From the NCBI RefSeq assembly GCF_003074135.1, contig NZ_PPDK01000003.1, positions 186,001-250,000 of the forward strand: DNA of 64,000 bases. The letters are read 5' to 3'. Under the pieces are notes generated by a model. The model had not been told where the DNA came from. It searched no databases and saw only the letters and a program-made list of their open reading frames with translations. The translations under genes were made by a program, and so were the position numbers. Below, piece after piece: positions 1-64,000 of this stretch. Each line of letters opens with the position of its first letter. Within the stretch, counting starts at the first letter, position 1. Source of the DNA: Euzebya tangerina (GTDB taxonomy: Bacteria > Actinomycetota > Nitriliruptoria > Euzebyales > Euzebyaceae).

Positions 1-473
1 TCGGCATCACCACCCTGTTGGTGTCCCACGCCCTGCACACGCTCGAGGACCCGGCGGAGATCGTGTTGGTCCCGATCATCCGTGGAGGTCTGGGCATGGT
101 CGACGGCGCACTGGCCGCATCCCCCGGCGCGACGGTGGGCCACGTCGGCATCTACCGGGACAGGACCACCGGCGACATCATCGAGTACTACTCACGGGTG
201 CCGGACTTCTCCGGGCAGACCGCGATCATCCTCGACCCGATGGTCGCCAGTGGTGGGACCGCACTCGGGGCAGCCGACGTCCTGGCGTCAGCCGGTTACG
301 AATCGATCTGCGTGGCAACGGTGGTCGCCTCCGAGGCCGGCTGTGGAGTGCTCGACGAGCTTCCGGCGATCTCGCACGTCTTCGTATGTGAGATAGACGC
401 CGAACCGCCAGAGATCGGCACGCTGCGCAACGGACTGGGTGATGCCGGGGCCCGTCTCTACGGCACGGCCTGA
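1..473 (+). CDS. upp: Uracil phosphoribosyltransferase, 5'-truncated by window edge
   Basis: Converts uracil and PRPP to UMP in pyrimidine salvage, in the cytoplasm. The open frame already runs at the first base, so the N-terminal quarter lies outside the window; about 156 of the usual ~208 residues are visible. Family marks are VPIIRGGLGMVDG, the PRPP-binding loop ILDPMVASGGTA and the C-terminal GLGDAGARLYGT, which closely match bacterial Upp. It ends at TGA 471-473 and faces the 3' end of the giant gene on the other strand, with a shared hairpin between them. The TTG at position 18 is only the first start-like codon in the visible part and is not the true start. Confidence 0.95.
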   Translation, partial: GITTLLVSHALHTLEDPAEIVLVPIIRGGLGMVDGALAASPGATVGHVGIYRDRTTGDIIEYYSRVPDFSGQTAIILDPMVASGGTALGAADVLASAGYESICVATVVASEAGCGVLDELPAISHVFVCEIDAEPPEIGTLRNGLGDAGARLYGTA

Positions 474-504
474 CGGCCGACCTGCTCCGGCCGCGCAGCC
501 GCCA

Positions 505-535
505 GGGACCGGCCCCTCTTGGCGGGACCGGTCCC
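505..535. terminator. Bidirectional hairpin between upp and the giant gene
   Basis: Perfect 8-bp inverted repeat GGGACCGG (505-512) and CCGGTCCC (528-535) with a 15-nt loop. It lies between two convergent stop codons, so it can serve both strands. No clear U tract follows on either side. Confidence 0.6.
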
Positions 536-569
536 CTCGGCTCGCGACCCCCGGGGTCAGGTGGTGGGG

Positions 570-3500
570 TCAGGTGGTACCGACGTCGGGGATCACCTCG
601 ATGGCGTTCACCAACGGGTTCTGGGGGCCGGTCCCGTGCTCGAACACGATCGTGACCAGTCCGTCCGCGTCGGTGTCGGTGACGGCGAAGGTCTCCATCC
701 CGCCGACCTGGTGCCCGTACGTGGCCGACAGGTCGAACTCGTCCAGCACCACGACCCCTTCGATGAGGACGTCGAACTGCCGCTCACCTGGATCGTTCGT
801 CCCGGACCAGCCGTTGGCCATGAACAGGTTGACCGTCGCATCACCACCGACCGCCACTGGGATCGCGTAGGTCAGGTCGTCCGGGGCGGCATCATTCGTG
901 CCGTCCCAGCGCTCGGTCTGGAACACGTCCTGGGGGACGTAGGCCGGCAGGCCGGCATCCCGGCCTGCCACCGGGAAGCTGCCCAGGGACGACCCGCTGG
1001 CCACGCTGAGCGTCGGGTGGGCGGGACCGTCATCCGCCTCCCAGTCAGGTCCGAGGTCCGTCGAGGCCACCGTCGGCCCGGCCGCGTTGATGCGGACGGT
1101 CTGCGGCGGCGCCGGGTCGACCAGCGTGACGTCCACGCTGTTCGAGGTCGAGAGCTCGCCCACCGCTCCACCCGTCACGTCGTAGGTGGCGGTGACCTCG
1201 ACGGAGGGCACGTCGCCGGGCGAGCCGGACACTGGCTCGGTGAACCGGCACTCCACCGCGTCGCCGGGCACCAGTGGTGTCCCGCCAGCCGGGCCGCACG
1301 CGGCCAGCACATCCGTGGCCGCACCACCGTCGGCACTGACGTCGAGGGCCGTCAGCGTGGCGTCGGCACTGTTGCTGGACGGGTTCGTGACGGTGGTCAG
1401 GAACGCGACGTCAGCGCCGGGCTCCGCATCGCGGGCCGTGACCAGCTCCACGATCTCGATGCCCTTGACGGCCGGGTTCTCCGACTGCCGCAGGAAGTCC
1501 ACGTCCACCGTGCCGTCGGAGGTCACCAGGATCGGGACCACGAAGCCCACGTCGTGACCGAAGTCGGCCAGCGGTTCGATGCCCGCAGCCCGGGTCGCGC
1601 CATCGACCTGGATGTCGAACACCCTGGGGGTCGTCGGTGTCCCCTCCTGGAAGACCTCGGCGAGGTAGACCCGGACCTCCACCAGCTCACCGGCGGGAAC
1701 GTCGAAGTCGTAGCCCAGCTCGAGGCTCGCGGGGGGGTCCCACCGCTCGAGTTGGAACAGCGCCTCCGGCACACCGGCCGGCACGGCACCGTCGATCGTG
1801 ATCGGGTCGGCCGTCCCGAACGCCTTCTTGTCGGCGTCCGGGAGCGCCGCATAGGCGGGATCCAACTGCGGCGACTGGGTGCCGGTCCCAGCGGTACCAC
1901 CGGCACCGGCCGCCACCTGGTCCTCACCCCACGGCACGCCGCCGTCCGCCGCGGGCAGCTGCGGACCGCCCGCGTTCACGCGGTACAGCGCGTCGCCGTA
2001 GGCGAACAGTTCAACGTCGAGGGGGTCGTTGGTCGCCGGCTCGACCACCGTCACCTGGATCAGCACGGAGTCGCTTCCACCGTTGCCGTCGTCACCGCTG
2101 ATGGTGATGTCGTAGGGGCTGCCAGCCGCATCCCCGGCCTGTGGGCTCAGGGTGAGCTCTCCGGTGGTGTCGTCGAAGGACCCGAACGCCGGTACGTCGT
2201 TGGCCGACAGGGCCACGGTGTCACCGTCCACGTCGCTGGCGGTGACCGTCACGACCGCGGTGTCACCCTCAACGATCGTCGGATTCTCGTCATCCGCAGA
2301 CAGCACCGGGTCGGTGTTGCCGGCCACGACGGGCTCGATGTTGATGAAGTCCCAGGTGGCCGCGAACTCCGGACCAGGCCCGTTGGAGGTCGAGATGATC
2401 CCGACGGCCATGCCGAAGGCGTCCGCGCCATCCAGCCACGCTGCCGGGATCGCCACCGGCGTTCCCAGGTCCGTGATGGTCGTGCCGCCATCGATGGAGA
2501 TACGTGCCTGCACCGTCCCCGCGGCCGGATCGACCTCCAGGTAGAGGTCAACCGCATTGGCGGCAACGAAGTCGCCCGTCACGGCCGTGTCGAACGTCAG
2601 GTCGGTGTCGACGGTGCCGCCGGTCTCCAGCAACACCTGGGTGCGGGCGATGCCGCTACCGCCACCGAAGACCAGCTTCAAGTAGTCGTCCTGGGAGCCG
2701 TTGCCGATGAAGATCCCGTTGGACTGGAAGTTGGTCGGGGTCTGCGAGGTGCCGCCGGTGGTGAAGAAGGGCGACTCCAGCTGTGAGTGGATGATGAACG
2801 GGTCGGTGGACCCGTCGACGTCCACGCCGAACTGGAAGGCGTACTCCTGGGTGTTGGTATCGGTGAATGCATCTCCGGCCGGCACCTGCTCGACCGTCAG
2901 CGCGCCAACCGCTCCACCGGCTGCCAGGTTGCCCTCGTCGAACTGGTCGATCCAGGTGTCGGTCCCGTTGGTCATCAGGCCGGTGAAGCCCAGTCCGAAG
3001 AAGCCGGTCGCCGGATCGTTGTTCTCCAGCGGATAGAGGAGCGGGAGGGTGGCTCCGATGCCATTGGTGGCGTCGATCGCGAATGGATCGACGGTGTCGT
3101 CGACGCCGTCGTTGTCGTCGTCGGGGTCGGTGACGTCGGAGATGAAGTCACCGTCGGCGTCGGTCGGCAGGCTGCCACCGCTGCAGGGGTCGGTCCCTGC
3201 CGCGATCTCGTCCGCATTGCTGAAGCCGTCGTTGTCCTCATCGAGGGCTGGGTCATCGGCACCGGTGCAGTTGCCGCCGGTGGTGCCGTCGTAGTCGCCG
3301 GGCTCGAACACCGTGATGTTGTCCGCGCCGTAGGTGGCGGCCCAGACGGTGCCCGGGAACGGACCGTCATCGCCGAGCGTGGTGACGTCGAGCGGAGTCG
3401 AGCCGAAGCCGCTGAAGATGACCTCGTCAGCGACCGTGTCGGTCCCGGCGGCGTTCAGCTCGTACCGGTTGATGTTGCCGTTGAACGACGCGGTCAGCAG

Positions 3501-6500
3501 GTTGCCCTGCATCCCGCCGCCGAAGTTCGAGGCGGTGTACTCCGCGATCCCGTTGGTCGAGGAGTTGATGATGTCCAGGTAGAGACCGGGGTCGTCGGCC
3601 TGGTAGTCGCACTCGATCGGGTTGTCCGGGAAGTCGGCCAGGGTCAGGCCGGCGGGCAACAGCTCAGAGAAGGTGTGGAACGCCGTCTCGGTCCAGTTCC
3701 CGCCGATCTCTTCGTAGACGTAGACGCCGGCCTCGCTCGGGAACGCGCGGATCGGGGTCGGGTGACCGCCGTAGAAGCCGTCGCCGGTGATGTGGAACAG
3801 CGGGTCGCCGTGCCCTTGGCTGCCGCCCTCGTTGAACTCGTTGGTGCAGTAGTCACCAGCTGCGGCATCGAAGTCGACGCCGGCCTGACCCTCGTGTCCC
3901 TTCAGGGTTCCGGTCGAGTCGTAGATCAGCGGCTGACCACCCCAGTTGGTGTTGGGGCCGTTGTCGGAGGTGTAGAGCTCACCGGATGCGGTGAACACCA
4001 CGTCGTAGGCGTTGCGGTAGCCGGGTGAGTACACCTGGACCGGCTCGCCGGCGTAGGTGATGGCCTGGTTGAGGCCGTTGTTGCCGCCGAAGGGATCGGA
4101 GGTCGAGTCGTCGCGGGACGGATCAACCAGCGTCGGCAGGTTGTACAGGTAGGTCTGACCCTCAGAATCGACCTGGGGGGCCAGCGCGTCCAGCGCGTCG
4201 AGGTCCACGCTGAGCAGTGCCGCGGAGAGGAAGTACTCCGAGGTGCCCGCGAAGTTGTTCGACGGCGCGCCCTTGTTGGCGTGCCCGCCGGACATCACGT
4301 ACAGCGTGTTGGTCGTCGGGTCGAGATCCAGGCCGTTGGTGGCGTGGTTCTCCTCCGACCGTGGCAGACCACGGACCAGCTGGACGTGATCCCAGTCGGT
4401 CCCGTTCCACGTCAGGCGACTGATCACACCGGAGTTGGTGTCGAGCCCCGAGTCGTTGCCGCCACCACCGGCGCCGATGCGCGGGTCGGAGGAGGTCACG
4501 TACAGCACCGGGTTGGCTGCGGTGCCGGCGGTCATCAGACCCGTGACCTGGCGAGTGTTGACGCCGCTGTTCACCGAGCCGTCGTCGTTGTGGTTCACGA
4601 TCTGCTGGACGTCGGTGATCGCCTCGGTCGCGGTCACGTCGTAGTCGTCCGGGCCGTTGCGGACCACGGTGTAGGCGTTGATCAGCCCGTTCTGCTGGCT
4701 GACGTAGAGCCGGTCGTCGGGACCGAACTCGAGCGATGTGGGATTGTTCAGGCTCTCCCCGGCCAGGCCGGAGGAGGAGAATGTCACCGGGATGTCGCTG
4801 GAGCCGATGCCGCCCAGCGCCACCTCGACGGGGGTGTTGGTCCCGTCGTGGACGACGGACAGGGTCGCGCTCTGCGGCCCGGCCGCCGTCGGGGCGAAGG
4901 TCACGCCGATGGTGTCACTGGCACCTGGTGCCAACGTGAGACCACCAGCAGGCAGGTCGGTGCTGAACTCACCGCCGCTGATCTGGGCGTCGGTGATGGT
5001 GATGGCCGGGTCGCCGGTCTCGAAGCCGAGGTTGGTGACCGTCAGGTCCTCGGTTGCCGAGCCGTCGATCAGCACCTGACCGAAGTCGAGGGTTGCCGGG
5101 GCCGCCCCGAGCACGCCCGGGGAGGAGTCGGCCGAGACGACCTCGATGGCGTTGACCAGCGGGTTCTCGACCTCGTTGGAGAAGGCGATGTCGATCGACC
5201 CATCCGAGGTGACGAGGTACTCGAGCATCCCGCCCACCTCGTTGCCGAAGGTGGCCACCAGGTCGAGGTCGTCCTCGACGACGGCGCCGTCGATCGAGAC
5301 GTCGTACACCCGATCTCCGACCGCGCTGGTGCCGGGGAAGCCGTTGCCGAGGAACAGTCGCACAAACACCTGGGTTCCAGCCGGCACGGGGATGCCGTAG
5401 GAGAACCCGGAGTTGCTCCACCGCTCGGTGTCGAAGACCACACCGGGGACGCCCGCTGGCACGGTCGGTCCTGGCTCGACGGCCGCGAAGCCGTTGTTGC
5501 CGTTCGACCCACCGTCGGTGAGGAAGGGGTGCCCGTCAGGGTTGACGTCGGCCTCCCACGCCGGACCGCCGCCGGGGTTCGCCGTCTCGGGACCGCCCGC
5601 GTTGATGCGGGCGAAGACCTGACCGCCGGTCGGTGGCTGGCCGTCGATCTGTCGAACCTCGATGGCCGACACCTTGGCGTTGTCCGCGGTTGATGCGAAG
5701 TCCAGGTTGAGCACGCCATCAGTGACCTGGACCGAGATGGTCTCGATCCGCGCCACGCCGGCCCCGTCCTCGGCGAAGAGGTCGAGGTCGGTCACGATCG
5801 GCTGTCCCTCCGCGGTGGCGGAGAACACCCGGGCGCCGGCCGCACCAGCCGCGTTCGGGGTCGTCGCTGCGCCGAAGTAGATCTCTGCCAGGTGCAGGTC
5901 CACCTCGACGGTGCCGTTCGCAACGGCGAGCTCGTAGGCGAACGGGTTGCCGTAGCGCTCGGTCTGGTACAGCGTCGGGTCGTTCGTGCCGCTGATCGGC
6001 TCGTTCGGCTTCGCGAAGGTCTGGCCGCCGACGAAGCCGGTGTCGGCCGACCACTCGTTGCCCTCGCTGTCGGTGTAGGCCGGTCCACCCGCATTGATGC
6101 GGTGGACCACGGTGACGCCGGCAGTGGAGTCGGTGATCGTCACCGTCGCCTCGTTGGAGACGTTGCCGTCGGTGTCGGCGACGGTGTAGGTGAAGCTGTC
6201 GCCGTCGTTGTCGTCGAAGCCCTGCTCCGCGTTGTAGGTCAGGGCGCCGGCTGCGTCGGGTCCCACGACCGTGCCGCCGGTCGGGCCGCTGGTCACGGTG
6301 ACCGTTGACGGGTCGAGCCCGACGCTTGACGTGTCGTTGGCGAGCACGTCGATGACGGTTGAGGAGCCGGGCTCCGCTGACACCTGGTCATCCACCGCGT
6401 CAGGTGAGGGGTCGAGCGTCGGGTCCAGGTCGAGGACGACGACGTTCGACAGCGGACCGGTGAGCGTCCCCTGGCCGACCACGGCCGCGAAGTAGTTCAG

Positions 6501-9500
6501 ACCCGTGTCGTCGGTGGCCACGCCACCGGTGACCGCGTCGGTCAGCGTGACCGGCACGCTGGCCGTACCCGCGCCGTCCAGGGTCACGTCGATCGTCTGG
6601 ACCGCGATGGCCTTGTTGGCCTCGAAGGGGTCGGGGTCGTAGCTCGGGGTCTGGACGAGGGCGGACTCGAGCCGCAGCAGCCGCACGTCGGTGTCAGCCG
6701 GTCCGGTCACGACGATCGTCTGGGCGGCGTCGGCCACCGCAGCCGCACTGTGAGAGTCCGACAGGTCGGGCTGGGGGGTCAGGGTGACCCCGTCGACGGC
6801 CAGGGTGACCGCGGATCGCGTGTCGCTGGCAGCGGTGACCGACGAGTCGGCCGGGCTGGTCCCGGTCTGGAAGGTCTCCACCACGACGCTTCCGTCGCTG
6901 AAGGCCACGGTGACCGTGCTCCCGGCCAGCTCGAGACCGGAGACGCTGCCCGCGTTGCCGGCGCCGCCCACGTCCTTGATCGAGGTCGGGTCGACGTCGA
7001 CGGCGAAGGCGAAGGTCTCGCCGCTGCCGAAGTCGGTGAACGCGGCCGTCACGGCGTCGAAGCCCTCATCGCCATCGGTGCCGTTGTGCGGCTGGCTGAA
7101 GGGGTCGACGCAGTTGTCGGATGGCACCACGTACCCGGTGGCTGCCACACCTGCGGACGGCTCCAGGCACTTGGCGGTGGCGTCACCCGCCTGACCGACC
7201 GGGTCGAAGACCATGTCAGGCAGGATCGCGGTCGAGAGGTCGTAGGTGACGGACTGGATCGTCTGGCCACCGGTGGAGGTGTTGGTGACCTCGAAGCCGC
7301 CGCCGAAGGTGCTGGCGTCGATGCCACCACCAGGTGCGATGGCCACGTCGGCCGATCCGCCGCTGATCGCCTCCTCCACGACGTTCAGGGTGAACGTCGC
7401 GGTCGCGTCAGGCTCGGCGGTCGGGTCACTGGCCGTCACGGTCACCTCGTAGGTGCCGATGTCGGTCGCGGCCGGGGTCCACTCGATCACGCCCTGGCCC
7501 ACGCCGGGGTTCGGCTGGGTGAACGTTGCACCGAGAGCCGTGATGTCCGGCGTCGAGCTGATCGAGAGGGTGATCGGGTCGCCGTTCGCGTCGGTCGCCG
7601 AGACGGGGATCTGCCCGGCCTGGTCGATGGTCAGGTTCACCGTGCCGATCGGTGCGATCACCGGTGAGGCCGGTGCCGCACTCGGGTCGAGCTCCAGGAT
7701 CACGATGTTGGAGGCGCCGGCGTACCGCGGTGTGTCGGACACCGCCGCGATCAGCTGGTACAGGTCGCCGTTGTTGGCGTCGTGTGTGGTCACTGCGTTC
7801 GGCAGCGCCACCTCGATGGTCGCTGTCCCGGCACCGTCCAGGGTGGCGTCGTAGACGGCGATCGCGTCGGCCCGGTTGGCCTCGAACAGCTCCTTGTCGA
7901 AGCCCTCGGGCTCGTCGTAGCTGGCCTCGACCACCATCAGGCGGACGTCGGCACCTGCGGGTCCCGCGAGCGTGACCTGCTGGGTCGCGTCGGGCACGAC
8001 CGCCGCGGTGGCGCCGCTGGAGAACCCGGTCGGGTTCAGGGTCACCCCGTCGACCGCCAGGTCCAGCGCGCCGGGGACGGCCGCAGCCTGGTCGAGGATC
8101 AGCTGCGAGGCACCGTCACCGACGCCGTTGGCGTCAGCGGCGTCCTGCGCGAACAGCCGTCCGGTCAGGTTGGTCGTGTTCCCGTTCGGGTCGACGAAGG
8201 TCATGGTGACGGTCGAGCCGATCAACTCCAGGCCCGAGATCGCGCCCGAGTTGCCCGTGATCGGGACACCCTGGATGGACGTCGGGTCGTTGTCGACGGA
8301 GAAGCTCAGGGCCTCGCCCGGGTCGAAGTCGTCGAAGGTCAGGTTGAGGACGTCGAACCCGCCTTCGTGCGGGCCGGCGAACATGGAGTTGTCGCAGTTC
8401 GGCGGCGTGCCGCCGTTCGGCTCCTGCAGACCGGTTGCGGTTGCCTGGGCGGCGTCGGGCTCGAAGCACTTGCTGCCGACGTCACCGGCATCGCCATCCG
8501 GGTCGAAGACCACGTCGTTGAAGATCGCCGTGGAGAGGTCCAGGGAGAACGCCGTCAGCTCGACGCCCGGGGTCGAGGTGTTGGTGAACTCGAACGAACC
8601 AGCTGAGAAGGTGCTCGCGTCGATGTCGTTGGAGCCGTCGCTCACGGTCAGCAGCGCACTGGCGCTGCTGGCGATCTCACATCCGGCCTCGTAGTTCTGG
8701 GTCACCTCGGCCGCGGAGAGCGCCGAGTCGTAGATGGCTGTCAGGCACATCGTGCCGAGCCACGGCCGGTCTCCCGATGCCTCGTTCCCGAGGATCAGCG
8801 GCATGGCCGTCCAGTTGGACAGATCGCCGCCGACGGTGGAGGTCTGGACTACCTGCCCGTCCACGTAGATCGTGGTGGCACCACTGGCATCGCGGGTGGC
8901 GACGACGTGGGACAGGTCGGTGCTGGCCGTGCCGGCAGGGGTCGTGGTCGACGGCGTCCCGTTGTCACCGACGGCGGTGCTGCGCAGCCGCAGGTCGAAG
9001 GTGTCGGTCGGCGCATTGCCGAAGGTGCCCTGCCCCAACGTCACGTTCCGGGCGAAGGGCGACTCCGAGAGCGAGACGATCCGGGCCGGACCGCTCTGCG
9101 TGGTGTTCTCGGGGATGATCCACGTCTCGACGGTCACCTCGTTCGACGCCGTGACGGCGTCGGAGACCTTGGTGGCCGGTCCAGCGCTGGCGACGGAGAC
9201 CGAGGCGTTCAGCGCCAGGGCGCCGGGCGTCCAGGTGACGTTTGCCGGATTGTCGATGGTCAGGTCCAGCGGTGAGCCGTTGCCGGAGGTGTCGGCCACG
9301 CCTGCGCCGGCGCCGTCCTCGAACTCGTACAGGACGACCGAGCCATCGACACGCAGGTCCTGCTCGAGGACGGTCCACTCGAACGTCGTCTCATCGAAGT
9401 TGCCACCGGGGTCGGTCGCGGTGACGGTCACGGCGTAGGTGTCGGGGGCTGCGGTGATCTCGCCGGAGATCACACCGGTGCCGGCGTCGATGGCCAAGCC

Positions 9501-12500
9501 GTCCGGCAGGCCCGCGGCAGCGAACTCGATGGTGTCGCCGTCCTCGTCGCTGGCGGTTGCCGTCACCGAGACGACGTCGCCCACCTGGTCCTGCTGATCG
9601 GCGATGCCGTCGATGATCGGGGCGACGTCGACCGCCTGGACGGTCCAGGTGAAGGTGTCGCTGGCCGTACCACCGACGCCGTCGTCGACGGTCACCTCAA
9701 CCGGGTAGACCCCGGCTGACGTCTGGGACAGGTCGCCGGAGATCACACCGGTCTCGCTGTTGATGGACAACGCGTCGGGCAGGCCGGTGGCGCTGAACGC
9801 CAGGGTGTTGTCGTCGACATCATCGGCCTCGACCGGCAGGGCGATGGTCTGGCCCTCGTCGTTGGTCTGGTCGCCGACCGGGGTGATGGTTGGCGGGGAG
9901 TTCTCCGCCAGGACGGTGACGGTGACGGTGGCCTCGCCCGAGAAGTCGCCGTCGTCGTCGGCGATCTGGTAGGTGAAGCTGTCGCTTCCGGGACCACCGG
10001 TTGAGGTGTAGGTGATCTGGCCTCCCGGCGTCACGGTTGTGGTGCCGGCCGACGGCGGGGTCACGACCTGGACGCTGGCGAGGTCCAGGGTGCCGTCGGG
10101 GTCGCTGTCGTTCGCGGCGACATCGATGTCGATGGAGCCACCGGTCACCACCGCGGCGTCATCGTCGACCGCGGTCGGGGGGACGTTCGGGATGGTGATC
10201 GTCCAGGTGAACGAGGTGCTGCCGCTGGCGCCGTCGGGGTCGGTGGCCGTCACGGTGACGGGGTAGGTACCGCCGGCATCGGGTGCCACCGTGCCGGAGA
10301 TCAGACCTGTTGAGTCGATGTCGAGGTCTGCGGGCAGACCGGTTGCGCTGAAGGTGACCGGGTCCCCGTCGGCGTCAGTTGCCGTGGCCGTGAGGGAGAC
10401 GACGTCTCCGGGGTCGTTGGTCTGGTCAGCGATGGGGTCGACGACGGGGCTGGCGTTGTCGTCGGTGGCGCTGCAGCCGTCCTGCCGCAGGGCCAACTCC
10501 GCCTGCGTGTGGACCTCGTCGTAGATGGCGGCGTAGCAGTAGATGCCCAGCCAGGGCCGGTTCGAGCCGGACTCGTTGCCCAGCAGCAGCGGCATCGTCG
10601 AGGCCCAGTTCGCCAGGGATCCACCGGCGTTGCCGGTCGCGACGACGGCGCCGTCGACGAGCAACTCGGTGTTGCCATCAGCATCGCGGGTGAAGGTGAC
10701 GTGCTGCGGGTCGCCGGTGACCGCGTTCGCCGGACTGGTCAGCGACGGGGTCCCGTTGACCGAGGTGGCCGTCGACCGCAGGCGCACGTCCAGGGTGGTC
10801 TGTGGGTCCTTGCTGCGTCCGCCGCCCTGACCGACGGTCAGGTTGCGCGTCGTCGAGGAGTTGGAGATCGACAGGATGCGGGCCGGGCCGAACTGGTTCT
10901 GCGGGACAGCCTGGATGTACAGGTCGACCGTCACCTCGCCGGTGGCGCCGACGGCGTCAGTCACCTTCGTGGCCGCACCGCCGCTGCTGATCGTGGTCGC
11001 GGCGTCGACCGACAGACCACTGGGCAACCACGTCGTGTTCGCCGGCTGCTGGATGGTCAGGTCGAGGGGTGTGCCGACGCCGGAGGAGTCAGCGACCGTG
11101 GTGCCGCTGCCGTCGTCGAAGCGGTACTCGACCACCGGTGAGACGTCGACGGCGAGGATGGTCAGGTCGAACGTCTCGGTGGCCTCACCATCGGTGGGGT
11201 CCGAGGCGGTGATGGTGACCGTGCTGGTGCCGGGCGTTGCCGCGGTCCCCGTGATGAGGCCGCTGCTCGCATCGATCGCCAGGTCGTCGGGCAGGCCAGC
11301 GGCCGCGAAGGTCACCGCATCCCCGTCCGCGTCCGTGGCGACGACCTGCAGCTCGAAGGCTCCGGTGGCGACCTGCTGGCCGGCGATGGGCACGATCGTC
11401 GGTGCGACGTTCACCGGGTTGACCGTGAAGGTGAACGACTCGGTGTCGGTCCCACCCAGCCCGTCGTCAGCGGTCACCTCGACCGGGTAGCTGCCGGCCG
11501 AGGTCTGGGACAGCGTGCCGCTGATGGCCCCGGTGTCCGGGTCGATCGACAGGTCGACGGGCAGACCGGTGGCGCTGAATGCCAGGGGGTCGCTGTTCGG
11601 GTCGCTCGCCGTCACCGCCAACGCGATCTCATCACCCTCGTCGGCGGTCTGGTCGGCGATGGGATCGATGGTCGGGGCGGCGTTGGCCGCACGGACGGTG
11701 ACCGTCACCGTCGCCGTGTTGGAGGTCTCGCCCTCGTCGTCGTCGATGGTGTACGTGAACGTGTCGTCGCCCAGGGCGCCGGTGGAGGTGTAGGTGACCT
11801 CGCCGCCGCCATCGACGCTGACCGTGCCCTCGCTGGGCTGGTCGACGATCGCAATCGATTCGAGGTCGAGCGAGCCATCGCTGTCCACGTCGTTGGCGGC
11901 CACGTCGATGGTCACGGTCTCGTCCTGCACGACGACTGCGTCATCGTCGTTCGCGGTGGGAGGGACATTGACGGTCTCGCAGCCGGCGTCGTAGTTCTGA
12001 TCGACCTCGGCGGCGTTCAGGGCGGAGGCGTACACCGAGACCAGGCAGTAGCGACCCAGCCACGGTCGGCTCCCGCCGACCTCGTTGCCAAGCAGCAACG
12101 GCATGCTGGCCCAGTTGCCCAGGGTTCCACCAGCGGAGCCCACGGCCGCGACGGCGCCGTCGACGTACGTGGTGGTCGTGCCGCTTGCCGCCCGGGTGAA
12201 CACGACGTGCTGCAGGTTGGTCGTCGCGGTGCCCTCGGGGGTCGTCAACGACGGCGTGCCGTTGTTGTTGGTCGCCGTGGTGCGCAGCCGCGTGTCGAAG
12301 ACGGTCGTCGGCTGGCTGCCGAACAGGCCTTGACCGATGGTCAGGTCGCGCTTGGTCGACGACTGGGAGATGGAGAAGATCCTGGCTGGCCCGTCCTGGG
12401 TGGTGTTGGACGGCTCGATCCACAGCTCCACGGTCACCTCCCCCGACCCCTCGATCGCATCGGTCACCTTGTCGGCGTTGCCCGAGGACTGGATCGTGGT

Positions 12501-12797
12501 CGCGGCGTCCACCGTCAGGCCCCCAGGGCCCCAGGTGGTGTTGGCCGGGGCGGCAACGGTCAAGTCAAGCGGTGCACCGATGTCGGAGGAGTCGCCGACT
12601 ACTGAGCCAGTGCCCTCCGTGAAGTCGTACAGCGCGATCGCACCGTCGACTCGCTCAGCTGCGCCGGCGGTCGGGATCGCGGTGGGTAGGACGACGGCGA
12701 TGACGGCGAGGACGGCCACCACGATCGCGGCAAGGCGGACCGAGAAAACTCGTCCGTCGGCGCGCTTCGTGGTCAGGGCCGTAGCGACTGCGTGCAT
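570..12797 (-). CDS. Giant secreted multidomain protein (LamG, Ig-like, malectin, beta-propeller)
   Basis: About 4,075 residues. The chosen start is ATG at 12797, preceded by AAGGA at suitable spacing; the frame stays open upstream to 12950. A signal peptide of ~47 residues ends near TAGAA. Approximate order: LamG-like jelly roll 48-270; cadherin/Ig-like (VANDVD, He_PIG type) 275-545; LamG 553-770; Ig-like modules to ~1140; LamG 1146-1373; an unrecognised ~320-residue module at 1380-1703 and again at 1816-2124; malectin-like (RINAGGP) from ~2230 and ~2394; choice-of-anchor/ASH-like domain 2562-2663; six-bladed sorbosone-dehydrogenase/NHL-like propeller 2683-3166; thrombospondin-type-3 Asp-rich calcium repeats 3186-3240; a further lectin-like sandwich to ~3490; malectin-like from ~3602 and ~3896. 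No sortase motif or C-terminal membrane anchor is visible. Likely a surface or released carbohydrate-binding or adhesion protein (inference). The domain calls are by eye. Confidence 0.85.
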
Positions 12798-12996
12798 GGT
12801 GAGGGTCCTTGGTTCGAGGGCACAGCTGGCTCGAGCTGATCCCCGAGAGAGCACATGGCCCTTGTCAACAAGTCGCAAAGTGGCGCGCCCGGCGGGACCC
12901 GGTACGCGCTCCCCCAGCCGGGGGTGCCGGCCGCTGGAGGGCGGTTTCACGCTTCGGTGTCAGACCGCCACCGGCCAGGACCTCGAAGGAATCACC
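12798..12996. promoter_or_regulatory. Divergent upstream region of the giant gene and the acyl-CoA synthetase
   Basis: 199 bp between divergent starts. On the minus strand a TTGACA -35-like hexamer occupies 12868-12863, which would leave an untranslated leader for the giant gene; the matching -10 is weak. The right half holds GC-rich hairpins (CCCCC/GGGGG, and GGCGGT/ACCGCC near 12945-12970). On the plus strand GAAGGA at 12985-12990 is the ribosome-binding site of the synthetase. No riboswitch class was recognised. Confidence 0.35.
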
Positions 12997-14641
12997 ATGA
13001 CCGCGCTCTCCTACGTCTCCGGGCTCTCGGACGTCCCACTGTTGTTCCGGACCATCGGGGCGGAGTTGGACGCGGCGGCTGCCGACTCGCCGGACAACCT
13101 GGCGGTGGTCAGCCGCCACCAGGGCATCCGCTGGACCTACGCCGAACTGCACGCCCACGCCGAGCAGGCCGCCCGTGCACTGCTGGACCTGGGTGTGGCG
13201 AAGGGCGACCGGGTCGGGATGTGGAGCCCCAACCACATCGAGTGGGTGGTCGTGCAGTACGCCACGGCCAAGGTCGGAGCGGTGCTCGTGAACGTGAACC
13301 CGGCCTACCGCACCCACGAACTGGCCTACGCCATGGGCCAGTCGGGCGTGTCGGTGCTCATCGCCGCCCGCGCCTTCCGGGAGACCGACTACGTCAGCAT
13401 GATCGCCGACGTCCGCGGTGACCTTCCGGACCTGGGCCACGTGGTGCTCCTGGGAGATGACGACACACCGGGTTGGGCTGAGGGGTGGTCCACCTTCACG
13501 GCCCGCGGAGACGCGGTCGACACCGCCGCCCTCCGGGAGCGGGAGGCGACGCTCGACCCTGACGACGCCATCAACATCCAGTACACCTCCGGCACCACCG
13601 GTGCCCCCAAGGGCGCCACGCTGTCCCACCACAACATCCTGAACAACGGCTACTTCGTCGCCGAGCGGATGGCGATCACCGCAGAGGACGTGCTCTGCCT
13701 GAACGTGCCGTTCTACCACTGCTTCGGCATGGTCATGGGCAACCTGGGGTTCCTGACGCACCGGGCCGCCGTGGTGCTGCCGGACCAGACCTTCGACCCC
13801 GGCGCCGCGCTGGCCGCCATAGAGGCGGAGGGCTGCACGACCTTCTACGGCGTCCCCACGATGTTCATCGCCGTACTCGAACACGAGGACCTGGGAAAAA
13901 CTGACATTTCCACGCTGCGGACCGGATGTATGGCCGGATCGCCCTGCCCGGTCGAGGTCATGAAGGCCACGATGAACGTCCTGGGGATGGAGGAGGTGAC
14001 GATCGCCTACGGCATGACCGAGACCTCCCCGGTGTCCTTCCAGTCGGGCACCGACGACGACATCGAGTCCCGCGTCTCGACGGTCGGCCGGATCATGCCC
14101 TTCGTCGAGGTCAAGATCATCGACCCGCACAGCAGCCAGGTGGTGCCGCGCGGTGAGGTGGGCGAGCTCTGCACCCGCGGGTACTCGGTCATGCTCGGCT
14201 ACTGGAACAACGACGAGGCCACCGCCGAGGCCATCGACGCCGCCCGCTACATGCACACCGGCGACCTGGCCGTCATGCGCGACGACGGGTACGTCAACAT
14301 CACCGGACGGATCAAGGACATGATCATCCGCGGCGGCGAGAACGTGTACCCGCGGGAGGTCGAGGAGTTCCTCTACACCCATCCCGACATCTCCGACGTC
14401 CAGGTGTTCGGCGTGCCCGACGACAAGTACGGCGAGGCCATCGCCGCCTGGGTGGTCCGCAAGGAGGGAACCGACCTCGACTACGACGGGCTGTACGACT
14501 TCTGCAAGGGCTCGATCGCGACGTTCAAGATCCCCGTCCACGTCAGCTTCGTGGACGAGTTCCCCATGACCGTCACCGGCAAGATCCAGAAGTTCAAGAT
14601 GCGGGACGTCATGATCGAAGAGCTGGGCCTCGAGGAGCAGG

Positions 14642-14652
<11 letters not shown>
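12997..14652 (+). CDS. AMP-forming acyl-CoA synthetase (fatty-acid-CoA ligase family)
   Basis: 551 residues, normal for the ANL superfamily. Activates a carboxylic acid, probably a fatty acid, to the acyl-adenylate and then the CoA thioester. Visible motifs are the P-loop [13 protein letters not shown] near residue 195, YGMTETSP near 338, the hinge region [16 protein letters not shown] near 436, and the C-terminal catalytic Lys in GKIQKF near 528. ATG 12997 is chosen because GAAGGA sits six bases upstream; the long open frame before it is an overlap with the antisense of the giant gene. Its last 11 bases overlap the convergent NmrA-like gene. Chain-length preference cannot be read from sequence. 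The acyl-CoA dehydrogenase at 46497-47633 would fit the same fatty-acid metabolism but is not linked. Confidence 0.9.
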
Positions 14653-15340
<688 letters not shown>

Positions 15341-15348
15341 GGGCTAAC

Positions 15349-15385
15349 CTTACGATTGTAAGCCTAGACATACAAGTGTAAGTCT
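15349..15385. promoter_or_regulatory. TetR operators and promoter of the NmrA-like gene
   Basis: Two related palindromes in the 60-bp divergent gap. The first (15349-15362) is cttac-gatt-gtaag. The second (15366-15385) is a 20-bp near-palindrome with one mismatch. Both share the half-site TAC(A/G)A..TGTAAG. The minus-strand -10 TACAAT (15360-15355) lies within the first site and the -35 TTACAC (15382-15377) within the second, so binding would block transcription. Confidence 0.7.
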
Positions 15386-15400
15386 GAGATCGTCGAGCCG

Positions 15401-16036
15401 ATGCCCGACCAGCCCCTGACCAAGGACCGTGTGATGGACGCCGCGGTGACCGTCGCCGACCGTGGCGGGGTGGCCGCCGTCACGATGCGGCGTGTCGCCG
15501 AGGAGCTGGGCGTCGAGGCGATGTCGCTGTACCACCACGTCGCGAAGAAGGACGAGATCCTGGACGGGCTGGTGGATCGGGTATTCGTGCAGATCCCACT
15601 GCCCGACCGCGGCGAGGACTGGCGCTCGGCCTGCCGTCGTCGCGCCCACGCCGCCCGCGTGGTCCTGGCGGAGCACCCCTGGGCGCTGGGTCTGATGGAG
15701 TCTCGGCCCGACCCCGGACCTGCCACCCTGGCCCACCACGAGGCCGTCTTGGCCGTGCTGCGGGCCGGTGGCTTCACGCTGCGCCAGGCGGTGCATGCCT
15801 TCTCGCTCATGGACAGCTACATCTACGGCTTCGCGCTGCAGGAGGCGAACCTGCCGTTCGGAGACTCGGCGGAGATGGCCGAGGTGGCCGAGGGGCTCGG
15901 TGACCTCTCCGCCGCCTACCCCAACCTCGCGGCCACGGTCACCGAGCTGGTGCTGGGTGAGGGCTACGACTTCGCCGAGGAGTTCGACGTCGGCCTGGAG
16001 GTCCTGCTCGACGGCCTGGACCGCCTTCGTCGCTAA
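15401..16036 (+). CDS. TetR-family transcriptional repressor
   Basis: 211 residues with an N-terminal TetR helix-turn-helix (VTMRRVAEELGVEAMSLYHHVAKKDEIL at ~28-55) and a longer C-terminal ligand domain of the TetR_C_1 type. Divergent from the NmrA-like gene with two matched palindromes between them, so autoregulation plus repression of that neighbour is likely. The inducer is unknown. ATG 15401 fits the usual N-terminal length of the family. No strong Shine-Dalgarno sequence is visible. Confidence 0.9.
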   Translation: MPDQPLTKDRVMDAAVTVADRGGVAAVTMRRVAEELGVEAMSLYHHVAKKDEILDGLVDRVFVQIPLPDRGEDWRSACRRRAHAARVVLAEHPWALGLMESRPDPGPATLAHHEAVLAVLRAGGFTLRQAVHAFSLMDSYIYGFALQEANLPFGDSAEMAEVAEGLGDLSAAYPNLAATVTELVLGEGYDFAEEFDVGLEVLLDGLDRLRR

Positions 16037-16058
16037 GCCGTCTGACCCCTGACCGGGC

Positions 16059-16118
16059 GGGGAACCTCACCTCACCGCGGGGAACCTCACCTCGCGGCGG
16101 GGAACCTCACCTCGCGGC
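16059..16118. repeat. Three tandem 20-bp direct repeats
   Basis: Three head-to-tail copies of a 20-bp unit (16059-16078, 16079-16098, 16099-16118), each beginning GGGGAACCTCACCTC. Copies two and three are identical and copy one differs at its end. They lie between the convergent TetR and NarL-type genes. Function unknown; they may serve as a termination or spacer region. Confidence 0.9.
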
Positions 16119-16125
16119 AGAACCG

Positions 16126-16719
16126 TCAGAGCAAGCCGTGGTCGCTCGCCCGCATGATCGCCTCGACCCGGTTCCGCGCACCGAGCTTGTGCATGGCCGA
16201 CTGCAGGTAGCTCTTCACCGTCGAGCGGGCGAGGCCCAGGGCAGCCCCGATCTCCGGGTTGGTCTCCCCCATCGCCGCCCGGCGGAGGACGTCGTACTCG
16301 CGCGGGGTGAGGCCGACGTCGTTCCCATCCTCCGAGATCCGCTCGTCTACCACCTGCTTGCCGGCCGCCACCTCGCGGAGAGCGGTGACCAGCGCCTGTC
16401 GGTCGACGTCCTTCAGCAGACAGCCGTCGGCTCCAGCCGTCATCGCCGCCTCGATCGCCGCGTGTTCGGCGTGGGCGGTGAAGATGAGGACCTTCGCCTC
16501 AGGACGTCGGGCCTTGATCGCCCGGGTGGTCTCCGGCGCCAACATGTCCGGCAGGCAGAGGTCGAGCAGCACGACATCCGGCTTGGTGGAGGTCACGAGC
16601 GGCAAGGACTCCGAGGCGTCCTCGGCGTACCCGACGATGGTGATGCCGGGTTCGCCACGCAGCAGCAGGGCGGTGCCCTCGCGCACGACCTGGTGGTCGT
16701 CGACCAGCAGCACGCGCAT
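16126..16719 (-). CDS. NarL/LuxR-type response regulator
   Basis: 197 residues. The N-terminal receiver (VLLVDDHQVVREG; phosphoacceptor Asp in VVLLDLCLPD near residue 51; conserved Lys in GCLLKD) is followed by a LuxR helix-turn-helix (LTPREYDVLRRAAMG, then SYLQSAMHKL). It is the cognate partner of the sensor kinase directly upstream. The start ATG 16719 has GGAGG six bases before it and gives the standard NarL length; an in-frame ATG at 16773 also has a GGAG and would add 18 residues. The stimulus and targets are unknown. Confidence 0.9.
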   Translation of the reverse strand: MRVLLVDDHQVVREGTALLLRGEPGITIVGYAEDASESLPLVTSTKPDVVLLDLCLPDMLAPETTRAIKARRPEAKVLIFTAHAEHAAIEAAMTAGADGCLLKDVDRQALVTALREVAAGKQVVDERISEDGNDVGLTPREYDVLRRAAMGETNPEIGAALGLARSTVKSYLQSAMHKLGARNRVEAIMRASDHGLL

Positions 16720-16792
16720 CGCTCCCTCCGACACCATTCGAGCGGGGGGTGGGATGCGGGTGGCGGTGGTCATACGTGCGCTCCGTTCGGGG

Positions 16793-18013
16793 TCATGACG
16801 TCGGCGTCCAGATCCGGACGGTGACGCCGCCCTCATCGTTCTCGAGCATGGAGAGGTCCCCGCCGACTCGGCCCAGCCGCACAGCGGCTTGCTCGAGGCC
16901 GAGCCCGGTGGGGTCTGCCCCGGCGTCGTCGTGGCCGGCATCGGAGTTGCGACCGGGACCCTCGCTCGGGCCGTCACGGGAGCCGTCGTGGGGGACCTGG
17001 CCAAACCCCCGACCATCGTCTGCGACGGCCACGGCGATCCCCCCTCGTGAGCGGGTCACGGTGACCACCACCGACCTGGCGCCGGCGTGCTTCTCGGCGT
17101 TGTGCAAGGCCTCGCGCACAGCTCTGGTGACGGCGTTGATCGTGGTGTCGGGCACCTCGGGCAGCTCGGAGAGCACGATCAGTCGGGCGTCCAGTGTGGG
17201 AGCCCGATCCCGTAGGGCCGCCACCTCCGCCGACAGTCCGGTGCCAAGCGCGACCGTCCTCGGCGTCCGGTTGAGGGCTCGCAGGGACCGACGCAGGGCC
17301 ACTCGGGCCGAGGACGCTCGTTCGGCCAATGCCTGGGCGCGGCTTGAGACTTCGGGAAGGCCCTCGAGCTCAGCCGCCAGTTCGGTGGCGCTCGCCCCGA
17401 TGGTGAAGAGCATCGCGCCGACGGAGTCGTGCAACTCGCTGGCGAGGCGGCTGCGTTCGTTCGCGACGGCCTGCTCGACGACGCCGCGGGTGCGGGCCGC
17501 CGCGTCGAGCAGCAGTCCGGTGTGCTCCGCGATCTCGGTGATGGCGTCGCACATGACATCGCTGATGGGGCCGGCAGCGCGCTCGGCGCCGTAGAGCACG
17601 CCGTGCATGGTTCCGGCGTGCTCGATCGGGACGGCCACGATGGCCCGGAGCCCCTCCGCCTCGACGGCCGCATCGTGCTCGTGGGTGATGGTCTTGGCCG
17701 GCAGGTAATCGTCGACGATGTGGAGGCGGCCGTCGGAGAGCACACGCCCGCCCAGTCCGGTGCCGGCGGGTATCTCCAGGCAGAGGAGCTCGTCGGTCCG
17801 ATTGCCACTGGCCTGGCGCAGGTGCAGGGTCGAGTTGTCGGGAGTTGTGGTCCCGAGGAAGGACACCTGGACGCCCGTTCGTTGTCGCACCGCGTTGGCC
17901 GCGGCGTCGAGGGCCGAGTCGACGTCGAGCATCGAGGCGACGGCGGCCAACTCGTCGGCCATCCCGTCGACGTCCTCCAACGCGCGGAGGGTGACCGTGG
18001 CTGGGACGTGCAC
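16793..18013 (-). CDS. GAF-domain sensor histidine kinase (HisKA_3/NarX type)
   Basis: 406 residues, soluble, with no membrane segment. A GAF sensor domain (~20-165) precedes the HisKA_3 box with the phospho-acceptor His in SELHDSVGAM near residue 192, then the ATPase N-box EALHNAEKHAG, G1 box DDGRGFG and G2 GLGLEQAAVRLG. An unusual Gly/Asp-rich stretch of ~30 residues separates the two G boxes. GTG 18013 is chosen because GGAGGAG lies eight bases upstream; the frame remains open further upstream through repetitive sequence. It phosphorylates the adjacent NarL-type regulator (inference from pairing). The GAF ligand is unknown. Confidence 0.9.
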   Translation of the reverse strand: MHVPATVTLRALEDVDGMADELAAVASMLDVDSALDAAANAVRQRTGVQVSFLGTTTPDNSTLHLRQASGNRTDELLCLEIPAGTGLGGRVLSDGRLHIVDDYLPAKTITHEHDAAVEAEGLRAIVAVPIEHAGTMHGVLYGAERAAGPISDVMCDAITEIAEHTGLLLDAAARTRGVVEQAVANERSRLASELHDSVGAMLFTIGASATELAAELEGLPEVSSRAQALAERASSARVALRRSLRALNRTPRTVALGTGLSAEVAALRDRAPTLDARLIVLSELPEVPDTTINAVTRAVREALHNAEKHAGARSVVVTVTRSRGGIAVAVADDGRGFGQVPHDGSRDGPSEGPGRNSDAGHDDAGADPTGLGLEQAAVRLGRVGGDLSMLENDEGGVTVRIWTPTS

Positions 18014-18042
18014 CCGGGGGCTCCTCCATGGGTCGGCTCGGT

Positions 18043-18092
18043 GTGGGCTGGCTCTGCCTGGCTGGCGGTGGGCTGGCTCTACCTGGCTGGCT
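18043..18092. repeat. 25-bp tandem duplication
   Basis: Two adjacent 25-bp copies (18043-18067 and 18068-18092), each of the form gtgggctggctct-cctggctggc with only two differences. They lie upstream of the sensor kinase. No coding role is supported. Confidence 0.85.
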
Positions 18093-18179
18093 GTGTGGAC
18101 TCGCTCGACCAAGAGCATGGCCGGGCGGGCGGGGTTCGCGCAAGGGGTGCGGGGCGGTTCGGCGCGCGGCTCCGTGGTC

Positions 18180-18221
18180 GGTGGGTGGACTTCCCCCCGC
18201 CCAGGACGATCAAGTCCACCC
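18180..18221. repeat. Intergenic hairpin repeat, copy A
   Basis: A 42-bp element opening GGTGGGTGG and closing TCCACCC. It forms a perfect 10-bp stem GGGTGGACTT (18183-18192) with AAGTCCACCC (18212-18221). A closely similar sequence lies at 30777-30817 in the same orientation. It sits 42 bp past the mftD stop and could act as a terminator, but the second copy suggests a dispersed intergenic element. Confidence 0.7.
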
Positions 18222-18262
18222 GCATGCCCGACCACCGAAGGGGCCCGGCCGACGCAGCCGGA

Positions 18263-19438
18263 TCAGGAGGCACCGAGTTCCCGGGTGAACCCCTCGGGGA
18301 CCAGGACGTCGGCGGGGGTCAGCTCGTCGACGTGCGCCTTGCCAAGGGCTCGCATCGCCGAGTCGATCCCACCCGCGAGCACATCGAGGACGTTCTCCAC
18401 GCCAGCCTGGCCGTTCGCCGCCAGCCCCCAGAGGTACGCGCGACCGATCAGGACCGCGTCAGCTCCGAGCGCCAGGGCCTTGATGACGTCACTGCCGCGC
18501 CGGATCCCGCCGTCGAGCAGGACCTCGATCTCCGACCCGACTGCCGCCGTGATGGCGGGCAGCGCCCGGATTGACGCGGGTGTCCCGTCGATGTTGTTGC
18601 CCCCGTGGTTCGAGACCGAGATGGCGCTGAACCCGGCCTCCACCGCTCGTTTGGCATCATCCACCCGGATGATCCCCTTCAACACGAACGGACCCTCCCA
18701 CTGCTCGCGCAGCCAGGCCAGGTCCTCCCACGTCGGCGGCGGTGTCTGCATCCACTGCCCGTATGCGCCGAAGAACACGGGGGCGTCGTGACCGCGCGGC
18801 ACCATGTTCGGCACCTCCAACTGCGGCAACGCACCCGACCGTGCGTACCGGGCCAGGTACGTCGGCTTGAGGGCAACCTGTGGGGCCAGGCCGATCATGG
18901 TCTTCAGATCGAGCTCGGAGGGGATCTCGGGGCTCCCCCAGTCCCGACCATGGGAGAACGACCAGTCGAGGGTGAGGATCAGGCCGACGACGCCCGCTGC
19001 TCGAGCCCGTTGGATCCGGGCGAGGATCTCCTCACGGGTACCACACCAGTAGAGCTGGAAGAGGGTGCGCGGATTGGCCTCGACGACGTCCTCGACGGGC
19101 TTGGAGCCGAAGCTGGAGAGGCTCATGAGGGTGCCTCTGGCGGCGGCCGCCCGGGCGACGGCAACCTCGCCGTCGGGGTGGACGGCCTGGACACCCGTCG
19201 GGGAGATGATGACGGGGAGCGCGATCTCCTGACCCAGCACGGTCACACCGGTCTGCCGGCTGGTCTGGGCCGACGCCACCAGCGGTGCGAAGCCGAGCTC
19301 ACGGAAGGCCCGGGTGTTGTCATCGAGGGTCTCGCCGGCCTCCGAACCCGCGATCAGCGCACGGTAGACCGAGGACGGCAGGATTCGCCGAGCCCGCTTC
19401 CGGGCCACAGCAACGCTCTCGAACCACTCACCAGCCAT
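18263..19438 (-). CDS. mftD: MftD-type FMN-dependent dehydrogenase of the mycofactocin system
   Basis: 391 residues of the FMN-dependent alpha-hydroxy-acid oxidase fold. MftD oxidises the AHDP intermediate to pre-mycofactocin during maturation of the peptide-derived redox cofactor (family knowledge). Diagnostic stretches are the N-terminal EWFESVA with RILPSSVYRALIAGSE, ISPTGVQAVHPDGE, DWSFSHGRDWGSP, FFGAYGQWMQTP, the active-site SNHGGNN near 275 and LLDGGIRRGSDV, all as in mycobacterial MftD. ATG 19438 has GGAG nine bases upstream; an in-frame TTG at 19447 is less likely. The partner SDR is divergent. The other mft genes (mftA, B, C, E, F) are not in the window, so this pair is separated from, or at the edge of, the main cluster. 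Confidence 0.85.
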   Translation of the reverse strand: MAGEWFESVAVARKRARRILPSSVYRALIAGSEAGETLDDNTRAFRELGFAPLVASAQTSRQTGVTVLGQEIALPVIISPTGVQAVHPDGEVAVARAAAARGTLMSLSSFGSKPVEDVVEANPRTLFQLYWCGTREEILARIQRARAAGVVGLILTLDWSFSHGRDWGSPEIPSELDLKTMIGLAPQVALKPTYLARYARSGALPQLEVPNMVPRGHDAPVFFGAYGQWMQTPPPTWEDLAWLREQWEGPFVLKGIIRVDDAKRAVEAGFSAISVSNHGGNNIDGTPASIRALPAITAAVGSEIEVLLDGGIRRGSDVIKALALGADAVLIGRAYLWGLAANGQAGVENVLDVLAGGIDSAMRALGKAHVDELTPADVLVPEGFTRELGAS

Positions 19439-19499
19439 CAGGGGCAACTCCAGTCTCGATCGGGGACGCCACGGTGGCGATCAGACCGAACCTTCCCGC

Positions 19500-19516
19500 A
19501 TCCGGGGCTCCCGGAT
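19500..19516. promoter_or_regulatory. Palindrome between mftD and its SDR partner
   Basis: Perfect inverted repeat ATCCGGG-gct-CCCGGAT centred in the 118-bp divergent gap. It is a candidate operator for shared control of mftD and the SDR. The binding protein is not in the immediate neighbourhood. Confidence 0.5.
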
Positions 19517-19556
19517 CACCACCGTCTGGGGGGCGTTGGCCGATGAGGTGTCAATC

Positions 19557-20351
19557 GTGAGCCGCGTGGCGCTGATCACCGGCGCGGCACGAGGCATCGG
19601 GGCAGCGACCTGCCGTGAGCTGGTCACGCAGGGCTGGTCGGTGGTCGCCACCGATCGCGGGGGCGACGATCCGCGGCTCCCGTACCCACTGGCCACGGCG
19701 AGCGATCTGGAGGCGACGGTCGCCTCGTGCAACGCCATCCGCGCCGGGTCCTGCGTGGCGATCGTGGCTGACGCCACGAGTCGGGAGGCGGTCGACGCCG
19801 CGGTGAGGACGTCGGTGCAGACCTTCGGCGGGCTCGACGCCGTGGTCGCGGGGGCCGGCGTGATCGCCGGCGGTGTTCCCCTGTGGGAGATGGCCGACGA
19901 CCAGCTCGAGGCGGTGCTGGACGTCAACCTGCGTGGGGTCATCACCGTGGCTCGCGCCGCGATACCTGCGCTGCTCGAGCGCCCGGCTCCCCGGGACGGG
20001 AGGTTCGTGGCGTTGGCATCGAGCGCGGCCGCGCGCGGTCTGGATCAGCTGGCCGCCTACTGCGCCGCCAAGGCCGGCGTGGTCGGACTGGTCCGCTCGC
20101 TGGCGCACGAGCTCTCCGGGACCGGCGTCACCGCCACCGCGGTCAGCCCCGGCTCGACCGACACCGACATCTTGGCGCAGAGCGCTGCGCTGTACGGGCT
20201 GACGTCGGTCGAGGAGTTCGCCGTGCACCAGCCCGTCGGCCGTCTGCTCACCGCAGAGGAGATCGCTCGTGTCGTCGCCGTGGTGGCCGGCCCCGACGGT
20301 GCGGTGTTCAACGGGGCGAACCTGGCGGCGGACGGCGGCATGACCGCCTGA
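19557..20351 (+). CDS. Mycofactocin-coupled SDR oxidoreductase
   Basis: 264 residues of a classical short-chain dehydrogenase: TGAARGIG nucleotide loop, NLRG, Ser in ALASSAA and the catalytic YCAAK. The N-terminal half, with its reduced DPRLPYPLATASDL segment, and the C-terminal region VSPGSTDTDILAQ resemble the SDR subfamily encoded next to mycofactocin genes, whose members hold a non-exchangeable nicotinamide and use mycofactocin as electron acceptor (family knowledge). GTG 19557 is chosen because GAGG sits eight bases upstream and the product then begins MSRVALITG. Its physiological alcohol substrate is unknown. Confidence 0.8.
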   Translation: MSRVALITGAARGIGAATCRELVTQGWSVVATDRGGDDPRLPYPLATASDLEATVASCNAIRAGSCVAIVADATSREAVDAAVRTSVQTFGGLDAVVAGAGVIAGGVPLWEMADDQLEAVLDVNLRGVITVARAAIPALLERPAPRDGRFVALASSAAARGLDQLAAYCAAKAGVVGLVRSLAHELSGTGVTATAVSPGSTDTDILAQSAALYGLTSVEEFAVHQPVGRLLTAEEIARVVAVVAGPDGAVFNGANLAADGGMTA

Positions 20352-20391
20352 GCGCCTGACCTCCCTCCGGCGGGCCTGCGATGATGCTTGC

Positions 20392-23025
20392 GTGCCGGTG
20401 ACCACGATCCAGTTCCCCACCCCACTGCCGGTGACGCAGACCGGGGCGACCTCGTGGGACCTCATCGTCGACGGGGTGACCCAGAAGGTGACGAACCTCA
20501 CCAAGCTCTACTGGGAACCGGAGGGCTACACCAAGGGCGACCTGCTGGCCTACTACTACAACGTCGCGCCGTGGATCCTGCCATTCCTGGCCGACCGGGC
20601 GCTCACGCTGAAGCGGATGCCAGACGGCGCCGACGCCGACTTCTTCTATGCCAAGAACGCTCCCGGCCACGTGCCCGAGTGGGTGCCCCGGGCCCCCATC
20701 CGCGCCGAGGGATCCGGCGACGTCATCGACTACCTCATGGCCCAGCGGACCGCCAGCCTGGTGTACGTCGCGAACCTCGGCTGCATCGAGATGCACCCCT
20801 GGCACAGCCGGGTCGACGCCCTCGGATACCCGGACTACGCCTTCTTCGACCTCGATCCGTTCGGCGTCTCCTACCGGGTGGTCAAGGACGTGGCCCTCGT
20901 GGTCAAGGCGGCGCTGGACAGCCTGGGACTGGTCGGCTATCCGCGGACGAGCGGCGCCACCGGGATGCACATCTACGTGCCGATCGACCGGGTCCACACG
21001 TTTGCGGAGGTCCGGGAGTTCATCACCCGCGTGTGTCGCCTCATCAATCGGGCCGATCCCGAGCGGACGACGATGGCCTGGCAGGTCTCCGACCGTGACG
21101 GCCGGGTGTTCCTGGACGCCGGCATGAACACGGAGGGACGCAACATCGCCTCGGCCTACTCCGTCCGCCCCCACCGGGGGGCGACGGTGTCGACACCACT
21201 TCGTTGGGAGGAGCTGGAGAGCGACGTCGAACCCGGCGACTTCACGATGGCGTCGATCTGGCCGCGCCTGACCGAGGTCGGGGACATCTTCACCGAGGTG
21301 CTGGCGGGCGGGCAGGACCTGTGGACCGCCATGGACGCGGTCGGACTGGAGCGGGAGAAGGATCGACGGGGTCCGTCCCACACCTTGCTGGCCCCGACTC
21401 GACCCGGAGGTGTGTCGCAAACCCAGCCCGTCCACGCGGGACCCGACACGGACGACAGGCCGGGCGGAGGTGTGTCACGATCCGGCGCCGACGGCACGGA
21501 ACCCGACACACCACGAGTGGGGGTGGCCGCTCCGACCGAAGCCGGTGAGCTCGAGACCTACCAGGCGATGCGGGACTTCGCGCTCACGGCCGAGCCCGCG
21601 GGGGACGTCCCCGACCCGACCGGCGACCAGAACCGATTCGTCATCCAGCACCACCTGGCCACGCGTCTCCATCACGACCTGCGGCTGGAGCGGGGCGGCA
21701 CCCTCCGCAGTTGGGCCCTGCCCAAGGGCCTCCCACTGGTGCCCAAGCTGACCCACCTCGCGATGCAGACCGAGGATCATCCGCTGGAGTACCTGACCTT
21801 CGACGGTGAGATCCCACAGGGCGAGTACGGCGGCGGGCAGATGCGGATCTGGGACACCGGGACCTACTCCGTCGTCGAGTGGGAGGAGGGGAAGGCCACC
21901 GTCCGCCTCGACGGCATCCGCCATCAGGGCGAGTGGCACCTCTTCCAGCTGAACCGGCGCGGCGCCGGCGGCCAGAAGGTCGGCAACCCACGCGAGTGGC
22001 TCATCGTCCGCTCCGCCACGGACACCCAACCCCTCCCCCCGGAGCCGCCGACCATCAAGCCGTGCCTGGCCGGCTCTGGCGGAGAGCCCTTCGACGACCC
22101 GGCGTGGATCTTCGAGATCAAATGGGACGGCGTCCGGGTCATCGCCACCACCACCCGGCCCGGCCAGGGGCCGAAGGAGGCCAACAGCGGCCGCACGGTG
22201 CTGCGCAGCCGCAACGGCAACGACGTGACACCCGCGTACCCGGAGCTGTGGCCGCTGTGGGAGCGGGTCCTGGCCTTCAACGCGGTCCTCGACGGGGAGA
22301 TCGTCGCCCTCGACGAGCAGGGCCGGCCCTCGTTCAGCCGCCTGCAGCACCGGATGCACCTGCGTGAGCGAGACCGGGTGGACCTCGCACGAAGCAAGAA
22401 CCCGGTCCAACTGGTCGTCTTCGACCTCCTCGCCCTGGACGGTCAGGTGCTGACCGGCCTCCCGCTCACCGACCGGCTGGCACTGCTCGACGACGTGTTC
22501 GTCCCCGGACCCGCGATGATCCGCAGCGACCCGGTCGAGGGAGCCGGCATCGCACTGTTCCAGGCGGCACGGACCCAGGGACTCGAAGGGATCGTCGCCA
22601 AGCGGGCGACCAGCACCTACCAGCCCGGACGTCGCACCAACGACTGGCGAAAGATCAAGGTCCGCCGGACAGCTGATGTGGTCGTGGGCGGGTGGCTCGA
22701 GAGCACGACCGGCAACGGTGACCTGGGGAGCCTGCTCGTGGGCGCCTACGAGGGTGCGGGCCTGGCCTACCTCGGTCGGGTCGGCACCGGCTTCGACGCC
22801 GCCGAGCGGGCGCGGCTGCTCCGGGAGCTCGAGCCCACCGACACCTCACCGTTCGCCACGACCGCTGCAAAGCCGAACGAGCCGGTCCACTGGGTGCATC
22901 CTCGCATGGTCGTGGAGGTGGAGTACGGCGAGGTGACGCCGGACGGCAATCTGCGGGCTCCGGCCTACGTCCACGAGCGGAGCGATCTTGACCCGGCCGG
23001 CGTCGTCACGGACGTGATCACCTAG
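20392..23025 (+). CDS. ligD: LigD: multifunctional NHEJ DNA ligase (Pol-PE-Lig)
   Basis: 877 residues in the mycobacterial order. An archaeo-eukaryotic-primase-type polymerase domain (~1-300, metal motif FFDLDPFG) is followed by a 3'-phosphoesterase domain (~415-555, with HHLATRLHHDLRLE and GEIPQGEYGGG) and an ATP-dependent ligase domain (~556-877, adenylated Lys in KWDGVR near 577, DGEIVALD, GIVAKR). It fills, trims and seals double-strand breaks with Ku. No ku gene is in the window. The ~100-residue Pol-PE linker carries a duplicated segment (GGVS..PDT twice, 60-bp period, 21406-21510). The start is GTG 20392. The last eight bases overlap a convergent transporter gene. Confidence 0.93.
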   Translation: MPVTTIQFPTPLPVTQTGATSWDLIVDGVTQKVTNLTKLYWEPEGYTKGDLLAYYYNVAPWILPFLADRALTLKRMPDGADADFFYAKNAPGHVPEWVPRAPIRAEGSGDVIDYLMAQRTASLVYVANLGCIEMHPWHSRVDALGYPDYAFFDLDPFGVSYRVVKDVALVVKAALDSLGLVGYPRTSGATGMHIYVPIDRVHTFAEVREFITRVCRLINRADPERTTMAWQVSDRDGRVFLDAGMNTEGRNIASAYSVRPHRGATVSTPLRWEELESDVEPGDFTMASIWPRLTEVGDIFTEVLAGGQDLWTAMDAVGLEREKDRRGPSHTLLAPTRPGGVSQTQPVHAGPDTDDRPGGGVSRSGADGTEPDTPRVGVAAPTEAGELETYQAMRDFALTAEPAGDVPDPTGDQNRFVIQHHLATRLHHDLRLERGGTLRSWALPKGLPLVPKLTHLAMQTEDHPLEYLTFDGEIPQGEYGGGQMRIWDTGTYSVVEWEEGKATVRLDGIRHQGEWHLFQLNRRGAGGQKVGNPREWLIVRSATDTQPLPPEPPTIKPCLAGSGGEPFDDPAWIFEIKWDGVRVIATTTRPGQGPKEANSGRTVLRSRNGNDVTPAYPELWPLWERVLAFNAVLDGEIVALDEQGRPSFSRLQHRMHLRERDRVDLARSKNPVQLVVFDLLALDGQVLTGLPLTDRLALLDDVFVPGPAMIRSDPVEGAGIALFQAARTQGLEGIVAKRATSTYQPGRRTNDWRKIKVRRTADVVVGGWLESTTGNGDLGSLLVGAYEGAGLAYLGRVGTGFDAAERARLLRELEPTDTSPFATTAAKPNEPVHWVHPRMVVEVEYGEVTPDGNLRAPAYVHERSDLDPAGVVTDVIT

Positions 23026-23938
23026 CCGAGACCCGGGGCTCGGACGAGGCGCTGCCAACCCTCGGACCGGCGACGAGTACGACGAGGCCGAGCAGGATCA
23101 GACCGCAGCCGATCGCGGCTGCGGCGGACAGCCGTTCCCCCAGCACTGCCAGGCCCAGGACCGCGGCCGTCAGCGGCTCAGCCAGGCTGAGCGTCGCGGC
23201 TGCCGAGGCGCTGACGAATGACAGCCCGACCCCGAACAGCAGGTAGGCCGCCACGATGGTCGCCGCCGCCAGCCACAGGACCATAACGACCCCCCGCCCC
23301 GTCCCAAGGCCCGTCCGGTCGCTGAGGAGGAGCACCGGGAGGAGCACCACCCCTCCGGCCAGGAAGATGCGGGACATCGCCAGATCCGAGGGCATGCCGC
23401 CGTCGATCAACGCCTTCGCCGACAGCGTGTAGACGGCGTAGCTGGCACCGGCGAGCACAGCCAACAGGACACCCGTCACCACCACGTCCCCGGCTCCGGG
23501 CCCGGCGAGGAGGACGACGCCGAGCGTCGAGATGACCGTGGCGACCCGCCAGCGGAGGTTGGGCGCACGACGGTGCAGCACCGCCTCGAGCACCCCCGTC
23601 AGGGTGGGCGCCGACCCGATGGTCACCGCCGTGCCCAGAGCTACCCCCGCCTGGTCCACGGCCGCGAAGAAGGCCACCTGGTAGCCGGCCACGGCCAGAC
23701 CACCGAGCAACGCGATCCTCCAACGCCGGCCGGACCCGACCGCCGACCCCTCGCGCTCCCCGACCCGTCGCCGGATGAGGTGCACCCACGCCACCAGCAG
23801 GACGCTGCCGAACACCAGCCGGGCGGCCCCGACGGCGAGAGGTGTGCTGCCGTCCGGCCCGAGTGCCTGCGCCGTCCCCGTGGTCCCCCACAGCACCGCG
23901 CCGGCCATCAGGAGCAGGCCGCCTCGGCGGGGACTCAT
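23018..23938 (-). CDS. EamA/DMT-family transporter
   Basis: 306 residues, about ten hydrophobic helices in two EamA halves ([11 protein letters not shown] near the N-terminus; [20 protein letters not shown] near the C-terminus, the classical EamA repeat end). Probable inner-membrane exporter of amino acids or other metabolites, substrate unknown. Start ATG 23938; the frame is open 17 codons further but that would overlap the upstream gene, which ends 13 bp away on the same strand. Likely co-transcribed with 23952-24410. Confidence 0.85.
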
Positions 23939-23951
23939 CGCGTGCGGCCCG

Positions 23952-24410
23952 CTATCCGTCCAGCTCAGAGAAGTCCGTCGCCGCGTCACCGTCCGGCGTC
24001 ACCGGCTGGTTCTGCGCGATCACCTGTGCCAACCGTCGTGGCAGGGCGTCCAGCACCGCACGGACACTGGCCACGAGCGCATCGGTGCGGACGAAAGCCG
24101 TTCCGAGCAGCCGTTCCGTCCGCAACTGATCGGTGACGGTCACGGCCGCCGTGACGTACCCGGACCGGTCCAGCTCCGGCACGGCCGCGTGCTCCACCAC
24201 CCACGCAAGGCTCACCGTGGCCCCGGAGGGCGCCATCGTGGTCACGGCGGCACACGCGGCCTCGGCCGCCGCCGCCAGCTCATCATCGTCGGTCACCTGG
24301 GCCTCGCCGGAGGCCAGTCGACCCTCGTCGTCCAGCGTCACCTCGATCAGCGTGTCGTCCATCCGCTTGCGAACGATGGTGATGATCGGCCGGAACACGG
24401 AATCGGTCAT
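23952..24410 (-). CDS. Hypothetical protein, acidic and Ala-rich
   Basis: 152 residues, no signal peptide, membrane segment or recognised domain. It begins [22 protein letters not shown] 24410 lies ten bases behind a TAGGCT hexamer on the minus strand and 27 bp from the divergent clpS start, so it is probably transcribed from a shared promoter region. It precedes the EamA transporter by 13 bp. The tight intergenic spacing and consistent coding bias support a real gene. Confidence 0.6.
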
Positions 24411-24420
24411 GAGTCCGCAC

Positions 24421-24430
24421 AGCCTACAAT
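24421..24430. promoter_or_regulatory. Interleaved divergent -10 elements (clpS and 23952-24410)
   Basis: The ten bases AGCCTACAAT hold a plus-strand -10 TACAAT (24425-24430) seven bases before the clpS ATG, and a minus-strand -10 TAGGCT (24426-24421) ten bases before the opposite ATG. The whole gap is 27 bp, so both mRNAs would be leaderless or nearly so. Confidence 0.65.
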
Positions 24431-24437
24431 CGTGCAG

Positions 24438-24734
24438 ATGGCCGCTCCGTTGATCGCCCCGGAACGCGAGGACCTTGCAGACACCGACACGGTCGATGAA
24501 CACGACCGCCCCTGGAACGTGGTCGTCTGGAACGACCCGGTGACCTTGATGTCCTATGTCGTGTTCGTCCTCCGCAAGCTCTTCGGTTTCTCCGAGCAGA
24601 AGGCCACCCAGCTGATGATGCAGGTCCACGAGGAGGGCAAGGCCATCGTGTCCAGCGGCACCCGCGACGAGGCCGAGGTCGACGTGCACCGTCTGCACGC
24701 CAACGGACTGCAAGCAACGTTGATGCAGGACTGA
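24438..24734 (+). CDS. clpS: ATP-dependent Clp protease adaptor ClpS
   Basis: 98 residues. Delivers N-degron substrates to ClpC/ClpP. The ClpS core is clear: [43 protein letters not shown] and the C-terminal [12 protein letters not shown], with an acidic N-terminal tail. ATG 24438 follows TACAAT by seven bases with no Shine-Dalgarno sequence, which suggests a leaderless mRNA. A DUF2017 gene follows 18 bp later, the usual actinobacterial arrangement. Confidence 0.93.
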
Positions 24735-24752
24735 CCCGCCCATGCACGACTG

Positions 24753-25304
24753 ATGGCGCGGATCCGACGATTGGTCCGCCTTGCGGACGGCGGCATGCGG
24801 GTGACCCTGCCGCCGGTCGAGCGTGCGCTCCTGCTGGACATGGCTGCCGCCATCCGGGGGGTCATCGCCGACCACGACGCCGACACCCCGCCGACGGAGC
24901 TGACCGGCCGGCTCTTCCCCCGTGCCTACGAGGACCCCCTGGACCAGATGCAGTTCGCCGAGTCCATGATGGGGCCGCTGGTCGAGGGCAAGCGAACCAT
25001 GCTGGACACCTTCGAGCAGTCGCTGGTCCCGGACCTGGCACAGACGGCGGCCACTGGACGCCGGACCGGGGCCGACCGGCCGTGGACAGCGGATCTGGAC
25101 GGCGATCAGGTGGCAGCCTGGCTGGCCGTGCTGCAGGACGGCCGCCAGGTGCTGGCCACGGTCGTCGGCATAACCGAGGAGTCGGACTGGCAGCAGCTGG
25201 AGGACCCCAGCGACGACAGCGAGATCGTGCTCGCCTATCTGGGCGACATCCTCCACTCCATGGTCGTGCTGCTCATGGGCGACATGGACGAGGCCGACGA
25301 GTAG
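24753..25304 (+). CDS. DUF2017 family protein
   Basis: 183 residues. Members of this uncharacterised family usually lie directly behind clpS in actinobacteria, as here (18-bp gap), which suggests a role near Clp proteolysis. Visible features are an N-terminal basic strand (RIRRLVRLADGG), LPPVERALLLDMAAAIRG, FPRAYEDPLDQMQFAE and a C-terminal LGDILHSMVVLL helix. No catalytic motif is evident. Confidence 0.85.
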   Translation: MARIRRLVRLADGGMRVTLPPVERALLLDMAAAIRGVIADHDADTPPTELTGRLFPRAYEDPLDQMQFAESMMGPLVEGKRTMLDTFEQSLVPDLAQTAATGRRTGADRPWTADLDGDQVAAWLAVLQDGRQVLATVVGITEESDWQQLEDPSDDSEIVLAYLGDILHSMVVLLMGDMDEADE

Positions 25305-25329
25305 GCGGGGACCCTGGCTTACCCACGAG

Positions 25330-25335
25330 TAACAT
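25330..25335 (+). promoter_or_regulatory. -10 element of the TetR gene
   Basis: TAACAT ends nine bases before the ATG of the TetR gene, and no Shine-Dalgarno sequence is present, consistent with a leaderless transcript. Confidence 0.5.
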
Positions 25336-25344
25336 GCTCATCTG

Positions 25345-25941
25345 ATGGAGCGGCGTGGACGACTGACGGCTGAGCAGCGACGGGAGCAACTCCTCGACGT
25401 CGCCGGCGAGCGGTTCGCGGAGCACGGCTTCCACGCCCTCTCCATGGAGACCATCGCCGACGCTGCCGGCGTGTCCAAGCCGGTGCTGTACCAGCACTTC
25501 CCCTCCAAGCGGGCGCTGTACGTCGCGCTGGTCGAGGACGCCGTGGAGGAGATGCAGCGCCAGATCACGCAGGCACTGGAGGGGACCACGGACAATCGGG
25601 AACGGGTGGAGGGGGCCATCCGGGCCTTCTTCGGCTTCGTCGAGGACCCTCGGTTCCGGCTGCTGTTCCTGACGGCCGACTCGGCGGACGCGGAGATCGC
25701 GAGCCTGGTGGACGGTGCTCACCACACGGTGGCCGAGGCCGTGGCGAAGCTGATCGCGGCCGATGCCGGCCTGTCGCAACCTGGCGCCGAGTTGCTGGCC
25801 ACCGGTGTCCGCGGCTTGGCGATCGCGGGAGCCCAGTGGTGGGTCGAGCAGGGACAGGTGGCCCAGGACGACGCCGTCCAGCTGCTGTCTCGACTGCTCT
25901 GGCGTGGCCTCGGCGGCTTCGAACGCTCCTCGATGTCCTAG
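25345..25941 (+). CDS. TetR/AcrR-family regulator
   Basis: 198 residues. The N-terminal DNA-binding domain is textbook (LTAEQRREQLLDVAGERFAE, then METIADAAGVSKPVLYQHFPSKRALY). The C-terminal domain is the general TetR ligand fold. It lies 88 bp upstream of the MauE-like operon in the same direction and could regulate it, but no shared operator is visible. The ligand is unknown. Confidence 0.9.
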   Translation: MERRGRLTAEQRREQLLDVAGERFAEHGFHALSMETIADAAGVSKPVLYQHFPSKRALYVALVEDAVEEMQRQITQALEGTTDNRERVEGAIRAFFGFVEDPRFRLLFLTADSADAEIASLVDGAHHTVAEAVAKLIAADAGLSQPGAELLATGVRGLAIAGAQWWVEQGQVAQDDAVQLLSRLLWRGLGGFERSSMS

Positions 25942-26016
25942 CTGAAGGGCAGATGTCCTCCGTCAGCGGTCGCGGCCGTCGGCGTCACGCGCCCTGCCGA
26001 TGCGGCGGCCCCTGCC

Positions 26017-26022
26017 TACCGT
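26017..26022 (+). promoter_or_regulatory. -10 element of the MauE-like operon
   Basis: TACCGT ends seven bases before GTG 26030, the distance typical of leaderless actinobacterial promoters. It heads the six-gene operon to 30734. Confidence 0.5.
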
Positions 26023-26029
26023 GGGAGGC

Positions 26030-26560
26030 GTGGAGATCGCCTCGGCCCTGACCGCCGTCACCTGGATCGGTGCCGGCCTGCTGATCCTGGCCGGAGTCAT
26101 CAAGTTCCCGGTTCCGGACGGGGCGATGGCCGGACTGCACAGCCTCGGGCTCCCCTCGGGCCGGGTGTCCGCGCGGGTGCTCGGCGCGGCGGAGATCCTG
26201 ATCGGCCTAGCCATCACCATCACGGGCGGGGTGGTTGCTGCGGGACTGACCGTGATCACCTACACCGCGCTGACCGTCGTCGCCGCACGACAGCGCGCCA
26301 AGCAGGTGGACTGCGGCTGCTTCGGCGTCAAGACCTATCCGGTGTCCCGGCTGCACCTCGGCGTCAACGCGGGGCTCGCCGTGACCGGCACCGCGGGACT
26401 GTGGGCACAGCCCCTGGCGCTGGGCGACGTCGCGTCGGAGGCCGGTGTCCTGGGGATGCTCGCCGGCGTCGTGCTCACCGCAACCGCCGTGGGACTGGTC
26501 ACCACGTCGACCGAACGGGCCGGCCAGGCCGAGGCTGCCCGGCTGGTCGCGACCCGCTGA
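26030..26560 (+). CDS. MauE/DoxX-like redox membrane protein
   Basis: About 176 residues with four hydrophobic helices and a Cys pair in the short motif DCGCFG near residue 95, between helices three and four, as in the MauE/DoxX family. MauE together with MauD is needed for disulfide formation and folding of the methylamine dehydrogenase light chain (family knowledge). Here it heads an operon whose last gene encodes an 18-Cys exported domain, so a disulfide-forming role is likely. Start uncertain: GTG 26030 is favoured by the TACCGT spacing; GTG 26021 and ATG 26000 are in frame. Confidence 0.75.
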   Translation: MEIASALTAVTWIGAGLLILAGVIKFPVPDGAMAGLHSLGLPSGRVSARVLGAAEILIGLAITITGGVVAAGLTVITYTALTVVAARQRAKQVDCGCFGVKTYPVSRLHLGVNAGLAVTGTAGLWAQPLALGDVASEAGVLGMLAGVVLTATAVGLVTTSTERAGQAEAARLVATR

Positions 26561-26604
26561 GCCCGTCGGACCATCCCTGAACTGACCCTGAAGGCCTGAT
26601 CACC

Positions 26605-27393
26605 GTGACCGTCGTCGTCTCCCTCCTCGCCATCGTCGTCGCCATCCTGGCGGTGTTGGTCGTCGGCCTGCTGCGCACCAACGCCGAGGTGCTGCGAGCC
26701 CTCGAAGAACTCGGCGCGGGGCTCGAGGAGGGTGGCCCCGGCGCCCGCCACCGCACTGACGCGCAGCCGGGCCCGTACGCCAAGACAGGCCGGCCGGCCA
26801 TCGACATCACCGGACGGACGCTGGATGGCGGCACCCAGGGCATCCGGGTCACCAACGCCGGCCACGACACGCTGCTGCTGTTCCTCTCCAGCGGCTGTCT
26901 GACCTGTCGCAGCTTCTGGGACCAGATGCGCGAGCCGGGAGGCCTGGGGCTGCCCTCCCGAATCCGAACCGTCGCGGTCACCAAGGACCTGGATGCCGAG
27001 AGCCCGTCCGAGCTTGCGGAGTTGGTGCCCACCCGGGGTGCCCAGCACATCATGAGCTCGCAGGCGTGGGCTGACTACGCCGTCCCGGGGTCTCCCTACG
27101 CGGTGCTGGTCGGTGGCAGCGAAGGACGGGTGATCGGCGAGGGAACGGGGACCTCGTGGGAGCAGGTCGGCAACCTGCTGTCCCAGGCCACCGGGGACCT
27201 CGCCTACGTAGGTGAGGAGACCCCACGGACCGCGAAGTCGGGGCGGGACATGCTGGTCGAGCGTGACACCGACGCCGAACTGCTGGCCGCGGGCATCCGG
27301 CCGGGTGATCCCTCCCTCTACCCGGACACCGCCGGGGAGTCCGCCGACCAAGCGCCGACGGGCTCGGCGAACGTGACGCCTCCTGAGCCATGA
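26605..27393 (+). CDS. Membrane-anchored MauD-like thioredoxin-fold protein
   Basis: 262 residues. One N-terminal signal-anchor helix (~4-24) is followed by a short linker and an extracytoplasmic thioredoxin/AhpC-type domain with the redox motif SSGCLTCRSFW, Cys98-x-x-Cys101. A cis-Pro region (VPGSPYAVLV) is present near 170. A ~60-residue polar tail follows. The arrangement anchor plus CxxC plus MauE neighbour mirrors MauD, a disulfide donor or isomerase for the Cys-rich light chain. GTG 26605 has GAAGG ten bases upstream. Its stop overlaps the ATG of a microprotein. Confidence 0.8.
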   Translation: MTVVVSLLAIVVAILAVLVVGLLRTNAEVLRALEELGAGLEEGGPGARHRTDAQPGPYAKTGRPAIDITGRTLDGGTQGIRVTNAGHDTLLLFLSSGCLTCRSFWDQMREPGGLGLPSRIRTVAVTKDLDAESPSELAELVPTRGAQHIMSSQAWADYAVPGSPYAVLVGGSEGRVIGEGTGTSWEQVGNLLSQATGDLAYVGEETPRTAKSGRDMLVERDTDAELLAAGIRPGDPSLYPDTAGESADQAPTGSANVTPPEP

Positions 27394-27464
27394 TCGCCGC
27401 CGTGCTGATCGCGCTGCTGGCGCTGGCCCTCCTCGCCGCCATCCAGACCCAGTGGTCGCCCTGA
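27390..27464 (+). CDS. 24-residue single-span membrane microprotein
   Basis: An ATG overlaps the TGA of the thioredoxin gene (ATGA), giving a 24-residue product: MIAAVLIALLALALLAAI, then QTQWSP and a stop. It is one hydrophobic helix with a tiny polar tail. The next gene starts nine bases later behind GAGGGGAG. Translational coupling on both sides supports a real gene. A role as a small subunit or stabiliser of the redox membrane complex is inference. Confidence 0.55.
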   Translation: MIAAVLIALLALALLAAIQTQWSP

Positions 27465-27473
27465 GGGGAGTCG

Positions 27474-28061
27474 ATGCTGTCCAGCATCTCCCCGGTCGGG
27501 GAGATCTCACGCAAGCAGCGGTGGGGTATCACGGTCACCGCGTACGTACTCGGGTCGGTCGTGGCCGGAGGTCTGCTGGGACTGCTCCTCGGTTGGACCG
27601 GGGAGGCGCTCCCCGGCCAGATGGCGGCCTCCACCCGCCTCGCCCTCATCGGCGGGGTTGCGATCCTCGGCGTCGTCGTGGATGCCACCGTCGGCGTGCC
27701 GACCCTGCACCGGCAGGTCGATGAGCGCTGGTTGACGGAGTTTCGTGGCTGGGTCTACGGACTGGGGTTCGGGCTGCAGCTCGGCACCGGGATCCTGACG
27801 ATCATGCCGTCGAGCATCGTGCTGACCACGTGGATCGGCGTGGTCATCGGCGCTGATCCGCTGATCGGCGCGATCACCGGGCTGACCTTCGGGGCCGCCC
27901 GGGCTGCACCACTCGTCGTGGCAGGACGCGTGCGGACAGTGTCAGCCTTGCGACGAACGCTCCGCTGGATGGACACGGTCAGGCCGTCAGTGCGCCGTAG
28001 CATGCCGTGGGCACAGGGCGTCATCGGTGTGGCCGCGGTAGCCACGCTGGGCCTCGGATGA
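27474..28061 (+). CDS. Polytopic membrane protein of the MauE/MauD-like operon
   Basis: 195 residues with about five hydrophobic segments (around 17-45, 53-73, 90-115, 115-150 and 175-195). GWVYGLGFGLQLGTGILTIM and GADPLIGAITGLTFGAARA are Gly-rich membrane stretches. No Cys pair is visible. Its position matches that of MauF-like or CcdA-like proteins in mau clusters, but no convincing family motif is seen. The start is ATG 27474 behind a strong GAGGGGAG. Role unknown. Confidence 0.7.
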   Translation: MLSSISPVGEISRKQRWGITVTAYVLGSVVAGGLLGLLLGWTGEALPGQMAASTRLALIGGVAILGVVVDATVGVPTLHRQVDERWLTEFRGWVYGLGFGLQLGTGILTIMPSSIVLTTWIGVVIGADPLIGAITGLTFGAARAAPLVVAGRVRTVSALRRTLRWMDTVRPSVRRSMPWAQGVIGVAAVATLGLG

Positions 28062-28077
28062 GAACGAGATAGGCATC

Positions 28078-28563
28078 ATGCGCATCGACGATCACGGGTT
28101 CCGCATCGACCTTCCCACTCCTTGGGAGGGCGCGGTCAGCAGCGGCCAGGTCAGCCGGACGGTGAGCGAGCGCGCGGCCCGGCGGGGCCTGACGGTCCAG
28201 ACCCCGCCGGTCCTCCACCTCTCCAGCACCCAGATGCCATCCCTGCGCGGTGACTTCGGATCCGGTGCGGTGGACCTGCTCACCGCCGGCGACGCCTTCA
28301 TCGCCGTCGTCGAGTACGGCACCGAGGTGCTCGGAACGGCGACCTTCGACACCGGCCCGATGCCGCGACGGCTCAACTCTCGGGACTTCCAGCCGAACGG
28401 TCTGCAACGACAGATCCCCGGACAGGCCGGTTACCAGCACTTCTGCACCGAGAACGGTCGTCCGCTGTGCCTCTACGTCGTCATCGGTGCGACCCACCAG
28501 GCGCGCCGACTGACCCGCCAGGTCAACACCATCCTCCCCCGGCTGGAGATCGCGTCGCGATGA
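28078..28563 (+). CDS. Hypothetical soluble protein of the MauE/MauD-like operon
   Basis: 161 residues, no signal peptide or membrane segment. It begins MRIDDHGFRIDLPTPWEG and contains two Cys (HFCTENGRPLC). It looks like a compact alpha/beta domain with a C-terminal basic helix (ARRLTRQVNTILPRLE). Start ATG 28078 behind GATAGG. Its TGA overlaps the ATG of the Cys-rich wall protein, so expression is coupled. It may be a cytoplasmic chaperone or quality-control factor for that Tat substrate (inference). Confidence 0.65.
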   Translation: MRIDDHGFRIDLPTPWEGAVSSGQVSRTVSERAARRGLTVQTPPVLHLSSTQMPSLRGDFGSGAVDLLTAGDAFIAVVEYGTEVLGTATFDTGPMPRRLNSRDFQPNGLQRQIPGQAGYQHFCTENGRPLCLYVVIGATHQARRLTRQVNTILPRLEIASR

Positions 28564-30734
28564 CCCCAACCCTGCCCACCACCCTGCTCTCCGAGGCCTC
28601 GACCGGTCGGGACGACCGCCCGCTCTCCGTCCGCGCGGTCGATCGAGTCACCACGCTGCTGGCGCGCCGCCGCGGCGATGGCGCCACGGACCCCTCACGC
28701 CGCAGCTTCGTGCAGCGCGCCGCGCTCATCGGCACCGCACTGGCCGTCAACCCGATCGACTTCATCCTGCGGCCCGGCACCGCCTACGCCCAGGTGTGCG
28801 GCCCGGCCAACGAGTGCAGCCAGGGCTGGACCGCCTTCTGCTGCACGATCAACGGGGGGGCGAACACCTGCCCGGACGGGTCGTACGCGGCCGGCTGGTG
28901 GAAGGTGTCCTCCTCGGCCTTCTGCCGCGGCGAGGATCGGTACGTCGTGGACTGCAACCGGCTGCCGTCGGCCCGCTGCTCCTGCCGCTGCGCGGACGGC
29001 CCGTGCGACCGGCGTCGGATCTGCTGCAACAACTTCCGGTACGGGCAGTGCAACCTGCAGATCCCCGGCACGACGGAGGTGGTCTGCCGCATCATCATCT
29101 GCACTCCGCCGTGGGAGTGGGACGAGAGCTGCACCACGACCGTCCGGTCCGACGAGCGGACCCGGGACCACTCGGCCTCCTGCCTGCCGGGCACCAACCC
29201 GACGGAGATCGAGCTGGTCTACCTCGACCTCGGCCTCGTCGGCTCTGCCCTGGGTGCCCCTGCTGGCGAGGAGCTGGCCGGTCCGGACGGCGGCTCGTGG
29301 CGTCGGTATGCCAACGGCTCGATCGTCCGCTCACTGGACTACGGGATCGCAGTGCTGACCGGGGCGGCGGGGCTCCTCTACGCCGACGAGGGCGGCCCCG
29401 ACGGACGGCTGGGATACGTCACCGGCGACCCGATCGACATCGAGGGTGGCCAGATCATCCCGACCGAGGGTGGGGCCATCTACTCGCTCGAGGACGGAAC
29501 CGCCTTCACGCTCTCCGGGTCCCTCGAGGCCAAGTACAACCAGACCGGTGGCCTTGATGGCTGGTTGGGCCTGCCCACCTCGGCGATCCTGCTGAGCCCC
29601 GGCAACCGCGAGCGCATCGACTTCTCCTCCGGCTGGTCGCTGGTCCGTGACCGGGCCACGGACGAGGTCCGCGTGTTCCCGGTGGACGTGGAGATGCCCG
29701 CGGAGGCCGGCGAGTGGCCCCCGACCGCCGACGTCGTGCGATGGGACGGTGACAATCGCCTGACGACGGCCATCCGGATCTCCCAGGAGTCCCTCCCCGA
29801 CGGGGCGCCGATGGCGGTCTTGGCGGCAGCCGACTCCTTCCCGGACGCCCTGGCGGGTGGCGTGCTGGCTGGCATCGAGGGCGGACCGGTGCTGCTCACC
29901 GGGTCCGACTCCCTTGCGTCGGTGACCGCCGCCGAACTCGAGCGTCTGGAGGTCGAGCGGGTCGTGCTCGTCGGCGGTCCGTCCGTTCTGTCCGGCGCTG
30001 TGGCCGACGACGTCCGAGCTCTGCTGCCGGATGCCAGCGTCCAACGCCTGTCGGGAGAGAGTCGGTTCGCGACGGCGGCCGCGGTCTCCCAGGACATCAC
30101 CGGTGAGCTGGGTGGAATCGATACCGGGACCGACACCTCAACCGGCGGCGGTGAGCGGGTACCGCTGGTGTACCTGGCCAGCGGGCGGGACTTCCCGGAC
30201 GCGCTGTCGGCCAGCCCGGCCGCCGCAGGGGCGGGCGCACCACTGCTGCTCACCGAGCCGGACGTACTGCCCGATGTCACCCGTACGGAGCTGCAGCGCC
30301 TGAACCCGGAGCGGGTCGTCATCGTGGGTGGTCAGGCCGCTGTCTCCGGTGCCGTGGACCGGGACGTCAGGCGGTCGACCGACGCTCGGATCGACCGGAT
30401 CGAGGGGCCGTCGCGCTACGACACCGCTGCTGCCGTCGTCGCCCAGACCCATCCGGCTCCGCTGGGTGATGGGGAGGCGACCCGCATCCTGCTGGCGACC
30501 GGCGAGACCTTCGCCGACGCGCTGTCGGCGGGCACCGCTGCCGCGAACGGCGGGTCGCCGCTGCTGCTGGTGAGCACCGACCTGGTCCCGGGCATAACCC
30601 GGTCGGCGATCGAGCGGCTCCAGCCGCAGGCCCTGGTGGTGAGCGGCGGGACGGTGGCGGTGAGTGCGGCAACGGCGGAGCAGCTGGGTGGGCTCCCCAC
30701 GGGTGAGTACCGCGTCCGCGCACCGGGCACCTGA
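28560..30734 (+). CDS. Tat-exported Cys-rich (MADH light-chain-like) protein with LGFP and CWB2 repeats
   Basis: 724 residues. A twin-arginine signal (SRRSF, Arg47-Arg48) has probable cleavage after TAYA near 77. Residues 79-220 hold 18 Cys in a pattern resembling methylamine dehydrogenase light chain (NTCPDGS..GWW..C, CC, CRIIIC). Trp113/Trp114 match the first tryptophylquinone Trp region, but the second position appears to be Ile180, with Trp185 and Trp187 nearby. LGFP-like repeats (~215-390) and three CWB2 cell-wall-binding repeats (~392-720) follow. Probably a wall-bound disulfide-rich protein folded by the MauE/MauD-like pair encoded upstream. ATG 28560 overlaps the preceding stop. Whether it has enzymatic activity cannot be told. 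Confidence 0.8.
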   Translation: MTPTLPTTLLSEASTGRDDRPLSVRAVDRVTTLLARRRGDGATDPSRRSFVQRAALIGTALAVNPIDFILRPGTAYAQVCGPANECSQGWTAFCCTINGGANTCPDGSYAAGWWKVSSSAFCRGEDRYVVDCNRLPSARCSCRCADGPCDRRRICCNNFRYGQCNLQIPGTTEVVCRIIICTPPWEWDESCTTTVRSDERTRDHSASCLPGTNPTEIELVYLDLGLVGSALGAPAGEELAGPDGGSWRRYANGSIVRSLDYGIAVLTGAAGLLYADEGGPDGRLGYVTGDPIDIEGGQIIPTEGGAIYSLEDGTAFTLSGSLEAKYNQTGGLDGWLGLPTSAILLSPGNRERIDFSSGWSLVRDRATDEVRVFPVDVEMPAEAGEWPPTADVVRWDGDNRLTTAIRISQESLPDGAPMAVLAAADSFPDALAGGVLAGIEGGPVLLTGSDSLASVTAAELERLEVERVVLVGGPSVLSGAVADDVRALLPDASVQRLSGESRFATAAAVSQDITGELGGIDTGTDTSTGGGERVPLVYLASGRDFPDALSASPAAAGAGAPLLLTEPDVLPDVTRTELQRLNPERVVIVGGQAAVSGAVDRDVRRSTDARIDRIEGPSRYDTAAAVVAQTHPAPLGDGEATRILLATGETFADALSAGTAAANGGSPLLLVSTDLVPGITRSAIERLQPQALVVSGGTVAVSAATAEQLGGLPTGEYRVRAPGT

Positions 30735-30776
30735 GCGGGACCCTGCTCCGAGCCCGCGACGGTAGGTGCCCAAGCG

Positions 30777-30817
30777 GGTGGGTGGCCTTCCCCCTCCCAG
30801 ACCACCCAACTCCACCC
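30777..30817. repeat. Intergenic hairpin repeat, copy B
   Basis: A 41-bp element that aligns with 18180-18221 at most positions (GGTGGGTGG, CTTCCCCC, CCCAG, TCCACCC shared). The stem is weaker than in copy A. It lies 42 bp after the CWB2 gene stop and before the rhodanese gene, in the same plus-strand orientation as copy A. Confidence 0.7.
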
Positions 30818-30860
30818 ACCAGGCCGGGCCGTGCGCCGGCCCGCTACCCTGGGCCGTGCG

Positions 30861-31175
30861 TTGATACCCGAGATCCTTCCCCAAGCCGCAGCTGACGCCG
30901 TCGCACGTGGTGCCGTCCTCTTGGACGTGCGCGAACCGCTTGAGATTGCCACGGCCCGTGTCGATGGAGCCCTAGAGATACCGATGGGCCAGATACCTGC
31001 ACGCATCGAGGAGATCCCAACCGACGCCGCGATCCTGTGCCTGTGCCACCACGGCGCTCGCAGCCTGCAGGTCGCCCACTTCCTGCATGCGCAGGGCTAC
31101 GACGTCAGCAACGTGCGCGGAGGCATCGACCACTGGTCCCAGACCGTGGATCCCTCCATTCCGCGGTACGTCTAG
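30861..31175 (+). CDS. Single-domain rhodanese-like sulfurtransferase
   Basis: About 104 residues of one rhodanese domain: LLDVREPLEIATARVDGALEIPM and the active-site loop CLCHHGARS, with the catalytic Cys in the C-H-H-G-A-R-S loop. Likely sulfur transfer or sulfide handling, substrate unknown. The start is taken as TTG 30861, ten bases behind a TACCCT -10, which gives LIPEILPQ; an in-frame GTG at 30831 would add ten residues. The DEAD-box helicase follows 68 bp later. Confidence 0.85.
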   Translation: MIPEILPQAAADAVARGAVLLDVREPLEIATARVDGALEIPMGQIPARIEEIPTDAAILCLCHHGARSLQVAHFLHAQGYDVSNVRGGIDHWSQTVDPSIPRYV

Positions 31176-31243
31176 CTGACCAACACCTCCCGCCACCAAC
31201 CGCTGGCGAATCCCCCAAGACTTCTACTCCGAAAGACCAACAC

Positions 31244-33097
31244 GTGAGTTCTCCCAAGACCTTCGCCGACTTCGCGCTGGACGATTCGATCGTCACAAGC
31301 CTCGAAGAAGTCGGCATCACCGAACCCTTCCCCATCCAAGAGATGACGTTGCCGCTGGCGTTGACCGGTGCCGACATCATCGGCCAGGCCCGTACCGGGA
31401 CCGGCAAGACCCTCGGCTTCGGCCTTCCGATGCTGCAGCGGATCGATACCGACGGCGGACTGCAGTCCCTCATCATCGTGCCCACCCGCGAGTTGTGCCT
31501 GCAGGTCGCTGAGGACCTGACCCAGGCCGGCAAGGGCCGTGGGGTCGAGGTTCTCGCCGTCTACGGCGGGAAGGCCATCCAGCCCCAGATCGACGCGCTC
31601 ACCACCGGCGTGCACATGGTCGTCGGGACTCCCGGTCGCCTGCTGGACCTCTCCCGCCGAGGACACCTGAACCTCTCGTCCTGCACCGGCCTGGTGCTGG
31701 ACGAGGCCGACGAGATGCTCGACCTCGGCTTCCTGCCCGACGTCGAGTCCCTGGTCGCGCTCTGTGCCGAGGACCGCCAGACCTTGCTCTTCAGCGCCAC
31801 CATGCCGTCCGAGATCGTCGGGCTCGCGCGTCGATACATGACGAAGCCGACCTTCATGCGCGCCGAGGTCGAAGAGATCACGATCGCGCCGAAGACCCAG
31901 CAGTTCCTGCTCAGCTGCCACCGCATGGACAAGCCGGCCGTGTTGGCTCGGATCCTGCAGACGCCCAACCGCGGGCTCTGCGTGGTCTTCTGCCGCACCA
32001 AGCGCATGGCCGACCAACTCGCCGACGACCTGCGAGAGCGTGACATCGCCGCCAAGGCCATTCACTCCGACCTCCGGCAGGACGCCCGCGAACGTGCGCT
32101 GCGGAAGTTCCGCGACGGCAAGACCACGGTCCTGTGCGCCACCGAGGTGGCTGCACGAGGACTGGACATCGACGACGTCACCCACGTCGTCAACTACGAC
32201 TGCCCGGACGACCACAAGATGTACCTGCACCGCATCGGCAGGACCGGGCGTGCCGGGGCCACGGGTGTCGCCGTCACCTTCGCGACGTACAACGAGATCC
32301 CTCGGCTGGAGATGATCCGCCGCGATCTGGACATCGAGGAGGAGATCACCGAGGTCTTCTCCACCTCGCCCGAGCTCGAGGAGATGTTCGACCTGCCGCC
32401 GCTCGAGCAGAAGGCGAAGGTCCCCTCTCCCCCACAGCCACGTCGAGGCACGTCGCGCCGCAAGAAGGGCTCGGCCGGCAGGAAGGACCACGCCGCCGGG
32501 AACCAGCGTGACCGCAAGCGCGAGAAGCAGTCGTCATCCTCCGAATCCAAGACCTCGTCCAAGAGTGGAGGAGGCAAGGCCGAGGGAGGCCGCACGCGGA
32601 CCCGAACCAGGACCCGGACGCGCACCAAGTCAGTGGAGGCGTCGGCGGGTTCGACGGAGCAGACGACCAGTTCCGACCCCTCCAGCAACGAGGGCCGCTC
32701 CTCGTCGCGAGAGCGGACCAGGTCACGTACCGAAGCGTCCCAGCAGGACAACAGCGCGTCGCAGTCGGGCGACAAGACGTCGTCCAGTACCGATAGGACA
32801 CGCGCGACGAAGCGGACCAACGACCGGAAGAACGGCAGCCGGAAGGGTGGCGGAGGCGGTGGCCAGAACCGGAGCAACGGCCGGAACTCGGGGAGCGGCC
32901 ACACCACGCAAGGCGACAACACCAAGAAGAACGGCTCAGCCGATCAGCGTGGCCGCGGCGGCAACTCCAGCAAGCGTGTCCGCGGCAATGACGCGGACCG
33001 TCAGGGCCGCCGGCGCACGCAGATCGACGCGGCCACCGCCCGAGGTGAGGGCAGCCCGCGGCTCAGCCGCAAGATGGAGGTCCAGCACCTCCCGTAG
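31244..33097 (+). CDS. DEAD-box ATP-dependent RNA helicase with long basic tail
   Basis: 617 residues. The helicase core occupies ~1-390: Q motif (FADFALDDSIVTSL, PFPIQ), Walker A ARTGTGKT near 52, PTREL, DEAD in VLDEADEML near 153, SAT, ARGLDI and HRIGRTGRAG near 329. The remaining ~225 residues are low-complexity Ser/Arg/Lys/Gly, including an Arg-Thr dipeptide run (~445-457) and a Gly run, a probable disordered RNA-binding tail. Likely acts in cold response, mRNA turnover or ribosome assembly. GTG 31244 is chosen because it gives the standard N-terminus; the open frame before it overlaps the rhodanese gene. Confidence 0.92.
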   Translation: MSSPKTFADFALDDSIVTSLEEVGITEPFPIQEMTLPLALTGADIIGQARTGTGKTLGFGLPMLQRIDTDGGLQSLIIVPTRELCLQVAEDLTQAGKGRGVEVLAVYGGKAIQPQIDALTTGVHMVVGTPGRLLDLSRRGHLNLSSCTGLVLDEADEMLDLGFLPDVESLVALCAEDRQTLLFSATMPSEIVGLARRYMTKPTFMRAEVEEITIAPKTQQFLLSCHRMDKPAVLARILQTPNRGLCVVFCRTKRMADQLADDLRERDIAAKAIHSDLRQDARERALRKFRDGKTTVLCATEVAARGLDIDDVTHVVNYDCPDDHKMYLHRIGRTGRAGATGVAVTFATYNEIPRLEMIRRDLDIEEEITEVFSTSPELEEMFDLPPLEQKAKVPSPPQPRRGTSRRKKGSAGRKDHAAGNQRDRKREKQSSSSESKTSSKSGGGKAEGGRTRTRTRTRTRTKSVEASAGSTEQTTSSDPSSNEGRSSSRERTRSRTEASQQDNSASQSGDKTSSSTDRTRATKRTNDRKNGSRKGGGGGGQNRSNGRNSGSGHTTQGDNTKKNGSADQRGRGGNSSKRVRGNDADRQGRRRTQIDAATARGEGSPRLSRKMEVQHLP

Positions 33098-33117
33098 TCC
33101 GAGGCACGAGGAGATCC

Positions 33118-33501
33118 TCAGGACAGGCTGAGCCGCACCTTCAACCAGGCGCGGTGACGCCCGGTCGGGCACATCGCGAAGATCGGGTGTGAGCGCCACG
33201 GCGCGACCAGCGCCAGGGGCAGCACGCCCTTGAGCGCGTCACCGACCGCGACGGACCGGGTCGCATCGCAGCGACTGCACGTCACGCGGAAGGGCCTGGG
33301 GCCTGCGCCACTCCCGGTCGAGGCCGCCTGTGACGAGCGGACGGCCGACCGAACCCCAGCGCCGGGGGTCGACGGCTCCCCGGACACGCTGAACAGTCCA
33401 GCTCGACCGGCGGTGTCAGCCCGCCGCGAGTCTGGCTGCCGTGCCTCCTCTCGCTCGAGCAGCCGCTTCTCAGGCGGCTTGATCCGATCGAAACCGCTCA
33501 T
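33118..33501 (-). CDS. Hypothetical protein with zinc-ribbon-like C-terminus
   Basis: 127 residues. The first ~65 are polar and probably disordered. The C-terminal half (FRVTCSRCDATRSVAVGDALKG, later APWRSHPIFAMCP and RAWLKVRLSL) has a CxxC and a further Cys spaced like a small metal-binding ribbon. Similar small C-terminal modules occur in actinobacterial hypotheticals. ATG 33501. It is 46 bp downstream of parA on the same strand and convergent with the helicase gene. Confidence 0.55.
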   Translation of the reverse strand: MSGFDRIKPPEKRLLEREEARQPDSRRADTAGRAGLFSVSGEPSTPGAGVRSAVRSSQAASTGSGAGPRPFRVTCSRCDATRSVAVGDALKGVLPLALVAPWRSHPIFAMCPTGRHRAWLKVRLSLS

Positions 33502-33547
33502 GCGCTCATCCTCGGGGGTGTGCAGCGGAGGTCATCGACAGGCCAGC

Positions 33548-34336
33548 TCACGACGCCAACTCCAGGTCGTCAGACGGGACCGACAGCCCGTGCAGCTCAG
33601 CCGCGATCACCCGGTAGGCAGCTGCGCCGGGCACCTTCGGCGCGTGGGTCAGGATGGTCTTGCCCTGGTTGGGTGCTTCGGCGAAGCGGACGGACTTGCG
33701 GACCGGCACCCCGATCACGGGGAGGTCGTACCGGCTCTGCACGTCCTCCAGCACCTCCTTCGCGTGGTTGGTCCGCCCGTCGTACATCGTCGCGACGATC
33801 CCCGCCACCTCCAGGTTCCTGTTGGTCAGGTGCTGGACATCGGCGATCGTCTCCAGCAGCTGCGACACGCCTCGATGGCTGAGCGTCTCGCACTGCACCG
33901 GGATGATCACCTTGTCCGCCGCGGTCAGACCGTTCAGCGTCAGTACGCCGAGTGAGGGTGGACAGTCGATGAAGATGACGTCGTAGTCCTCGCGCAGGTC
34001 GTCGATCTGTGCCCGAAGGACGTACTCACGTCCCGTGCGCGACAACAGCGCCACCTCCGCACCCGACAGGTCGAGGTTCGCGGGCGCGATATCACACTCG
34101 GCGTGGGACAACACGGTGGCCTTCAGGCTCTCGCGGCCCGTCACAACATCATGGAGGGTTGGGGCCAACTCGTCCGGGTCGTAGCCCAGGCTGAAGGTGA
34201 GACACGCCTGCGGGTCCAGATCGACGACCAGGACGTCAAGGCCGCGAGCCCGGAGTGCGGCGGCCAGGCTGGCGGTCGTGGTGGTCTTGGCGACGCCGCC
34301 CTTCTGGTTGGCGACGGCGTAGACAACAGCGCTCAT
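33548..34336 (-). CDS. ParA/Soj-family ATPase
   Basis: 262 residues. A deviant Walker A KGGVAKTTTT near the N-terminus, VVDLDPQA, and the FIDCPPSLG Walker B region identify the ParA/MinD superfamily, ParA (Soj) branch. It moves DNA or another cargo by ATP-dependent DNA binding. No ParB gene or parS-like site was noticed nearby, so cargo other than the chromosome is possible. ATG 34336 follows TAGCGT by seven bases with no Shine-Dalgarno sequence. The upstream hypothetical gene (34420-34935) could be functionally linked. Confidence 0.9.
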   Translation of the reverse strand: MSAVVYAVANQKGGVAKTTTTASLAAALRARGLDVLVVDLDPQACLTFSLGYDPDELAPTLHDVVTGRESLKATVLSHAECDIAPANLDLSGAEVALLSRTGREYVLRAQIDDLREDYDVIFIDCPPSLGVLTLNGLTAADKVIIPVQCETLSHRGVSQLLETIADVQHLTNRNLEVAGIVATMYDGRTNHAKEVLEDVQSRYDLPVIGVPVRKSVRFAEAPNQGKTILTHAPKVPGAAAYRVIAAELHGLSVPSDDLELAS

Positions 34337-34343
34337 TGGCGCC

Positions 34344-34349
34344 ACGCTA
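34344..34349 (-). promoter_or_regulatory. -10 element of the ParA-family gene
   Basis: TAGCGT on the minus strand, seven bases before ATG 34336. This suggests that the gene has its own leaderless transcript, independent of the gene 83 bp upstream. Confidence 0.5.
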
Positions 34350-34419
34350 CCCGCCGGTCCGCGACGCCTCTCCGTCGAGCTCGGCCAGCCGACAAGGCGA
34401 AGCCGACCGGCTGGCATGA

Positions 34420-34935
34420 CTACTCGAGGAAGTCTCGCAGGCTCGGGGGGGCGATCGAGCCAGCCGCGTCCATGGCCCGCTGCAGATCAGGCTCTGCACC
34501 CTCATCCGGCCACCGGGCGCACGTCTGGTCGAGGTGGGCGATCATGCCGCTGATCGCGTTGCGGTGCTTGGCGAGCTCAGACCGCCATGGTTCGGGTGTG
34601 TCCTCGGTCAAATCGACCATCCGGGTACCGGACGGCATCAGGAGCAAGTCCGTGACGATCTGGGCGAGCATGGCACGCACCAACTCGACCTGTCGGAGAT
34701 CGTCGCTGACCAGTTCGAGATCTGCCGTCAGCCGGGCCAGGTGCTGAGGGCGGCCGGACTCGAGGAGGCTCTGCAGCACGTCGACGCAGAACACGGCCTG
34801 ATCGGTGACTGCTCGCAGGCGCCACAGTGCCGTCGAGAGATCCTCGAAGACGGTCCCCAACCCCTGGTGAGTGTCGATGGCGCCCATCCCGACCCAGATC
34901 GGCCGTGGGGTCGGCGTCTTGAGGTGCCGGGCCAA
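34420..34935 (-). CDS. Hypothetical helical protein upstream of ParA
   Basis: 171 residues if TTG 34935 (behind AGGGTG) is used, or 155 from ATG 34887. Mostly alpha-helical by composition (TVFEDLSTALWRLRAVTDQAV, LARLTADLELVSDDLRQVELV), with no signal, membrane helix or known motif. It lies 83 bp before parA on the same strand. A partner role with ParA is only a guess from position. Confidence 0.55.
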   Translation of the reverse strand: MARHLKTPTPRPIWVGMGAIDTHQGLGTVFEDLSTALWRLRAVTDQAVFCVDVLQSLLESGRPQHLARLTADLELVSDDLRQVELVRAMLAQIVTDLLLMPSGTRMVDLTEDTPEPWRSELAKHRNAISGMIAHLDQTCARWPDEGAEPDLQRAMDAAGSIAPPSLRDFLE

Positions 34936-34972
34936 GTTTCACCCTGCTGATGATCAGACGCCCTGCTGATGA

Positions 34973-35785
34973 TCAGGCCAGGAGGCCGCGCTCCACGCCG
35001 ACCACGACAGCTTCGCGGCGACTGGTCACGCCGAGTTTGCCGTAGATGTTGGAGAGATGGGTCTTCACCGTGGCGGCGGAGACGTGCAGGCGCTCGGCGA
35101 TCTCCTTGTTCGAGACGTGCTGCGCCAGTTGTGACAGCACCTCGCGCTCCTTGCGGGTGAGACCGGCACGATCATCGCTGTCGAGTCCCGGCTCACGTAA
35201 CTCCAGTCCGGCGGAGGCGAGGACGCTGAGCGGTCCACCCGACACGACCCGGTGACCGGCGAGCACTCGCTCGCAGGCGGCCTTCAGATCCGGCAACTCG
35301 ATGGAGCGCTGGACCAGGCCCTCCACGCCGTCGGTGAGCAGGTGGCGCAGTCCACCTGCGTCGACGGCGTCGAGCAGGAAGATGATCTTCGGCGGCGAGT
35401 CGCCGGCCCCTGGGAGCCGGCGGACCTGGGCCACGATATCTCTGGGATCCTCCAGTGTGTTGCCCACCACGACGAGGTCGAGGCGGTCGCCGACAGCCGC
35501 CTTGGCGCTCTCGAAGGTGGCCTCGTCTGCGGCGACCCGCAAGGACATGCCCTGCAACGTCTGTCGGACGCCGGCCCGCAGGAGGGGCCAGGAGTCGGCC
35601 ACGACCGCGACTCCGGTGAAGCGACTGTTGGGCGCGAGCCGCATGGCGCGTCGATTCTGGCGACGCCGTTCGGTGGGGACCGGGACATCCTGCCTCCGTC
35701 GGTCCTCGGACCGCCGCTCGACGCTGACACGCCTCAACTCACTCGGCGTCAGGCCCTCATCCGCAGTGATGTTGCAACCCTTCAC
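34973..35785 (-). CDS. LuxR-type regulator with degenerate receiver domain
   Basis: 270 residues. An Arg-rich N-terminal tail (~1-50) precedes a receiver-like domain (VAVVADSWPLLRAGVRQTL) and a clear LuxR helix-turn-helix (LTRKEREVLSQLAQHVSNKEIAERLHVSAATVKTHLSNIY). The usual phospho-Asp site reads LVVVGNTLEDP, so the acceptor Asp is missing, and the conserved Lys position reads GLVQRS. It is therefore probably a phosphorylation-independent pseudo-receiver regulator. Start GTG 35785 sits directly behind GGGAGGA. Divergent from the sigma-factor gene across an AT-rich palindromic gap. Confidence 0.8.
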   Translation of the reverse strand: MKGCNITADEGLTPSELRRVSVERRSEDRRRQDVPVPTERRRQNRRAMRLAPNSRFTGVAVVADSWPLLRAGVRQTLQGMSLRVAADEATFESAKAAVGDRLDLVVVGNTLEDPRDIVAQVRRLPGAGDSPPKIIFLLDAVDAGGLRHLLTDGVEGLVQRSIELPDLKAACERVLAGHRVVSGGPLSVLASAGLELREPGLDSDDRAGLTRKEREVLSQLAQHVSNKEIAERLHVSAATVKTHLSNIYGKLGVTSRREAVVVGVERGLLA

Positions 35786-35811
35786 TCCTCCCTAGACACA
35801 GGGTAACTAGT

Positions 35812-35846
35812 AGATAGCTATCTGTCATGTAGTCATTTCTGACTAC
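35812..35846. promoter_or_regulatory. AT-rich palindromes between the LuxR and sigma-factor genes
   Basis: The 150-bp gap is notably AT-rich. It holds a perfect 12-bp palindrome AGATAGCTATCT (35812-35823) and a perfect 7-bp inverted repeat GTAGTCA-tttc-TGACTAC (35829-35846). They are candidate binding sites for the LuxR protein or another regulator controlling the divergent pair. Confidence 0.5.
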
Positions 35847-35935
35847 GTTTTCTACGTGTTCGGACCTCACCCGTCGAGCGGATTTCAACCGCGCGGCGGA
35901 TACCACACCTGGCCAATCGATCACATCGTGTTGGC

Positions 35936-36802
35936 ATGTCACCGCTCACCGTAACCAAGGATCGTGCTGAGACCGAGGAGGCACTGATCCGAGCCAACCT
36001 TCCCCTGGCGCACTACGGGGTCGCCGAAGTAGCCGGTCGAGTCCCCAAGCACGTCTCCCGCGACGACCTGGAGAGCGCCGCCATGTATGGCCTCGCCCAA
36101 GCCGCGCGGGCCTTCGACCCGGACAAGGGCATCGACTTCGACAAGTACGCGATGATCCGGATCCGCGGGGCTCTGCTCGACGAGCTGCGCTCGCGTGACT
36201 GGGCCAGCCGGGGAGTGCGGGCGGCGGCACGCCAAGTTGAGGCGGCGAAGGAACGGCTCACGGCCCGCCTTGGCCGGACCCCCTCCGAGGCAGAGACGGC
36301 GGCCGAGTTGGGGTGCTCGATCGACAAGGTGCAGCAGATCCGCCACGACGTCCACCGGGGCACGGTGCTCAACTACGAGTCGTTCTTGGCCGACGGCGAG
36401 GTGGCGGACATCCTGCCGGCCCCGGAGCCGACGCCGCTCGAGCAGATGATGTCGCGCGAGAAGCGGGCCTTCCTGCTCGACGCTGTGGTCGCGCTCCCCG
36501 ACCGTCTGCGGCACGTGGTCGTCGGCTACTTCTTCGAGGAGCGGCCGATGCAGGAGATCGCTGGTGAGCTTGGGGTCACCGAGTCGCGCGTGTCCCAGAT
36601 GCGCGGCGAGGCCCTCCGCCTGATGCACGCCGGCATCACGGCCAACCTCGATCCTGCGTTGTTGCCACCCGAACCCCGTCCAGCAGGCCGGGTCGCCGCC
36701 CGCAAGGCGACCTACTATCGTGCGGTTGCCGCTGGGTCCCAGGTGTCTGAGCGCCTGGCCGCGACCCCCCGCCCACTGGCCGACCGATTGGCTGCCGCGT
36801 AG
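35936..36802 (+). CDS. FliA/WhiG-type sigma-70 factor
   Basis: 288 residues with regions 2, 3 and 4. Region 2 (DDLESAAMYGLAQAARAFDPDKG, then FDKYAMIRIRGALLDELRSRDWASR) is diagnostic of the FliA/WhiG class; region 3 has GRTPSEAETAAELG; region 4 has RHVVVGYFFEERPMQEIAGELGVTESRVSQM. The ~45-residue tail after region 4 is unusual. No flagellar genes are in the window, so a development or surface regulon is likelier (inference). A secreted CWB2 protein follows after 50 bp and may be co-transcribed. ATG 35936 lacks a clear Shine-Dalgarno sequence. Confidence 0.88.
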   Translation: MSPLTVTKDRAETEEALIRANLPLAHYGVAEVAGRVPKHVSRDDLESAAMYGLAQAARAFDPDKGIDFDKYAMIRIRGALLDELRSRDWASRGVRAAARQVEAAKERLTARLGRTPSEAETAAELGCSIDKVQQIRHDVHRGTVLNYESFLADGEVADILPAPEPTPLEQMMSREKRAFLLDAVVALPDRLRHVVVGYFFEERPMQEIAGELGVTESRVSQMRGEALRLMHAGITANLDPALLPPEPRPAGRVAARKATYYRAVAAGSQVSERLAATPRPLADRLAAA

Positions 36803-36852
36803 CCACCAGGAGCAACATACGCTTGGTCGGACCGTTTCCGAGGAGCTATGCA

Positions 36853-38403
36853 ATGCGTTCGACACCAGCCGACCTGCCACGCCTGAGCAGCCTGGCCGGA
36901 GCCCTGTTGCTGCTGGCAGCGCTCCTCGTGACGGCGACGCCGGCCGCCGCTGAGTCCGAGTGCTACGGCGACGCTGCCGGCGACGTTCGCGACAACGCCG
37001 CCACGGCTGCCGGTGAGGGCGGCGTGGTGCTCGGGGACGAGCCACGCATCGACATCCTCGCGGGGTGCGTCGAGCTGACGCCGGAGTTCGTCGAGATCGC
37101 CGTCCGCGTCGTGGACGCCGTCGACCCGATGGAGGACCCGTCCTGGGGGGCTGGGGAGGCTGCCATCGGTGCGGCCATCGACCTCGGTGGGGACCTCAGC
37201 AGCGAGGGCAACGCCGTGGAGGAGTACACCGTCAACTACGGACTGCTGCCCGAGGGTGAGATCGGCGTGGCGGTCTACGAGTTCGACCCGGACATGCAGG
37301 GCAGTGGTCTGCCGGTGTGCGAGGGCGACGGCATCTACGACGGCGTGCGGTACCGCATGCGATTCCCCACCTCCTGCATCGGTGACCCGGCCCAGATCAG
37401 CGCCGCCGTCTTCGGGCTGTACGGCTCTGATGTGGACAACCAGGCGACCACGGGCTTCTACGACGAGGTGCCGATCTTCCCGGACTACAACGGCCCCTAC
37501 ACCCCCGCTCCAGACCCGCCGACTGATGTTGAGCGGTTGGCCGGCCCAGCCCGCGTCGACACCGCCATCGCCGTCAGCCAGGATGACTTCGAGGCCGGCA
37601 CGGCGGGTGCGGTCGTCCTCGCCCGAGCTGACCTGTTCCCCGATGCGCTGGTGGCCGCCCCTCTGGCCGTTGCCGTGAATGGCCCGCTGCTGCTGACACC
37701 GAGCTTCGCGGTCGCACAGATCGTGGAGGACGAGATCGCCAGGGTCCTGCCGCCAGGCGGGACGGTCTACCTCTCAGGCGGCGAGGCGGCCCTCAGCGCC
37801 GATGTCGCGGCCGAGATCGAGGCGCTGGGCTACGTCGTCCAACGCGCTGCCGGTCCGAGTCGCTACGCCACGGCCGTGGAGGTCGCGCGGGCCTCCGGAC
37901 CCGACCCCGATCTGATCGTGGTGGCCAACGGAAACGACTTCCCCGAGGCTCTCGTCGGAGGCTCCCTGGCCGCCGCAGAGGGTGGCGTCGAGATCATCTC
38001 CAACGGCGAGCAGTTGGACGACACGGCCACGGCCTACCTGGCCGAACACCCGGACGCTGAGGTCCTTGCCATCGGGCCGGTTGCCTCGGCTGCCGTTCCC
38101 GACGCCGCCTCGATCAGCGGCCCGGATGTGTTCACCACCTCGGTCCTGGTCGCGCAAGAGCGCTACACCGATCCGACCGCCGCGGGCATCGCCAGCGGCA
38201 CGAACTTCCCTGATGGGTTGACCGGTGGCGCCAACGCCGGTCGGCGTGGCGTGCCGCTGCTGCTGAGCACCCCCGATCTGCTGCCGGACAGCGTGGACGC
38301 CTACTTGGACGGCTTGGACCTGCAGACCACCGTCATGTACGGCGGCACCGTGGCTCTGGCCTACCAGGTCGAGGCGTCGGTCGACGCGAACATCGGGAAC
38401 TAG
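36853..38403 (+). CDS. Secreted protein with CWB2 cell-wall-binding repeats
   Basis: 516 residues. A signal peptide (hydrophobic LAGALLLLAALLVTATPAAA) cleaves near 35. A ~190-residue N-terminal domain (ESECYGDAAGDVRDN onward) is unrecognised. Then come three CWB2 repeats (each with the pattern R..TA..VS, FPDAL and GG..L), from DVERLAGPARVDTAIAVS near 234 to the end. CWB2 trimers anchor proteins to wall polymers by non-covalent binding. ATG 36853 has AGGAG seven bases upstream. It follows the sigma-factor gene by 50 bp. Confidence 0.88.
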   Translation: MRSTPADLPRLSSLAGALLLLAALLVTATPAAAESECYGDAAGDVRDNAATAAGEGGVVLGDEPRIDILAGCVELTPEFVEIAVRVVDAVDPMEDPSWGAGEAAIGAAIDLGGDLSSEGNAVEEYTVNYGLLPEGEIGVAVYEFDPDMQGSGLPVCEGDGIYDGVRYRMRFPTSCIGDPAQISAAVFGLYGSDVDNQATTGFYDEVPIFPDYNGPYTPAPDPPTDVERLAGPARVDTAIAVSQDDFEAGTAGAVVLARADLFPDALVAAPLAVAVNGPLLLTPSFAVAQIVEDEIARVLPPGGTVYLSGGEAALSADVAAEIEALGYVVQRAAGPSRYATAVEVARASGPDPDLIVVANGNDFPEALVGGSLAAAEGGVEIISNGEQLDDTATAYLAEHPDAEVLAIGPVASAAVPDAASISGPDVFTTSVLVAQERYTDPTAAGIASGTNFPDGLTGGANAGRRGVPLLLSTPDLLPDSVDAYLDGLDLQTTVMYGGTVALAYQVEASVDANIGN

Positions 38404-38433
38404 GCCCAAGCCCTCCTCCGCGGAGGACTCGAC

Positions 38434-38466
38434 CGCGCCCGGCCTCCACGGCCGGGCGCGTCTTCT
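38434..38466 (+). terminator. Intrinsic terminator after the CWB2 gene
   Basis: An 11-bp perfect stem CGCGCCCGGCC (38434-38444) and GGCCGGGCGCG (38450-38460) with loop TCCAC, then TCTTCT. A second perfect 14-bp palindrome TCCTCCGCGGAGGA lies just before it at 38414-38427. Confidence 0.8.
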
Positions 38467-38523
38467 GGTGGCCGCTGCGCCAACGGGTCTCATCGTCGAT
38501 GGTCGATCGGTGCGGTGGCGCGA

Positions 38524-38565
38524 GTTGCACAATTCCTTTGCACAGTAGTTGTGCACAAGTACTCT
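38524..38565 (+). promoter_or_regulatory. ArsR promoter with overlapping TTGCACA operators
   Basis: The -35 TTGCAC (38538-38543), a 16-bp spacer and the -10 TACTCT (38560-38565) stand seven bases before GTG 38573, so the mRNA is probably leaderless. The same stretch repeats TTGCACA on both strands, including the perfect palindrome TTGTGCACAA, a likely autoregulatory operator for the ArsR protein. Confidence 0.65.
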
Positions 38566-38572
38566 GCACCAC

Positions 38573-39166
38573 GTGCCGACCGACCGCGAGCCCACGTCCG
38601 TCCGACTGAGCAGCGCGCAGATCCGCTGTCTCGCGCACCCCCTTCGCAGCCGTCTGCTGGCCAGCCTGCGCGTCGACGGTCCCCTCACGTCGGCCCGACT
38701 GGCGGACCGCCTCGGCACCAACACCGGCGCGACCAGCTACCACCTCAGGCAGTTGGCGGAGGTCGGTCTGGTGGAGGAGGTCGAGGACCTCGGGACCGCC
38801 CGGGAGCGCTGGTGGGCCTCCGCCCACACCTTCTCGACGTGGCACGAGACCGACTTCGACGACGACCCCGACGATCGGGCGGCCGCCGAGTGGCTGGTGG
38901 ACAGCTACACCCGGAACAAGCAGCGCTGGCGCGAGTACTGGCTGGCCACCCGGCGGACGTGGTCGACGGAGTGGCGGCGAGCGGCCGACTTCTCCGACAT
39001 CTCTCTGGAGGTGACGCCGGACGAACTGCGCTCGCTGACGGCCGAGTTGCTCGAGGTCGTCAAGCGCCATAGACAGGCTGCCCTGGACGATCCCGACCGC
39101 AACGGCGACATAGCCCGCGTCCTGGTCCTGTTGGAGGCCTTCCCCGCCCCCGAGATCCACCTGTGA
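38573..39166 (+). CDS. ArsR-type winged-helix regulator
   Basis: 197 residues. The winged HTH runs from LAHPLRSRLLASL through TNTGATSYHLRQLAEVGLVEE. The rest is helical and Trp-rich and may sense a ligand. No Cys-rich metal site is present, so it is not a typical metal sensor. GTG 38573 is chosen from the promoter spacing and because the upstream extension would run through the promoter. Its stop overlaps the start of an MFS gene, so it very probably controls that exporter. Confidence 0.85.
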   Translation: MPTDREPTSVRLSSAQIRCLAHPLRSRLLASLRVDGPLTSARLADRLGTNTGATSYHLRQLAEVGLVEEVEDLGTARERWWASAHTFSTWHETDFDDDPDDRAAAEWLVDSYTRNKQRWREYWLATRRTWSTEWRRAADFSDISLEVTPDELRSLTAELLEVVKRHRQAALDDPDRNGDIARVLVLLEAFPAPEIHL

Positions 39167-40443
39167 GCACTCCCCCGGTCTCGGACCGGCCGCTCAGCGC
39201 CGCCGAGGCCCGTCACCGCTTCCTGATCCTGCGCGGCCTCCGCTGGCTCTCGACCGGGCTCATCGTCCCGGTGTTCATCCTGATCATGCTGGACCGGGGA
39301 CTGTCGCTGGCCGACATCGGCCTGGCGGTGGCCGCCCAGGGTGTCGCGACACTCGTGCTGGAACTGCCGACCGGTGGATTGGCGGACGCCATCGGCCGGC
39401 GGCGCGTACTGCTGATCGCCAGCATCTTCTCGGTCGGATCGTTCCTGCTGCTGCTGGTTGCCGAATCACTCCTGCTCTTCGCCGTCGTCTGGGCGATCCA
39501 AGGGGTGTATCGAGCCTTGGAGAGCGGCCCGCTGGATGCCTGGTACGTCGACACGGCTCAGGCAGCCGACCCTGAGGCGGACATCGAGGCCACCTTGGCC
39601 CGTGGCGCCGTCGTCCTCTCGAGCGCAATCGCCTCCGGCTCGTTGCTCTCCAGTGGCCTGGTCGCCTGGCAGCCGTTGCCCGGGGTCGATCCCCTCGTGA
39701 CGCCCGTCCTTGCAGCGCTGGTCGTCATGATCATCGAGGTGCTGGCCCTGATCCGTCTGATGCGCGAACCGGAGATCGAGGCGAGCGCCACACTCCGTCA
39801 GACCGTCCGAGCGGTTCCGACTGTTGTGCGCGAGGCCGTTGGGATCGTTCGCGGAAGCCGGGTGCTGACCATCCTCGTGACCATTGAGGTGCTGTGGGGG
39901 TTGGGCATGGTGGCCTTCGAGCTGTTCACACCAGCCAAGCTGGAGCTGATCCTGCAGGACGCCGATCTGGCGGCCCAGATCGTGGGACCGATGCAGACCG
40001 GTGCGTGGATCGCCAGCGCCGTCGGGGCCGCCCTCGTCCCTCGGCTCGTCCGGGTCGTGGGCGGTGCGCAGCGCGCGGCTACGGTCCTCCTGGCAGCACA
40101 GGCGCTCTTCGTGGTTGCTATCGGCCTGGCCACCGGTCCGATCGGTGTCGTCATCGCCTTCTTGGTCACGATGATGACGCACGGAGCCGCCAACCCCGTC
40201 CACCAGGGATTGCTCCACCGCGCGGTGACCCACCCAGGGCGCCGGGCCACCGTGGTGTCCGCCAACAGCCTGGCCGCACGACTTGGCGGCCTGATCGGCA
40301 GCATCGGCCTCGGGGCACTGGGGGACGCAACGAGCCTGAACACCGCGATCCTCGCTGGCGCCGGCGCCCTCGCCCTTGCCGCCCCGCTCTACCTGCGCGC
40401 CCGGGTTCCGACGAGTCCGGCCGAGGGAACGCTGCCCGCATGA
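39163..40443 (+). CDS. MFS transporter
   Basis: 426 residues, ~10-12 membrane helices. The motif-A-like loop GGLADAIGRRRVLL between helices two and three, and the repeat around MTHGAANPVHQGLLHRAV, fit the major facilitator superfamily. GTG 39163 overlaps the ArsR stop. Likely a drug or metabolite exporter induced through the upstream regulator. Substrate unknown. Confidence 0.85.
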   Translation: MSTPPVSDRPLSAAEARHRFLILRGLRWLSTGLIVPVFILIMLDRGLSLADIGLAVAAQGVATLVLELPTGGLADAIGRRRVLLIASIFSVGSFLLLLVAESLLLFAVVWAIQGVYRALESGPLDAWYVDTAQAADPEADIEATLARGAVVLSSAIASGSLLSSGLVAWQPLPGVDPLVTPVLAALVVMIIEVLALIRLMREPEIEASATLRQTVRAVPTVVREAVGIVRGSRVLTILVTIEVLWGLGMVAFELFTPAKLELILQDADLAAQIVGPMQTGAWIASAVGAALVPRLVRVVGGAQRAATVLLAAQALFVVAIGLATGPIGVVIAFLVTMMTHGAANPVHQGLLHRAVTHPGRRATVVSANSLAARLGGLIGSIGLGALGDATSLNTAILAGAGALALAAPLYLRARVPTSPAEGTLPA

Positions 40444-41564
40444 CACCTCACATCGTTGTCATCGGCGGCGGCTACGCCGGTGTCATGGCGGCCCGCTCGG
40501 CTGCCGACCACGGCGCGGACGTGACGATCGTCGACGCGGTTGGCAATCATGAGTTCCTCCCCCGGCTGGCCACGGTCGCTGCGGGAGCCGGTCCCGTGGA
40601 CGACGCCGACGCGCCGCTGACGGAGCTGCTCCACGGCATCAGCGTCATGCCAGAGACGGCCACCGCCATCGACCACCACGGCCGCGCGGTCAAGACCACC
40701 AACGGGGCGCTGACCTATGACGCGCTGGTCGTGTCCGTCGGCGCCTCGAGTACGCCACCACCCATACCGGGGCTGGCCGAGTGGGGGTGGACGCTGAAGT
40801 CCGCCGAGGACGCCCGGCGCCTGCGAGACCACCTCCGCGGAGCCGAACGTGTCGTGATCGTCGGCGCCGGCTCAACCGGGACCCAACTGGCTGGCGAGCT
40901 GTCGGCCCAGCGCCGGGACGTCGTCATAACCCTCACCGAGATGACGGACCGGATCCTGCCCTCACTCCCCCGAGCCCTGGCGCATCGTGCGCAACAGATT
41001 CTCCGCTCCAGAGGCGTGGTCATCCGGACGGGACGAGCGCTGCGGGAGGCCGGGCCAGGTGGCGCCGTATTCGATGACGAGGAGGAGGTCGCCGGAACGG
41101 TCGTGTGGACCGGCGGCTTCATGGCCGACGGGACGGAGTTGCTGCCGGAAGCGGTGACCCTCGACGGTCGAGTTGTCGTTGACCGCTGCGGTCAGGTGGG
41201 CGGCCACGGCCCGCTCTTCGCGGCCGGTGACATCGCTGCACACCGGGGTGCTGGAGGCCGGGTCCTGCCCCAGACCGCACAGGTTGCCGTCCAGGCCGGT
41301 GCGTTGGCCGGCGAGAACGCCGTCCGGGTGGCCGAGGGACGAGCGCCGCGCCGCAAGACGCTGCGTCACATCGGGTGGGTGCTGCCGCTCGGGGGCGGCC
41401 ACGCCGTGGGCCAGGTCGGACCTGTCAGCCTGGCCGACCCGCTCACCTCTCGTCTGGCGCCGCTGCTGCACGACGTCATCGACCTGCGGCACCTCTTCAC
41501 CGTCGGCGGTCTACCGGCCGTCGTGGGCCACCGACAGCAACCGCTCGGGTGGCCCCCGGCCTGA
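40440..41564 (+). CDS. NAD(P)/FAD-dependent oxidoreductase (type II NADH dehydrogenase-like)
   Basis: 374 residues with two Rossmann motifs, FAD-binding VVIGGGYAGVMAARSA at the N-terminus and NAD-binding VVIVGAGSTGTQLAGEL near 140, and the FAD-contacting FAAGDIA near 262. This matches NDH-2-like enzymes but is shorter than the usual 400-450 residues and lacks an obvious membrane-binding C-terminal helix. ATG 40440 overlaps the MFS stop, so it completes the ArsR-MFS operon. The electron acceptor is unknown. A MITE-like element begins 10 bp past its stop. Confidence 0.85.
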   Translation: MTPHIVVIGGGYAGVMAARSAADHGADVTIVDAVGNHEFLPRLATVAAGAGPVDDADAPLTELLHGISVMPETATAIDHHGRAVKTTNGALTYDALVVSVGASSTPPPIPGLAEWGWTLKSAEDARRLRDHLRGAERVVIVGAGSTGTQLAGELSAQRRDVVITLTEMTDRILPSLPRALAHRAQQILRSRGVVIRTGRALREAGPGGAVFDDEEEVAGTVVWTGGFMADGTELLPEAVTLDGRVVVDRCGQVGGHGPLFAAGDIAAHRGAGGRVLPQTAQVAVQAGALAGENAVRVAEGRAPRRKTLRHIGWVLPLGGGHAVGQVGPVSLADPLTSRLAPLLHDVIDLRHLFTVGGLPAVVGHRQQPLGWPPA

Positions 41565-41573
41565 CCGGCACTG

Positions 41574-41805
41574 GCGTTCACCCTCCGATAACGCGACGTC
41601 TCAGAGCGGATTCACCACTCCGGCACCTACCGAGCCGGGACCACGAGGGTCTCGGTGGCTTCGGTGCTGGTATGGGTTGCCTTGTTGGTGTCCTCTACTG
41701 GGACCCGGGCTGTCCGAAGACGGCCCTGCGATCCGGTCGGCGAGACCAACAACCACAGCCCTACATAAACGAAAGTCTCCGAGCGGGTTTGTGGAGGGTG
41801 AACAC
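41574..41805. mobile_element. 232-bp MITE-like element with 13-bp terminal inverted repeats
   Basis: The ends are GCGTTCACCCTCC (41574-41586) and, inverted, GTGTTCACCCTCC (41805-41793), matching at 12 of 13 positions. Perfect 5-bp direct repeats CACTG abut both ends (41569-41573 and 41806-41810), as expected for a target-site duplication. The interior is non-coding and less GC-rich than its surroundings, including CCTACATAAACGAAAG. No transposase is encoded, so it would depend on one elsewhere. It fills most of the 340-bp convergent gap 41565-41904; the remaining ~95 bp (41811-41904) show nothing clear. Confidence 0.7.
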
Positions 41806-41904
41806 CACTGCCGATCGGCGCAGCCCTGAGGGTAGGACAACCCGGCCGGGCCTGCAGCCAGTCGAATGGCACGGTCCCCTGGGCCCCTGCCACGAGGCGC
41901 CGCT

Positions 41905-42483
41905 CTACTCGAACAGACCCATTCGCATGGCTGCGGCCACCGCTGCGGTGCGGTTCCGGGCCCCCAGGCGGTCGAAGACCTCCTGGCAGTGCGCCTTGAC
42001 GGTGCGCTCGGTCACCCCGAGTCGTTCCGCGATCTCGGGGTTGGTCAGCCCCTCCTTGAGGAACTCGAGCACCTCGCCCTGCCGCGGCGAGAGGATCGGC
42101 TTGGCCTCGATGGGCTCGAGTTCGAGCACCTCGGTGTCGTCGTCGCCCGACATGTTCGCGCTGCGGTCCTCGAAGCGCGTCTCGACGTTGCCGAACTTGA
42201 CCATGTCGCCGTGCTTCAGCGCCGCGGACCCCTGAACCTGCTCGTCGTTCACCCAGGTCCCGCCCGTGCTCTTCAAGTCTTCGATCAACACCGCCCCTGC
42301 GGTCTTGCGGATGGCCGCATGCGCCCGCGACACGTGGGGGTCGTCCAACACGAGGTCAGAGGTCGACCGGCGTCCCAGGATCTGTTCATCGGCGTCGACC
42401 ACCAGCACACGCCCCTTGTGGGGACCCTCACTGGTGACCACGAACATCGGTAGCGGGGTGAGCCGCTTGGCTGGTCCTACCAC
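41905..42483 (-). CDS. FHA-LuxR fusion transcriptional regulator
   Basis: 192 residues. An N-terminal FHA phosphothreonine-binding domain (LGRRSTSDLVLDDPHVSRAHAAI, then STGGTWVN) is joined through a ~30-residue acidic linker to a C-terminal LuxR helix-turn-helix (LSPRQGEVLEFLKEGLTNPEIAERLGVTERTVKAHCQEVF). There is no receiver domain. It probably couples Ser/Thr kinase signalling to transcription (inference). GTG 42483 lies ten bases after GGAGGAG and overlaps the end of the PHP gene by 7 bp, so the two are translationally coupled. Confidence 0.85.
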   Translation of the reverse strand: MVGPAKRLTPLPMFVVTSEGPHKGRVLVVDADEQILGRRSTSDLVLDDPHVSRAHAAIRKTAGAVLIEDLKSTGGTWVNDEQVQGSAALKHGDMVKFGNVETRFEDRSANMSGDDDTEVLELEPIEAKPILSPRQGEVLEFLKEGLTNPEIAERLGVTERTVKAHCQEVFDRLGARNRTAAVAAAMRMGLFE

Positions 42484-43331
42484 TGGCTGAGTTCTCCTCC
42501 GGCCCTGAATCGTAGTGCAGAGACCATTGCATCATGCGTGCTGTCGGCACCCATACTGGCTGATTGTGCCTCACCATGGAAGTCGCTGCTGCAGGTCAGG
42601 ATCAGATCCCGTCGGGCAGCAGTGCGCGCCCATGCGTCGGCGGCTTCGGGCTCGTAAGCCTGCCGCGGTGACTCGATTCCCGCCAGTCCGGCCGTACACA
42701 TGGCGTCGAGCAGGTGACTGTCGACGCCACCCCAGGTGGGATGGGCCAGGACGGCTGCCCCGCCCGCTGCGCGGATGAGCTCCACCGCCTGGACGGGACC
42801 AAGTGCACCCTTGGGGACGTAGGCCGGACCCCCTTCCCGCAGGTACTGCTTGAACGCCTGCCCGACCGTCGGGACGACTCCCGCAAGGACCATGGCCCGG
42901 GCAACATGTGGACGGCCCAGCGTCGCACGGTCCGCCTGGCCGAGGAGCCGCTCGACGTCGACGGCCCCGCCGAGCTGGTTGACCCGCTGCGCCATCGCGA
43001 CCGCCCGATCCCGCCGGGCCGTCCGCAGCCGCCGCAGCTCCCGCGTCAGGGGATTGTCGTCGTCGCGGACCCACAGTCCGAGGACGTGGACGCTCATGGC
43101 AGGGCCGTCCACGCCGGCGGGCTGGGGGACCTCGGCGGACAACTCCACCCCCGGGATCCACTCCAAGCCGAACGTCGAGCACGCCTGGCTGCTCTCCTCG
43201 AAGTGGGCGACGGTGTCGTGGTCGGTGATCGCAAGGCCGGTCAACCCGCTCGCCCATGCCATCCGGGCCAGGTCGTAGGGGCCAGCCAGACCATCGGAGT
43301 AGGTGGTGTGCGTGTGAAGATCGGCAGGCAT
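42477..43331 (-). CDS. PHP-domain phosphoesterase (RNase AM/YciV-like)
   Basis: 284 residues. PHP metal motifs are DLHTHTTYSDG at the N-terminus, ITDHDTVAHFEE, PGVELSAE, AHPTWGG and the C-terminal SSDFHGEA. Family members are trinuclear-metal phosphatases such as 3',5'-nucleotide phosphatase or the 5'-3' exoribonuclease RNase AM. ATG 43331 lies eight bases behind a minus-strand TACCGT, suggesting a leaderless mRNA. It is upstream of, and overlaps, the FHA-LuxR gene and is divergent from a methyltransferase. Confidence 0.88.
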   Translation of the reverse strand: MPADLHTHTTYSDGLAGPYDLARMAWASGLTGLAITDHDTVAHFEESSQACSTFGLEWIPGVELSAEVPQPAGVDGPAMSVHVLGLWVRDDDNPLTRELRRLRTARRDRAVAMAQRVNQLGGAVDVERLLGQADRATLGRPHVARAMVLAGVVPTVGQAFKQYLREGGPAYVPKGALGPVQAVELIRAAGGAAVLAHPTWGGVDSHLLDAMCTAGLAGIESPRQAYEPEAADAWARTAARRDLILTCSSDFHGEAQSASMGADSTHDAMVSALRFRAGGELSQW

Positions 43332-43394
43332 GACGGGTCACGGTATTCGCGGCCTGTGACAGCGCCGAGGCCCCGTGTGCCGCACCATGGCGCC

Positions 43395-44126
43395 ATGGGC
43401 ACACCGTGGTGGGCGAGCTTCTTCGACCGCGAGTACACCGACCTGTGGCGCGTTGGCGGCGCCTTCGATCGCACCGCGGAGGAGGTGGAGGGGATCCTCG
43501 GCCTGCTCCCCCAGCGCGACGGCCTGCGAATCCTCGACGTCCCCTGTGGCTTCGGTCGTCACGCCGCCGCCCTCCACGAACGCGGGCACGCGGTGACCGG
43601 CCTGGACCTCTCGACCGACCAGTTGGCCCTGGCTGCCGAGCACCACCCCGGCCCGACGTACATCCACGGCGACATGCGAACACCGCCCGACGGCCCCTTC
43701 GATGCCGTCCTCAACCTCTTCAGCTCGATCGGCTACTTCGAGGACGAAGCCGAGGACCGGCGGGCCATCCGGGCGTGGCACGACCGCCTGGCCCCGGGTG
43801 GCACGCTGCTGATCGAGACCAACCACCGCGATCGGCTGGCCAAGATCTACGACCCGGACGCCGAGATCCCCATCGGCCCGCCGGCCATCGGGGCAGCCGA
43901 GTACGGAGCCATGGACTGGGACACCGGCGTCATGAACCGGACCGTGCGGATGCCAGACGGCACCGAGCGCTCCTTCCACATCCGCGTGTACGCCACGACC
44001 GAACTCCTGGCGGTGGTGCGAGGAGCGGGGTTCGACGACGTCGAGGCCTTCGGCGACTGGTCGGGCAACCGCACCGGCCCGGACGGGCGCCTCATCATCC
44101 GCGCCCGCCGCGGGACCGACGGATGA
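43395..44126 (+). CDS. SAM-dependent methyltransferase (class I)
   Basis: 243 residues with the Rossmann SAM motif I ILDVPCGFGRHAAAL, motif II GLDLSTDQLALA, DMRTPP and LNLFSSIGYFED; the C-terminal beta-strands complete the fold. The substrate is unknown. ATG 43395 is chosen; an in-frame GTG at 43377 would add six residues. It is convergent with the SLC12-like gene, with only 2 bp between their ends. Confidence 0.85.
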   Translation: MGTPWWASFFDREYTDLWRVGGAFDRTAEEVEGILGLLPQRDGLRILDVPCGFGRHAAALHERGHAVTGLDLSTDQLALAAEHHPGPTYIHGDMRTPPDGPFDAVLNLFSSIGYFEDEAEDRRAIRAWHDRLAPGGTLLIETNHRDRLAKIYDPDAEIPIGPPAIGAAEYGAMDWDTGVMNRTVRMPDGTERSFHIRVYATTELLAVVRGAGFDDVEAFGDWSGNRTGPDGRLIIRARRGTDG

Positions 44127-44128
44127 TC

Positions 44129-46486
44129 TCAGGCCAGGGCACTCTCGTTGCCGGAGTCGCGGACGAAGAGGCAGCTGGAGCCCGTCTTGTTCACCAGTCG
44201 ATGCAGGTCCTCAGCCCTCGGATCCTCACCCAGACCGAAGATGCTGACGTCCGCCTGCGGGGCCATCGTCACGAAGTCAGCGAAGCGCTCCGTCCCCAGC
44301 ACGATCTCCGCGCCGTGCACCCGGGCCAGCCGCACCAGGTCCTCCAGGAACGCGCGCGCGTCCTCCTCGCTCGCCGGATCCTCCACCGCCATGACCAGCC
44401 GGACCTCCGCATCCCAGTTCTGCTGCAGCTTCAGCGCCATCAGGATCATCAGGTCCAGATTCCCGATGTCCCACCCGATGCTCCAGTCGGGTGACCGGTC
44501 CCGCAGCCACACGTTGACCCGTTGCCGCCGGCCGAGCGCGGTCACGGCGTTCGGGGCCCACAGCAGCGTCCCCATCGCCTGCTTCTGCGCCTCGGCCACC
44601 ACACGCCGGAGGTCAGCGTCGTCCAGTTGGCGGGCGTCAGCCGCCTGCCGCAGCCGCAGGAACAACGCGTTGGGGCGGAAGAACGTCCCTCGCAACGCCT
44701 GCATGCCGGCGATAAGACCATCGGAGAAGGACGTGCCCGGAACCCGGACCATTGTCGCCGTCCCGTGCACACCCTCGTGCTCGAAGCTGCGGGCCAGCTC
44801 CTCGAGCGTCGTCTGGAGGGACAGATCGACGCTCTCGGCGTCGTCGTCGTCGACCACACCCATGATCTTGACCGCACCGTTGGGCCGGCCGATCGCGGTG
44901 AGAAAGCCGTAGTTGCCCCGGACCTCACCTTCGTTGTCGACCGGGATCAGCAGACTCGGCTTCCACGCCCGTTCCTGTGAGCCGGGCAGCCGGGCGACCT
45001 TCGTGCTCGCCCACTCGGCCAGCGACACGAACAACCCACTGCGAACATCGGCGAAGGGCGCGTCCAGTTGGCGCCGCAGCAGCAGGACGTAGAACGCGAT
45101 CATGATCCCGACCGACACCAGGGCCAGCGTCGGCGCGATGATGAACATGGCGAACACCGAGCCGGCCAACCCCAGCAGCGGCACCAGTGGCGAGACGCGC
45201 AGCGCGGGCCGGAAGCTGATCAGTCGGAGGCTCTGCTCCACCAGCAGGATTCCGTTGAGCATCGCGTAGGTGACCAGGAAGAACATCGTGACCAGTGGCG
45301 CGATGGCGTTGAGGTCCCGCAGCATGATGGCCGCCACCACGATCGCCGCGGTGATGAGCAGGGCGTTGCGTGGCTCACCGTTCGCCGTCCGGCGACTCAC
45401 CCAGTGGCCGTACGGCAACACCTTGTGCTCCCCCATGGCCATCAGGATGCGAGAGGCGCCGACGACCGATGCCAGGGCCGAGGAGAACGTCGCACCCAGC
45501 AGCCCGGCGACGACAGCCGGGCCCCAGAAGGCCAGCTCGATCATGATGTTGTAGTTGCTGACCAGCTCCTCCGGCGTCGCCGACTTGGCCAGCCAGACGG
45601 CGAGCAGCAGATAGATCACGAGGCTCACGCCGATGGCCATCAACGTCCCGCGGGGAATGCTGCGGCGCGGATCCTTGAGGTCGCCGCTCATGTTGGCGCC
45701 GGCCATGATCCCGGTGGAGGCCGGGAAGAACACGGCGAACACCACCCAGAACGTGGTGCCCCGGAAGTCCGGCGGCTCGCCGGGGAAGGACCCCCACAAC
45801 CCGACGTTCTCCAGGGGGTACTGCATCGAGCCGGTCGCCGCAGCCAACAGGATCGAGAGCAGCGAGCCGGCGATCACGACCATGATCACGTACTGGGTCT
45901 TGATCGCGAACCCGGCGCTGACGTAGGCGATGCCGACGATCACCGCGAAGACGGCCAGGTCGACCAGGATCGCCGGGTGGTCGGGGAAGACGAACAGCCA
46001 GCCGGCTCGGAATCCGAAGACGTACAGCGTGACGGCGAGCGCCTGGGACAGGTACCGGGGAATGCCGAGGGCCCCGCCGATCTCGAGGCCGAGCGATTGG
46101 GCGATGATGGCGTATGCCCCGCCGGCACCGATCCGGATGTTGGTCGTGATCGACGACATCGACAAGGCGGTCGCCGTGGTGATCCCGAAGGCCAGCAGGA
46201 TGATCAGGACGCCCCCGCCGATCCCCGCGTTGCCGATCACCCACCCCTCGCGGAGGTACATGATCACGCCCAGGATCGTCAGGAGCGTCGGGGTGAAGAC
46301 GCCGCCGAAGGTCCCGAACTTCTTGCGCTGTGCCGGGGCCTCGTCGGCGGTGTCGAAGTCCTCCGGCCGACGGAGGTCGATCTCCTCGGGCGCCCGCGAC
46401 GTCACCTCCTCGCCGTGCGGCGTTGCGTCCGGGCCGTCCTCATCGTCGTCGGAGACCGACGACTCGGAGGCGATTGGCTCAGACAC
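44129..46486 (-). CDS. Cation-chloride cotransporter-like permease (SLC12/APC superfamily)
   Basis: 785 residues. An acidic N-terminal tail (~55) leads into ~12 membrane helices and a ~280-residue cytoplasmic C-terminal domain. The opening KFGTFGGVFTPTLLTILGVIMYLREGWV and GANMSGDLKDPRRSIP are hallmark stretches of the SLC12 Na-K-Cl/K-Cl cotransporter family. Bacterial members probably move K+, Na+, Cl- or amino acids; the ion is not settled by sequence. GTG 46486 has only a weak ribosome-binding site and lies 10 bp after the acyl-CoA dehydrogenase stop. Confidence 0.85.
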   Translation of the reverse strand: MSEPIASESSVSDDDEDGPDATPHGEEVTSRAPEEIDLRRPEDFDTADEAPAQRKKFGTFGGVFTPTLLTILGVIMYLREGWVIGNAGIGGGVLIILLAFGITTATALSMSSITTNIRIGAGGAYAIIAQSLGLEIGGALGIPRYLSQALAVTLYVFGFRAGWLFVFPDHPAILVDLAVFAVIVGIAYVSAGFAIKTQYVIMVVIAGSLLSILLAAATGSMQYPLENVGLWGSFPGEPPDFRGTTFWVVFAVFFPASTGIMAGANMSGDLKDPRRSIPRGTLMAIGVSLVIYLLLAVWLAKSATPEELVSNYNIMIELAFWGPAVVAGLLGATFSSALASVVGASRILMAMGEHKVLPYGHWVSRRTANGEPRNALLITAAIVVAAIMLRDLNAIAPLVTMFFLVTYAMLNGILLVEQSLRLISFRPALRVSPLVPLLGLAGSVFAMFIIAPTLALVSVGIMIAFYVLLLRRQLDAPFADVRSGLFVSLAEWASTKVARLPGSQERAWKPSLLIPVDNEGEVRGNYGFLTAIGRPNGAVKIMGVVDDDDAESVDLSLQTTLEELARSFEHEGVHGTATMVRVPGTSFSDGLIAGMQALRGTFFRPNALFLRLRQAADARQLDDADLRRVVAEAQKQAMGTLLWAPNAVTALGRRQRVNVWLRDRSPDWSIGWDIGNLDLMILMALKLQQNWDAEVRLVMAVEDPASEEDARAFLEDLVRLARVHGAEIVLGTERFADFVTMAPQADVSIFGLGEDPRAEDLHRLVNKTGSSCLFVRDSGNESALA

Positions 46487-46496
46487 CCGCCGGACG

Positions 46497-47633
46497 TCAG
46501 ACGAAGGCGTTGATGCCGGTGAGGTGACGGCCCAGCAGCAGCCGCTGGATCTGGCTGGTGCCCTCGTACAGCGTGGTCACGCGGGCATCGCGCAGGTAGC
46601 GACCGACGGGGTACTCGTCGGAGTACCCGTACCCCCCGTGCACCTGCACGGCCCGGTTGGCATTCCGCACGGCCGCCTCGGAGCAGAAGGTCTTCGCCAC
46701 ACTCGACTCCACGGTGTGGCGCTCGCCCTTGTCGTGCTTCCACGCGACCTTCCAGTACAGCGCACGGCTGGCCTCGAGGTCGAGGTAGATCTCGCTCAGC
46801 AACTCCTGCACCAGCTGGAAGCCGGCGATCTTCTTGCCGAACTGCTCGCGCTGCAGCGCGTACTCCAGCGCGGCGTCCAGGCAGGCTTGCGAGATGCCGG
46901 TGCAGCCGGCAGCCAGGGAGAACCGGCCACTGTCCAGACTGTGCAGGGCGATGCGCAGGCCCTTGCCGACCTCGCCGAGCACGTTCTCCCCCGGGACCCG
47001 CACGTCGGTCAGGGTCACCTCGGCGGTGTCACCCGCGCGCAGTCCGAGCTTGCCGTGCAGCGGGTTGCCCTCATACCCCTCGGAGTCCTGCGGCACCAGG
47101 AACGCGGTGATGCCATCGTCGGTCTGGGCGTAGATCACCGTCAGCAGGCCGCGGGAGCCGTTGGTGATCCACATCTTCGAGCCGTTGAGGACCCAGTCGT
47201 CACCGTCCCGCTTGGCGAAGGTCTTCATCCCGTTCGGGTTCGACCCGTGGTCCGGTTCGGTCAGCCCGAAGGCCCCCAACCCCTCCGACGCCAACTGCGG
47301 GAGCCACTGCTGCTTCTGCTCGTCGGTGCCGTAGTTGATCAGGGAGGAGGACACCAGCCCGAGGTTGACCGAGATCATCGAGCGGATCGAGGCGTCCGTG
47401 CGTCCCGTCTCCTCGACGATCAGCCCGTAGGAGAGGTAGTCCAGGCCCATCCCGCCGTACTCCTCGGGGATGGTGGCGGCGAGGAAGCCGACCTCGAACA
47501 GCTTGGGGACGAGCTCCTCGGGGTAAGCCTCGGTCCGGTCCAACTCGCGCGCATTCGGGGCCAACTCGGCATCGCAGAAGTCCTTGGCCAACTTCTGGAT
47601 CGCGGCCTGCTCGTCGCTGAGATCGAAGTCCAT
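46497..47633 (-). CDS. Acyl-CoA dehydrogenase
   Basis: 378 residues, standard length. FAD and substrate motifs are FGLTEPDHGSN, WITNGSRG, and the C-terminal catalytic-base region TLYEGTSQIQ (Glu), as in short/medium-chain acyl-CoA dehydrogenases; YALQREQFGKKIAGFQ is also conserved. It introduces the first double bond in acyl-CoA oxidation, passing electrons to ETF. ATG 47633 lies six bases behind TAGGCT, again leaderless. Followed by the transporter gene and divergent from the Nudix gene (18-bp gap). Confidence 0.92.
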   Translation of the reverse strand: MDFDLSDEQAAIQKLAKDFCDAELAPNARELDRTEAYPEELVPKLFEVGFLAATIPEEYGGMGLDYLSYGLIVEETGRTDASIRSMISVNLGLVSSSLINYGTDEQKQQWLPQLASEGLGAFGLTEPDHGSNPNGMKTFAKRDGDDWVLNGSKMWITNGSRGLLTVIYAQTDDGITAFLVPQDSEGYEGNPLHGKLGLRAGDTAEVTLTDVRVPGENVLGEVGKGLRIALHSLDSGRFSLAAGCTGISQACLDAALEYALQREQFGKKIAGFQLVQELLSEIYLDLEASRALYWKVAWKHDKGERHTVESSVAKTFCSEAAVRNANRAVQVHGGYGYSDEYPVGRYLRDARVTTLYEGTSQIQRLLLGRHLTGINAFV

Positions 47634-47651
47634 GATGGCAGCCTAACGGGT

Positions 47652-48068
47652 ATGACCCCCGAGCCTCCCCTGCCGATCGTCGGCGTCGGTGCCATCGTCG
47701 TCCGCGACGGCCGCCTGCTGGTGATCAAGCGTGGTCAACCGCCGTTCGAAGGCCACTGGTCGGTCCCGGGCGGCCGTCTGGAGTTCGGCGAGACCCTGGC
47801 TGAGGGTGCGGTCCGAGAACTGGAGGAGGAGACGGGCCTCCGCGGCACCGCCGAAGGCCTGTGCGGGATCGCCGAGCGGTTCAGCGACCGGGGCCACATC
47901 GTGATCCACGACTACTGGGTCGATGTTCCCGACGGCCAGCCGGCCGTGGCGGGTGACGACGCAGCCGACGTGGCCTGGGTCGACCGGAGCGAGCTGGCAG
48001 CACTCGCCCGGGTTCCTCGCTTGGACGAGTTCCTCGAGTCGAACGGCGTGCTGGATCGGATGCGCTGA
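47652..48068 (+). CDS. Nudix hydrolase
   Basis: 138 residues. A complete Nudix box spans GGRLEFGETLAEGAVRELEEETGL, fitting GX5EX7REUXEEXGU, in a compact MutT-like protein. Hydrolyses a nucleoside diphosphate linked to another moiety; the substrate is unknown, possibly a damaged nucleotide or ADP-ribose. ATG 47652 has no Shine-Dalgarno sequence. Ends in a convergent arrangement with the EamA gene. Confidence 0.88.
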   Translation: MTPEPPLPIVGVGAIVVRDGRLLVIKRGQPPFEGHWSVPGGRLEFGETLAEGAVRELEEETGLRGTAEGLCGIAERFSDRGHIVIHDYWVDVPDGQPAVAGDDAADVAWVDRSELAALARVPRLDEFLESNGVLDRMR

Positions 48069-48088
48069 GCCGGCGGTGGGTGGTCGGC

Positions 48089-48116
48089 CGCGGTGAGCCG
48101 TACTGCTCACACCGCG
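48089..48116. terminator. Hairpin between the Nudix and EamA genes
   Basis: A GC-rich stem GTGAGC (48093-48098) and GCTCAC (48105-48110), extended to about 10 bp with bulges, in the convergent 55-bp gap. No U tract follows. Confidence 0.45.
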
Positions 48117-48123
48117 AGCCCGC

Positions 48124-49053
48124 TCACTCAGCGGGTCGGTGTCGCCCACCGGTCGCCGCCAGGTACACGCCGACCAGGATGATCGGGGCGCCGACGGCCA
48201 TGAGCGCAGGCGGCACCTCGCCGAGCAGGACGAGGGCCAGCAACGCCGCGGCCAGCGGCTCGATCAGCACCACGGTCGAGACCGTCGTGGCAGGGACCCG
48301 CCCGAGGACCTGGTTGAAGACGGTGTGGCCCAGCAGCTGCGGGCCGACGATCAGCCCAACGATGGCCCACCAGGTCGTGGCGTCGAAGCCCGTCAGCGGG
48401 CTCCCCACGACGGCCGATGTCAGCGCCAGGATCACCGCGCTCGTTCCGTACACCCACACGCCGTAGGTGGCGACGTCAAGCGTGTCGCGCTGCCGCTGGC
48501 CGATCAGCAGGTACCCGGCGACCGCGGCTGCGCCGCCCAGCGCGAGCAGGTCACCCAGCAGTGGATTGCTGCCCACCGCGTCGCCACCGGCATCAGCGAC
48601 GGCGACCACGACGGTGCCGACCATCGCCACACCCATGCCGAGCCAGGTCCGCCGCGACGGGGGGCGCCGCAGGACCAGCCAGGCACCGAGCCCGACGAAG
48701 ATCGGGCCGGTGGCCACGATGGTCACCGCTGCCGCCACGGAGGTGTAGGCGAACGCGGCGATGAACAACGCGAAGTGGAGCGCGAGGAAGGCGCCGCTGG
48801 CGAGGAGCTGGCCGACCTGCCGCGGCGCCGGCCACGTCTTTCGTGCGAATGGCACCAGGACCACGGCACCACCCAGTGACCGCCAGAACGCCAACGCCAC
48901 GGCCGGAGCGTCGGCCACCCGGATCAGGATGGCGGCGAAGGAGACCGCCAGGACGCCCACACCGAGCAGCAGTCGGTGCACCGGGAGCACCGACGGACCT
49001 GGTGAGGCGCTGACGACCGCTTGCTCAGCGGGAGGGCTGGTCACCTCGGCCAT
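48124..49053 (-). CDS. EamA/DMT-family transporter
   Basis: 309 residues, ten predicted helices in two EamA halves (VSFAAILIRVADAPAVALAFWRS; VLIEPLAAALLALVLLGEV). Probable metabolite or drug exporter of the inner membrane. ATG 49053 follows a strong GGAGG seven bases upstream. It differs from the EamA protein at 23018-23938 in most residues and is not a recent duplicate. Confidence 0.88.
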   Translation of the reverse strand: MAEVTSPPAEQAVVSASPGPSVLPVHRLLLGVGVLAVSFAAILIRVADAPAVALAFWRSLGGAVVLVPFARKTWPAPRQVGQLLASGAFLALHFALFIAAFAYTSVAAAVTIVATGPIFVGLGAWLVLRRPPSRRTWLGMGVAMVGTVVVAVADAGGDAVGSNPLLGDLLALGGAAAVAGYLLIGQRQRDTLDVATYGVWVYGTSAVILALTSAVVGSPLTGFDATTWWAIVGLIVGPQLLGHTVFNQVLGRVPATTVSTVVLIEPLAAALLALVLLGEVPPALMAVGAPIILVGVYLAATGGRHRPAE

Positions 49054-49195
49054 CCTGCGGCCTCCCCCCGGCGTGTGCACGTCCTGGGCTGCCGGGCGAG
49101 CAGCCGCTCACGCCCCTCTCGGCTGTGCGCACTCCAACGACCTCCGGGCGCAACGGAACACCGCCGGCCAGCGCGGGCACCGTCGCCGCGAGCCG

Positions 49196-49201
49196 TATAC
49201 T
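49196..49201 (+). promoter_or_regulatory. -10 element TATACT upstream of 49269
   Basis: TATACT is an unusually good -10 for this GC-rich region and leaves a ~60-nt leader before ATG 49269. The leader contains a small GTACC/GGTAC hairpin. No clear -35 is present. Nothing else was seen in the 215-bp gap 49054-49268. Confidence 0.5.
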
Positions 49202-49268
49202 GCCAACCTGCCGTACCGAGCCAGGTACCGGCCTGCCCATCCCCTCCCTGAAGGACGCTCCAGACGCG

Positions 49269-50354
49269 ATGACCCGCGCCGACGTGCACTACGCCCTCGC
49301 CATCGACCGTGAGATCTGGGAGGCATCCCGCGTGGACCCCGACCTGCTCGACCCCGTCGTCCGGGTCGATGCCATCCCGGGGACCACCCACCCGTTCGTC
49401 GTGCTCCGCGACTACCAGGGACCCCAGGGGACCTACCTGGAGTACTTCACGCTGGCCGACGCCACCGGCAGCGAGATCTTTCGCTCGAGCGAGCGGAAGG
49501 TCGACCTCCGCGGCGAGATGTTCCAGGACCGGGTCATCACCACCATCCCGCGACTCCAACTGGACCGGGGTGACGAGCACGAGATGTCGTTCTTCGTCGA
49601 CGGCGATCTGGTCAACTCCATCCCCATGTTCCTCGAGGTCGGCGAGGGCGGCGATCCCAGCGTGATGGCGGAGGAGACGTTGTCCAAGGCCTTGGGCAAG
49701 GGCGCGGTCATGTGGATCCAGATCCCCAAGAAGGAGAAGGTGAGCCGTCTCAAGAAGATCCGCAATCGCCCGCGCGGGTTGGTCTACGACAACCATCAGC
49801 AGCCGGTCTGGTTCATCTTCGACTCCGGTGTGATCTACGTCTTCAGCGGCCCGACGGAGCAGGAGGTCGATGGTCTCACGCCGGAGACGGAGGAGGTCCG
49901 GATCGTCGCTCGCTCCAAGGACCTTCGCTCGGCCGTGGTCCGGACGACCGCCAAGGTCGAGGTGGTCCCGACCGACGATCCGCGCTGGACCAAGGCCGCG
50001 GAGAGCGGGATCGGGAAGCGGCTGAACCTGCCCGATGGCGAGGGAGCGATCGACCGCTGGCGCGAAAACTGCACGCTCTACGCGCTGACGCCGGAGTTCG
50101 CCGGTGCGCCGCGGGTGGCCGCCACCGACGGTGCGGCAGCAGCCGCTGCCGACGCCGAGGCGGAGGCCGAGGACAAGCCCGAGGTCACGAAGCGCCCGGA
50201 GGACGACATCCACGTCGAGGCGCAGATCGACCAGGAGGTCTTCGACGAGCTCATCGCCGAGGGCAAGAGCGAACGCGTCGCTCGGGCCAAGGCCAAGGCC
50301 GCCTACGTCCGGGCGGAGAAGAAGCGGATCCTCGCGGAACAGCAGTCCGGCTGA
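49269..50354 (+). CDS. Hypothetical protein with charged Ala-rich C-terminus
   Basis: 361 residues, no signal peptide or membrane helix. The N-terminal ~280 residues look like a mixed alpha/beta domain (AIDREIWEASRVDPDLLDPVV, then IQIPKKEKVSRLKKIRNRPRG, DSGVIYVFSGP). The C-terminal ~80 residues are Glu/Ala/Lys-rich and helical and end in an invasin-like basic helix (SERVARAKAKAAYVRAEKK). No family was recognised. It is the first gene of a plus-strand pair, followed 51 bp later by the dehalogenase fusion. Confidence 0.7.
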   Translation: MTRADVHYALAIDREIWEASRVDPDLLDPVVRVDAIPGTTHPFVVLRDYQGPQGTYLEYFTLADATGSEIFRSSERKVDLRGEMFQDRVITTIPRLQLDRGDEHEMSFFVDGDLVNSIPMFLEVGEGGDPSVMAEETLSKALGKGAVMWIQIPKKEKVSRLKKIRNRPRGLVYDNHQQPVWFIFDSGVIYVFSGPTEQEVDGLTPETEEVRIVARSKDLRSAVVRTTAKVEVVPTDDPRWTKAAESGIGKRLNLPDGEGAIDRWRENCTLYALTPEFAGAPRVAATDGAAAAAADAEAEAEDKPEVTKRPEDDIHVEAQIDQEVFDELIAEGKSERVARAKAKAAYVRAEKKRILAEQQSG

Positions 50355-50405
50355 GAACCGCCGGGCCGCTGCGTGACACATGACGCCAGCACAGGGGGTG
50401 AGCGG

Positions 50406-52049
50406 GTGCGCATCAACTGGATCACGGCGATGATCGACGTGCCAGCGTCGGCCAGGCAGCGAACCGACGCCTTCTGGGCCGCAGTGACCGCTACCACGCC
50501 CGGCCCGGCGCGAGGGGAACAAGGCCAGTTCGTCACGCTCGAACCGAGGTCCGGCATGGCCGTGCTCAAACGCCAGGTGCTCGACGAGCAGCCCCGCATC
50601 CACCTCGACCTGCACAGCGACGATCCCTTCGCGCTTCGCGATCGGGCCGTGGACGTGGGTGCCGAGCACGTGGCGGACCACGAGGACTTCGCGATCGTCC
50701 GCTCCCCAGCAGGCGTGCTCCTCTGCACGGTCCCACACCGCATCACCGGCCACCGGCCTGCGCCGATCGACTGGCCTGGCGGGTCACGCAGCCGTCTGGA
50801 CCAGGTCTGCGTCGACGTCGACCCAGCCGTGTTCGAGGACGAGGTGGCGTTCTGGGTCGGACTGACCGGCTGGTCGACGGGCAAGTTCAGCCGGTCGGAG
50901 TTCCTCTCGCTCGAACGTCCGGTACAGCAGCCGTTCCGAATCCTGCTCCAGCGTCGGGACCTCCCCACGCCGGACCGGCCTCCCGCGCACCTCGACATCG
51001 CCAGCGACAACACCGACGCGGAGGTGGACCGGCACCTCGACCTGGGTGCCCGCGTGGTCGGCCGGTTCGACTGGTGGACGGTGCTGGAGGACCCCGCCGG
51101 ATTGCACTACTGCGTCACCCGTCGCGACCCGGTCACCTCGCTGCCCACGACCGGCTCGGCGAGAATGCCGTACCTCAAGCACCACCACGAGGTGCAGGAC
51201 GTTCCGCTGGCAACCGTCGACCTGCCCGATGCCGAACGCCTGGGCGGGCGGCCGACGATCGTGTTCCTGCATGGCAACCCGACCTCGTCCTACCTGTGGC
51301 GCAACGTCATCCCCCACGTGGCTGACCTGGGTCGGGTGGTCGCGCCTGACCTCATGGGGATGGGCGACTCGGGTCTGCCGCCGGTCGTCACCGATGACAC
51401 CTACTCCTTCATGGGCCACAGCCGTGTGCTGGACGGCCTGCTCGAGGCCCTGGACATCGGCGACCGGGTCGTCTTCGTCCTCAACGACTGGGGCTCGGCG
51501 CTGGGGTTCGACTGGGCCCGGCGACATCCGGACCGGGTGACGGGTATCGCCTACACCGAGGCCATCTGCGGCCCACGGTCGATGGCCACCGAGACCGACG
51601 ACGACCGCGACTTCTTCAGCCGCCTTCGCGGGCCCGAGGGCGAGCGGATGGTGCTCGTGGACAACGTCTTCGTCGAGCACGGGCTGCAGGCCGCCACCCT
51701 CGTCGACCTGCCACCAGAGGTCATCGACGTCTACCGCGCTCCGTTCGTCGACCCGGGTGAGCGACGGCGGGTGATGCTCCGGTGGCCGCGTGAGATCCCC
51801 TTCGACGGCGATCCGGCCGAGGTCCACGACCGGGTCGTGGCCTACCGTGACTGGCTGCGGACCACGGCTGTCCCCAAGCTCTGGATCAGGGCGGACCCGG
51901 GCTCGCTGACCCCGCTGTTCGCGAGTGAGTGCGAGACCTGGCCGAACCAGACCGAGGCGGCGGTGCCGGCGATCCACTTCGTCGCAGAAGATGCGCCTGC
52001 GGAACTCGGTCAGGCGCTGCGCCGCTGGCTCGGCACCATCGCCCCCTGA
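50406..52049 (+). CDS. Fusion of two VOC domains with a haloalkane-dehalogenase-like hydrolase
   Basis: 547 residues. Two glyoxalase/VOC-like modules (~1-120 and ~130-240; VRINWITAMIDVPA, then LDQVCVDVDP and LEDPAGLHYCV) precede an alpha/beta hydrolase (~255-547) with the haloalkane dehalogenase active site: Asn291 in HGNPTSS, nucleophile Asp361 with Trp362 in NDWGSALGFDWA, Glu385 in YTEAICG and His524 in IHFVAEDAP. Such enzymes hydrolyse carbon-halogen bonds. Most family members are ~300 residues, so the VOC extension is unusual and may shape substrate access or bind a ligand. GTG 50406 has GGGGGTGAG upstream; an in-frame GTG at 50373 is possible. Confidence 0.85.
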   Translation: MRINWITAMIDVPASARQRTDAFWAAVTATTPGPARGEQGQFVTLEPRSGMAVLKRQVLDEQPRIHLDLHSDDPFALRDRAVDVGAEHVADHEDFAIVRSPAGVLLCTVPHRITGHRPAPIDWPGGSRSRLDQVCVDVDPAVFEDEVAFWVGLTGWSTGKFSRSEFLSLERPVQQPFRILLQRRDLPTPDRPPAHLDIASDNTDAEVDRHLDLGARVVGRFDWWTVLEDPAGLHYCVTRRDPVTSLPTTGSARMPYLKHHHEVQDVPLATVDLPDAERLGGRPTIVFLHGNPTSSYLWRNVIPHVADLGRVVAPDLMGMGDSGLPPVVTDDTYSFMGHSRVLDGLLEALDIGDRVVFVLNDWGSALGFDWARRHPDRVTGIAYTEAICGPRSMATETDDDRDFFSRLRGPEGERMVLVDNVFVEHGLQAATLVDLPPEVIDVYRAPFVDPGERRRVMLRWPREIPFDGDPAEVHDRVVAYRDWLRTTAVPKLWIRADPGSLTPLFASECETWPNQTEAAVPAIHFVAEDAPAELGQALRRWLGTIAP

Positions 52050-52068
52050 ATCTCCCCGTGAGTTGCGG

Positions 52069-52671
52069 TCACGAACTCCCGACGCTCAACAGCGTTGCCG
52101 TCAGCTGGTTGGTGAGCTCCTCTCGCGTTCGCGGCAACATCTCCGCAAGCGGGCCCAGCAGCCACAGTGCTGTGAACCCGTGGACCGCCGACCACAGCGT
52201 GGTGGCGACCGCCTCCTGGTCGAGCCCCGCCGCCCAGCCCTGGGACTGGGCGTACCCCACACCCGCGACGAGGAACTCGAAGGTCCGGCGACCGGCGGCG
52301 ACCAACGTTGCGTCCTGGTTGTCCAGCAGATCGTTGCGCCACATGACGGCGAAGTAGCCGGGGTTGTCCAGCCCGAAGTCGATGTAGGCCCGCCCGCCGG
52401 CATGGAGAACGTCCACCGCGGACTCCGCATCGACAGTCGAGACGGCTGACTCGAACGCGGACGACAGCCGTGCGAACCCTTCGGTCGCGAGCGCGGTGTA
52501 GAGCGCCTGCTTGCTGCGGAAGTGGTTCGCCGGAGCCGCGTGCGACACCCCGATCTGCTTGGCCAGGGCACGCAGACTGACGCCTGTCGGGCCCTCCACG
52601 GCGATCTGTCGAACGGCGGCATCCAGCAGATCACGGCGCAGATCGCCGTCGTAGTAGGTCGAGTTCGGCAT
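52069..52671 (-). CDS. TetR-family repressor
   Basis: 200 residues: helix-turn-helix VSLRALAKQIGVSHAAPANHFRSKQALYTAL with a TetR_C-type ligand domain. ATG 52671 follows GGAGGAG. Divergent from a small-membrane-protein operon across a 116-bp gap holding three related palindromes, so it very likely represses itself and that operon. Ligand unknown. Confidence 0.92.
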   Translation of the reverse strand: MPNSTYYDGDLRRDLLDAAVRQIAVEGPTGVSLRALAKQIGVSHAAPANHFRSKQALYTALATEGFARLSSAFESAVSTVDAESAVDVLHAGGRAYIDFGLDNPGYFAVMWRNDLLDNQDATLVAAGRRTFEFLVAGVGYAQSQGWAAGLDQEAVATTLWSAVHGFTALWLLGPLAEMLPRTREELTNQLTATLLSVGSS

Positions 52672-52689
52672 CGGCGCTCCTCCAGCAGA

Positions 52690-52759
52690 TTGACACCGTC
52701 AACAATATAGGTTGACACTGTCAATCTTGCATCGTATGCTCAGGTTGACAGTGACAACC
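52690..52759. promoter_or_regulatory. Three TetR operator palindromes
   Basis: TTGACaccGTCAA (52690-52702), perfect TTGACACTGTCAA (52712-52724) and a third GGTTG-acagtga-CAACC (52743-52759). The spacing (~22 and ~32 bp) allows cooperative binding. They overlap the likely promoters of both divergent genes. Confidence 0.75.
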
Positions 52760-52787
52760 TAACCTTCGGACAAGAGAGGTTCCCGAC

Positions 52788-53216
52788 ATGAGCACAGCAC
52801 CAACCCCCATCGTGACCGGTCGCACCCGGCCGTCCCTGCCGACGGTCGCCGCCGCGGCCAACGTCCTCGCCGCCGGGGTTCCCGGCGCACTGCTGACCAT
52901 CGCGCCCGAGTGGGCCACGACCACGGTGCTCGGCAGTGGCACCTACGACGGGGCGACGAGCATGATCCTCGGCGCCATCTGGCTCGCGATCGGCGTCGTG
53001 TCCGCTGCCGCGATCGGTCGACCGGAGCTGCAGCGGGCCCTGGCCGGCGTGTTCGCGGTCCAGAGCATCTACAAGAGCGTCTTCGTGATCGGCGGCCTCG
53101 CGCGCATCGATGACCTCACGCCGACGGGCGTGGGCCTGCTCGTCGGGTTCGTCGTCGTGATCCCGCTGCTGGCAGCTGCGGCGCGGCGTGGCCTGAGCCC
53201 CGCGGTGTCGTCGTGA
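52788..53216 (+). CDS. Small four-helix membrane protein
   Basis: 142 residues with about four hydrophobic helices, starting ~20 residues in (LPTVAAAANVLAAGVPGALL), and two more near the C-terminus. A good ribosome-binding site AGAGAGG lies eight bases before ATG. Resembles small DUF4345-like or DoxX-like integral proteins, but the family is not certain. First gene of a TetR-controlled operon with overlapping stops and starts. Confidence 0.75.
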   Translation: MSTAPTPIVTGRTRPSLPTVAAAANVLAAGVPGALLTIAPEWATTTVLGSGTYDGATSMILGAIWLAIGVVSAAAIGRPELQRALAGVFAVQSIYKSVFVIGGLARIDDLTPTGVGLLVGFVVVIPLLAAAARRGLSPAVSS

Positions 53217-53431
53217 GCGTCCGTCGACTTCGCGCCGTCCTTCGTGCTCTTCACCTCGTTCCCGCCGTGGCGCTCGTTCTGTACGTCTACACGCCGCTCG
53301 CCGACGTGGAGAGCTTCCGCACCGTCGTTCAGATCGTGAGCGTTCCGCTGCTCGGCCTCACGGGCCTGGCCTTGTGGCAAGCTCCTCGCATCCTTGCCCG
53401 TCGCCGTCGCCGGGCGGCAGAGCCACGATGA
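53213..53431 (+). CDS. Small two-helix membrane protein
   Basis: 72 residues, two membrane helices (~12-28 and ~38-57) and an Arg-rich tail ARRRRRAAEPR. GTG 53213 overlaps the TGA of the preceding gene (GTGA), and its own TGA overlaps the GNAT start, so it is translationally coupled on both sides. Function unknown. Confidence 0.7.
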   Translation: MSVRRLRAVLRALHLVPAVALVLYVYTPLADVESFRTVVQIVSVPLLGLTGLALWQAPRILARRRRRAAEPR

Positions 53432-54015
53432 CCTCCGACACCATCACACGAGCCGGACGAACACTCGCCCGGGCCTTCTACAACGACCCACTCTTCCGAC
53501 ATGTCATGCCTGACGACGACCGGCGAGCGCGTGCCCTCCCCCATCTCTTCGCCGGGACCGCTCGCCGTTGCCGCGCCCTCGGCGGTCTGGAGACCGTCGC
53601 CGACGCCGCCGGCGTGGCTGGCTGGCTCCCCGGAGACCGGCTGAGCATGACCGGCGCCGACGTTATGCGCTTCGGCATGCTCACCCTGCCCCTCCGGCTG
53701 ACCCTGACGGGCATGCGCCGCCTCGTGTCCCACGATGTGGCGGCGGATGAGATGATCGAGGCGCACCTCCGGCCTGGCGACGCCTACCTCTGGGTCCTGG
53801 CCGTTGATCCTGCGCGGCACGGCGAGGGCTTGGGCCGACGGGCCATGACCGCCTGCCGTGACGCCGCACGCGCATCCGGCGCCACCCGCCTGACGCTCAA
53901 GACCGAGAACCGCGACAACGTCCCGCTCTACCAGCACCTCGGATTCGAGCTCCTGGAGCAGGACATCGTGCCGTCATCGCAGCTGACCGTGTCGGTGTTC
54001 GCCCAGGACCTGTAG
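53428..54015 (+). CDS. GNAT-family N-acetyltransferase
   Basis: 195 residues with an acetyl-CoA-binding core LWVLAVDPARHGEGLGRRAMTAC (motif A, the R/Q-x-x-G-x-G/A region as H-G-E-G-L-G) and the C-terminal NVPLYQHLGFEL, typical of GNAT enzymes. ATG 53428 overlaps the preceding stop. Third gene of the TetR-controlled operon, so the system may modify and extrude or shield against the TetR ligand (inference). Confidence 0.85.
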   Translation: MTSDTITRAGRTLARAFYNDPLFRHVMPDDDRRARALPHLFAGTARRCRALGGLETVADAAGVAGWLPGDRLSMTGADVMRFGMLTLPLRLTLTGMRRLVSHDVAADEMIEAHLRPGDAYLWVLAVDPARHGEGLGRRAMTACRDAARASGATRLTLKTENRDNVPLYQHLGFELLEQDIVPSSQLTVSVFAQDL

Positions 54016-54023
54016 GCGGCGGT

Positions 54024-54800
54024 TCAGCCGGCAGAACGCCGGCGTAGGAGCACGGTTGCGCCGAGCGCCCCGATCAGGACGGCACCGAGGCCACCCAGGA
54101 CCACCAGGCGGGTGATGTCCGCCCCGCCGGGCTCGAACTGCGCGGCCACGGGCGTCTGGACCCCCGGGCCGTCGGCGACCCAGGTCAGCTCGAGCGGCCC
54201 GTCCGGATAGGGCCCGCGGACGGGGACCGACCCGGTCTCCTCCGCCTCGGCCCCCGAGGCACCCGACACCGAGAGGACGGCACCGGGTGTCTGGACCGCC
54301 AAGCTCGAGGACACCACGTCCTGCAGTTGCGCCTCGAGCGCCGCGAGATCGATGCCGAGGTCAGCGGCTGCCGGCTCTCTCACCTCCAGCGGCAACGATC
54401 CCTCCAGCGAGATGATCTCGGTCTCCGGATCGACGCTCAGGCTGAGGGGCCCGAGCAGCCGGGCCTCGGGGGCATCGAGCGCATCCGCCAGCTCGCCGTA
54501 CCGGGCCGCGAACGCATCGGGGTCGTCGAAGTCCGCGGTCACCGTGACGGTCCTCGATCCGGTCGTCTCGTCGATGTGATCCTGGACGTCCCACGGCGTC
54601 GATGCCTGCTCGATTCGCTGGACCATGGTGCCGAGCGGATCCACTCCGGCGGAATCCGCTGCACGGTTCAGTTCCGAATCAGTAATGATGGACAGCGATA
54701 TCGTCCCGCTCGCATCGTCCTGGACATCGAGCTGCAGTCCGATGTCCAGGCGACACCCGACCAGGACGACGGCGAGGCAGACCAGCACATAGTTCCTCAA
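54024..54800 (-). CDS. LppM-like lipoprotein with C-terminal membrane helix
   Basis: 258 residues. A signal sequence ends in the lipobox VVLVGC, giving lipid-anchored Cys16; a C-terminal membrane helix (LVVLGGLGAVLIGALGATVLL) is followed by Arg residues. The body (DASGTISLSIITDSE, then TVTADFDDPDAFAARYGEL) fits the LppM domain found in actinobacterial surface lipoproteins. It starts at TTG 54800. Divergent from the PilB-like gene with a 29-bp gap. Confidence 0.75.
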   Translation of the reverse strand: MRNYVLVCLAVVLVGCRLDIGLQLDVQDDASGTISLSIITDSELNRAADSAGVDPLGTMVQRIEQASTPWDVQDHIDETTGSRTVTVTADFDDPDAFAARYGELADALDAPEARLLGPLSLSVDPETEIISLEGSLPLEVREPAAADLGIDLAALEAQLQDVVSSSLAVQTPGAVLSVSGASGAEAEETGSVPVRGPYPDGPLELTWVADGPGVQTPVAAQFEPGGADITRLVVLGGLGAVLIGALGATVLLRRRSAG

Positions 54801-54829
54801 GATGGGAAGGCAGGCTACCGATACTTCCG

Positions 54830-56893
54830 ATGACGATGCCTGAAGGACGCGGAAAGAAGCCGATAGGTGAGTGGCTGGTCGCCGAGGACCTCCTCACCCA
54901 GGGAGAGCTGCTCGAAGCTCTCGGCTCCCGCATGGTGGTCGACGGGAAGCGCGAGCGCCTGGGCGAGACGATCGCCCGTCTGGGATTCGTCTCCCAGGAG
55001 GACATCTCCCGGGCGGTGGCCAAGCAGTTCGGTCTGGAGTTCGCCAACAACGACCTGCCGACCGCGCACACCGGCGCCCGCGACCTGGTGCCCGAGCCCA
55101 TGGCTCGTCGGCACGGCATCGTGCCGCTGTGGAACGAGGTCGACGGCACACTCGTGGTCTTGACGTCCGACCCCACGGACATCGTGGCCATGGACGACGT
55201 CCGGCTCTCTGCCGGCGCCCGTCGCATCCGCCCCATCGTCACGCCGCCCAGCCGCATCCCGGAGGCGATGAAGCAGGTCTTCCGCCCGGACGGCAGCCGC
55301 GCCGGCGACCTGGTCGACGAGATCACCTCACAGTCCGCCGCGGCCAAGGAAGTCGAGGAGCTCGAGGAGGCCGTCGAGGAAGCCGGGCCGATCATCCGCC
55401 TGGCCGAGCAGATCATCCACGACGCCCTGCACGGCAACGCCTCGGACATCCACGTCGAACCCGGCAAGGACAAGGCCCGGGTCCGCTACCGCGTCGACGG
55501 TGTGCTGCACGAGGTGATGACCCTCCCTCGTGCGATCCACGCTCCGCTGATCTCCCGCCTCAAGCTGATCGCGCAGCTCGACATCGCCGAACGGCGGCGT
55601 CCGCAGGACGGTCGCTCGACCTACCGCTCCGCCACCGGAGAGGTCGACCTCCGTGTCTCGACCCTCCCACTGCTGCACGGCGAGAAGATGGTCATGCGGC
55701 TGCTGCGCAAGGGCGCCGAACAGCTGCAGTTGGATGAGGTCGGCCTCTCCGACCAGCAACTCGACAACGTCCTGGCTCACATCGAGCGCCCCCAGGGGCT
55801 GTGTCTGCTGACCGGGCCGACAGGAGCCGGAAAGACCTCAACCCTCTACGCCTTCCTGTCCCACCTCGCCGACGACTCGCACAACCTGATCACCATCGAG
55901 GATCCGGTCGAGTACGAGCTGCCGAGCGTGAACCAGACGCCGGTCAACCACAAGATCGGCTTCACCTTCTCATCGGCCCTGAAGACCGTGCTCCGGCAGG
56001 ACCCGGACGTCGTCATGGTGGGTGAGATCCGCGACTTCGACACGGCTGAGCTCGCACTCCAGGCCTCCCTGACCGGGCACATGGTGTTCTCCACGCTCCA
56101 CACCAACGACGCACCTGGCGCTGTCACCCGACTGGCCGACCTCGGCATCCCCGACTACCTGATCGCCTCGTCGCTGACCATGGTCGTGGCCCAGCGGCTC
56201 GGTCGTCGTGTCTGCAGCAAGTGCGCCGAGCCGCACACCCCCACCGAGCGGGAGATCGCCCGGCTGCGCCTGAGCCGCGAGGACATCGAGTTCGACGGCT
56301 GGGTCAAGGGCCGCGGCTGCAAGGCGTGTGGGAGCACCGGCTACAAGGGTCGGATCGCATTCCTCGAGATCCTCAGCGTCGACAAGAACGTCCGGACGGC
56401 CCTGCTGCGCAAGGCCGAGGAGGACCAGATCCGACGCGCCGCGCGCAAGGGCGGGCTGCGGTCGCTTCGCGAAGACGGGTTGACCAAGGCTCGCATGGGC
56501 ATCACCACACTCGAGGAGGTCATGCGGACCACCCCGACCGACCTCGTCGCCGAGGAGGACGCGATCCTGAAGGAGCTGGCCTCCGAGGACGACGACGCGG
56601 TCGCGAAGATCATGGCCGCCGTCGAGGAGGAGGCCACGTACTCCGCTGGTCTGCTGGCCGCCGGTGACGCCGAAGAGGAGCCGGTCCCGAGCGATCCACC
56701 GTTCCAACGCGTTGAGGTCGAGGAACTCGAGCGCATCGTGGAGTCTCCGCGCCACGCCGCCGACTCGATCGAGGCAGGAGCAGCTGAGCCGAAGGGGGTC
56801 GCCGGGTCCGCACTCAAGGTCGATACCGAGGTGATGGTCGCCGACCGGCCTTCGGTGCACGATCTGGAGCGAATGCTCGAAGACAGGGAGTGA
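54830..56893 (+). CDS. PilB/GspE-type secretion or pilus-assembly ATPase
   Basis: 687 residues. The N-terminal MshEN-like domain (IGEWLVAEDLLTQGELLEAL, then LGETIARLGFVSQEDI) precedes the AAA-like ATPase with Walker A GPTGAGKTST near 330, Asp-box ITIEDPVEYELP, Walker B VVMVGEIRD, and a four-Cys zinc site CSKC near 462 and CKAC near 497. It would power extension of a type IV pilus or type II secretion pseudopilus. No pilin, PilC, PilT or PilM is in the window, so it stands alone. An acidic ~120-residue C-terminal extension after the usual domain end is unusual. Confidence 0.88.
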   Translation: MTMPEGRGKKPIGEWLVAEDLLTQGELLEALGSRMVVDGKRERLGETIARLGFVSQEDISRAVAKQFGLEFANNDLPTAHTGARDLVPEPMARRHGIVPLWNEVDGTLVVLTSDPTDIVAMDDVRLSAGARRIRPIVTPPSRIPEAMKQVFRPDGSRAGDLVDEITSQSAAAKEVEELEEAVEEAGPIIRLAEQIIHDALHGNASDIHVEPGKDKARVRYRVDGVLHEVMTLPRAIHAPLISRLKLIAQLDIAERRRPQDGRSTYRSATGEVDLRVSTLPLLHGEKMVMRLLRKGAEQLQLDEVGLSDQQLDNVLAHIERPQGLCLLTGPTGAGKTSTLYAFLSHLADDSHNLITIEDPVEYELPSVNQTPVNHKIGFTFSSALKTVLRQDPDVVMVGEIRDFDTAELALQASLTGHMVFSTLHTNDAPGAVTRLADLGIPDYLIASSLTMVVAQRLGRRVCSKCAEPHTPTEREIARLRLSREDIEFDGWVKGRGCKACGSTGYKGRIAFLEILSVDKNVRTALLRKAEEDQIRRAARKGGLRSLREDGLTKARMGITTLEEVMRTTPTDLVAEEDAILKELASEDDDAVAKIMAAVEEEATYSAGLLAAGDAEEEPVPSDPPFQRVEVEELERIVESPRHAADSIEAGAAEPKGVAGSALKVDTEVMVADRPSVHDLERMLEDRE

Positions 56894-56972
56894 GGACCGG
56901 GAGGCAAACGGGGAGTAGGGCCGGAGGAGGCACGGGTACCATCGGCCACACCCCCTCAACTTGAAAGGTCAC

Positions 56973-58097
56973 GTGCCTCCTGTGCCCACAACAGACCAGA
57001 TCATGGCAGCTCTGGGAACCGTCGACGACCCGGAGATCGGACAGCCGATCACCGACCTCGGCATGGTCGAAGCCGCCGAGATGGAGGGCACGACCGCCAT
57101 CGTCGATGTCCTGTTGACGGTTCCGGGATGCCCCATGAAGGACACCATCCGCAGTGAGGTGACCAAGGCGCTGATCGACCTCGATGGCATCGACGCCGTG
57201 GACGTCCGACTCGGGTCCATGACCGAGCAACAGCGGGCCAGCCTGGCCGAGAAGGTTCGTGGCGGCGCCGGCAAGGCGCCTGGTGGCCAGGTCGTCATCC
57301 CGTTCGCGCAGTCCGACTCCACCACCAAGGTCGTCGCCATCGCCTCCGGGAAGGGCGGGGTGGGGAAGTCCTCGGTGACGACCAACCTGGCTGTCGCACT
57401 GGCCGAGCAGGGGCAGAGCGTCGGCATCCTGGACGCCGACGTCTGGGGGTACTCGATCCCGCGGATGTTGGGTGTCGAGGGCCGTCCCGTCGCCTTCAAC
57501 AACATGGTGATGCCGCTCCAGGCCCACGGGGTCAAGGTCATCTCCATCGGGTTCTTCATCGACGCAGAGAAGCCAGTCATCTGGCGGGGCCCGATGTTGC
57601 ACCGTGCCCTGCAGCAGTTCCTGGCCGACGTGCACTGGGGCGATCTGGACTTCCTGCTCTGCGACCTGCCGCCGGGAACCGGCGACATCGCGATCTCGCT
57701 GGCTCAGATGCTGCCCAACGCGGACATGCTCGTGGTGACCACACCACAGCAGGCGGCTCAGCGCGTGGCACTGCGGGCGGGCCAGATGACGGCTCAGACC
57801 GGCATGCGCGTCTCCGGAGTGATCGAGAACATGGCCACGTTCGTGGCACCGGACACCGGCCAGGAGTACCGCATCTTCGGCGAGGGAGGTGGCCAGCTGC
57901 TGGCTGCAGAACTCGACACCGAGGTATGGGGCTCGATCCCGATCGACACCCGTCTGCGGGCAGGATCTGACGCCGGCACACCCATCGTCATCAGCGACCC
58001 CGACTCCGAGGCCAGCCAGCGCTTCACCGAGATGGCCACGCGCCTGGCCAAGACCCGCACCTCCCTGGTGGGCAAGTCCCTGCCCCTCTCCTTCTGA
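56973..58097 (+). CDS. mrp: Mrp/ApbC-family iron-sulfur carrier ATPase
   Basis: 374 residues. An N-terminal MIP18/DUF59 domain (VDDPEIGQPITDLGMV, then VPGCPMKDTI) is joined to a P-loop ATPase with deviant Walker A ASGKGGVGKSS near 126, LDADVWGYSIPRML, and DLPPGTGDIAISL. It carries Fe-S clusters to apoproteins. The region where many homologues have a CxxC (after VIENMATF) reads VAPDTGQEY, so the bridging-cluster Cys pair is missing; this also occurs in other actinobacterial members (as recalled). Start GTG 56973 behind AAAGG; GTG 56982 is also possible. A -10-like TACCAT lies at 56937-56942. Confidence 0.9.
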   Translation: MPPVPTTDQIMAALGTVDDPEIGQPITDLGMVEAAEMEGTTAIVDVLLTVPGCPMKDTIRSEVTKALIDLDGIDAVDVRLGSMTEQQRASLAEKVRGGAGKAPGGQVVIPFAQSDSTTKVVAIASGKGGVGKSSVTTNLAVALAEQGQSVGILDADVWGYSIPRMLGVEGRPVAFNNMVMPLQAHGVKVISIGFFIDAEKPVIWRGPMLHRALQQFLADVHWGDLDFLLCDLPPGTGDIAISLAQMLPNADMLVVTTPQQAAQRVALRAGQMTAQTGMRVSGVIENMATFVAPDTGQEYRIFGEGGGQLLAAELDTEVWGSIPIDTRLRAGSDAGTPIVISDPDSEASQRFTEMATRLAKTRTSLVGKSLPLSF

Positions 58098-58132
58098 CGC
58101 GGAGGAAAACGCCAGGAAAACCGAAAAAGGAC

Positions 58133-58162
58133 TTGCGGTGTCTTAGGTGCATGTCTTAGGTT
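58133..58162 (+). promoter_or_regulatory. Promoter of the putative structured RNA
   Basis: The -35 TTGCGG (58133-58138), an 18-bp spacer and the -10 TAGGTT (58157-58162). Initiation six to seven bases downstream would place the 5' end at ~58169, exactly the start of the closing stem of the structured RNA. Confidence 0.55.
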
Positions 58163-58168
58163 CCTCCC

Positions 58169-58317
58169 TGCACTCGGAGAGCTTGACCGACAACCAAAGA
58201 GTTGGCTCACCGAGGATGTAAGTCAACCGCGCAGGACAAGGTCTCCGGACCGAGAAGTCGTTCCTCCTCGTCGCCTCCGAGTGCACCCAAATCCCTTCCG
58301 CTCACGCGGGAGGGATT
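58169..58317 (+). ncRNA. Putative stand-alone structured RNA with terminator
   Basis: The closing stem TGCACTCGGAG (58169-58179) pairs perfectly with CTCCGAGTGCA (58275-58285). Inside are TTGAC/GTCAA (58183-58187 and 58222-58226) enclosing CCAA-AGAG-TTGG, and the hairpin GGTC-TCCG-GACC (58240-58251), compatible with a three-way junction. Downstream, a 12-bp stem with one U-G pair and loop TCAC (58290-58317), followed by a weak T-rich stretch, looks like an intrinsic terminator. Promoter, fold and terminator together suggest an independent small-RNA gene of ~120-150 nt. It could instead be a leader for the serine hydrolase, but that gene has its own TAGGGT element after the terminator. No known RNA family was recognised. 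Confidence 0.55.
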
Positions 58318-58336
58318 CGTGGTTTCTGGGAGCCGG

Positions 58337-58342
58337 TAGGGT
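58337..58342 (+). promoter_or_regulatory. -10 element of the serine hydrolase gene
   Basis: TAGGGT ends six bases before ATG 58349 with no Shine-Dalgarno sequence, suggesting a leaderless transcript separate from the upstream RNA. Confidence 0.5.
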
Positions 58343-58348
58343 CCGCTC

Positions 58349-59785
58349 ATGCGCTCTCCCGCCCAGGTTCCTCGGACCACGATCGGCGCCACCATCGCCA
58401 GCATCGACTCGTGGCTGTCCTACCAGCAGCGGTATCAACGGGTTCCGGCGGTGCAGGCGGCGGTGTGGCTGGATGGTGAGATCGTGCTGTCGGCCGCCTA
58501 CGGCCACGCCGACCTGGAGACCCGGGAGGCCGTTCGCACCGATCACCGCATCCGGGTCGCATCCCACTCCAAGATCATCACCGCGACGGCGATCATGCAG
58601 CTGGCCGAGGCTGGGCGCCTTCGCCTGGACGACCCACTGCGGGAGCACCTGCCGTGGATCGCGGGGACGGCCCTCGCGGACCGCACCCTCGCGCAGCTGA
58701 TGGGGCACCGCGCGGGCATCTTCCGCGACTCCTCTGATGGCTCGCACTGGCAGCTCGACCGCCCCTTCCCCGGCACCGACGACCTGCGGGATCGGGTGTG
58801 CGCCGACGAGGCTGCCACCCTCGGCACCGACGTCCGGTTCAAGTACTCCAACATCGGCTACGGGCTGCTCGGACAGGTCATCGAGGTCGTCACCGGCCAG
58901 ACCTGGGGCGACCACGTGACCGGTGCGGTGTTCGAACCCGCGGGCATGTACCACACCGGCCCCGACTGGACACCCGCGGCACGCGGGCCGTTCGCCACCG
59001 CCTACTCGGGGCTGACGTGGTCGGACAGTCGGGTACCCATCGAACAGGTCGGCACCCACGCGCTGGCCTCCGCGACCGGGGTCTACTCCACGGCCGAGGA
59101 CCTGTGCCGATTGGGCGCGACCTTCGTCGAAGGCGACGAGACGCTGCTGTCCGAGGCCAGCAAGCGCGCGATGACCGCCACCCCGATGCCAGTCGACGGG
59201 GTCCCTGGACTGGACTACGGCCTCGGTCTGATGGTTGCGTCGGTGAACGACCGCCGGCTGCTGGGCCACGCCGGCGGCTGGCCCGGCAGCATCAGCCGAC
59301 TGCTGGTCGATCCCGAGCAGCGGTTTGCCGTCGCCGTCCTGACCACCGCCATCGACGGGCCGGCACGCGCGTTGGCCGAGGGTGCCGCCAAGCTGCTGCT
59401 CCACGCCGCCTCCACCAGCCCGGACCCCGGCGCGACCTCCAGCCGGTCGTCCGGGTCTGGGGAGGCGACGCCACCCGACGACCCCGATGATGTCCTGGGT
59501 CGCTACGTCAACGTCTGGGGAGTCCGCGACCTGACCCGGGTCGGCCATGACCTGTTGCTGCTGGACGCCACCGAGGCCGACCCGCTCGCCGGGGCCACCT
59601 GGCTGACGCCGGATGGCGACGACCGCTTCCTCATGACCCGCGGGATGGGCTTCGGGTCCGTCGGCGAGGCCGTCACCGTCGAGCGGGGTGACGCTGGTGC
59701 TGTCCGCGCCATCCGGGTCGGCGGTGCTCGCATGACGCCGTTCGATGGGACGCCGCAGCCCACCGCACCGATCCGCCTGGACTGA
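58349..59785 (+). CDS. Class-C beta-lactamase-fold serine hydrolase
   Basis: 478 residues. Active-site motifs are SHSK (Ser72-x-x-Lys75), YSN near 167 and HAG near 307, in the order of the AmpC/DD-peptidase/esterase family. No signal peptide is evident, so it is likely cytoplasmic and more probably an esterase or amidase than a beta-lactamase. A ~30-residue Pro/Ser-rich linker near 360 leads to a C-terminal beta domain (ILGRYVN-like LGRYVNVWGV). Convergent with the ferredoxin gene. Confidence 0.88.
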   Translation: MRSPAQVPRTTIGATIASIDSWLSYQQRYQRVPAVQAAVWLDGEIVLSAAYGHADLETREAVRTDHRIRVASHSKIITATAIMQLAEAGRLRLDDPLREHLPWIAGTALADRTLAQLMGHRAGIFRDSSDGSHWQLDRPFPGTDDLRDRVCADEAATLGTDVRFKYSNIGYGLLGQVIEVVTGQTWGDHVTGAVFEPAGMYHTGPDWTPAARGPFATAYSGLTWSDSRVPIEQVGTHALASATGVYSTAEDLCRLGATFVEGDETLLSEASKRAMTATPMPVDGVPGLDYGLGLMVASVNDRRLLGHAGGWPGSISRLLVDPEQRFAVAVLTTAIDGPARALAEGAAKLLLHAASTSPDPGATSSRSSGSGEATPPDDPDDVLGRYVNVWGVRDLTRVGHDLLLLDATEADPLAGATWLTPDGDDRFLMTRGMGFGSVGEAVTVERGDAGAVRAIRVGGARMTPFDGTPQPTAPIRLD

Positions 59786-59812
59786 CCGGACAGGACCGCC
59801 CAAAAACGACCG

Positions 59813-59836
59813 CTGGACCCGCGGTGGCGGGTCCAG
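59813..59836. terminator. Bidirectional terminator between hydrolase and ferredoxin genes
   Basis: A perfect 10-bp stem CTGGACCCGC (59813-59822) and GCGGGTCCAG (59827-59836) with a GGTG loop. On the minus strand it is followed by a run of five Ts, a proper intrinsic terminator for the ferredoxin gene; it may also serve the plus strand. Confidence 0.8.
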
Positions 59837-59879
59837 TCGGTTCAGCTCTTGGTGTGGTCAGGGTCACCGACCAGCCGGC

Positions 59880-60200
59880 TCATTCCCAGGCAGCCACCTT
59901 GGGGTGGTCGACGCCGGAAGCACCAACCTTCGCCGCCCCACCCGGCGAACCCACGCCAGAGACCGAGTCCTCGAAGTACTCGGCATTGATCGGCGTGAAC
60001 TCCTTCCACTCATCCGGGACGTCGTCCTCGTAGAAGATGGCCTCAACCGGGCAGGCCGGCTCACATGCCCCGCAGTCGACGCACTCGTCGGGGTGGATGT
60101 ACAGCATCCGGTCCCCCTCGTAGATGCAGTCGACCGGGCACTCCTCGATGCAGGCCTTGTCCTTCACATCGATGCACGGCTCGGCGATCGTGTACGTCAT
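59880..60200 (-). CDS. fdxA: 7Fe ferredoxin (FdxA type)
   Basis: 106 residues. Cys pattern CIDVKDKACIEECPVDC and CVDCGACEPACP (Cys9, 17, 21, 25, 40, 43, 46, 50) with the N-terminus MTYTIAEPC and the C-terminal SPGGAAK, as in actinobacterial [3Fe-4S][4Fe-4S] FdxA. It carries low-potential electrons, for example to P450s or other redox enzymes. ATG 60200 follows TAGGAG. It has its own terminator. Confidence 0.95.
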   Translation of the reverse strand: MTYTIAEPCIDVKDKACIEECPVDCIYEGDRMLYIHPDECVDCGACEPACPVEAIFYEDDVPDEWKEFTPINAEYFEDSVSGVGSPGGAAKVGASGVDHPKVAAWE

Positions 60201-60266
60201 GGTTGTAGTGCTCCTATGGGTGGCATGTTCGGACCGCGGTGCACACCATACCCTCCTTGTGACGCC

Positions 60267-60941
60267 ATGTACCCGCAGATCACAGCAGATGACGGCACCA
60301 AGGTGTCGGGTGTGTTGCGCTCCCCCACCCCGCTGGAAGGCACACCAGGCGCGGGCGACCGGCCGACGGGCATCGCGGTCCTGCTGCACCCGCACCCGGC
60401 GTACGGCGGCGACCGCGACGTCTGGCTCCTCCCACAGATCGCCCAAGCCCTTGCTGCCGCTGACTGGGCGAGCCTGCGGATCAACTTCCGAGGCGTCGGC
60501 GACTCAGGAGGACAGCAGACCTCCGGTGAGCTGGAGCACCTCGATGCGACGGCTGCCATGGCCTGGCTGCGACGCCAGTACCCGACCGTGGCGAGGGCAG
60601 CCGTGGTCGGCTGGTCGTTCGGGGCGATGATCGGCCTGCGACTGGGGGCTGCGGCCGACCACTGGATCGGGATCGCCCCACCGACCCGGCAGGTGGAGGG
60701 CCTGCAGTTGCTCGGCCCGCTGGTACCGGAGGACCTGCCGCCGCGCCGGTCGATCATCGTCGGCAGCGACGACCAGTTCTTCCCGCCACAGACCACCAGC
60801 ATCCTCCGACCCGACGACGTCTGCGTGGTGGAGGGAACGGACCACTTCTTCTTCGACCGTGATCCCGAGGTGGCCGACCTCGTCGTGTCCCTGCTATCCG
60901 GCACTGCGACCCCATCGCCAACCACATCGCCGACCACATGA
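60267..60941 (+). CDS. Alpha/beta hydrolase (dienelactone-hydrolase/YkgM-like small esterase)
   Basis: 224 residues. Nucleophile elbow GWSFGA, oxyanion region LLHPHPAYGG, RGVGDSGG, and a late His in GTDHFFF fit small alpha/beta hydrolases that act on short acyl or lactone bonds. Substrate unknown. ATG 60267 lies 12 bases after TACCCT. Its stop overlaps the start of the SH3-like gene, indicating coupled expression. Confidence 0.85.
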   Translation: MYPQITADDGTKVSGVLRSPTPLEGTPGAGDRPTGIAVLLHPHPAYGGDRDVWLLPQIAQALAAADWASLRINFRGVGDSGGQQTSGELEHLDATAAMAWLRRQYPTVARAAVVGWSFGAMIGLRLGAAADHWIGIAPPTRQVEGLQLLGPLVPEDLPPRRSIIVGSDDQFFPPQTTSILRPDDVCVVEGTDHFFFDRDPEVADLVVSLLSGTATPSPTTSPTT

Positions 60942-61195
60942 GCGACTTCAGCTTGCGCGGACGCTACGTCGTCAGGATCACACCGGCTGATGTCGGCCGA
61001 CGGGTGTCGGTGCGTGCGCGGGTTGGCGAGGACGCCGGTGGCCCGCAGTTCACCGACGCCGTCGGCACGCTGGAGTCCTGGTCTGACGGGATTCTGGTGA
61101 TCCGACGCCGAGACGGGCAGCGCACGGAGGTGGACGAAGTCGCGATGGTGGCGGGAAAGACCCTGCCGCCTCCGCCGACCCTTCCCCGAGGCTGA
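60938..61195 (+). CDS. Stand-alone SH3-like domain (Rv0428c N-domain type)
   Basis: 85 residues. The sequence VRITPADVGRRVSVRAR, then TDAVGTLESWSDGILVIRRRDG and VAMVAGKTLPPPP matches the SH3-like N-terminal domain that, in homologues such as Rv0428c, is fused to a GNAT acetyltransferase (as recalled). Here it ends after the domain with a Pro tail and no GNAT follows. ATG 60938 overlaps the hydrolase stop (ATGA). Role unknown, perhaps a small adaptor. Confidence 0.7.
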   Translation: MSDFSLRGRYVVRITPADVGRRVSVRARVGEDAGGPQFTDAVGTLESWSDGILVIRRRDGQRTEVDEVAMVAGKTLPPPPTLPRG

Positions 61196-61206
61196 TCCGT
61201 CCTGGC

Positions 61207-62649
61207 TTAGTGGATGATCTCGTCGCCCACCCGGTGCACCCAGATGCGGCTGGTGCCACCCAACGAGCCGGGTGGGCCGGTCACCATGACGACCGTGTCG
61301 CCCGTGGCGGCCCAGTTGCCGTCAAGCAGGACCTTCTCGGCGGCCTGCAGGAGCTCCTGGGCTCGATCTTTCATCGGGACGAGCGCGGCTTCGGTCCCCC
61401 ACATCAGGGCTGTTCGCCCATGGGCTCGAGCCGATGGGGTCAATCCGACCAGTGGCATCTCGGGCCGCATCTTGCTGACCAACTGCACCGACCAACCGGT
61501 CATGGAGAACGCCACGATCGCGGTCGCCTGCACATCTCGGGCGACCTGGACCGCGGACTGGGCGACCACCCGACTGACGCTCAGCTCGGAGTGTGGAGGG
61601 GGCGAGGGGTGGATCAGGTGTGGCGACCGCTCGGCCACCTCGACGATGCGGGCCATGGTCCGCACCGCCTCGACCGGGTAGGACCCCGCTGCCGTCTCCC
61701 CCGACAGCATCACCGCATCCGTGCCGTCGAAGATGGCGTTGGCGACATCGCTGGCCTCGGCACGGGTGGGCCGCGGCGAGTTGATCATCGAGTCCAACAT
61801 CTCGGTTGCGGTGATCACCGGCCGGGACTCGGCGTTGGCCTCGGCGATGATCTCCTTCTGGATGGCCGGGACGCGCTCCGGACCGATCTCGACCCCGAGA
61901 TCACCCCGGGCGACCATGACCGCGTCGGTGACGTCGATGATGTCGGTCAGGTTCTCGATCGCCTCTGGCCGTTCCAGCTTGGCGATCACCGGTGACTCGC
62001 CGTTCAGGGCCTTGATGCGCTCCCGGACGTCCATGATGTCGTCGGGCGTGCGGACGAACGACAGTGCCACCCAGTCGGCGCCCAGCTGATTGGCGAACTC
62101 GAGGTCCTCGATGTCCTTCTCGGTCAGGCACGGCGCGGACACCTTCACGCCCGGCAGGTTCAACCCCTTGCGCGACTTCGCCAGTCCACCAGCCACGACT
62201 CGGGCGCGGACGACGCCGTCCTCGACACGGGACGCCACGAGTCGAAGTGAGCCGTCGTCGATCAACATCAACGAGCCCGGCGTGACGTCATCCGCCAAGG
62301 CCTCGTAGACCACCGGCAGCGCGGGCAGTCCCTCGCTCTCGTAGGCGTCCAACTCCTCCACGCCGGGGTGGAGGTACACCTCGCCGCCCGTGACGATCTC
62401 GATGCCAGGGTCCGGCAGCATGCCGAGGCGGATCTTCGGGCCCTGCAGATCCGCGAGGCAGCCGACGTTGCGACCCAGTCGCTGACCCAGCTCCCGGACC
62501 GTCTCCAGACGCCGCGCGTGGGTGTCGTGGTCACCGTGGCTGAAGTTCAGCCGCACGACGTCGATGCCGGCCTCGACGGCCGCGCGCAGCTTCTCCCGGT
62601 CATCGAGGGCCGGGCCCAGCGTTGCAACGATCTTTGCTCTACGAGTCAC
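61207..62649 (-). CDS. pyk: Pyruvate kinase
   Basis: 480 residues, full length. Converts phosphoenolpyruvate and ADP to pyruvate and ATP. Motifs: KIVATLGPA, VRLNFSHG, ADLQGPKIRLG, the catalytic Lys region VIAKLERPEAIENL, ARGDLGVEIG, ATEMLDSMINSPRPTRAE and GTDAVMLSGETA. GTG 62649 has GGAG five bases upstream; the open frame further upstream is not expected to be coding. It has its own 3' end against the short hydrolase/SH3 operon. Confidence 0.95.
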   Translation of the reverse strand: MTRRAKIVATLGPALDDREKLRAAVEAGIDVVRLNFSHGDHDTHARRLETVRELGQRLGRNVGCLADLQGPKIRLGMLPDPGIEIVTGGEVYLHPGVEELDAYESEGLPALPVVYEALADDVTPGSLMLIDDGSLRLVASRVEDGVVRARVVAGGLAKSRKGLNLPGVKVSAPCLTEKDIEDLEFANQLGADWVALSFVRTPDDIMDVRERIKALNGESPVIAKLERPEAIENLTDIIDVTDAVMVARGDLGVEIGPERVPAIQKEIIAEANAESRPVITATEMLDSMINSPRPTRAEASDVANAIFDGTDAVMLSGETAAGSYPVEAVRTMARIVEVAERSPHLIHPSPPPHSELSVSRVVAQSAVQVARDVQATAIVAFSMTGWSVQLVSKMRPEMPLVGLTPSARAHGRTALMWGTEAALVPMKDRAQELLQAAEKVLLDGNWAATGDTVVMVTGPPGSLGGTSRIWVHRVGDEIIH

Positions 62650-62790
62650 ATCGACTCCGGGGGTTGTTGGTGAGAGTGTCGGACTACAGTACAAATCTCT
62701 GGCATCATCCAAAGCGGAATTGGATACGAATACACTCCCGTGGCAGGCCTTCTGCCTCCTCGTTCCTACACCAAAGGACTTTCAGACATC

Positions 62791-63612
62791 ATGCGTTCAC
62801 GTTCGATAGCACTGGTGCTCGGCCTCTTGGCCGCACTGCTCATCTTCCCAACAGCTGCTTCCGCACAGAGCAGCGCCGAGATCTGCGACACCGACGCCAT
62901 CGTCGAGGCGGTCCAGGGTGGCGACGAGGCGGGCACGCTGGAGGGCATGGCTGACGACCCGGTCGGCACCGCGGCCTCCAACAACCCGGTCCTCACCACG
63001 TTGACCACCGCCGTCGACGCCGCCGGCCTGGTGGACACCCTGAACTCCGCAGAGGCCCTGACGGTCTTCGCACCAACCGACTGTGCCTTCGCGGCAATGG
63101 ACGCCGCGACGCTCGACGCCGCGCTGGCCGACCCGTCGGGTCTGCTGACCACGGTGCTGGGTTACCACGTCATCGCCGGCCAGCAGCTGTCCGCCGCGGA
63201 CCTGTCCGGTGAGTACGAGACCTTCACCGGCGAGACCATCACCGTGACCCCGCCGGACGTCGACGGTCAGGCCCAGGTCCTGGTGCCGGACGTCATGACC
63301 GCAAACGCCACCGTCCACCTCATCGACTCCGTGCTGCTCCCGCCGAGCGTGACCGGTGCCGCTGCTGGCGGCGAGGACACCTCCACCGACACCGACGCCG
63401 GTGCTGAGGAAGGCGACGCCGAGGGCGGCGACGATGCCGCAGCCGACACCCCGACCGACACGGGCGGGGACGACGCTGAAGCCCCGACCGGCGGTGTTGC
63501 CACCGGTGCTGGTGGAACGGCCTCCTCGGGTCTGCCCACGCCACTGGTCGCCGTGGGTGTCCTCGGCCTCGTGGCCCTGGGTGGTGCGCTCATCGCCCGT
63601 CGCGCCGCCTAG
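62791..63612 (+). CDS. Surface fasciclin-domain protein
   Basis: 273 residues. The signal peptide (ALVLGLLAALLIFPTAASA, cleaved near 25) precedes one FAS1 fasciclin domain (VLTTLTTAVDAAGLVDTLN through the H-box VLGYHVIAGQQL to TVHLIDSVLLPP, ~60-190), then a Thr/Asp/Glu-rich acidic linker and a C-terminal membrane helix with terminal RRAA. No canonical LPXTG motif; the LPTP before the helix is only suggestive. Probably an adhesion protein held by its C-terminal helix. ATG 62791 follows AAAGGA at long spacing. Confidence 0.88.
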   Translation: MRSRSIALVLGLLAALLIFPTAASAQSSAEICDTDAIVEAVQGGDEAGTLEGMADDPVGTAASNNPVLTTLTTAVDAAGLVDTLNSAEALTVFAPTDCAFAAMDAATLDAALADPSGLLTTVLGYHVIAGQQLSAADLSGEYETFTGETITVTPPDVDGQAQVLVPDVMTANATVHLIDSVLLPPSVTGAAAGGEDTSTDTDAGAEEGDAEGGDDAAADTPTDTGGDDAEAPTGGVATGAGGTASSGLPTPLVAVGVLGLVALGGALIARRAA

Positions 63613-63629
63613 CGCCAGGCAGAGACTGA

Positions 63630-63700
63630 GGCTCAGCTGCCGCTGAGCCCTCGATCACACGGTGGGCTGTCGGAACTCTCCGGCGGCCCACCGTCGTTTT
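63630..63700 (+). terminator. Double intrinsic terminator after the fasciclin gene
   Basis: First hairpin: GGCTCAGC (63630-63637) and GCTGAGCC (63642-63649). Second hairpin: ACGGTGGGC (63659-63667) and GCCCACCGT (63686-63694), followed by CGTTTT. Both stems are perfect. Confidence 0.85.
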
Positions 63701-63751
63701 CGGAACTACCATGCCGCTACAAATGAGCGACCTCCCAACGCGTGATCACCC

Positions 63752-64000
63752 ATGAGTGACGACGCCGATCAGACGCCGGACCCCAAGCCGTCCGACATCG
63801 ACGCCGAACTGGCCATCATGGCCGATGTGGTGTCTGGCGGTGCAGCCGAAGACGACCCGGAGAGCGGCTCCTCATCCGAGGACGACCCGGACACGGAAGG
63901 GCATCCCGCCGGCGCGGTCGACCGTGCGATCGAGGACACACCGGAGACAGACCAGCCACCGGAGGCAGACCGGCCACCGGACGCCGAGGAAGCCGGCAAG
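63752..64000 (+). CDS. Acidic N-terminus of a protein, 3' end outside window
   Basis: 83 codons are visible from ATG 63752 to the window edge with no stop. The translation (MSDDADQTPDPKPSDIDAEL onward) is strongly acidic, rich in Asp, Glu, Pro and Ser, and looks disordered; a repeated unit Glu-Thr-Asp-Gln-Pro-Pro/Glu-Ala-Asp-Arg-Pro-Pro occurs near the end. No domain can be named. A TACCAT -10-like hexamer lies ~40 bases upstream. It follows the fasciclin terminator, so it starts a new transcription unit. Confidence 0.6.
   Translation, partial: MSDDADQTPDPKPSDIDAELAIMADVVSGGAAEDDPESGSSSEDDPDTEGHPAGAVDRAIEDTPETDQPPEADRPPDAEEAGK

Follow-up and report, generated by a model that had tools for sequence, protein, structure and literature searches.

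In the mau cluster of Paracoccus denitrificans (mauFBEDACJGMN, NC_008688), MauF, MauE and MauD are encoded beside a Tat-type Cys-rich protein with a long RR leader, the light chain of methylamine dehydrogenase (MADH), a small exported domain that it shares with aromatic amine dehydrogenase (AADH; PF02975, 2agl, 1mg2). A second point of reference is the catalogue of prokaryotic selenoproteins (119 families, PMC13188914), which are recognized by an in-frame UGA, Cys homologues, a hairpin 3' of the UGA and selenocysteine (Sec) machinery in the host. We compared with both a gene cassette in a 64,000-nucleotide stretch of Euzebya tangerina DNA (the window) and consider, with a probability of about 0.78, that it comprises a MauF-MauE-MauD maturation module together with its substrate, in which MauF is a predicted selenoprotein.

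The cassette and its MauE and MauD homologues

A sequence-only reading of this region had described six genes. All six ORFs exist, on the + strand and with overlapping or short junctions; however, the fourth of them, a polytopic membrane protein (27474–28061), and the third, a 24-residue peptide (27390–27464), constitute one gene. The cassette opens with the mauE homologue (26000–26560, + strand), which encodes a polytopic membrane protein containing DCGCFG and begins at the ATG at 26000, the previously claimed GTG at 26030 being an alternative start. It is followed on the same strand by a gene for a mauD-like membrane-anchored thioredoxin with a CLTC active site (26605–27393, GTG start), the mauF homologue (27390–28061), a gene for a small soluble protein (28078–28563) and the gene for the Tat-exported Cys-rich protein (28560–30734). 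The small soluble protein had no match in Pfam or NCBIfam and is conserved, being found in 97 of the 104 loci examined.

The CGCFG and CLTC motifs reported earlier are both present, and profile comparisons bore out the MauE-like and MauD-like identities as genuine homology. MauE matched Pfam PF07291 (E = 2.8e-14; 54 bits against a cutoff of 27), its family profile matched P. denitrificans MauE (E = 1e-9), and CGC is kept in 81 of 87 family matches. Similarly, the MauD family profile matched P. denitrificans MauD (E = 3e-10), and CxxC occurs in nearly all family members. Because the protein on its own had no match in Pfam or NCBIfam and did not reach the cut-off of the NCBIfam MauD model (TIGR02661), we regard it as MauD-like rather than as MauD proper. 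The description of the system as mau-like was correct for MauE and MauD but had missed the third accessory protein, MauF, by splitting it into two genes, and the presence of MauF strengthens that description.

The cassette recurs across Actinomycetota. Of 296 genomes sampled, 26 contained the Cys-rich core, and a collection of genome contigs yielded 251 confirmed relatives. Among the 37 loci for which both 7-kb flanks were complete, 31 carried MauE, MauD, MauF and the soluble gene, and 35 carried both MauE and MauD. Homologues of the Cys-rich protein separated from MauE and MauD, which the earlier reading had named as evidence against itself, are therefore almost never seen; two loci depart from this, namely L071, which is the second copy of its genome, and L114, in which MauE alone is missing. 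Where MauF was not adjacent, it was present elsewhere in 11 of 13 such genomes. The linkage of MauF to mauE and mauD extends to other clades of predicted Sec-containing MauF, whose neighbors are MauE, MauD and Tat-exported Cys-rich proteins of other kinds.

The mauF reading frame and its in-frame TGA

The peptide ORF and the polytopic ORF form a single frame interrupted by one TGA (WSP-TGA-GESMLSSI). This TGA (27462–27464, + strand) is the predicted Sec codon, corresponding to residue 25 of a 223-residue protein (motif WSP-U-GES). Across 97 related loci, the codon at this position is TGA in 79, TGC in 14, TGT in 4 and never TAA or TAG, and the frame and zero gap around it are invariant in the 79 TGA loci. 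Since 93% of the ordinary genes in these loci also end in TGA, the identity of the stop codon is by itself weak evidence (P about 0.003). P. denitrificans MauF, which is continuous through WSPCG, matched both flanks of the TGA end to end (89.7 bits, E about 5e-25 at Z=50000), and the homology covers the full membrane domain including WSP-C/U-G (positions 9–220 of 228). Because a proteobacterial MauF aligns over both halves, the gene is best described as a selenocysteine form of MauF. The window protein contains one predicted Sec and lacks Cys altogether; in the predicted model, this Sec opens a short helix that follows the first transmembrane helix. The neighbors listed by a fold search were of generic transporter-like and Rnf/Nqr types (Z at most 7). 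The presence of one lone Sec or Cys per MauF, which leaves the electron route unexplained, was counted against the mechanism considered below.

Directly 3' of the TGA lies a SECIS-like hairpin (hairpin 1, GAUGCU-GUCC-AGCAUC; 27473–27488, + strand), all 6 pairs of which are retained in 60 of 74 TGA loci, compared with 2 of 18 Cys loci. Shuffling of synonymous codons gave the hairpin a mean z of -1.76 at TGA loci (n=75) and of -0.05 at Cys loci (n=18). The signal is confined to TGA loci and exceeds the synonymous-codon expectation, and we designate it a putative SECIS element. An alternative or second hairpin downstream (about 27486–27505, + strand) departs, in the window, from the family consensus.

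The host genome encodes SelA (427 bits), SelB (323 bits), SelD (380 bits) and a tRNA-Sec with anticodon TCA (UCA in the RNA). A SelB-like frame, told apart from EF-Tu by its length, was present in 17/17 genomes with the TGA form but in only 2/13 with the Cys form (p=1.4e-6). In the phylum sample, SelA was found in 42 of 45 TGA-form and 0 of 4 Cys-form genomes. Against this correlation, 143 of the 251 genomes other than the TGA-form ones also have SelA; the three TGA-form genomes with no detected SelA have completeness values of 68%, 73% and 94%. SelA and SelB were used because a tRNA-Sec covariance model, tried as a phylum-wide test, was too permissive and was dropped. Most of the Cys forms belong to a single clade, with about 3 changes required on the tree, so these genome correlations are not fully independent.

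Overall, the in-frame TGA with flanking homology, the Cys homologues, the downstream hairpin and the host Sec genes are the features by which bacterial selenoproteins are recognized, and the gene at 27390–28061 very probably encodes one. The predicted MauF selenoprotein family is absent from Pfam and NCBIfam (June 2026; release 20) and from the 119-family catalogue (PMC13188914), Pfam and NCBIfam release 20 have no model for MauF itself, and literature searches found no MauF or MauE selenoprotein. The family was apparently overlooked because annotation splits the gene into a 24-codon peptide, which is discarded, and a truncated membrane protein that lacks the catalytic residue.

The Cys-rich exported protein

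As described previously, the last gene encodes a Tat substrate with 18 Cys fused to LGFP and CWB2 modules. A twin-arginine leader (SRRSF, residues 46–50) precedes the 18-Cys core domain (28791–29201, + strand; AlphaFold model pLDDT 92), in which 12 Cys are invariant in 66 sequences, and the core is followed on the same strand by an LGFP repeat (29250–29405; PF08310, E=3.7e-7) and by CWB2 cell-wall-binding repeats in three stretches of approximate limits (29730–30720; PF04122, E=3.1e-47). The remaining Cys are lost in pairs: residues 18 and 131 are both present in 50 sequences and both absent in 16, residues 9 and 67 in 54 and 12, with no discordant case for either pair, and residues 63 and 78 in 51 and 14, with 1 discordant. 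Such pairwise loss indicates that these Cys form disulfides. The C-terminal modules differ among relatives (LGFP, CWB2, FG-GAP, lectin or none), and wall binding is therefore not the constant part of the protein. The proposal that a mau module was reused to fold a cell-wall protein is still the best inference, although it is qualified by this variation.

The claimed likeness of the core to the MADH light chain is suggestive only. Searched alone and as a profile, the core had no match among Pfam, NCBIfam and PDB sequences; PF02975 and TIGR02659 matched neither the core nor its family, and PF02975 found nothing above cut-off in 296 genomes. In hhalign, local alignment with MADH light chains gave E=0.02, but 11 of 200 column shuffles scored as high, and global mode gave no match. 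Foldseek alone returned nothing significant for the core model. A second look with a structural aligner placed AADH light chains in four of the five rows with Z of at least 2 (weak Z, 2.4–2.6), the top neighbor being an aromatic amine dehydrogenase light chain at a weak Z of 2.6 over 72 residues. A second substrate family (L176–L193), which bears a weak resemblance to the core in the window (3/120 shuffles), was rejected as a bridge to the MADH light chain, as 36/120 shuffles made that comparison not significant. Only the adjacent W36–W37 are conserved (GWW motif; 66 sequences), with no distant second invariant Trp. The host genome has no CCP_MauG, and the heavy-chain model PF06433 had no match there in a search whose control was uninformative. 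With the second Trp and MauG missing, the Cys-rich protein is not expected to be a TTQ enzyme.

Proposed function and relation to known systems

We posit that the cassette belongs to a selenocysteine-dependent MauFED pathway that probably matures Cys-rich exported proteins in many actinomycetes. The substrate would leave the cell via Tat, after which its 18-Cys core would have to be locked by disulfides. Membrane-anchored MauD (CxxC) may exchange thiols and disulfides with it outside the membrane, and MauE (CGC) and MauF (single Sec or Cys) may, in this presumed order of partners, recharge MauD or set the redox state within the membrane. The mature protein would then be held at the surface, here presumably the cell wall, by its swappable C-terminal modules (LGFP and CWB2).

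That the TGA is instead a true stop, with the 24-residue membrane peptide made as such and the polytopic protein restarting at an ATG through translational coupling, is very improbable. An ATG does lie four codons past the TGA in 74 of 79 loci, often preceded by a GGRGAG-like stretch, and genes in these genomes usually end in TGA. However, this ATG sits within the conserved hairpin stem and is missing from L185 and L186, where the first in-frame start is codon +8; moreover, no variation occurs in the frame or in the zero gap, the RNA signal is missing from Cys loci, the MauF family tracks the Sec machinery, and 18 homologues, as well as proteobacterial MauF, have Cys in a continuous protein.

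If MauF is accepted as a selenoprotein, its pathway might still be a reducing one, carrying reductant across the membrane to keep Cys reduced or to isomerize wrong disulfides. DsbD and CcdA are reducing systems, and a MauD with CxxC beside a membrane Sec/Cys protein resembles their logic. We regard this as possible but doubtful: the paired Cys loss argues that the final core needs many disulfides, CcdA and DsbD are not among the MauF fold neighbors listed, which does not exclude them, and sequence does not reveal the direction. A broader role for a widespread MauFED pathway in Actinomycetota, going beyond disulfide formation, seems unlikely; here the membrane Sec of MauF would help to introduce a covalent modification, or to build a redox centre, in several families of Tat-exported Cys-rich surface proteins, making them extracellular redox enzymes. 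Also unlikely is the notion that the present protein acts as a redox enzyme by means of a protein-derived cofactor, prepared by MauFED as in methylamine dehydrogenase; its best structural neighbors are TTQ dehydrogenase light chains, the full set of MauF, MauE and MauD is conserved, and the GWW motif is kept, but the Z scores are low, and the Trp, MauG and heavy-chain results given above argue against it. Maturation of the core through disulfides remains our preferred reading.

On this reading, MauF would be the third partner of the MauD/MauE system, and selenium use would be tied to the way in which surface proteins are folded in a phylum whose bacteria live in soil and saline habitats. The TGA form of MauF occurs in 45 of 296 sampled genomes, or roughly one in seven of the actinomycete species sampled, including the culturable Janibacter terrae, Knoellia koreensis and Kineosphaera limosa. 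Exchange of Sec for Cys and removal of selB would offer a direct handle on the maturation of Cys-rich exported proteins.

Compared with the catalogued prokaryotic selenoproteins (PMC13188914), window MauF has the same in-frame UGA, Cys homologues, 3' hairpin and host machinery, whereas those families include no MauF-like membrane protein that carries WSPUGxS. The core shares with the MADH/AADH light chain its nature as a small Cys-rich exported domain and, for several Cys, comparable intervals (36→46 versus 17→27; 109→121 versus 87→99), but it differs in having no HMM match, 18 Cys in the window (with 12 invariant across the family), no counterpart of the second TTQ Trp, and a fusion to LGFP/CWB2, replaced by other modules in relatives. 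By sequence, it is not detectably the light chain of P. denitrificans. The mau cluster of that organism places the same MauF, MauE and MauD beside a Tat-type Cys-rich protein; its MauF, however, contains Cys where that of the window has a predicted Sec, and the window cassette, in a genome without CCP_MauG, dispenses with the heavy chain and amicyanin and instead includes an extra conserved soluble protein and a substrate equipped with surface modules.

Gene content of the cassette in the window

The six ORFs proposed in the sequence-only reading were all found at their positions on the plus strand of the window. These comprise a MauE homologue (26000-26560; Pfam E=2.8e-14), a membrane-anchored thioredoxin with a CLTC motif (26605-27393), a 24-codon ORF followed by a 195-codon membrane-protein ORF (together 27390-28061), a soluble protein of 161 aa (28078-28563) and a Tat-exported protein of 724 aa (28560-30734) with an 18-Cys core (28791-29201), an LGFP repeat and CWB2 repeats. 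The soluble protein is conserved in the cassette to the same degree as MauE and MauD and had no family match in Pfam or NCBIfam. Upstream of the cassette, a 319-aa ORF (23775-24734) has a ClpS domain at its C-terminal end and may have its true start further downstream or be a ClpS fusion; after it come DUF2017 and a TetR regulator, just before the cassette. Elsewhere in the window, the minus-strand ORF at 570-12950 encodes a real giant surface protein of 4126 aa with Ig-like (He_PIG, Big_9), malectin, LamG and cadherin-like domains, and at 35936-38403 a second CWB2 protein (36823-38403) lies immediately downstream of a sigma-70-type factor gene.

A TGA codon within mauF

The 24-residue membrane peptide, previously taken as a gene of its own, did not hold up as such: its frame, ending QTQWSP-TGA (27462-27464), continues past the TGA into the next ORF as GES-MLSSISPVGE. 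The WSP-TGA-GxSMLxSI arrangement recurs at nearly all loci having the membrane protein. Across 97 loci, the codon at this position was TGA in 79, TGC in 14 and TGT in 4, the Cys loci having an uninterrupted frame (e.g. locus L088, ...RGMWSPCGLSMLSTITPLAEKLRG). A profile search detected the family in 53/296 genomes, with TGA as the only read-through stop; one genome (G100, locus L187) has both a Cys form and a TGA form. Neither TAA nor TAG occurred at any of the 97 loci, which alone is weak evidence because 93% of the ordinary stops there are TGA.

The E. tangerina genome encodes selA (427 bits), selB (323 bits), selD (380 bits) and a tRNA-Sec with anticodon TCA (ARAGORN and RF01852). Among 30 genomes reached through the loci, a SelB-like frame, distinguished from EF-Tu by length, was present in 17/17 TGA-form versus 2/13 Cys-form genomes (p=1.4e-6), although such p-values overstate independence because the genomes are related and the tree requires only ∼3 Sec/Cys changes. 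In the phylum sample, SelA was found in 42 of the 45 genomes with the TGA form, in none of the 4 with the Cys form and in 143 of the 251 others. A hairpin of 6 bp and a 4-nt loop is located directly 3' of the TGA, and a second hairpin, of 8 bp, usually comes after it; in the window the first (27473-27488) is perfectly paired and the second adopts an alternative form. All pairs of the first hairpin were intact in 60/74 TGA loci versus 2/18 Cys loci, C-G to G-C double changes were seen in it, and synonymous-codon shuffles gave a mean z of -1.76 ± 0.13 for TGA loci and -0.05 ± 0.27 for Cys loci. The polytopic protein might instead restart at an ATG downstream of the TGA, but this is unlikely because that ATG sits within the hairpin stem and loci L185 and L186 have no start codon there. 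Overall, we predict that the membrane protein is a selenoprotein, with a probability of roughly 95%.

By sequence, this protein is MauF. With the TGA read through, the actinobacterial profile aligned over 212 residues (89.7 bits; E=4.9e-25, scaled to 50,000 sequences) with the MauF annotated in the P. denitrificans mau cluster, a protein that includes STWSPCGYSSISLLRP. Similarly, the MauE and MauD profiles matched their Paracoccus counterparts (E=1.2e-9 and 2.9e-10), and the remaining proteins of that locus gave no meaningful score in the same search; homology of all three is virtually certain. In the predicted MauF model (pLDDT 93.7), Sec lies between helix 2-22 and a short helix 24-32. MauF is modelled in neither Pfam nor NCBIfam, a possible reason for the family having been overlooked, and the joined protein had no significant match in NCBIfam release 20 or Pfam. 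A MauF-like or WSPUGxS membrane family is absent from the prokaryotic selenoprotein catalogue of May 2026 (119 families; PMC13188914) and from the deep-Sep paper (PMC12013277). A literature search of partial coverage, and hence no proof of novelty, returned no report of a selenoprotein MauF.

Distribution and putative clients of MauFED

A search with the Cys core alone found relatives in 26/296 sampled genomes of the phylum, and a profile pattern search found 251 in named genomes, from Nitriliruptorales and Acidimicrobiales to Intrasporangiaceae, Nakamurella and Frankiales. The proposed association of the core gene with MauE/MauD-like genes across Actinobacteria was borne out: both were present in 35/37 loci with complete 7-kb flanks, and the whole set in 31/37. 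Gene order is not fixed, the core being last in Nitriliruptoria and Intrasporangiaceae and second in others, and the C-terminal modules are freely exchanged (LGFP, LGFP+CWB2, FG-GAP, bulb-type or ricin-type lectin, unassigned repeats or none). One isolate carries a second core copy fused to a ricin-type lectin domain (L071:6998-7858), with mau genes absent within 7 kb, as well as a full cassette (L068) and a TGA MauF.

More distant MauF clades, TGA or Cys, likewise adjoin MauE and MauD, together with two further Tat-type Cys-rich families. The second family (L176-L190 and L193, within L176-L193) lies beside Sec-MauF, MauE and MauD and has the motifs CGHTYTTGSCPHP...GGGWSRCC...DCC and CGHTYTTGSCPHP...GGGWSRCCGGRIRRIYDCCSYS.TRINGD...FCIGYRDLNTRC; in L180 its gene ends 71 nt before the TGA. 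The third (L185:5101-6492, L186:4846-6243, L192:4635-6143; VCGQSGVAPKC...CDCCAPN...) lies beside MauE, MauD and TGA-form MauF, and its L185 member has a near-threshold CWB2 match. Where a window-type core gene lacks an adjoining MauF, MauF was found elsewhere in 11/13 genomes. These results support a maturation pathway of general use over an isolated case.

A stable methylamine dehydrogenase (MADH) light chain with its disulfides requires MauE and MauD. The established knowledge concerning P. denitrificans on methylamine comes from van der Palen et al. MauFED probably matures the Cys-rich exported protein. The Tat-exported core would encounter MauD (CxxC) outside the membrane, within which MauE (CGC) and MauF (lone Sec or Cys) would work with MauD, and thiol-disulfide exchange would be faster with a selenol. 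We slightly favor an oxidizing or isomerizing flow over a reducing one, a direction that sequence alone does not settle.

The Cys core and the MADH light chain

Across 66 sequences, 12 of the 18 Cys of the window core are invariant, and variable Cys are lost pairwise (18/131, 9/67, 63/78), the pattern that disulfides predict. The suggested likeness to the MADH light chain was weakly supported. Foldseek found nothing significant in the PDB for the AlphaFold model of the core (pLDDT 92). Of the five entries to which a second-look aligner gave Z≥2, four were light chains of aromatic amine dehydrogenase (Z 2.4-2.6 over 72-76 residues). Profile comparison placed CPPG...GxxRYxxDCN of the core and CPPG...GQSYLIAYRDCC of the light chain in similar register (E=0.02, equalled by 11/200 shuffles). 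On these results a distant kinship is plausible but unproven, and we put light-chain ancestry at even odds. A search for the MADH heavy chain found no match, with an uninformative control. The core differs from light chains bearing TTQ, the tryptophan-derived cofactor, in that its only conserved Trp are the adjacent W36-W37; because of this, and because the E. tangerina genome has no CCP_MauG gene, the Cys-rich protein was ruled out as a TTQ enzyme.
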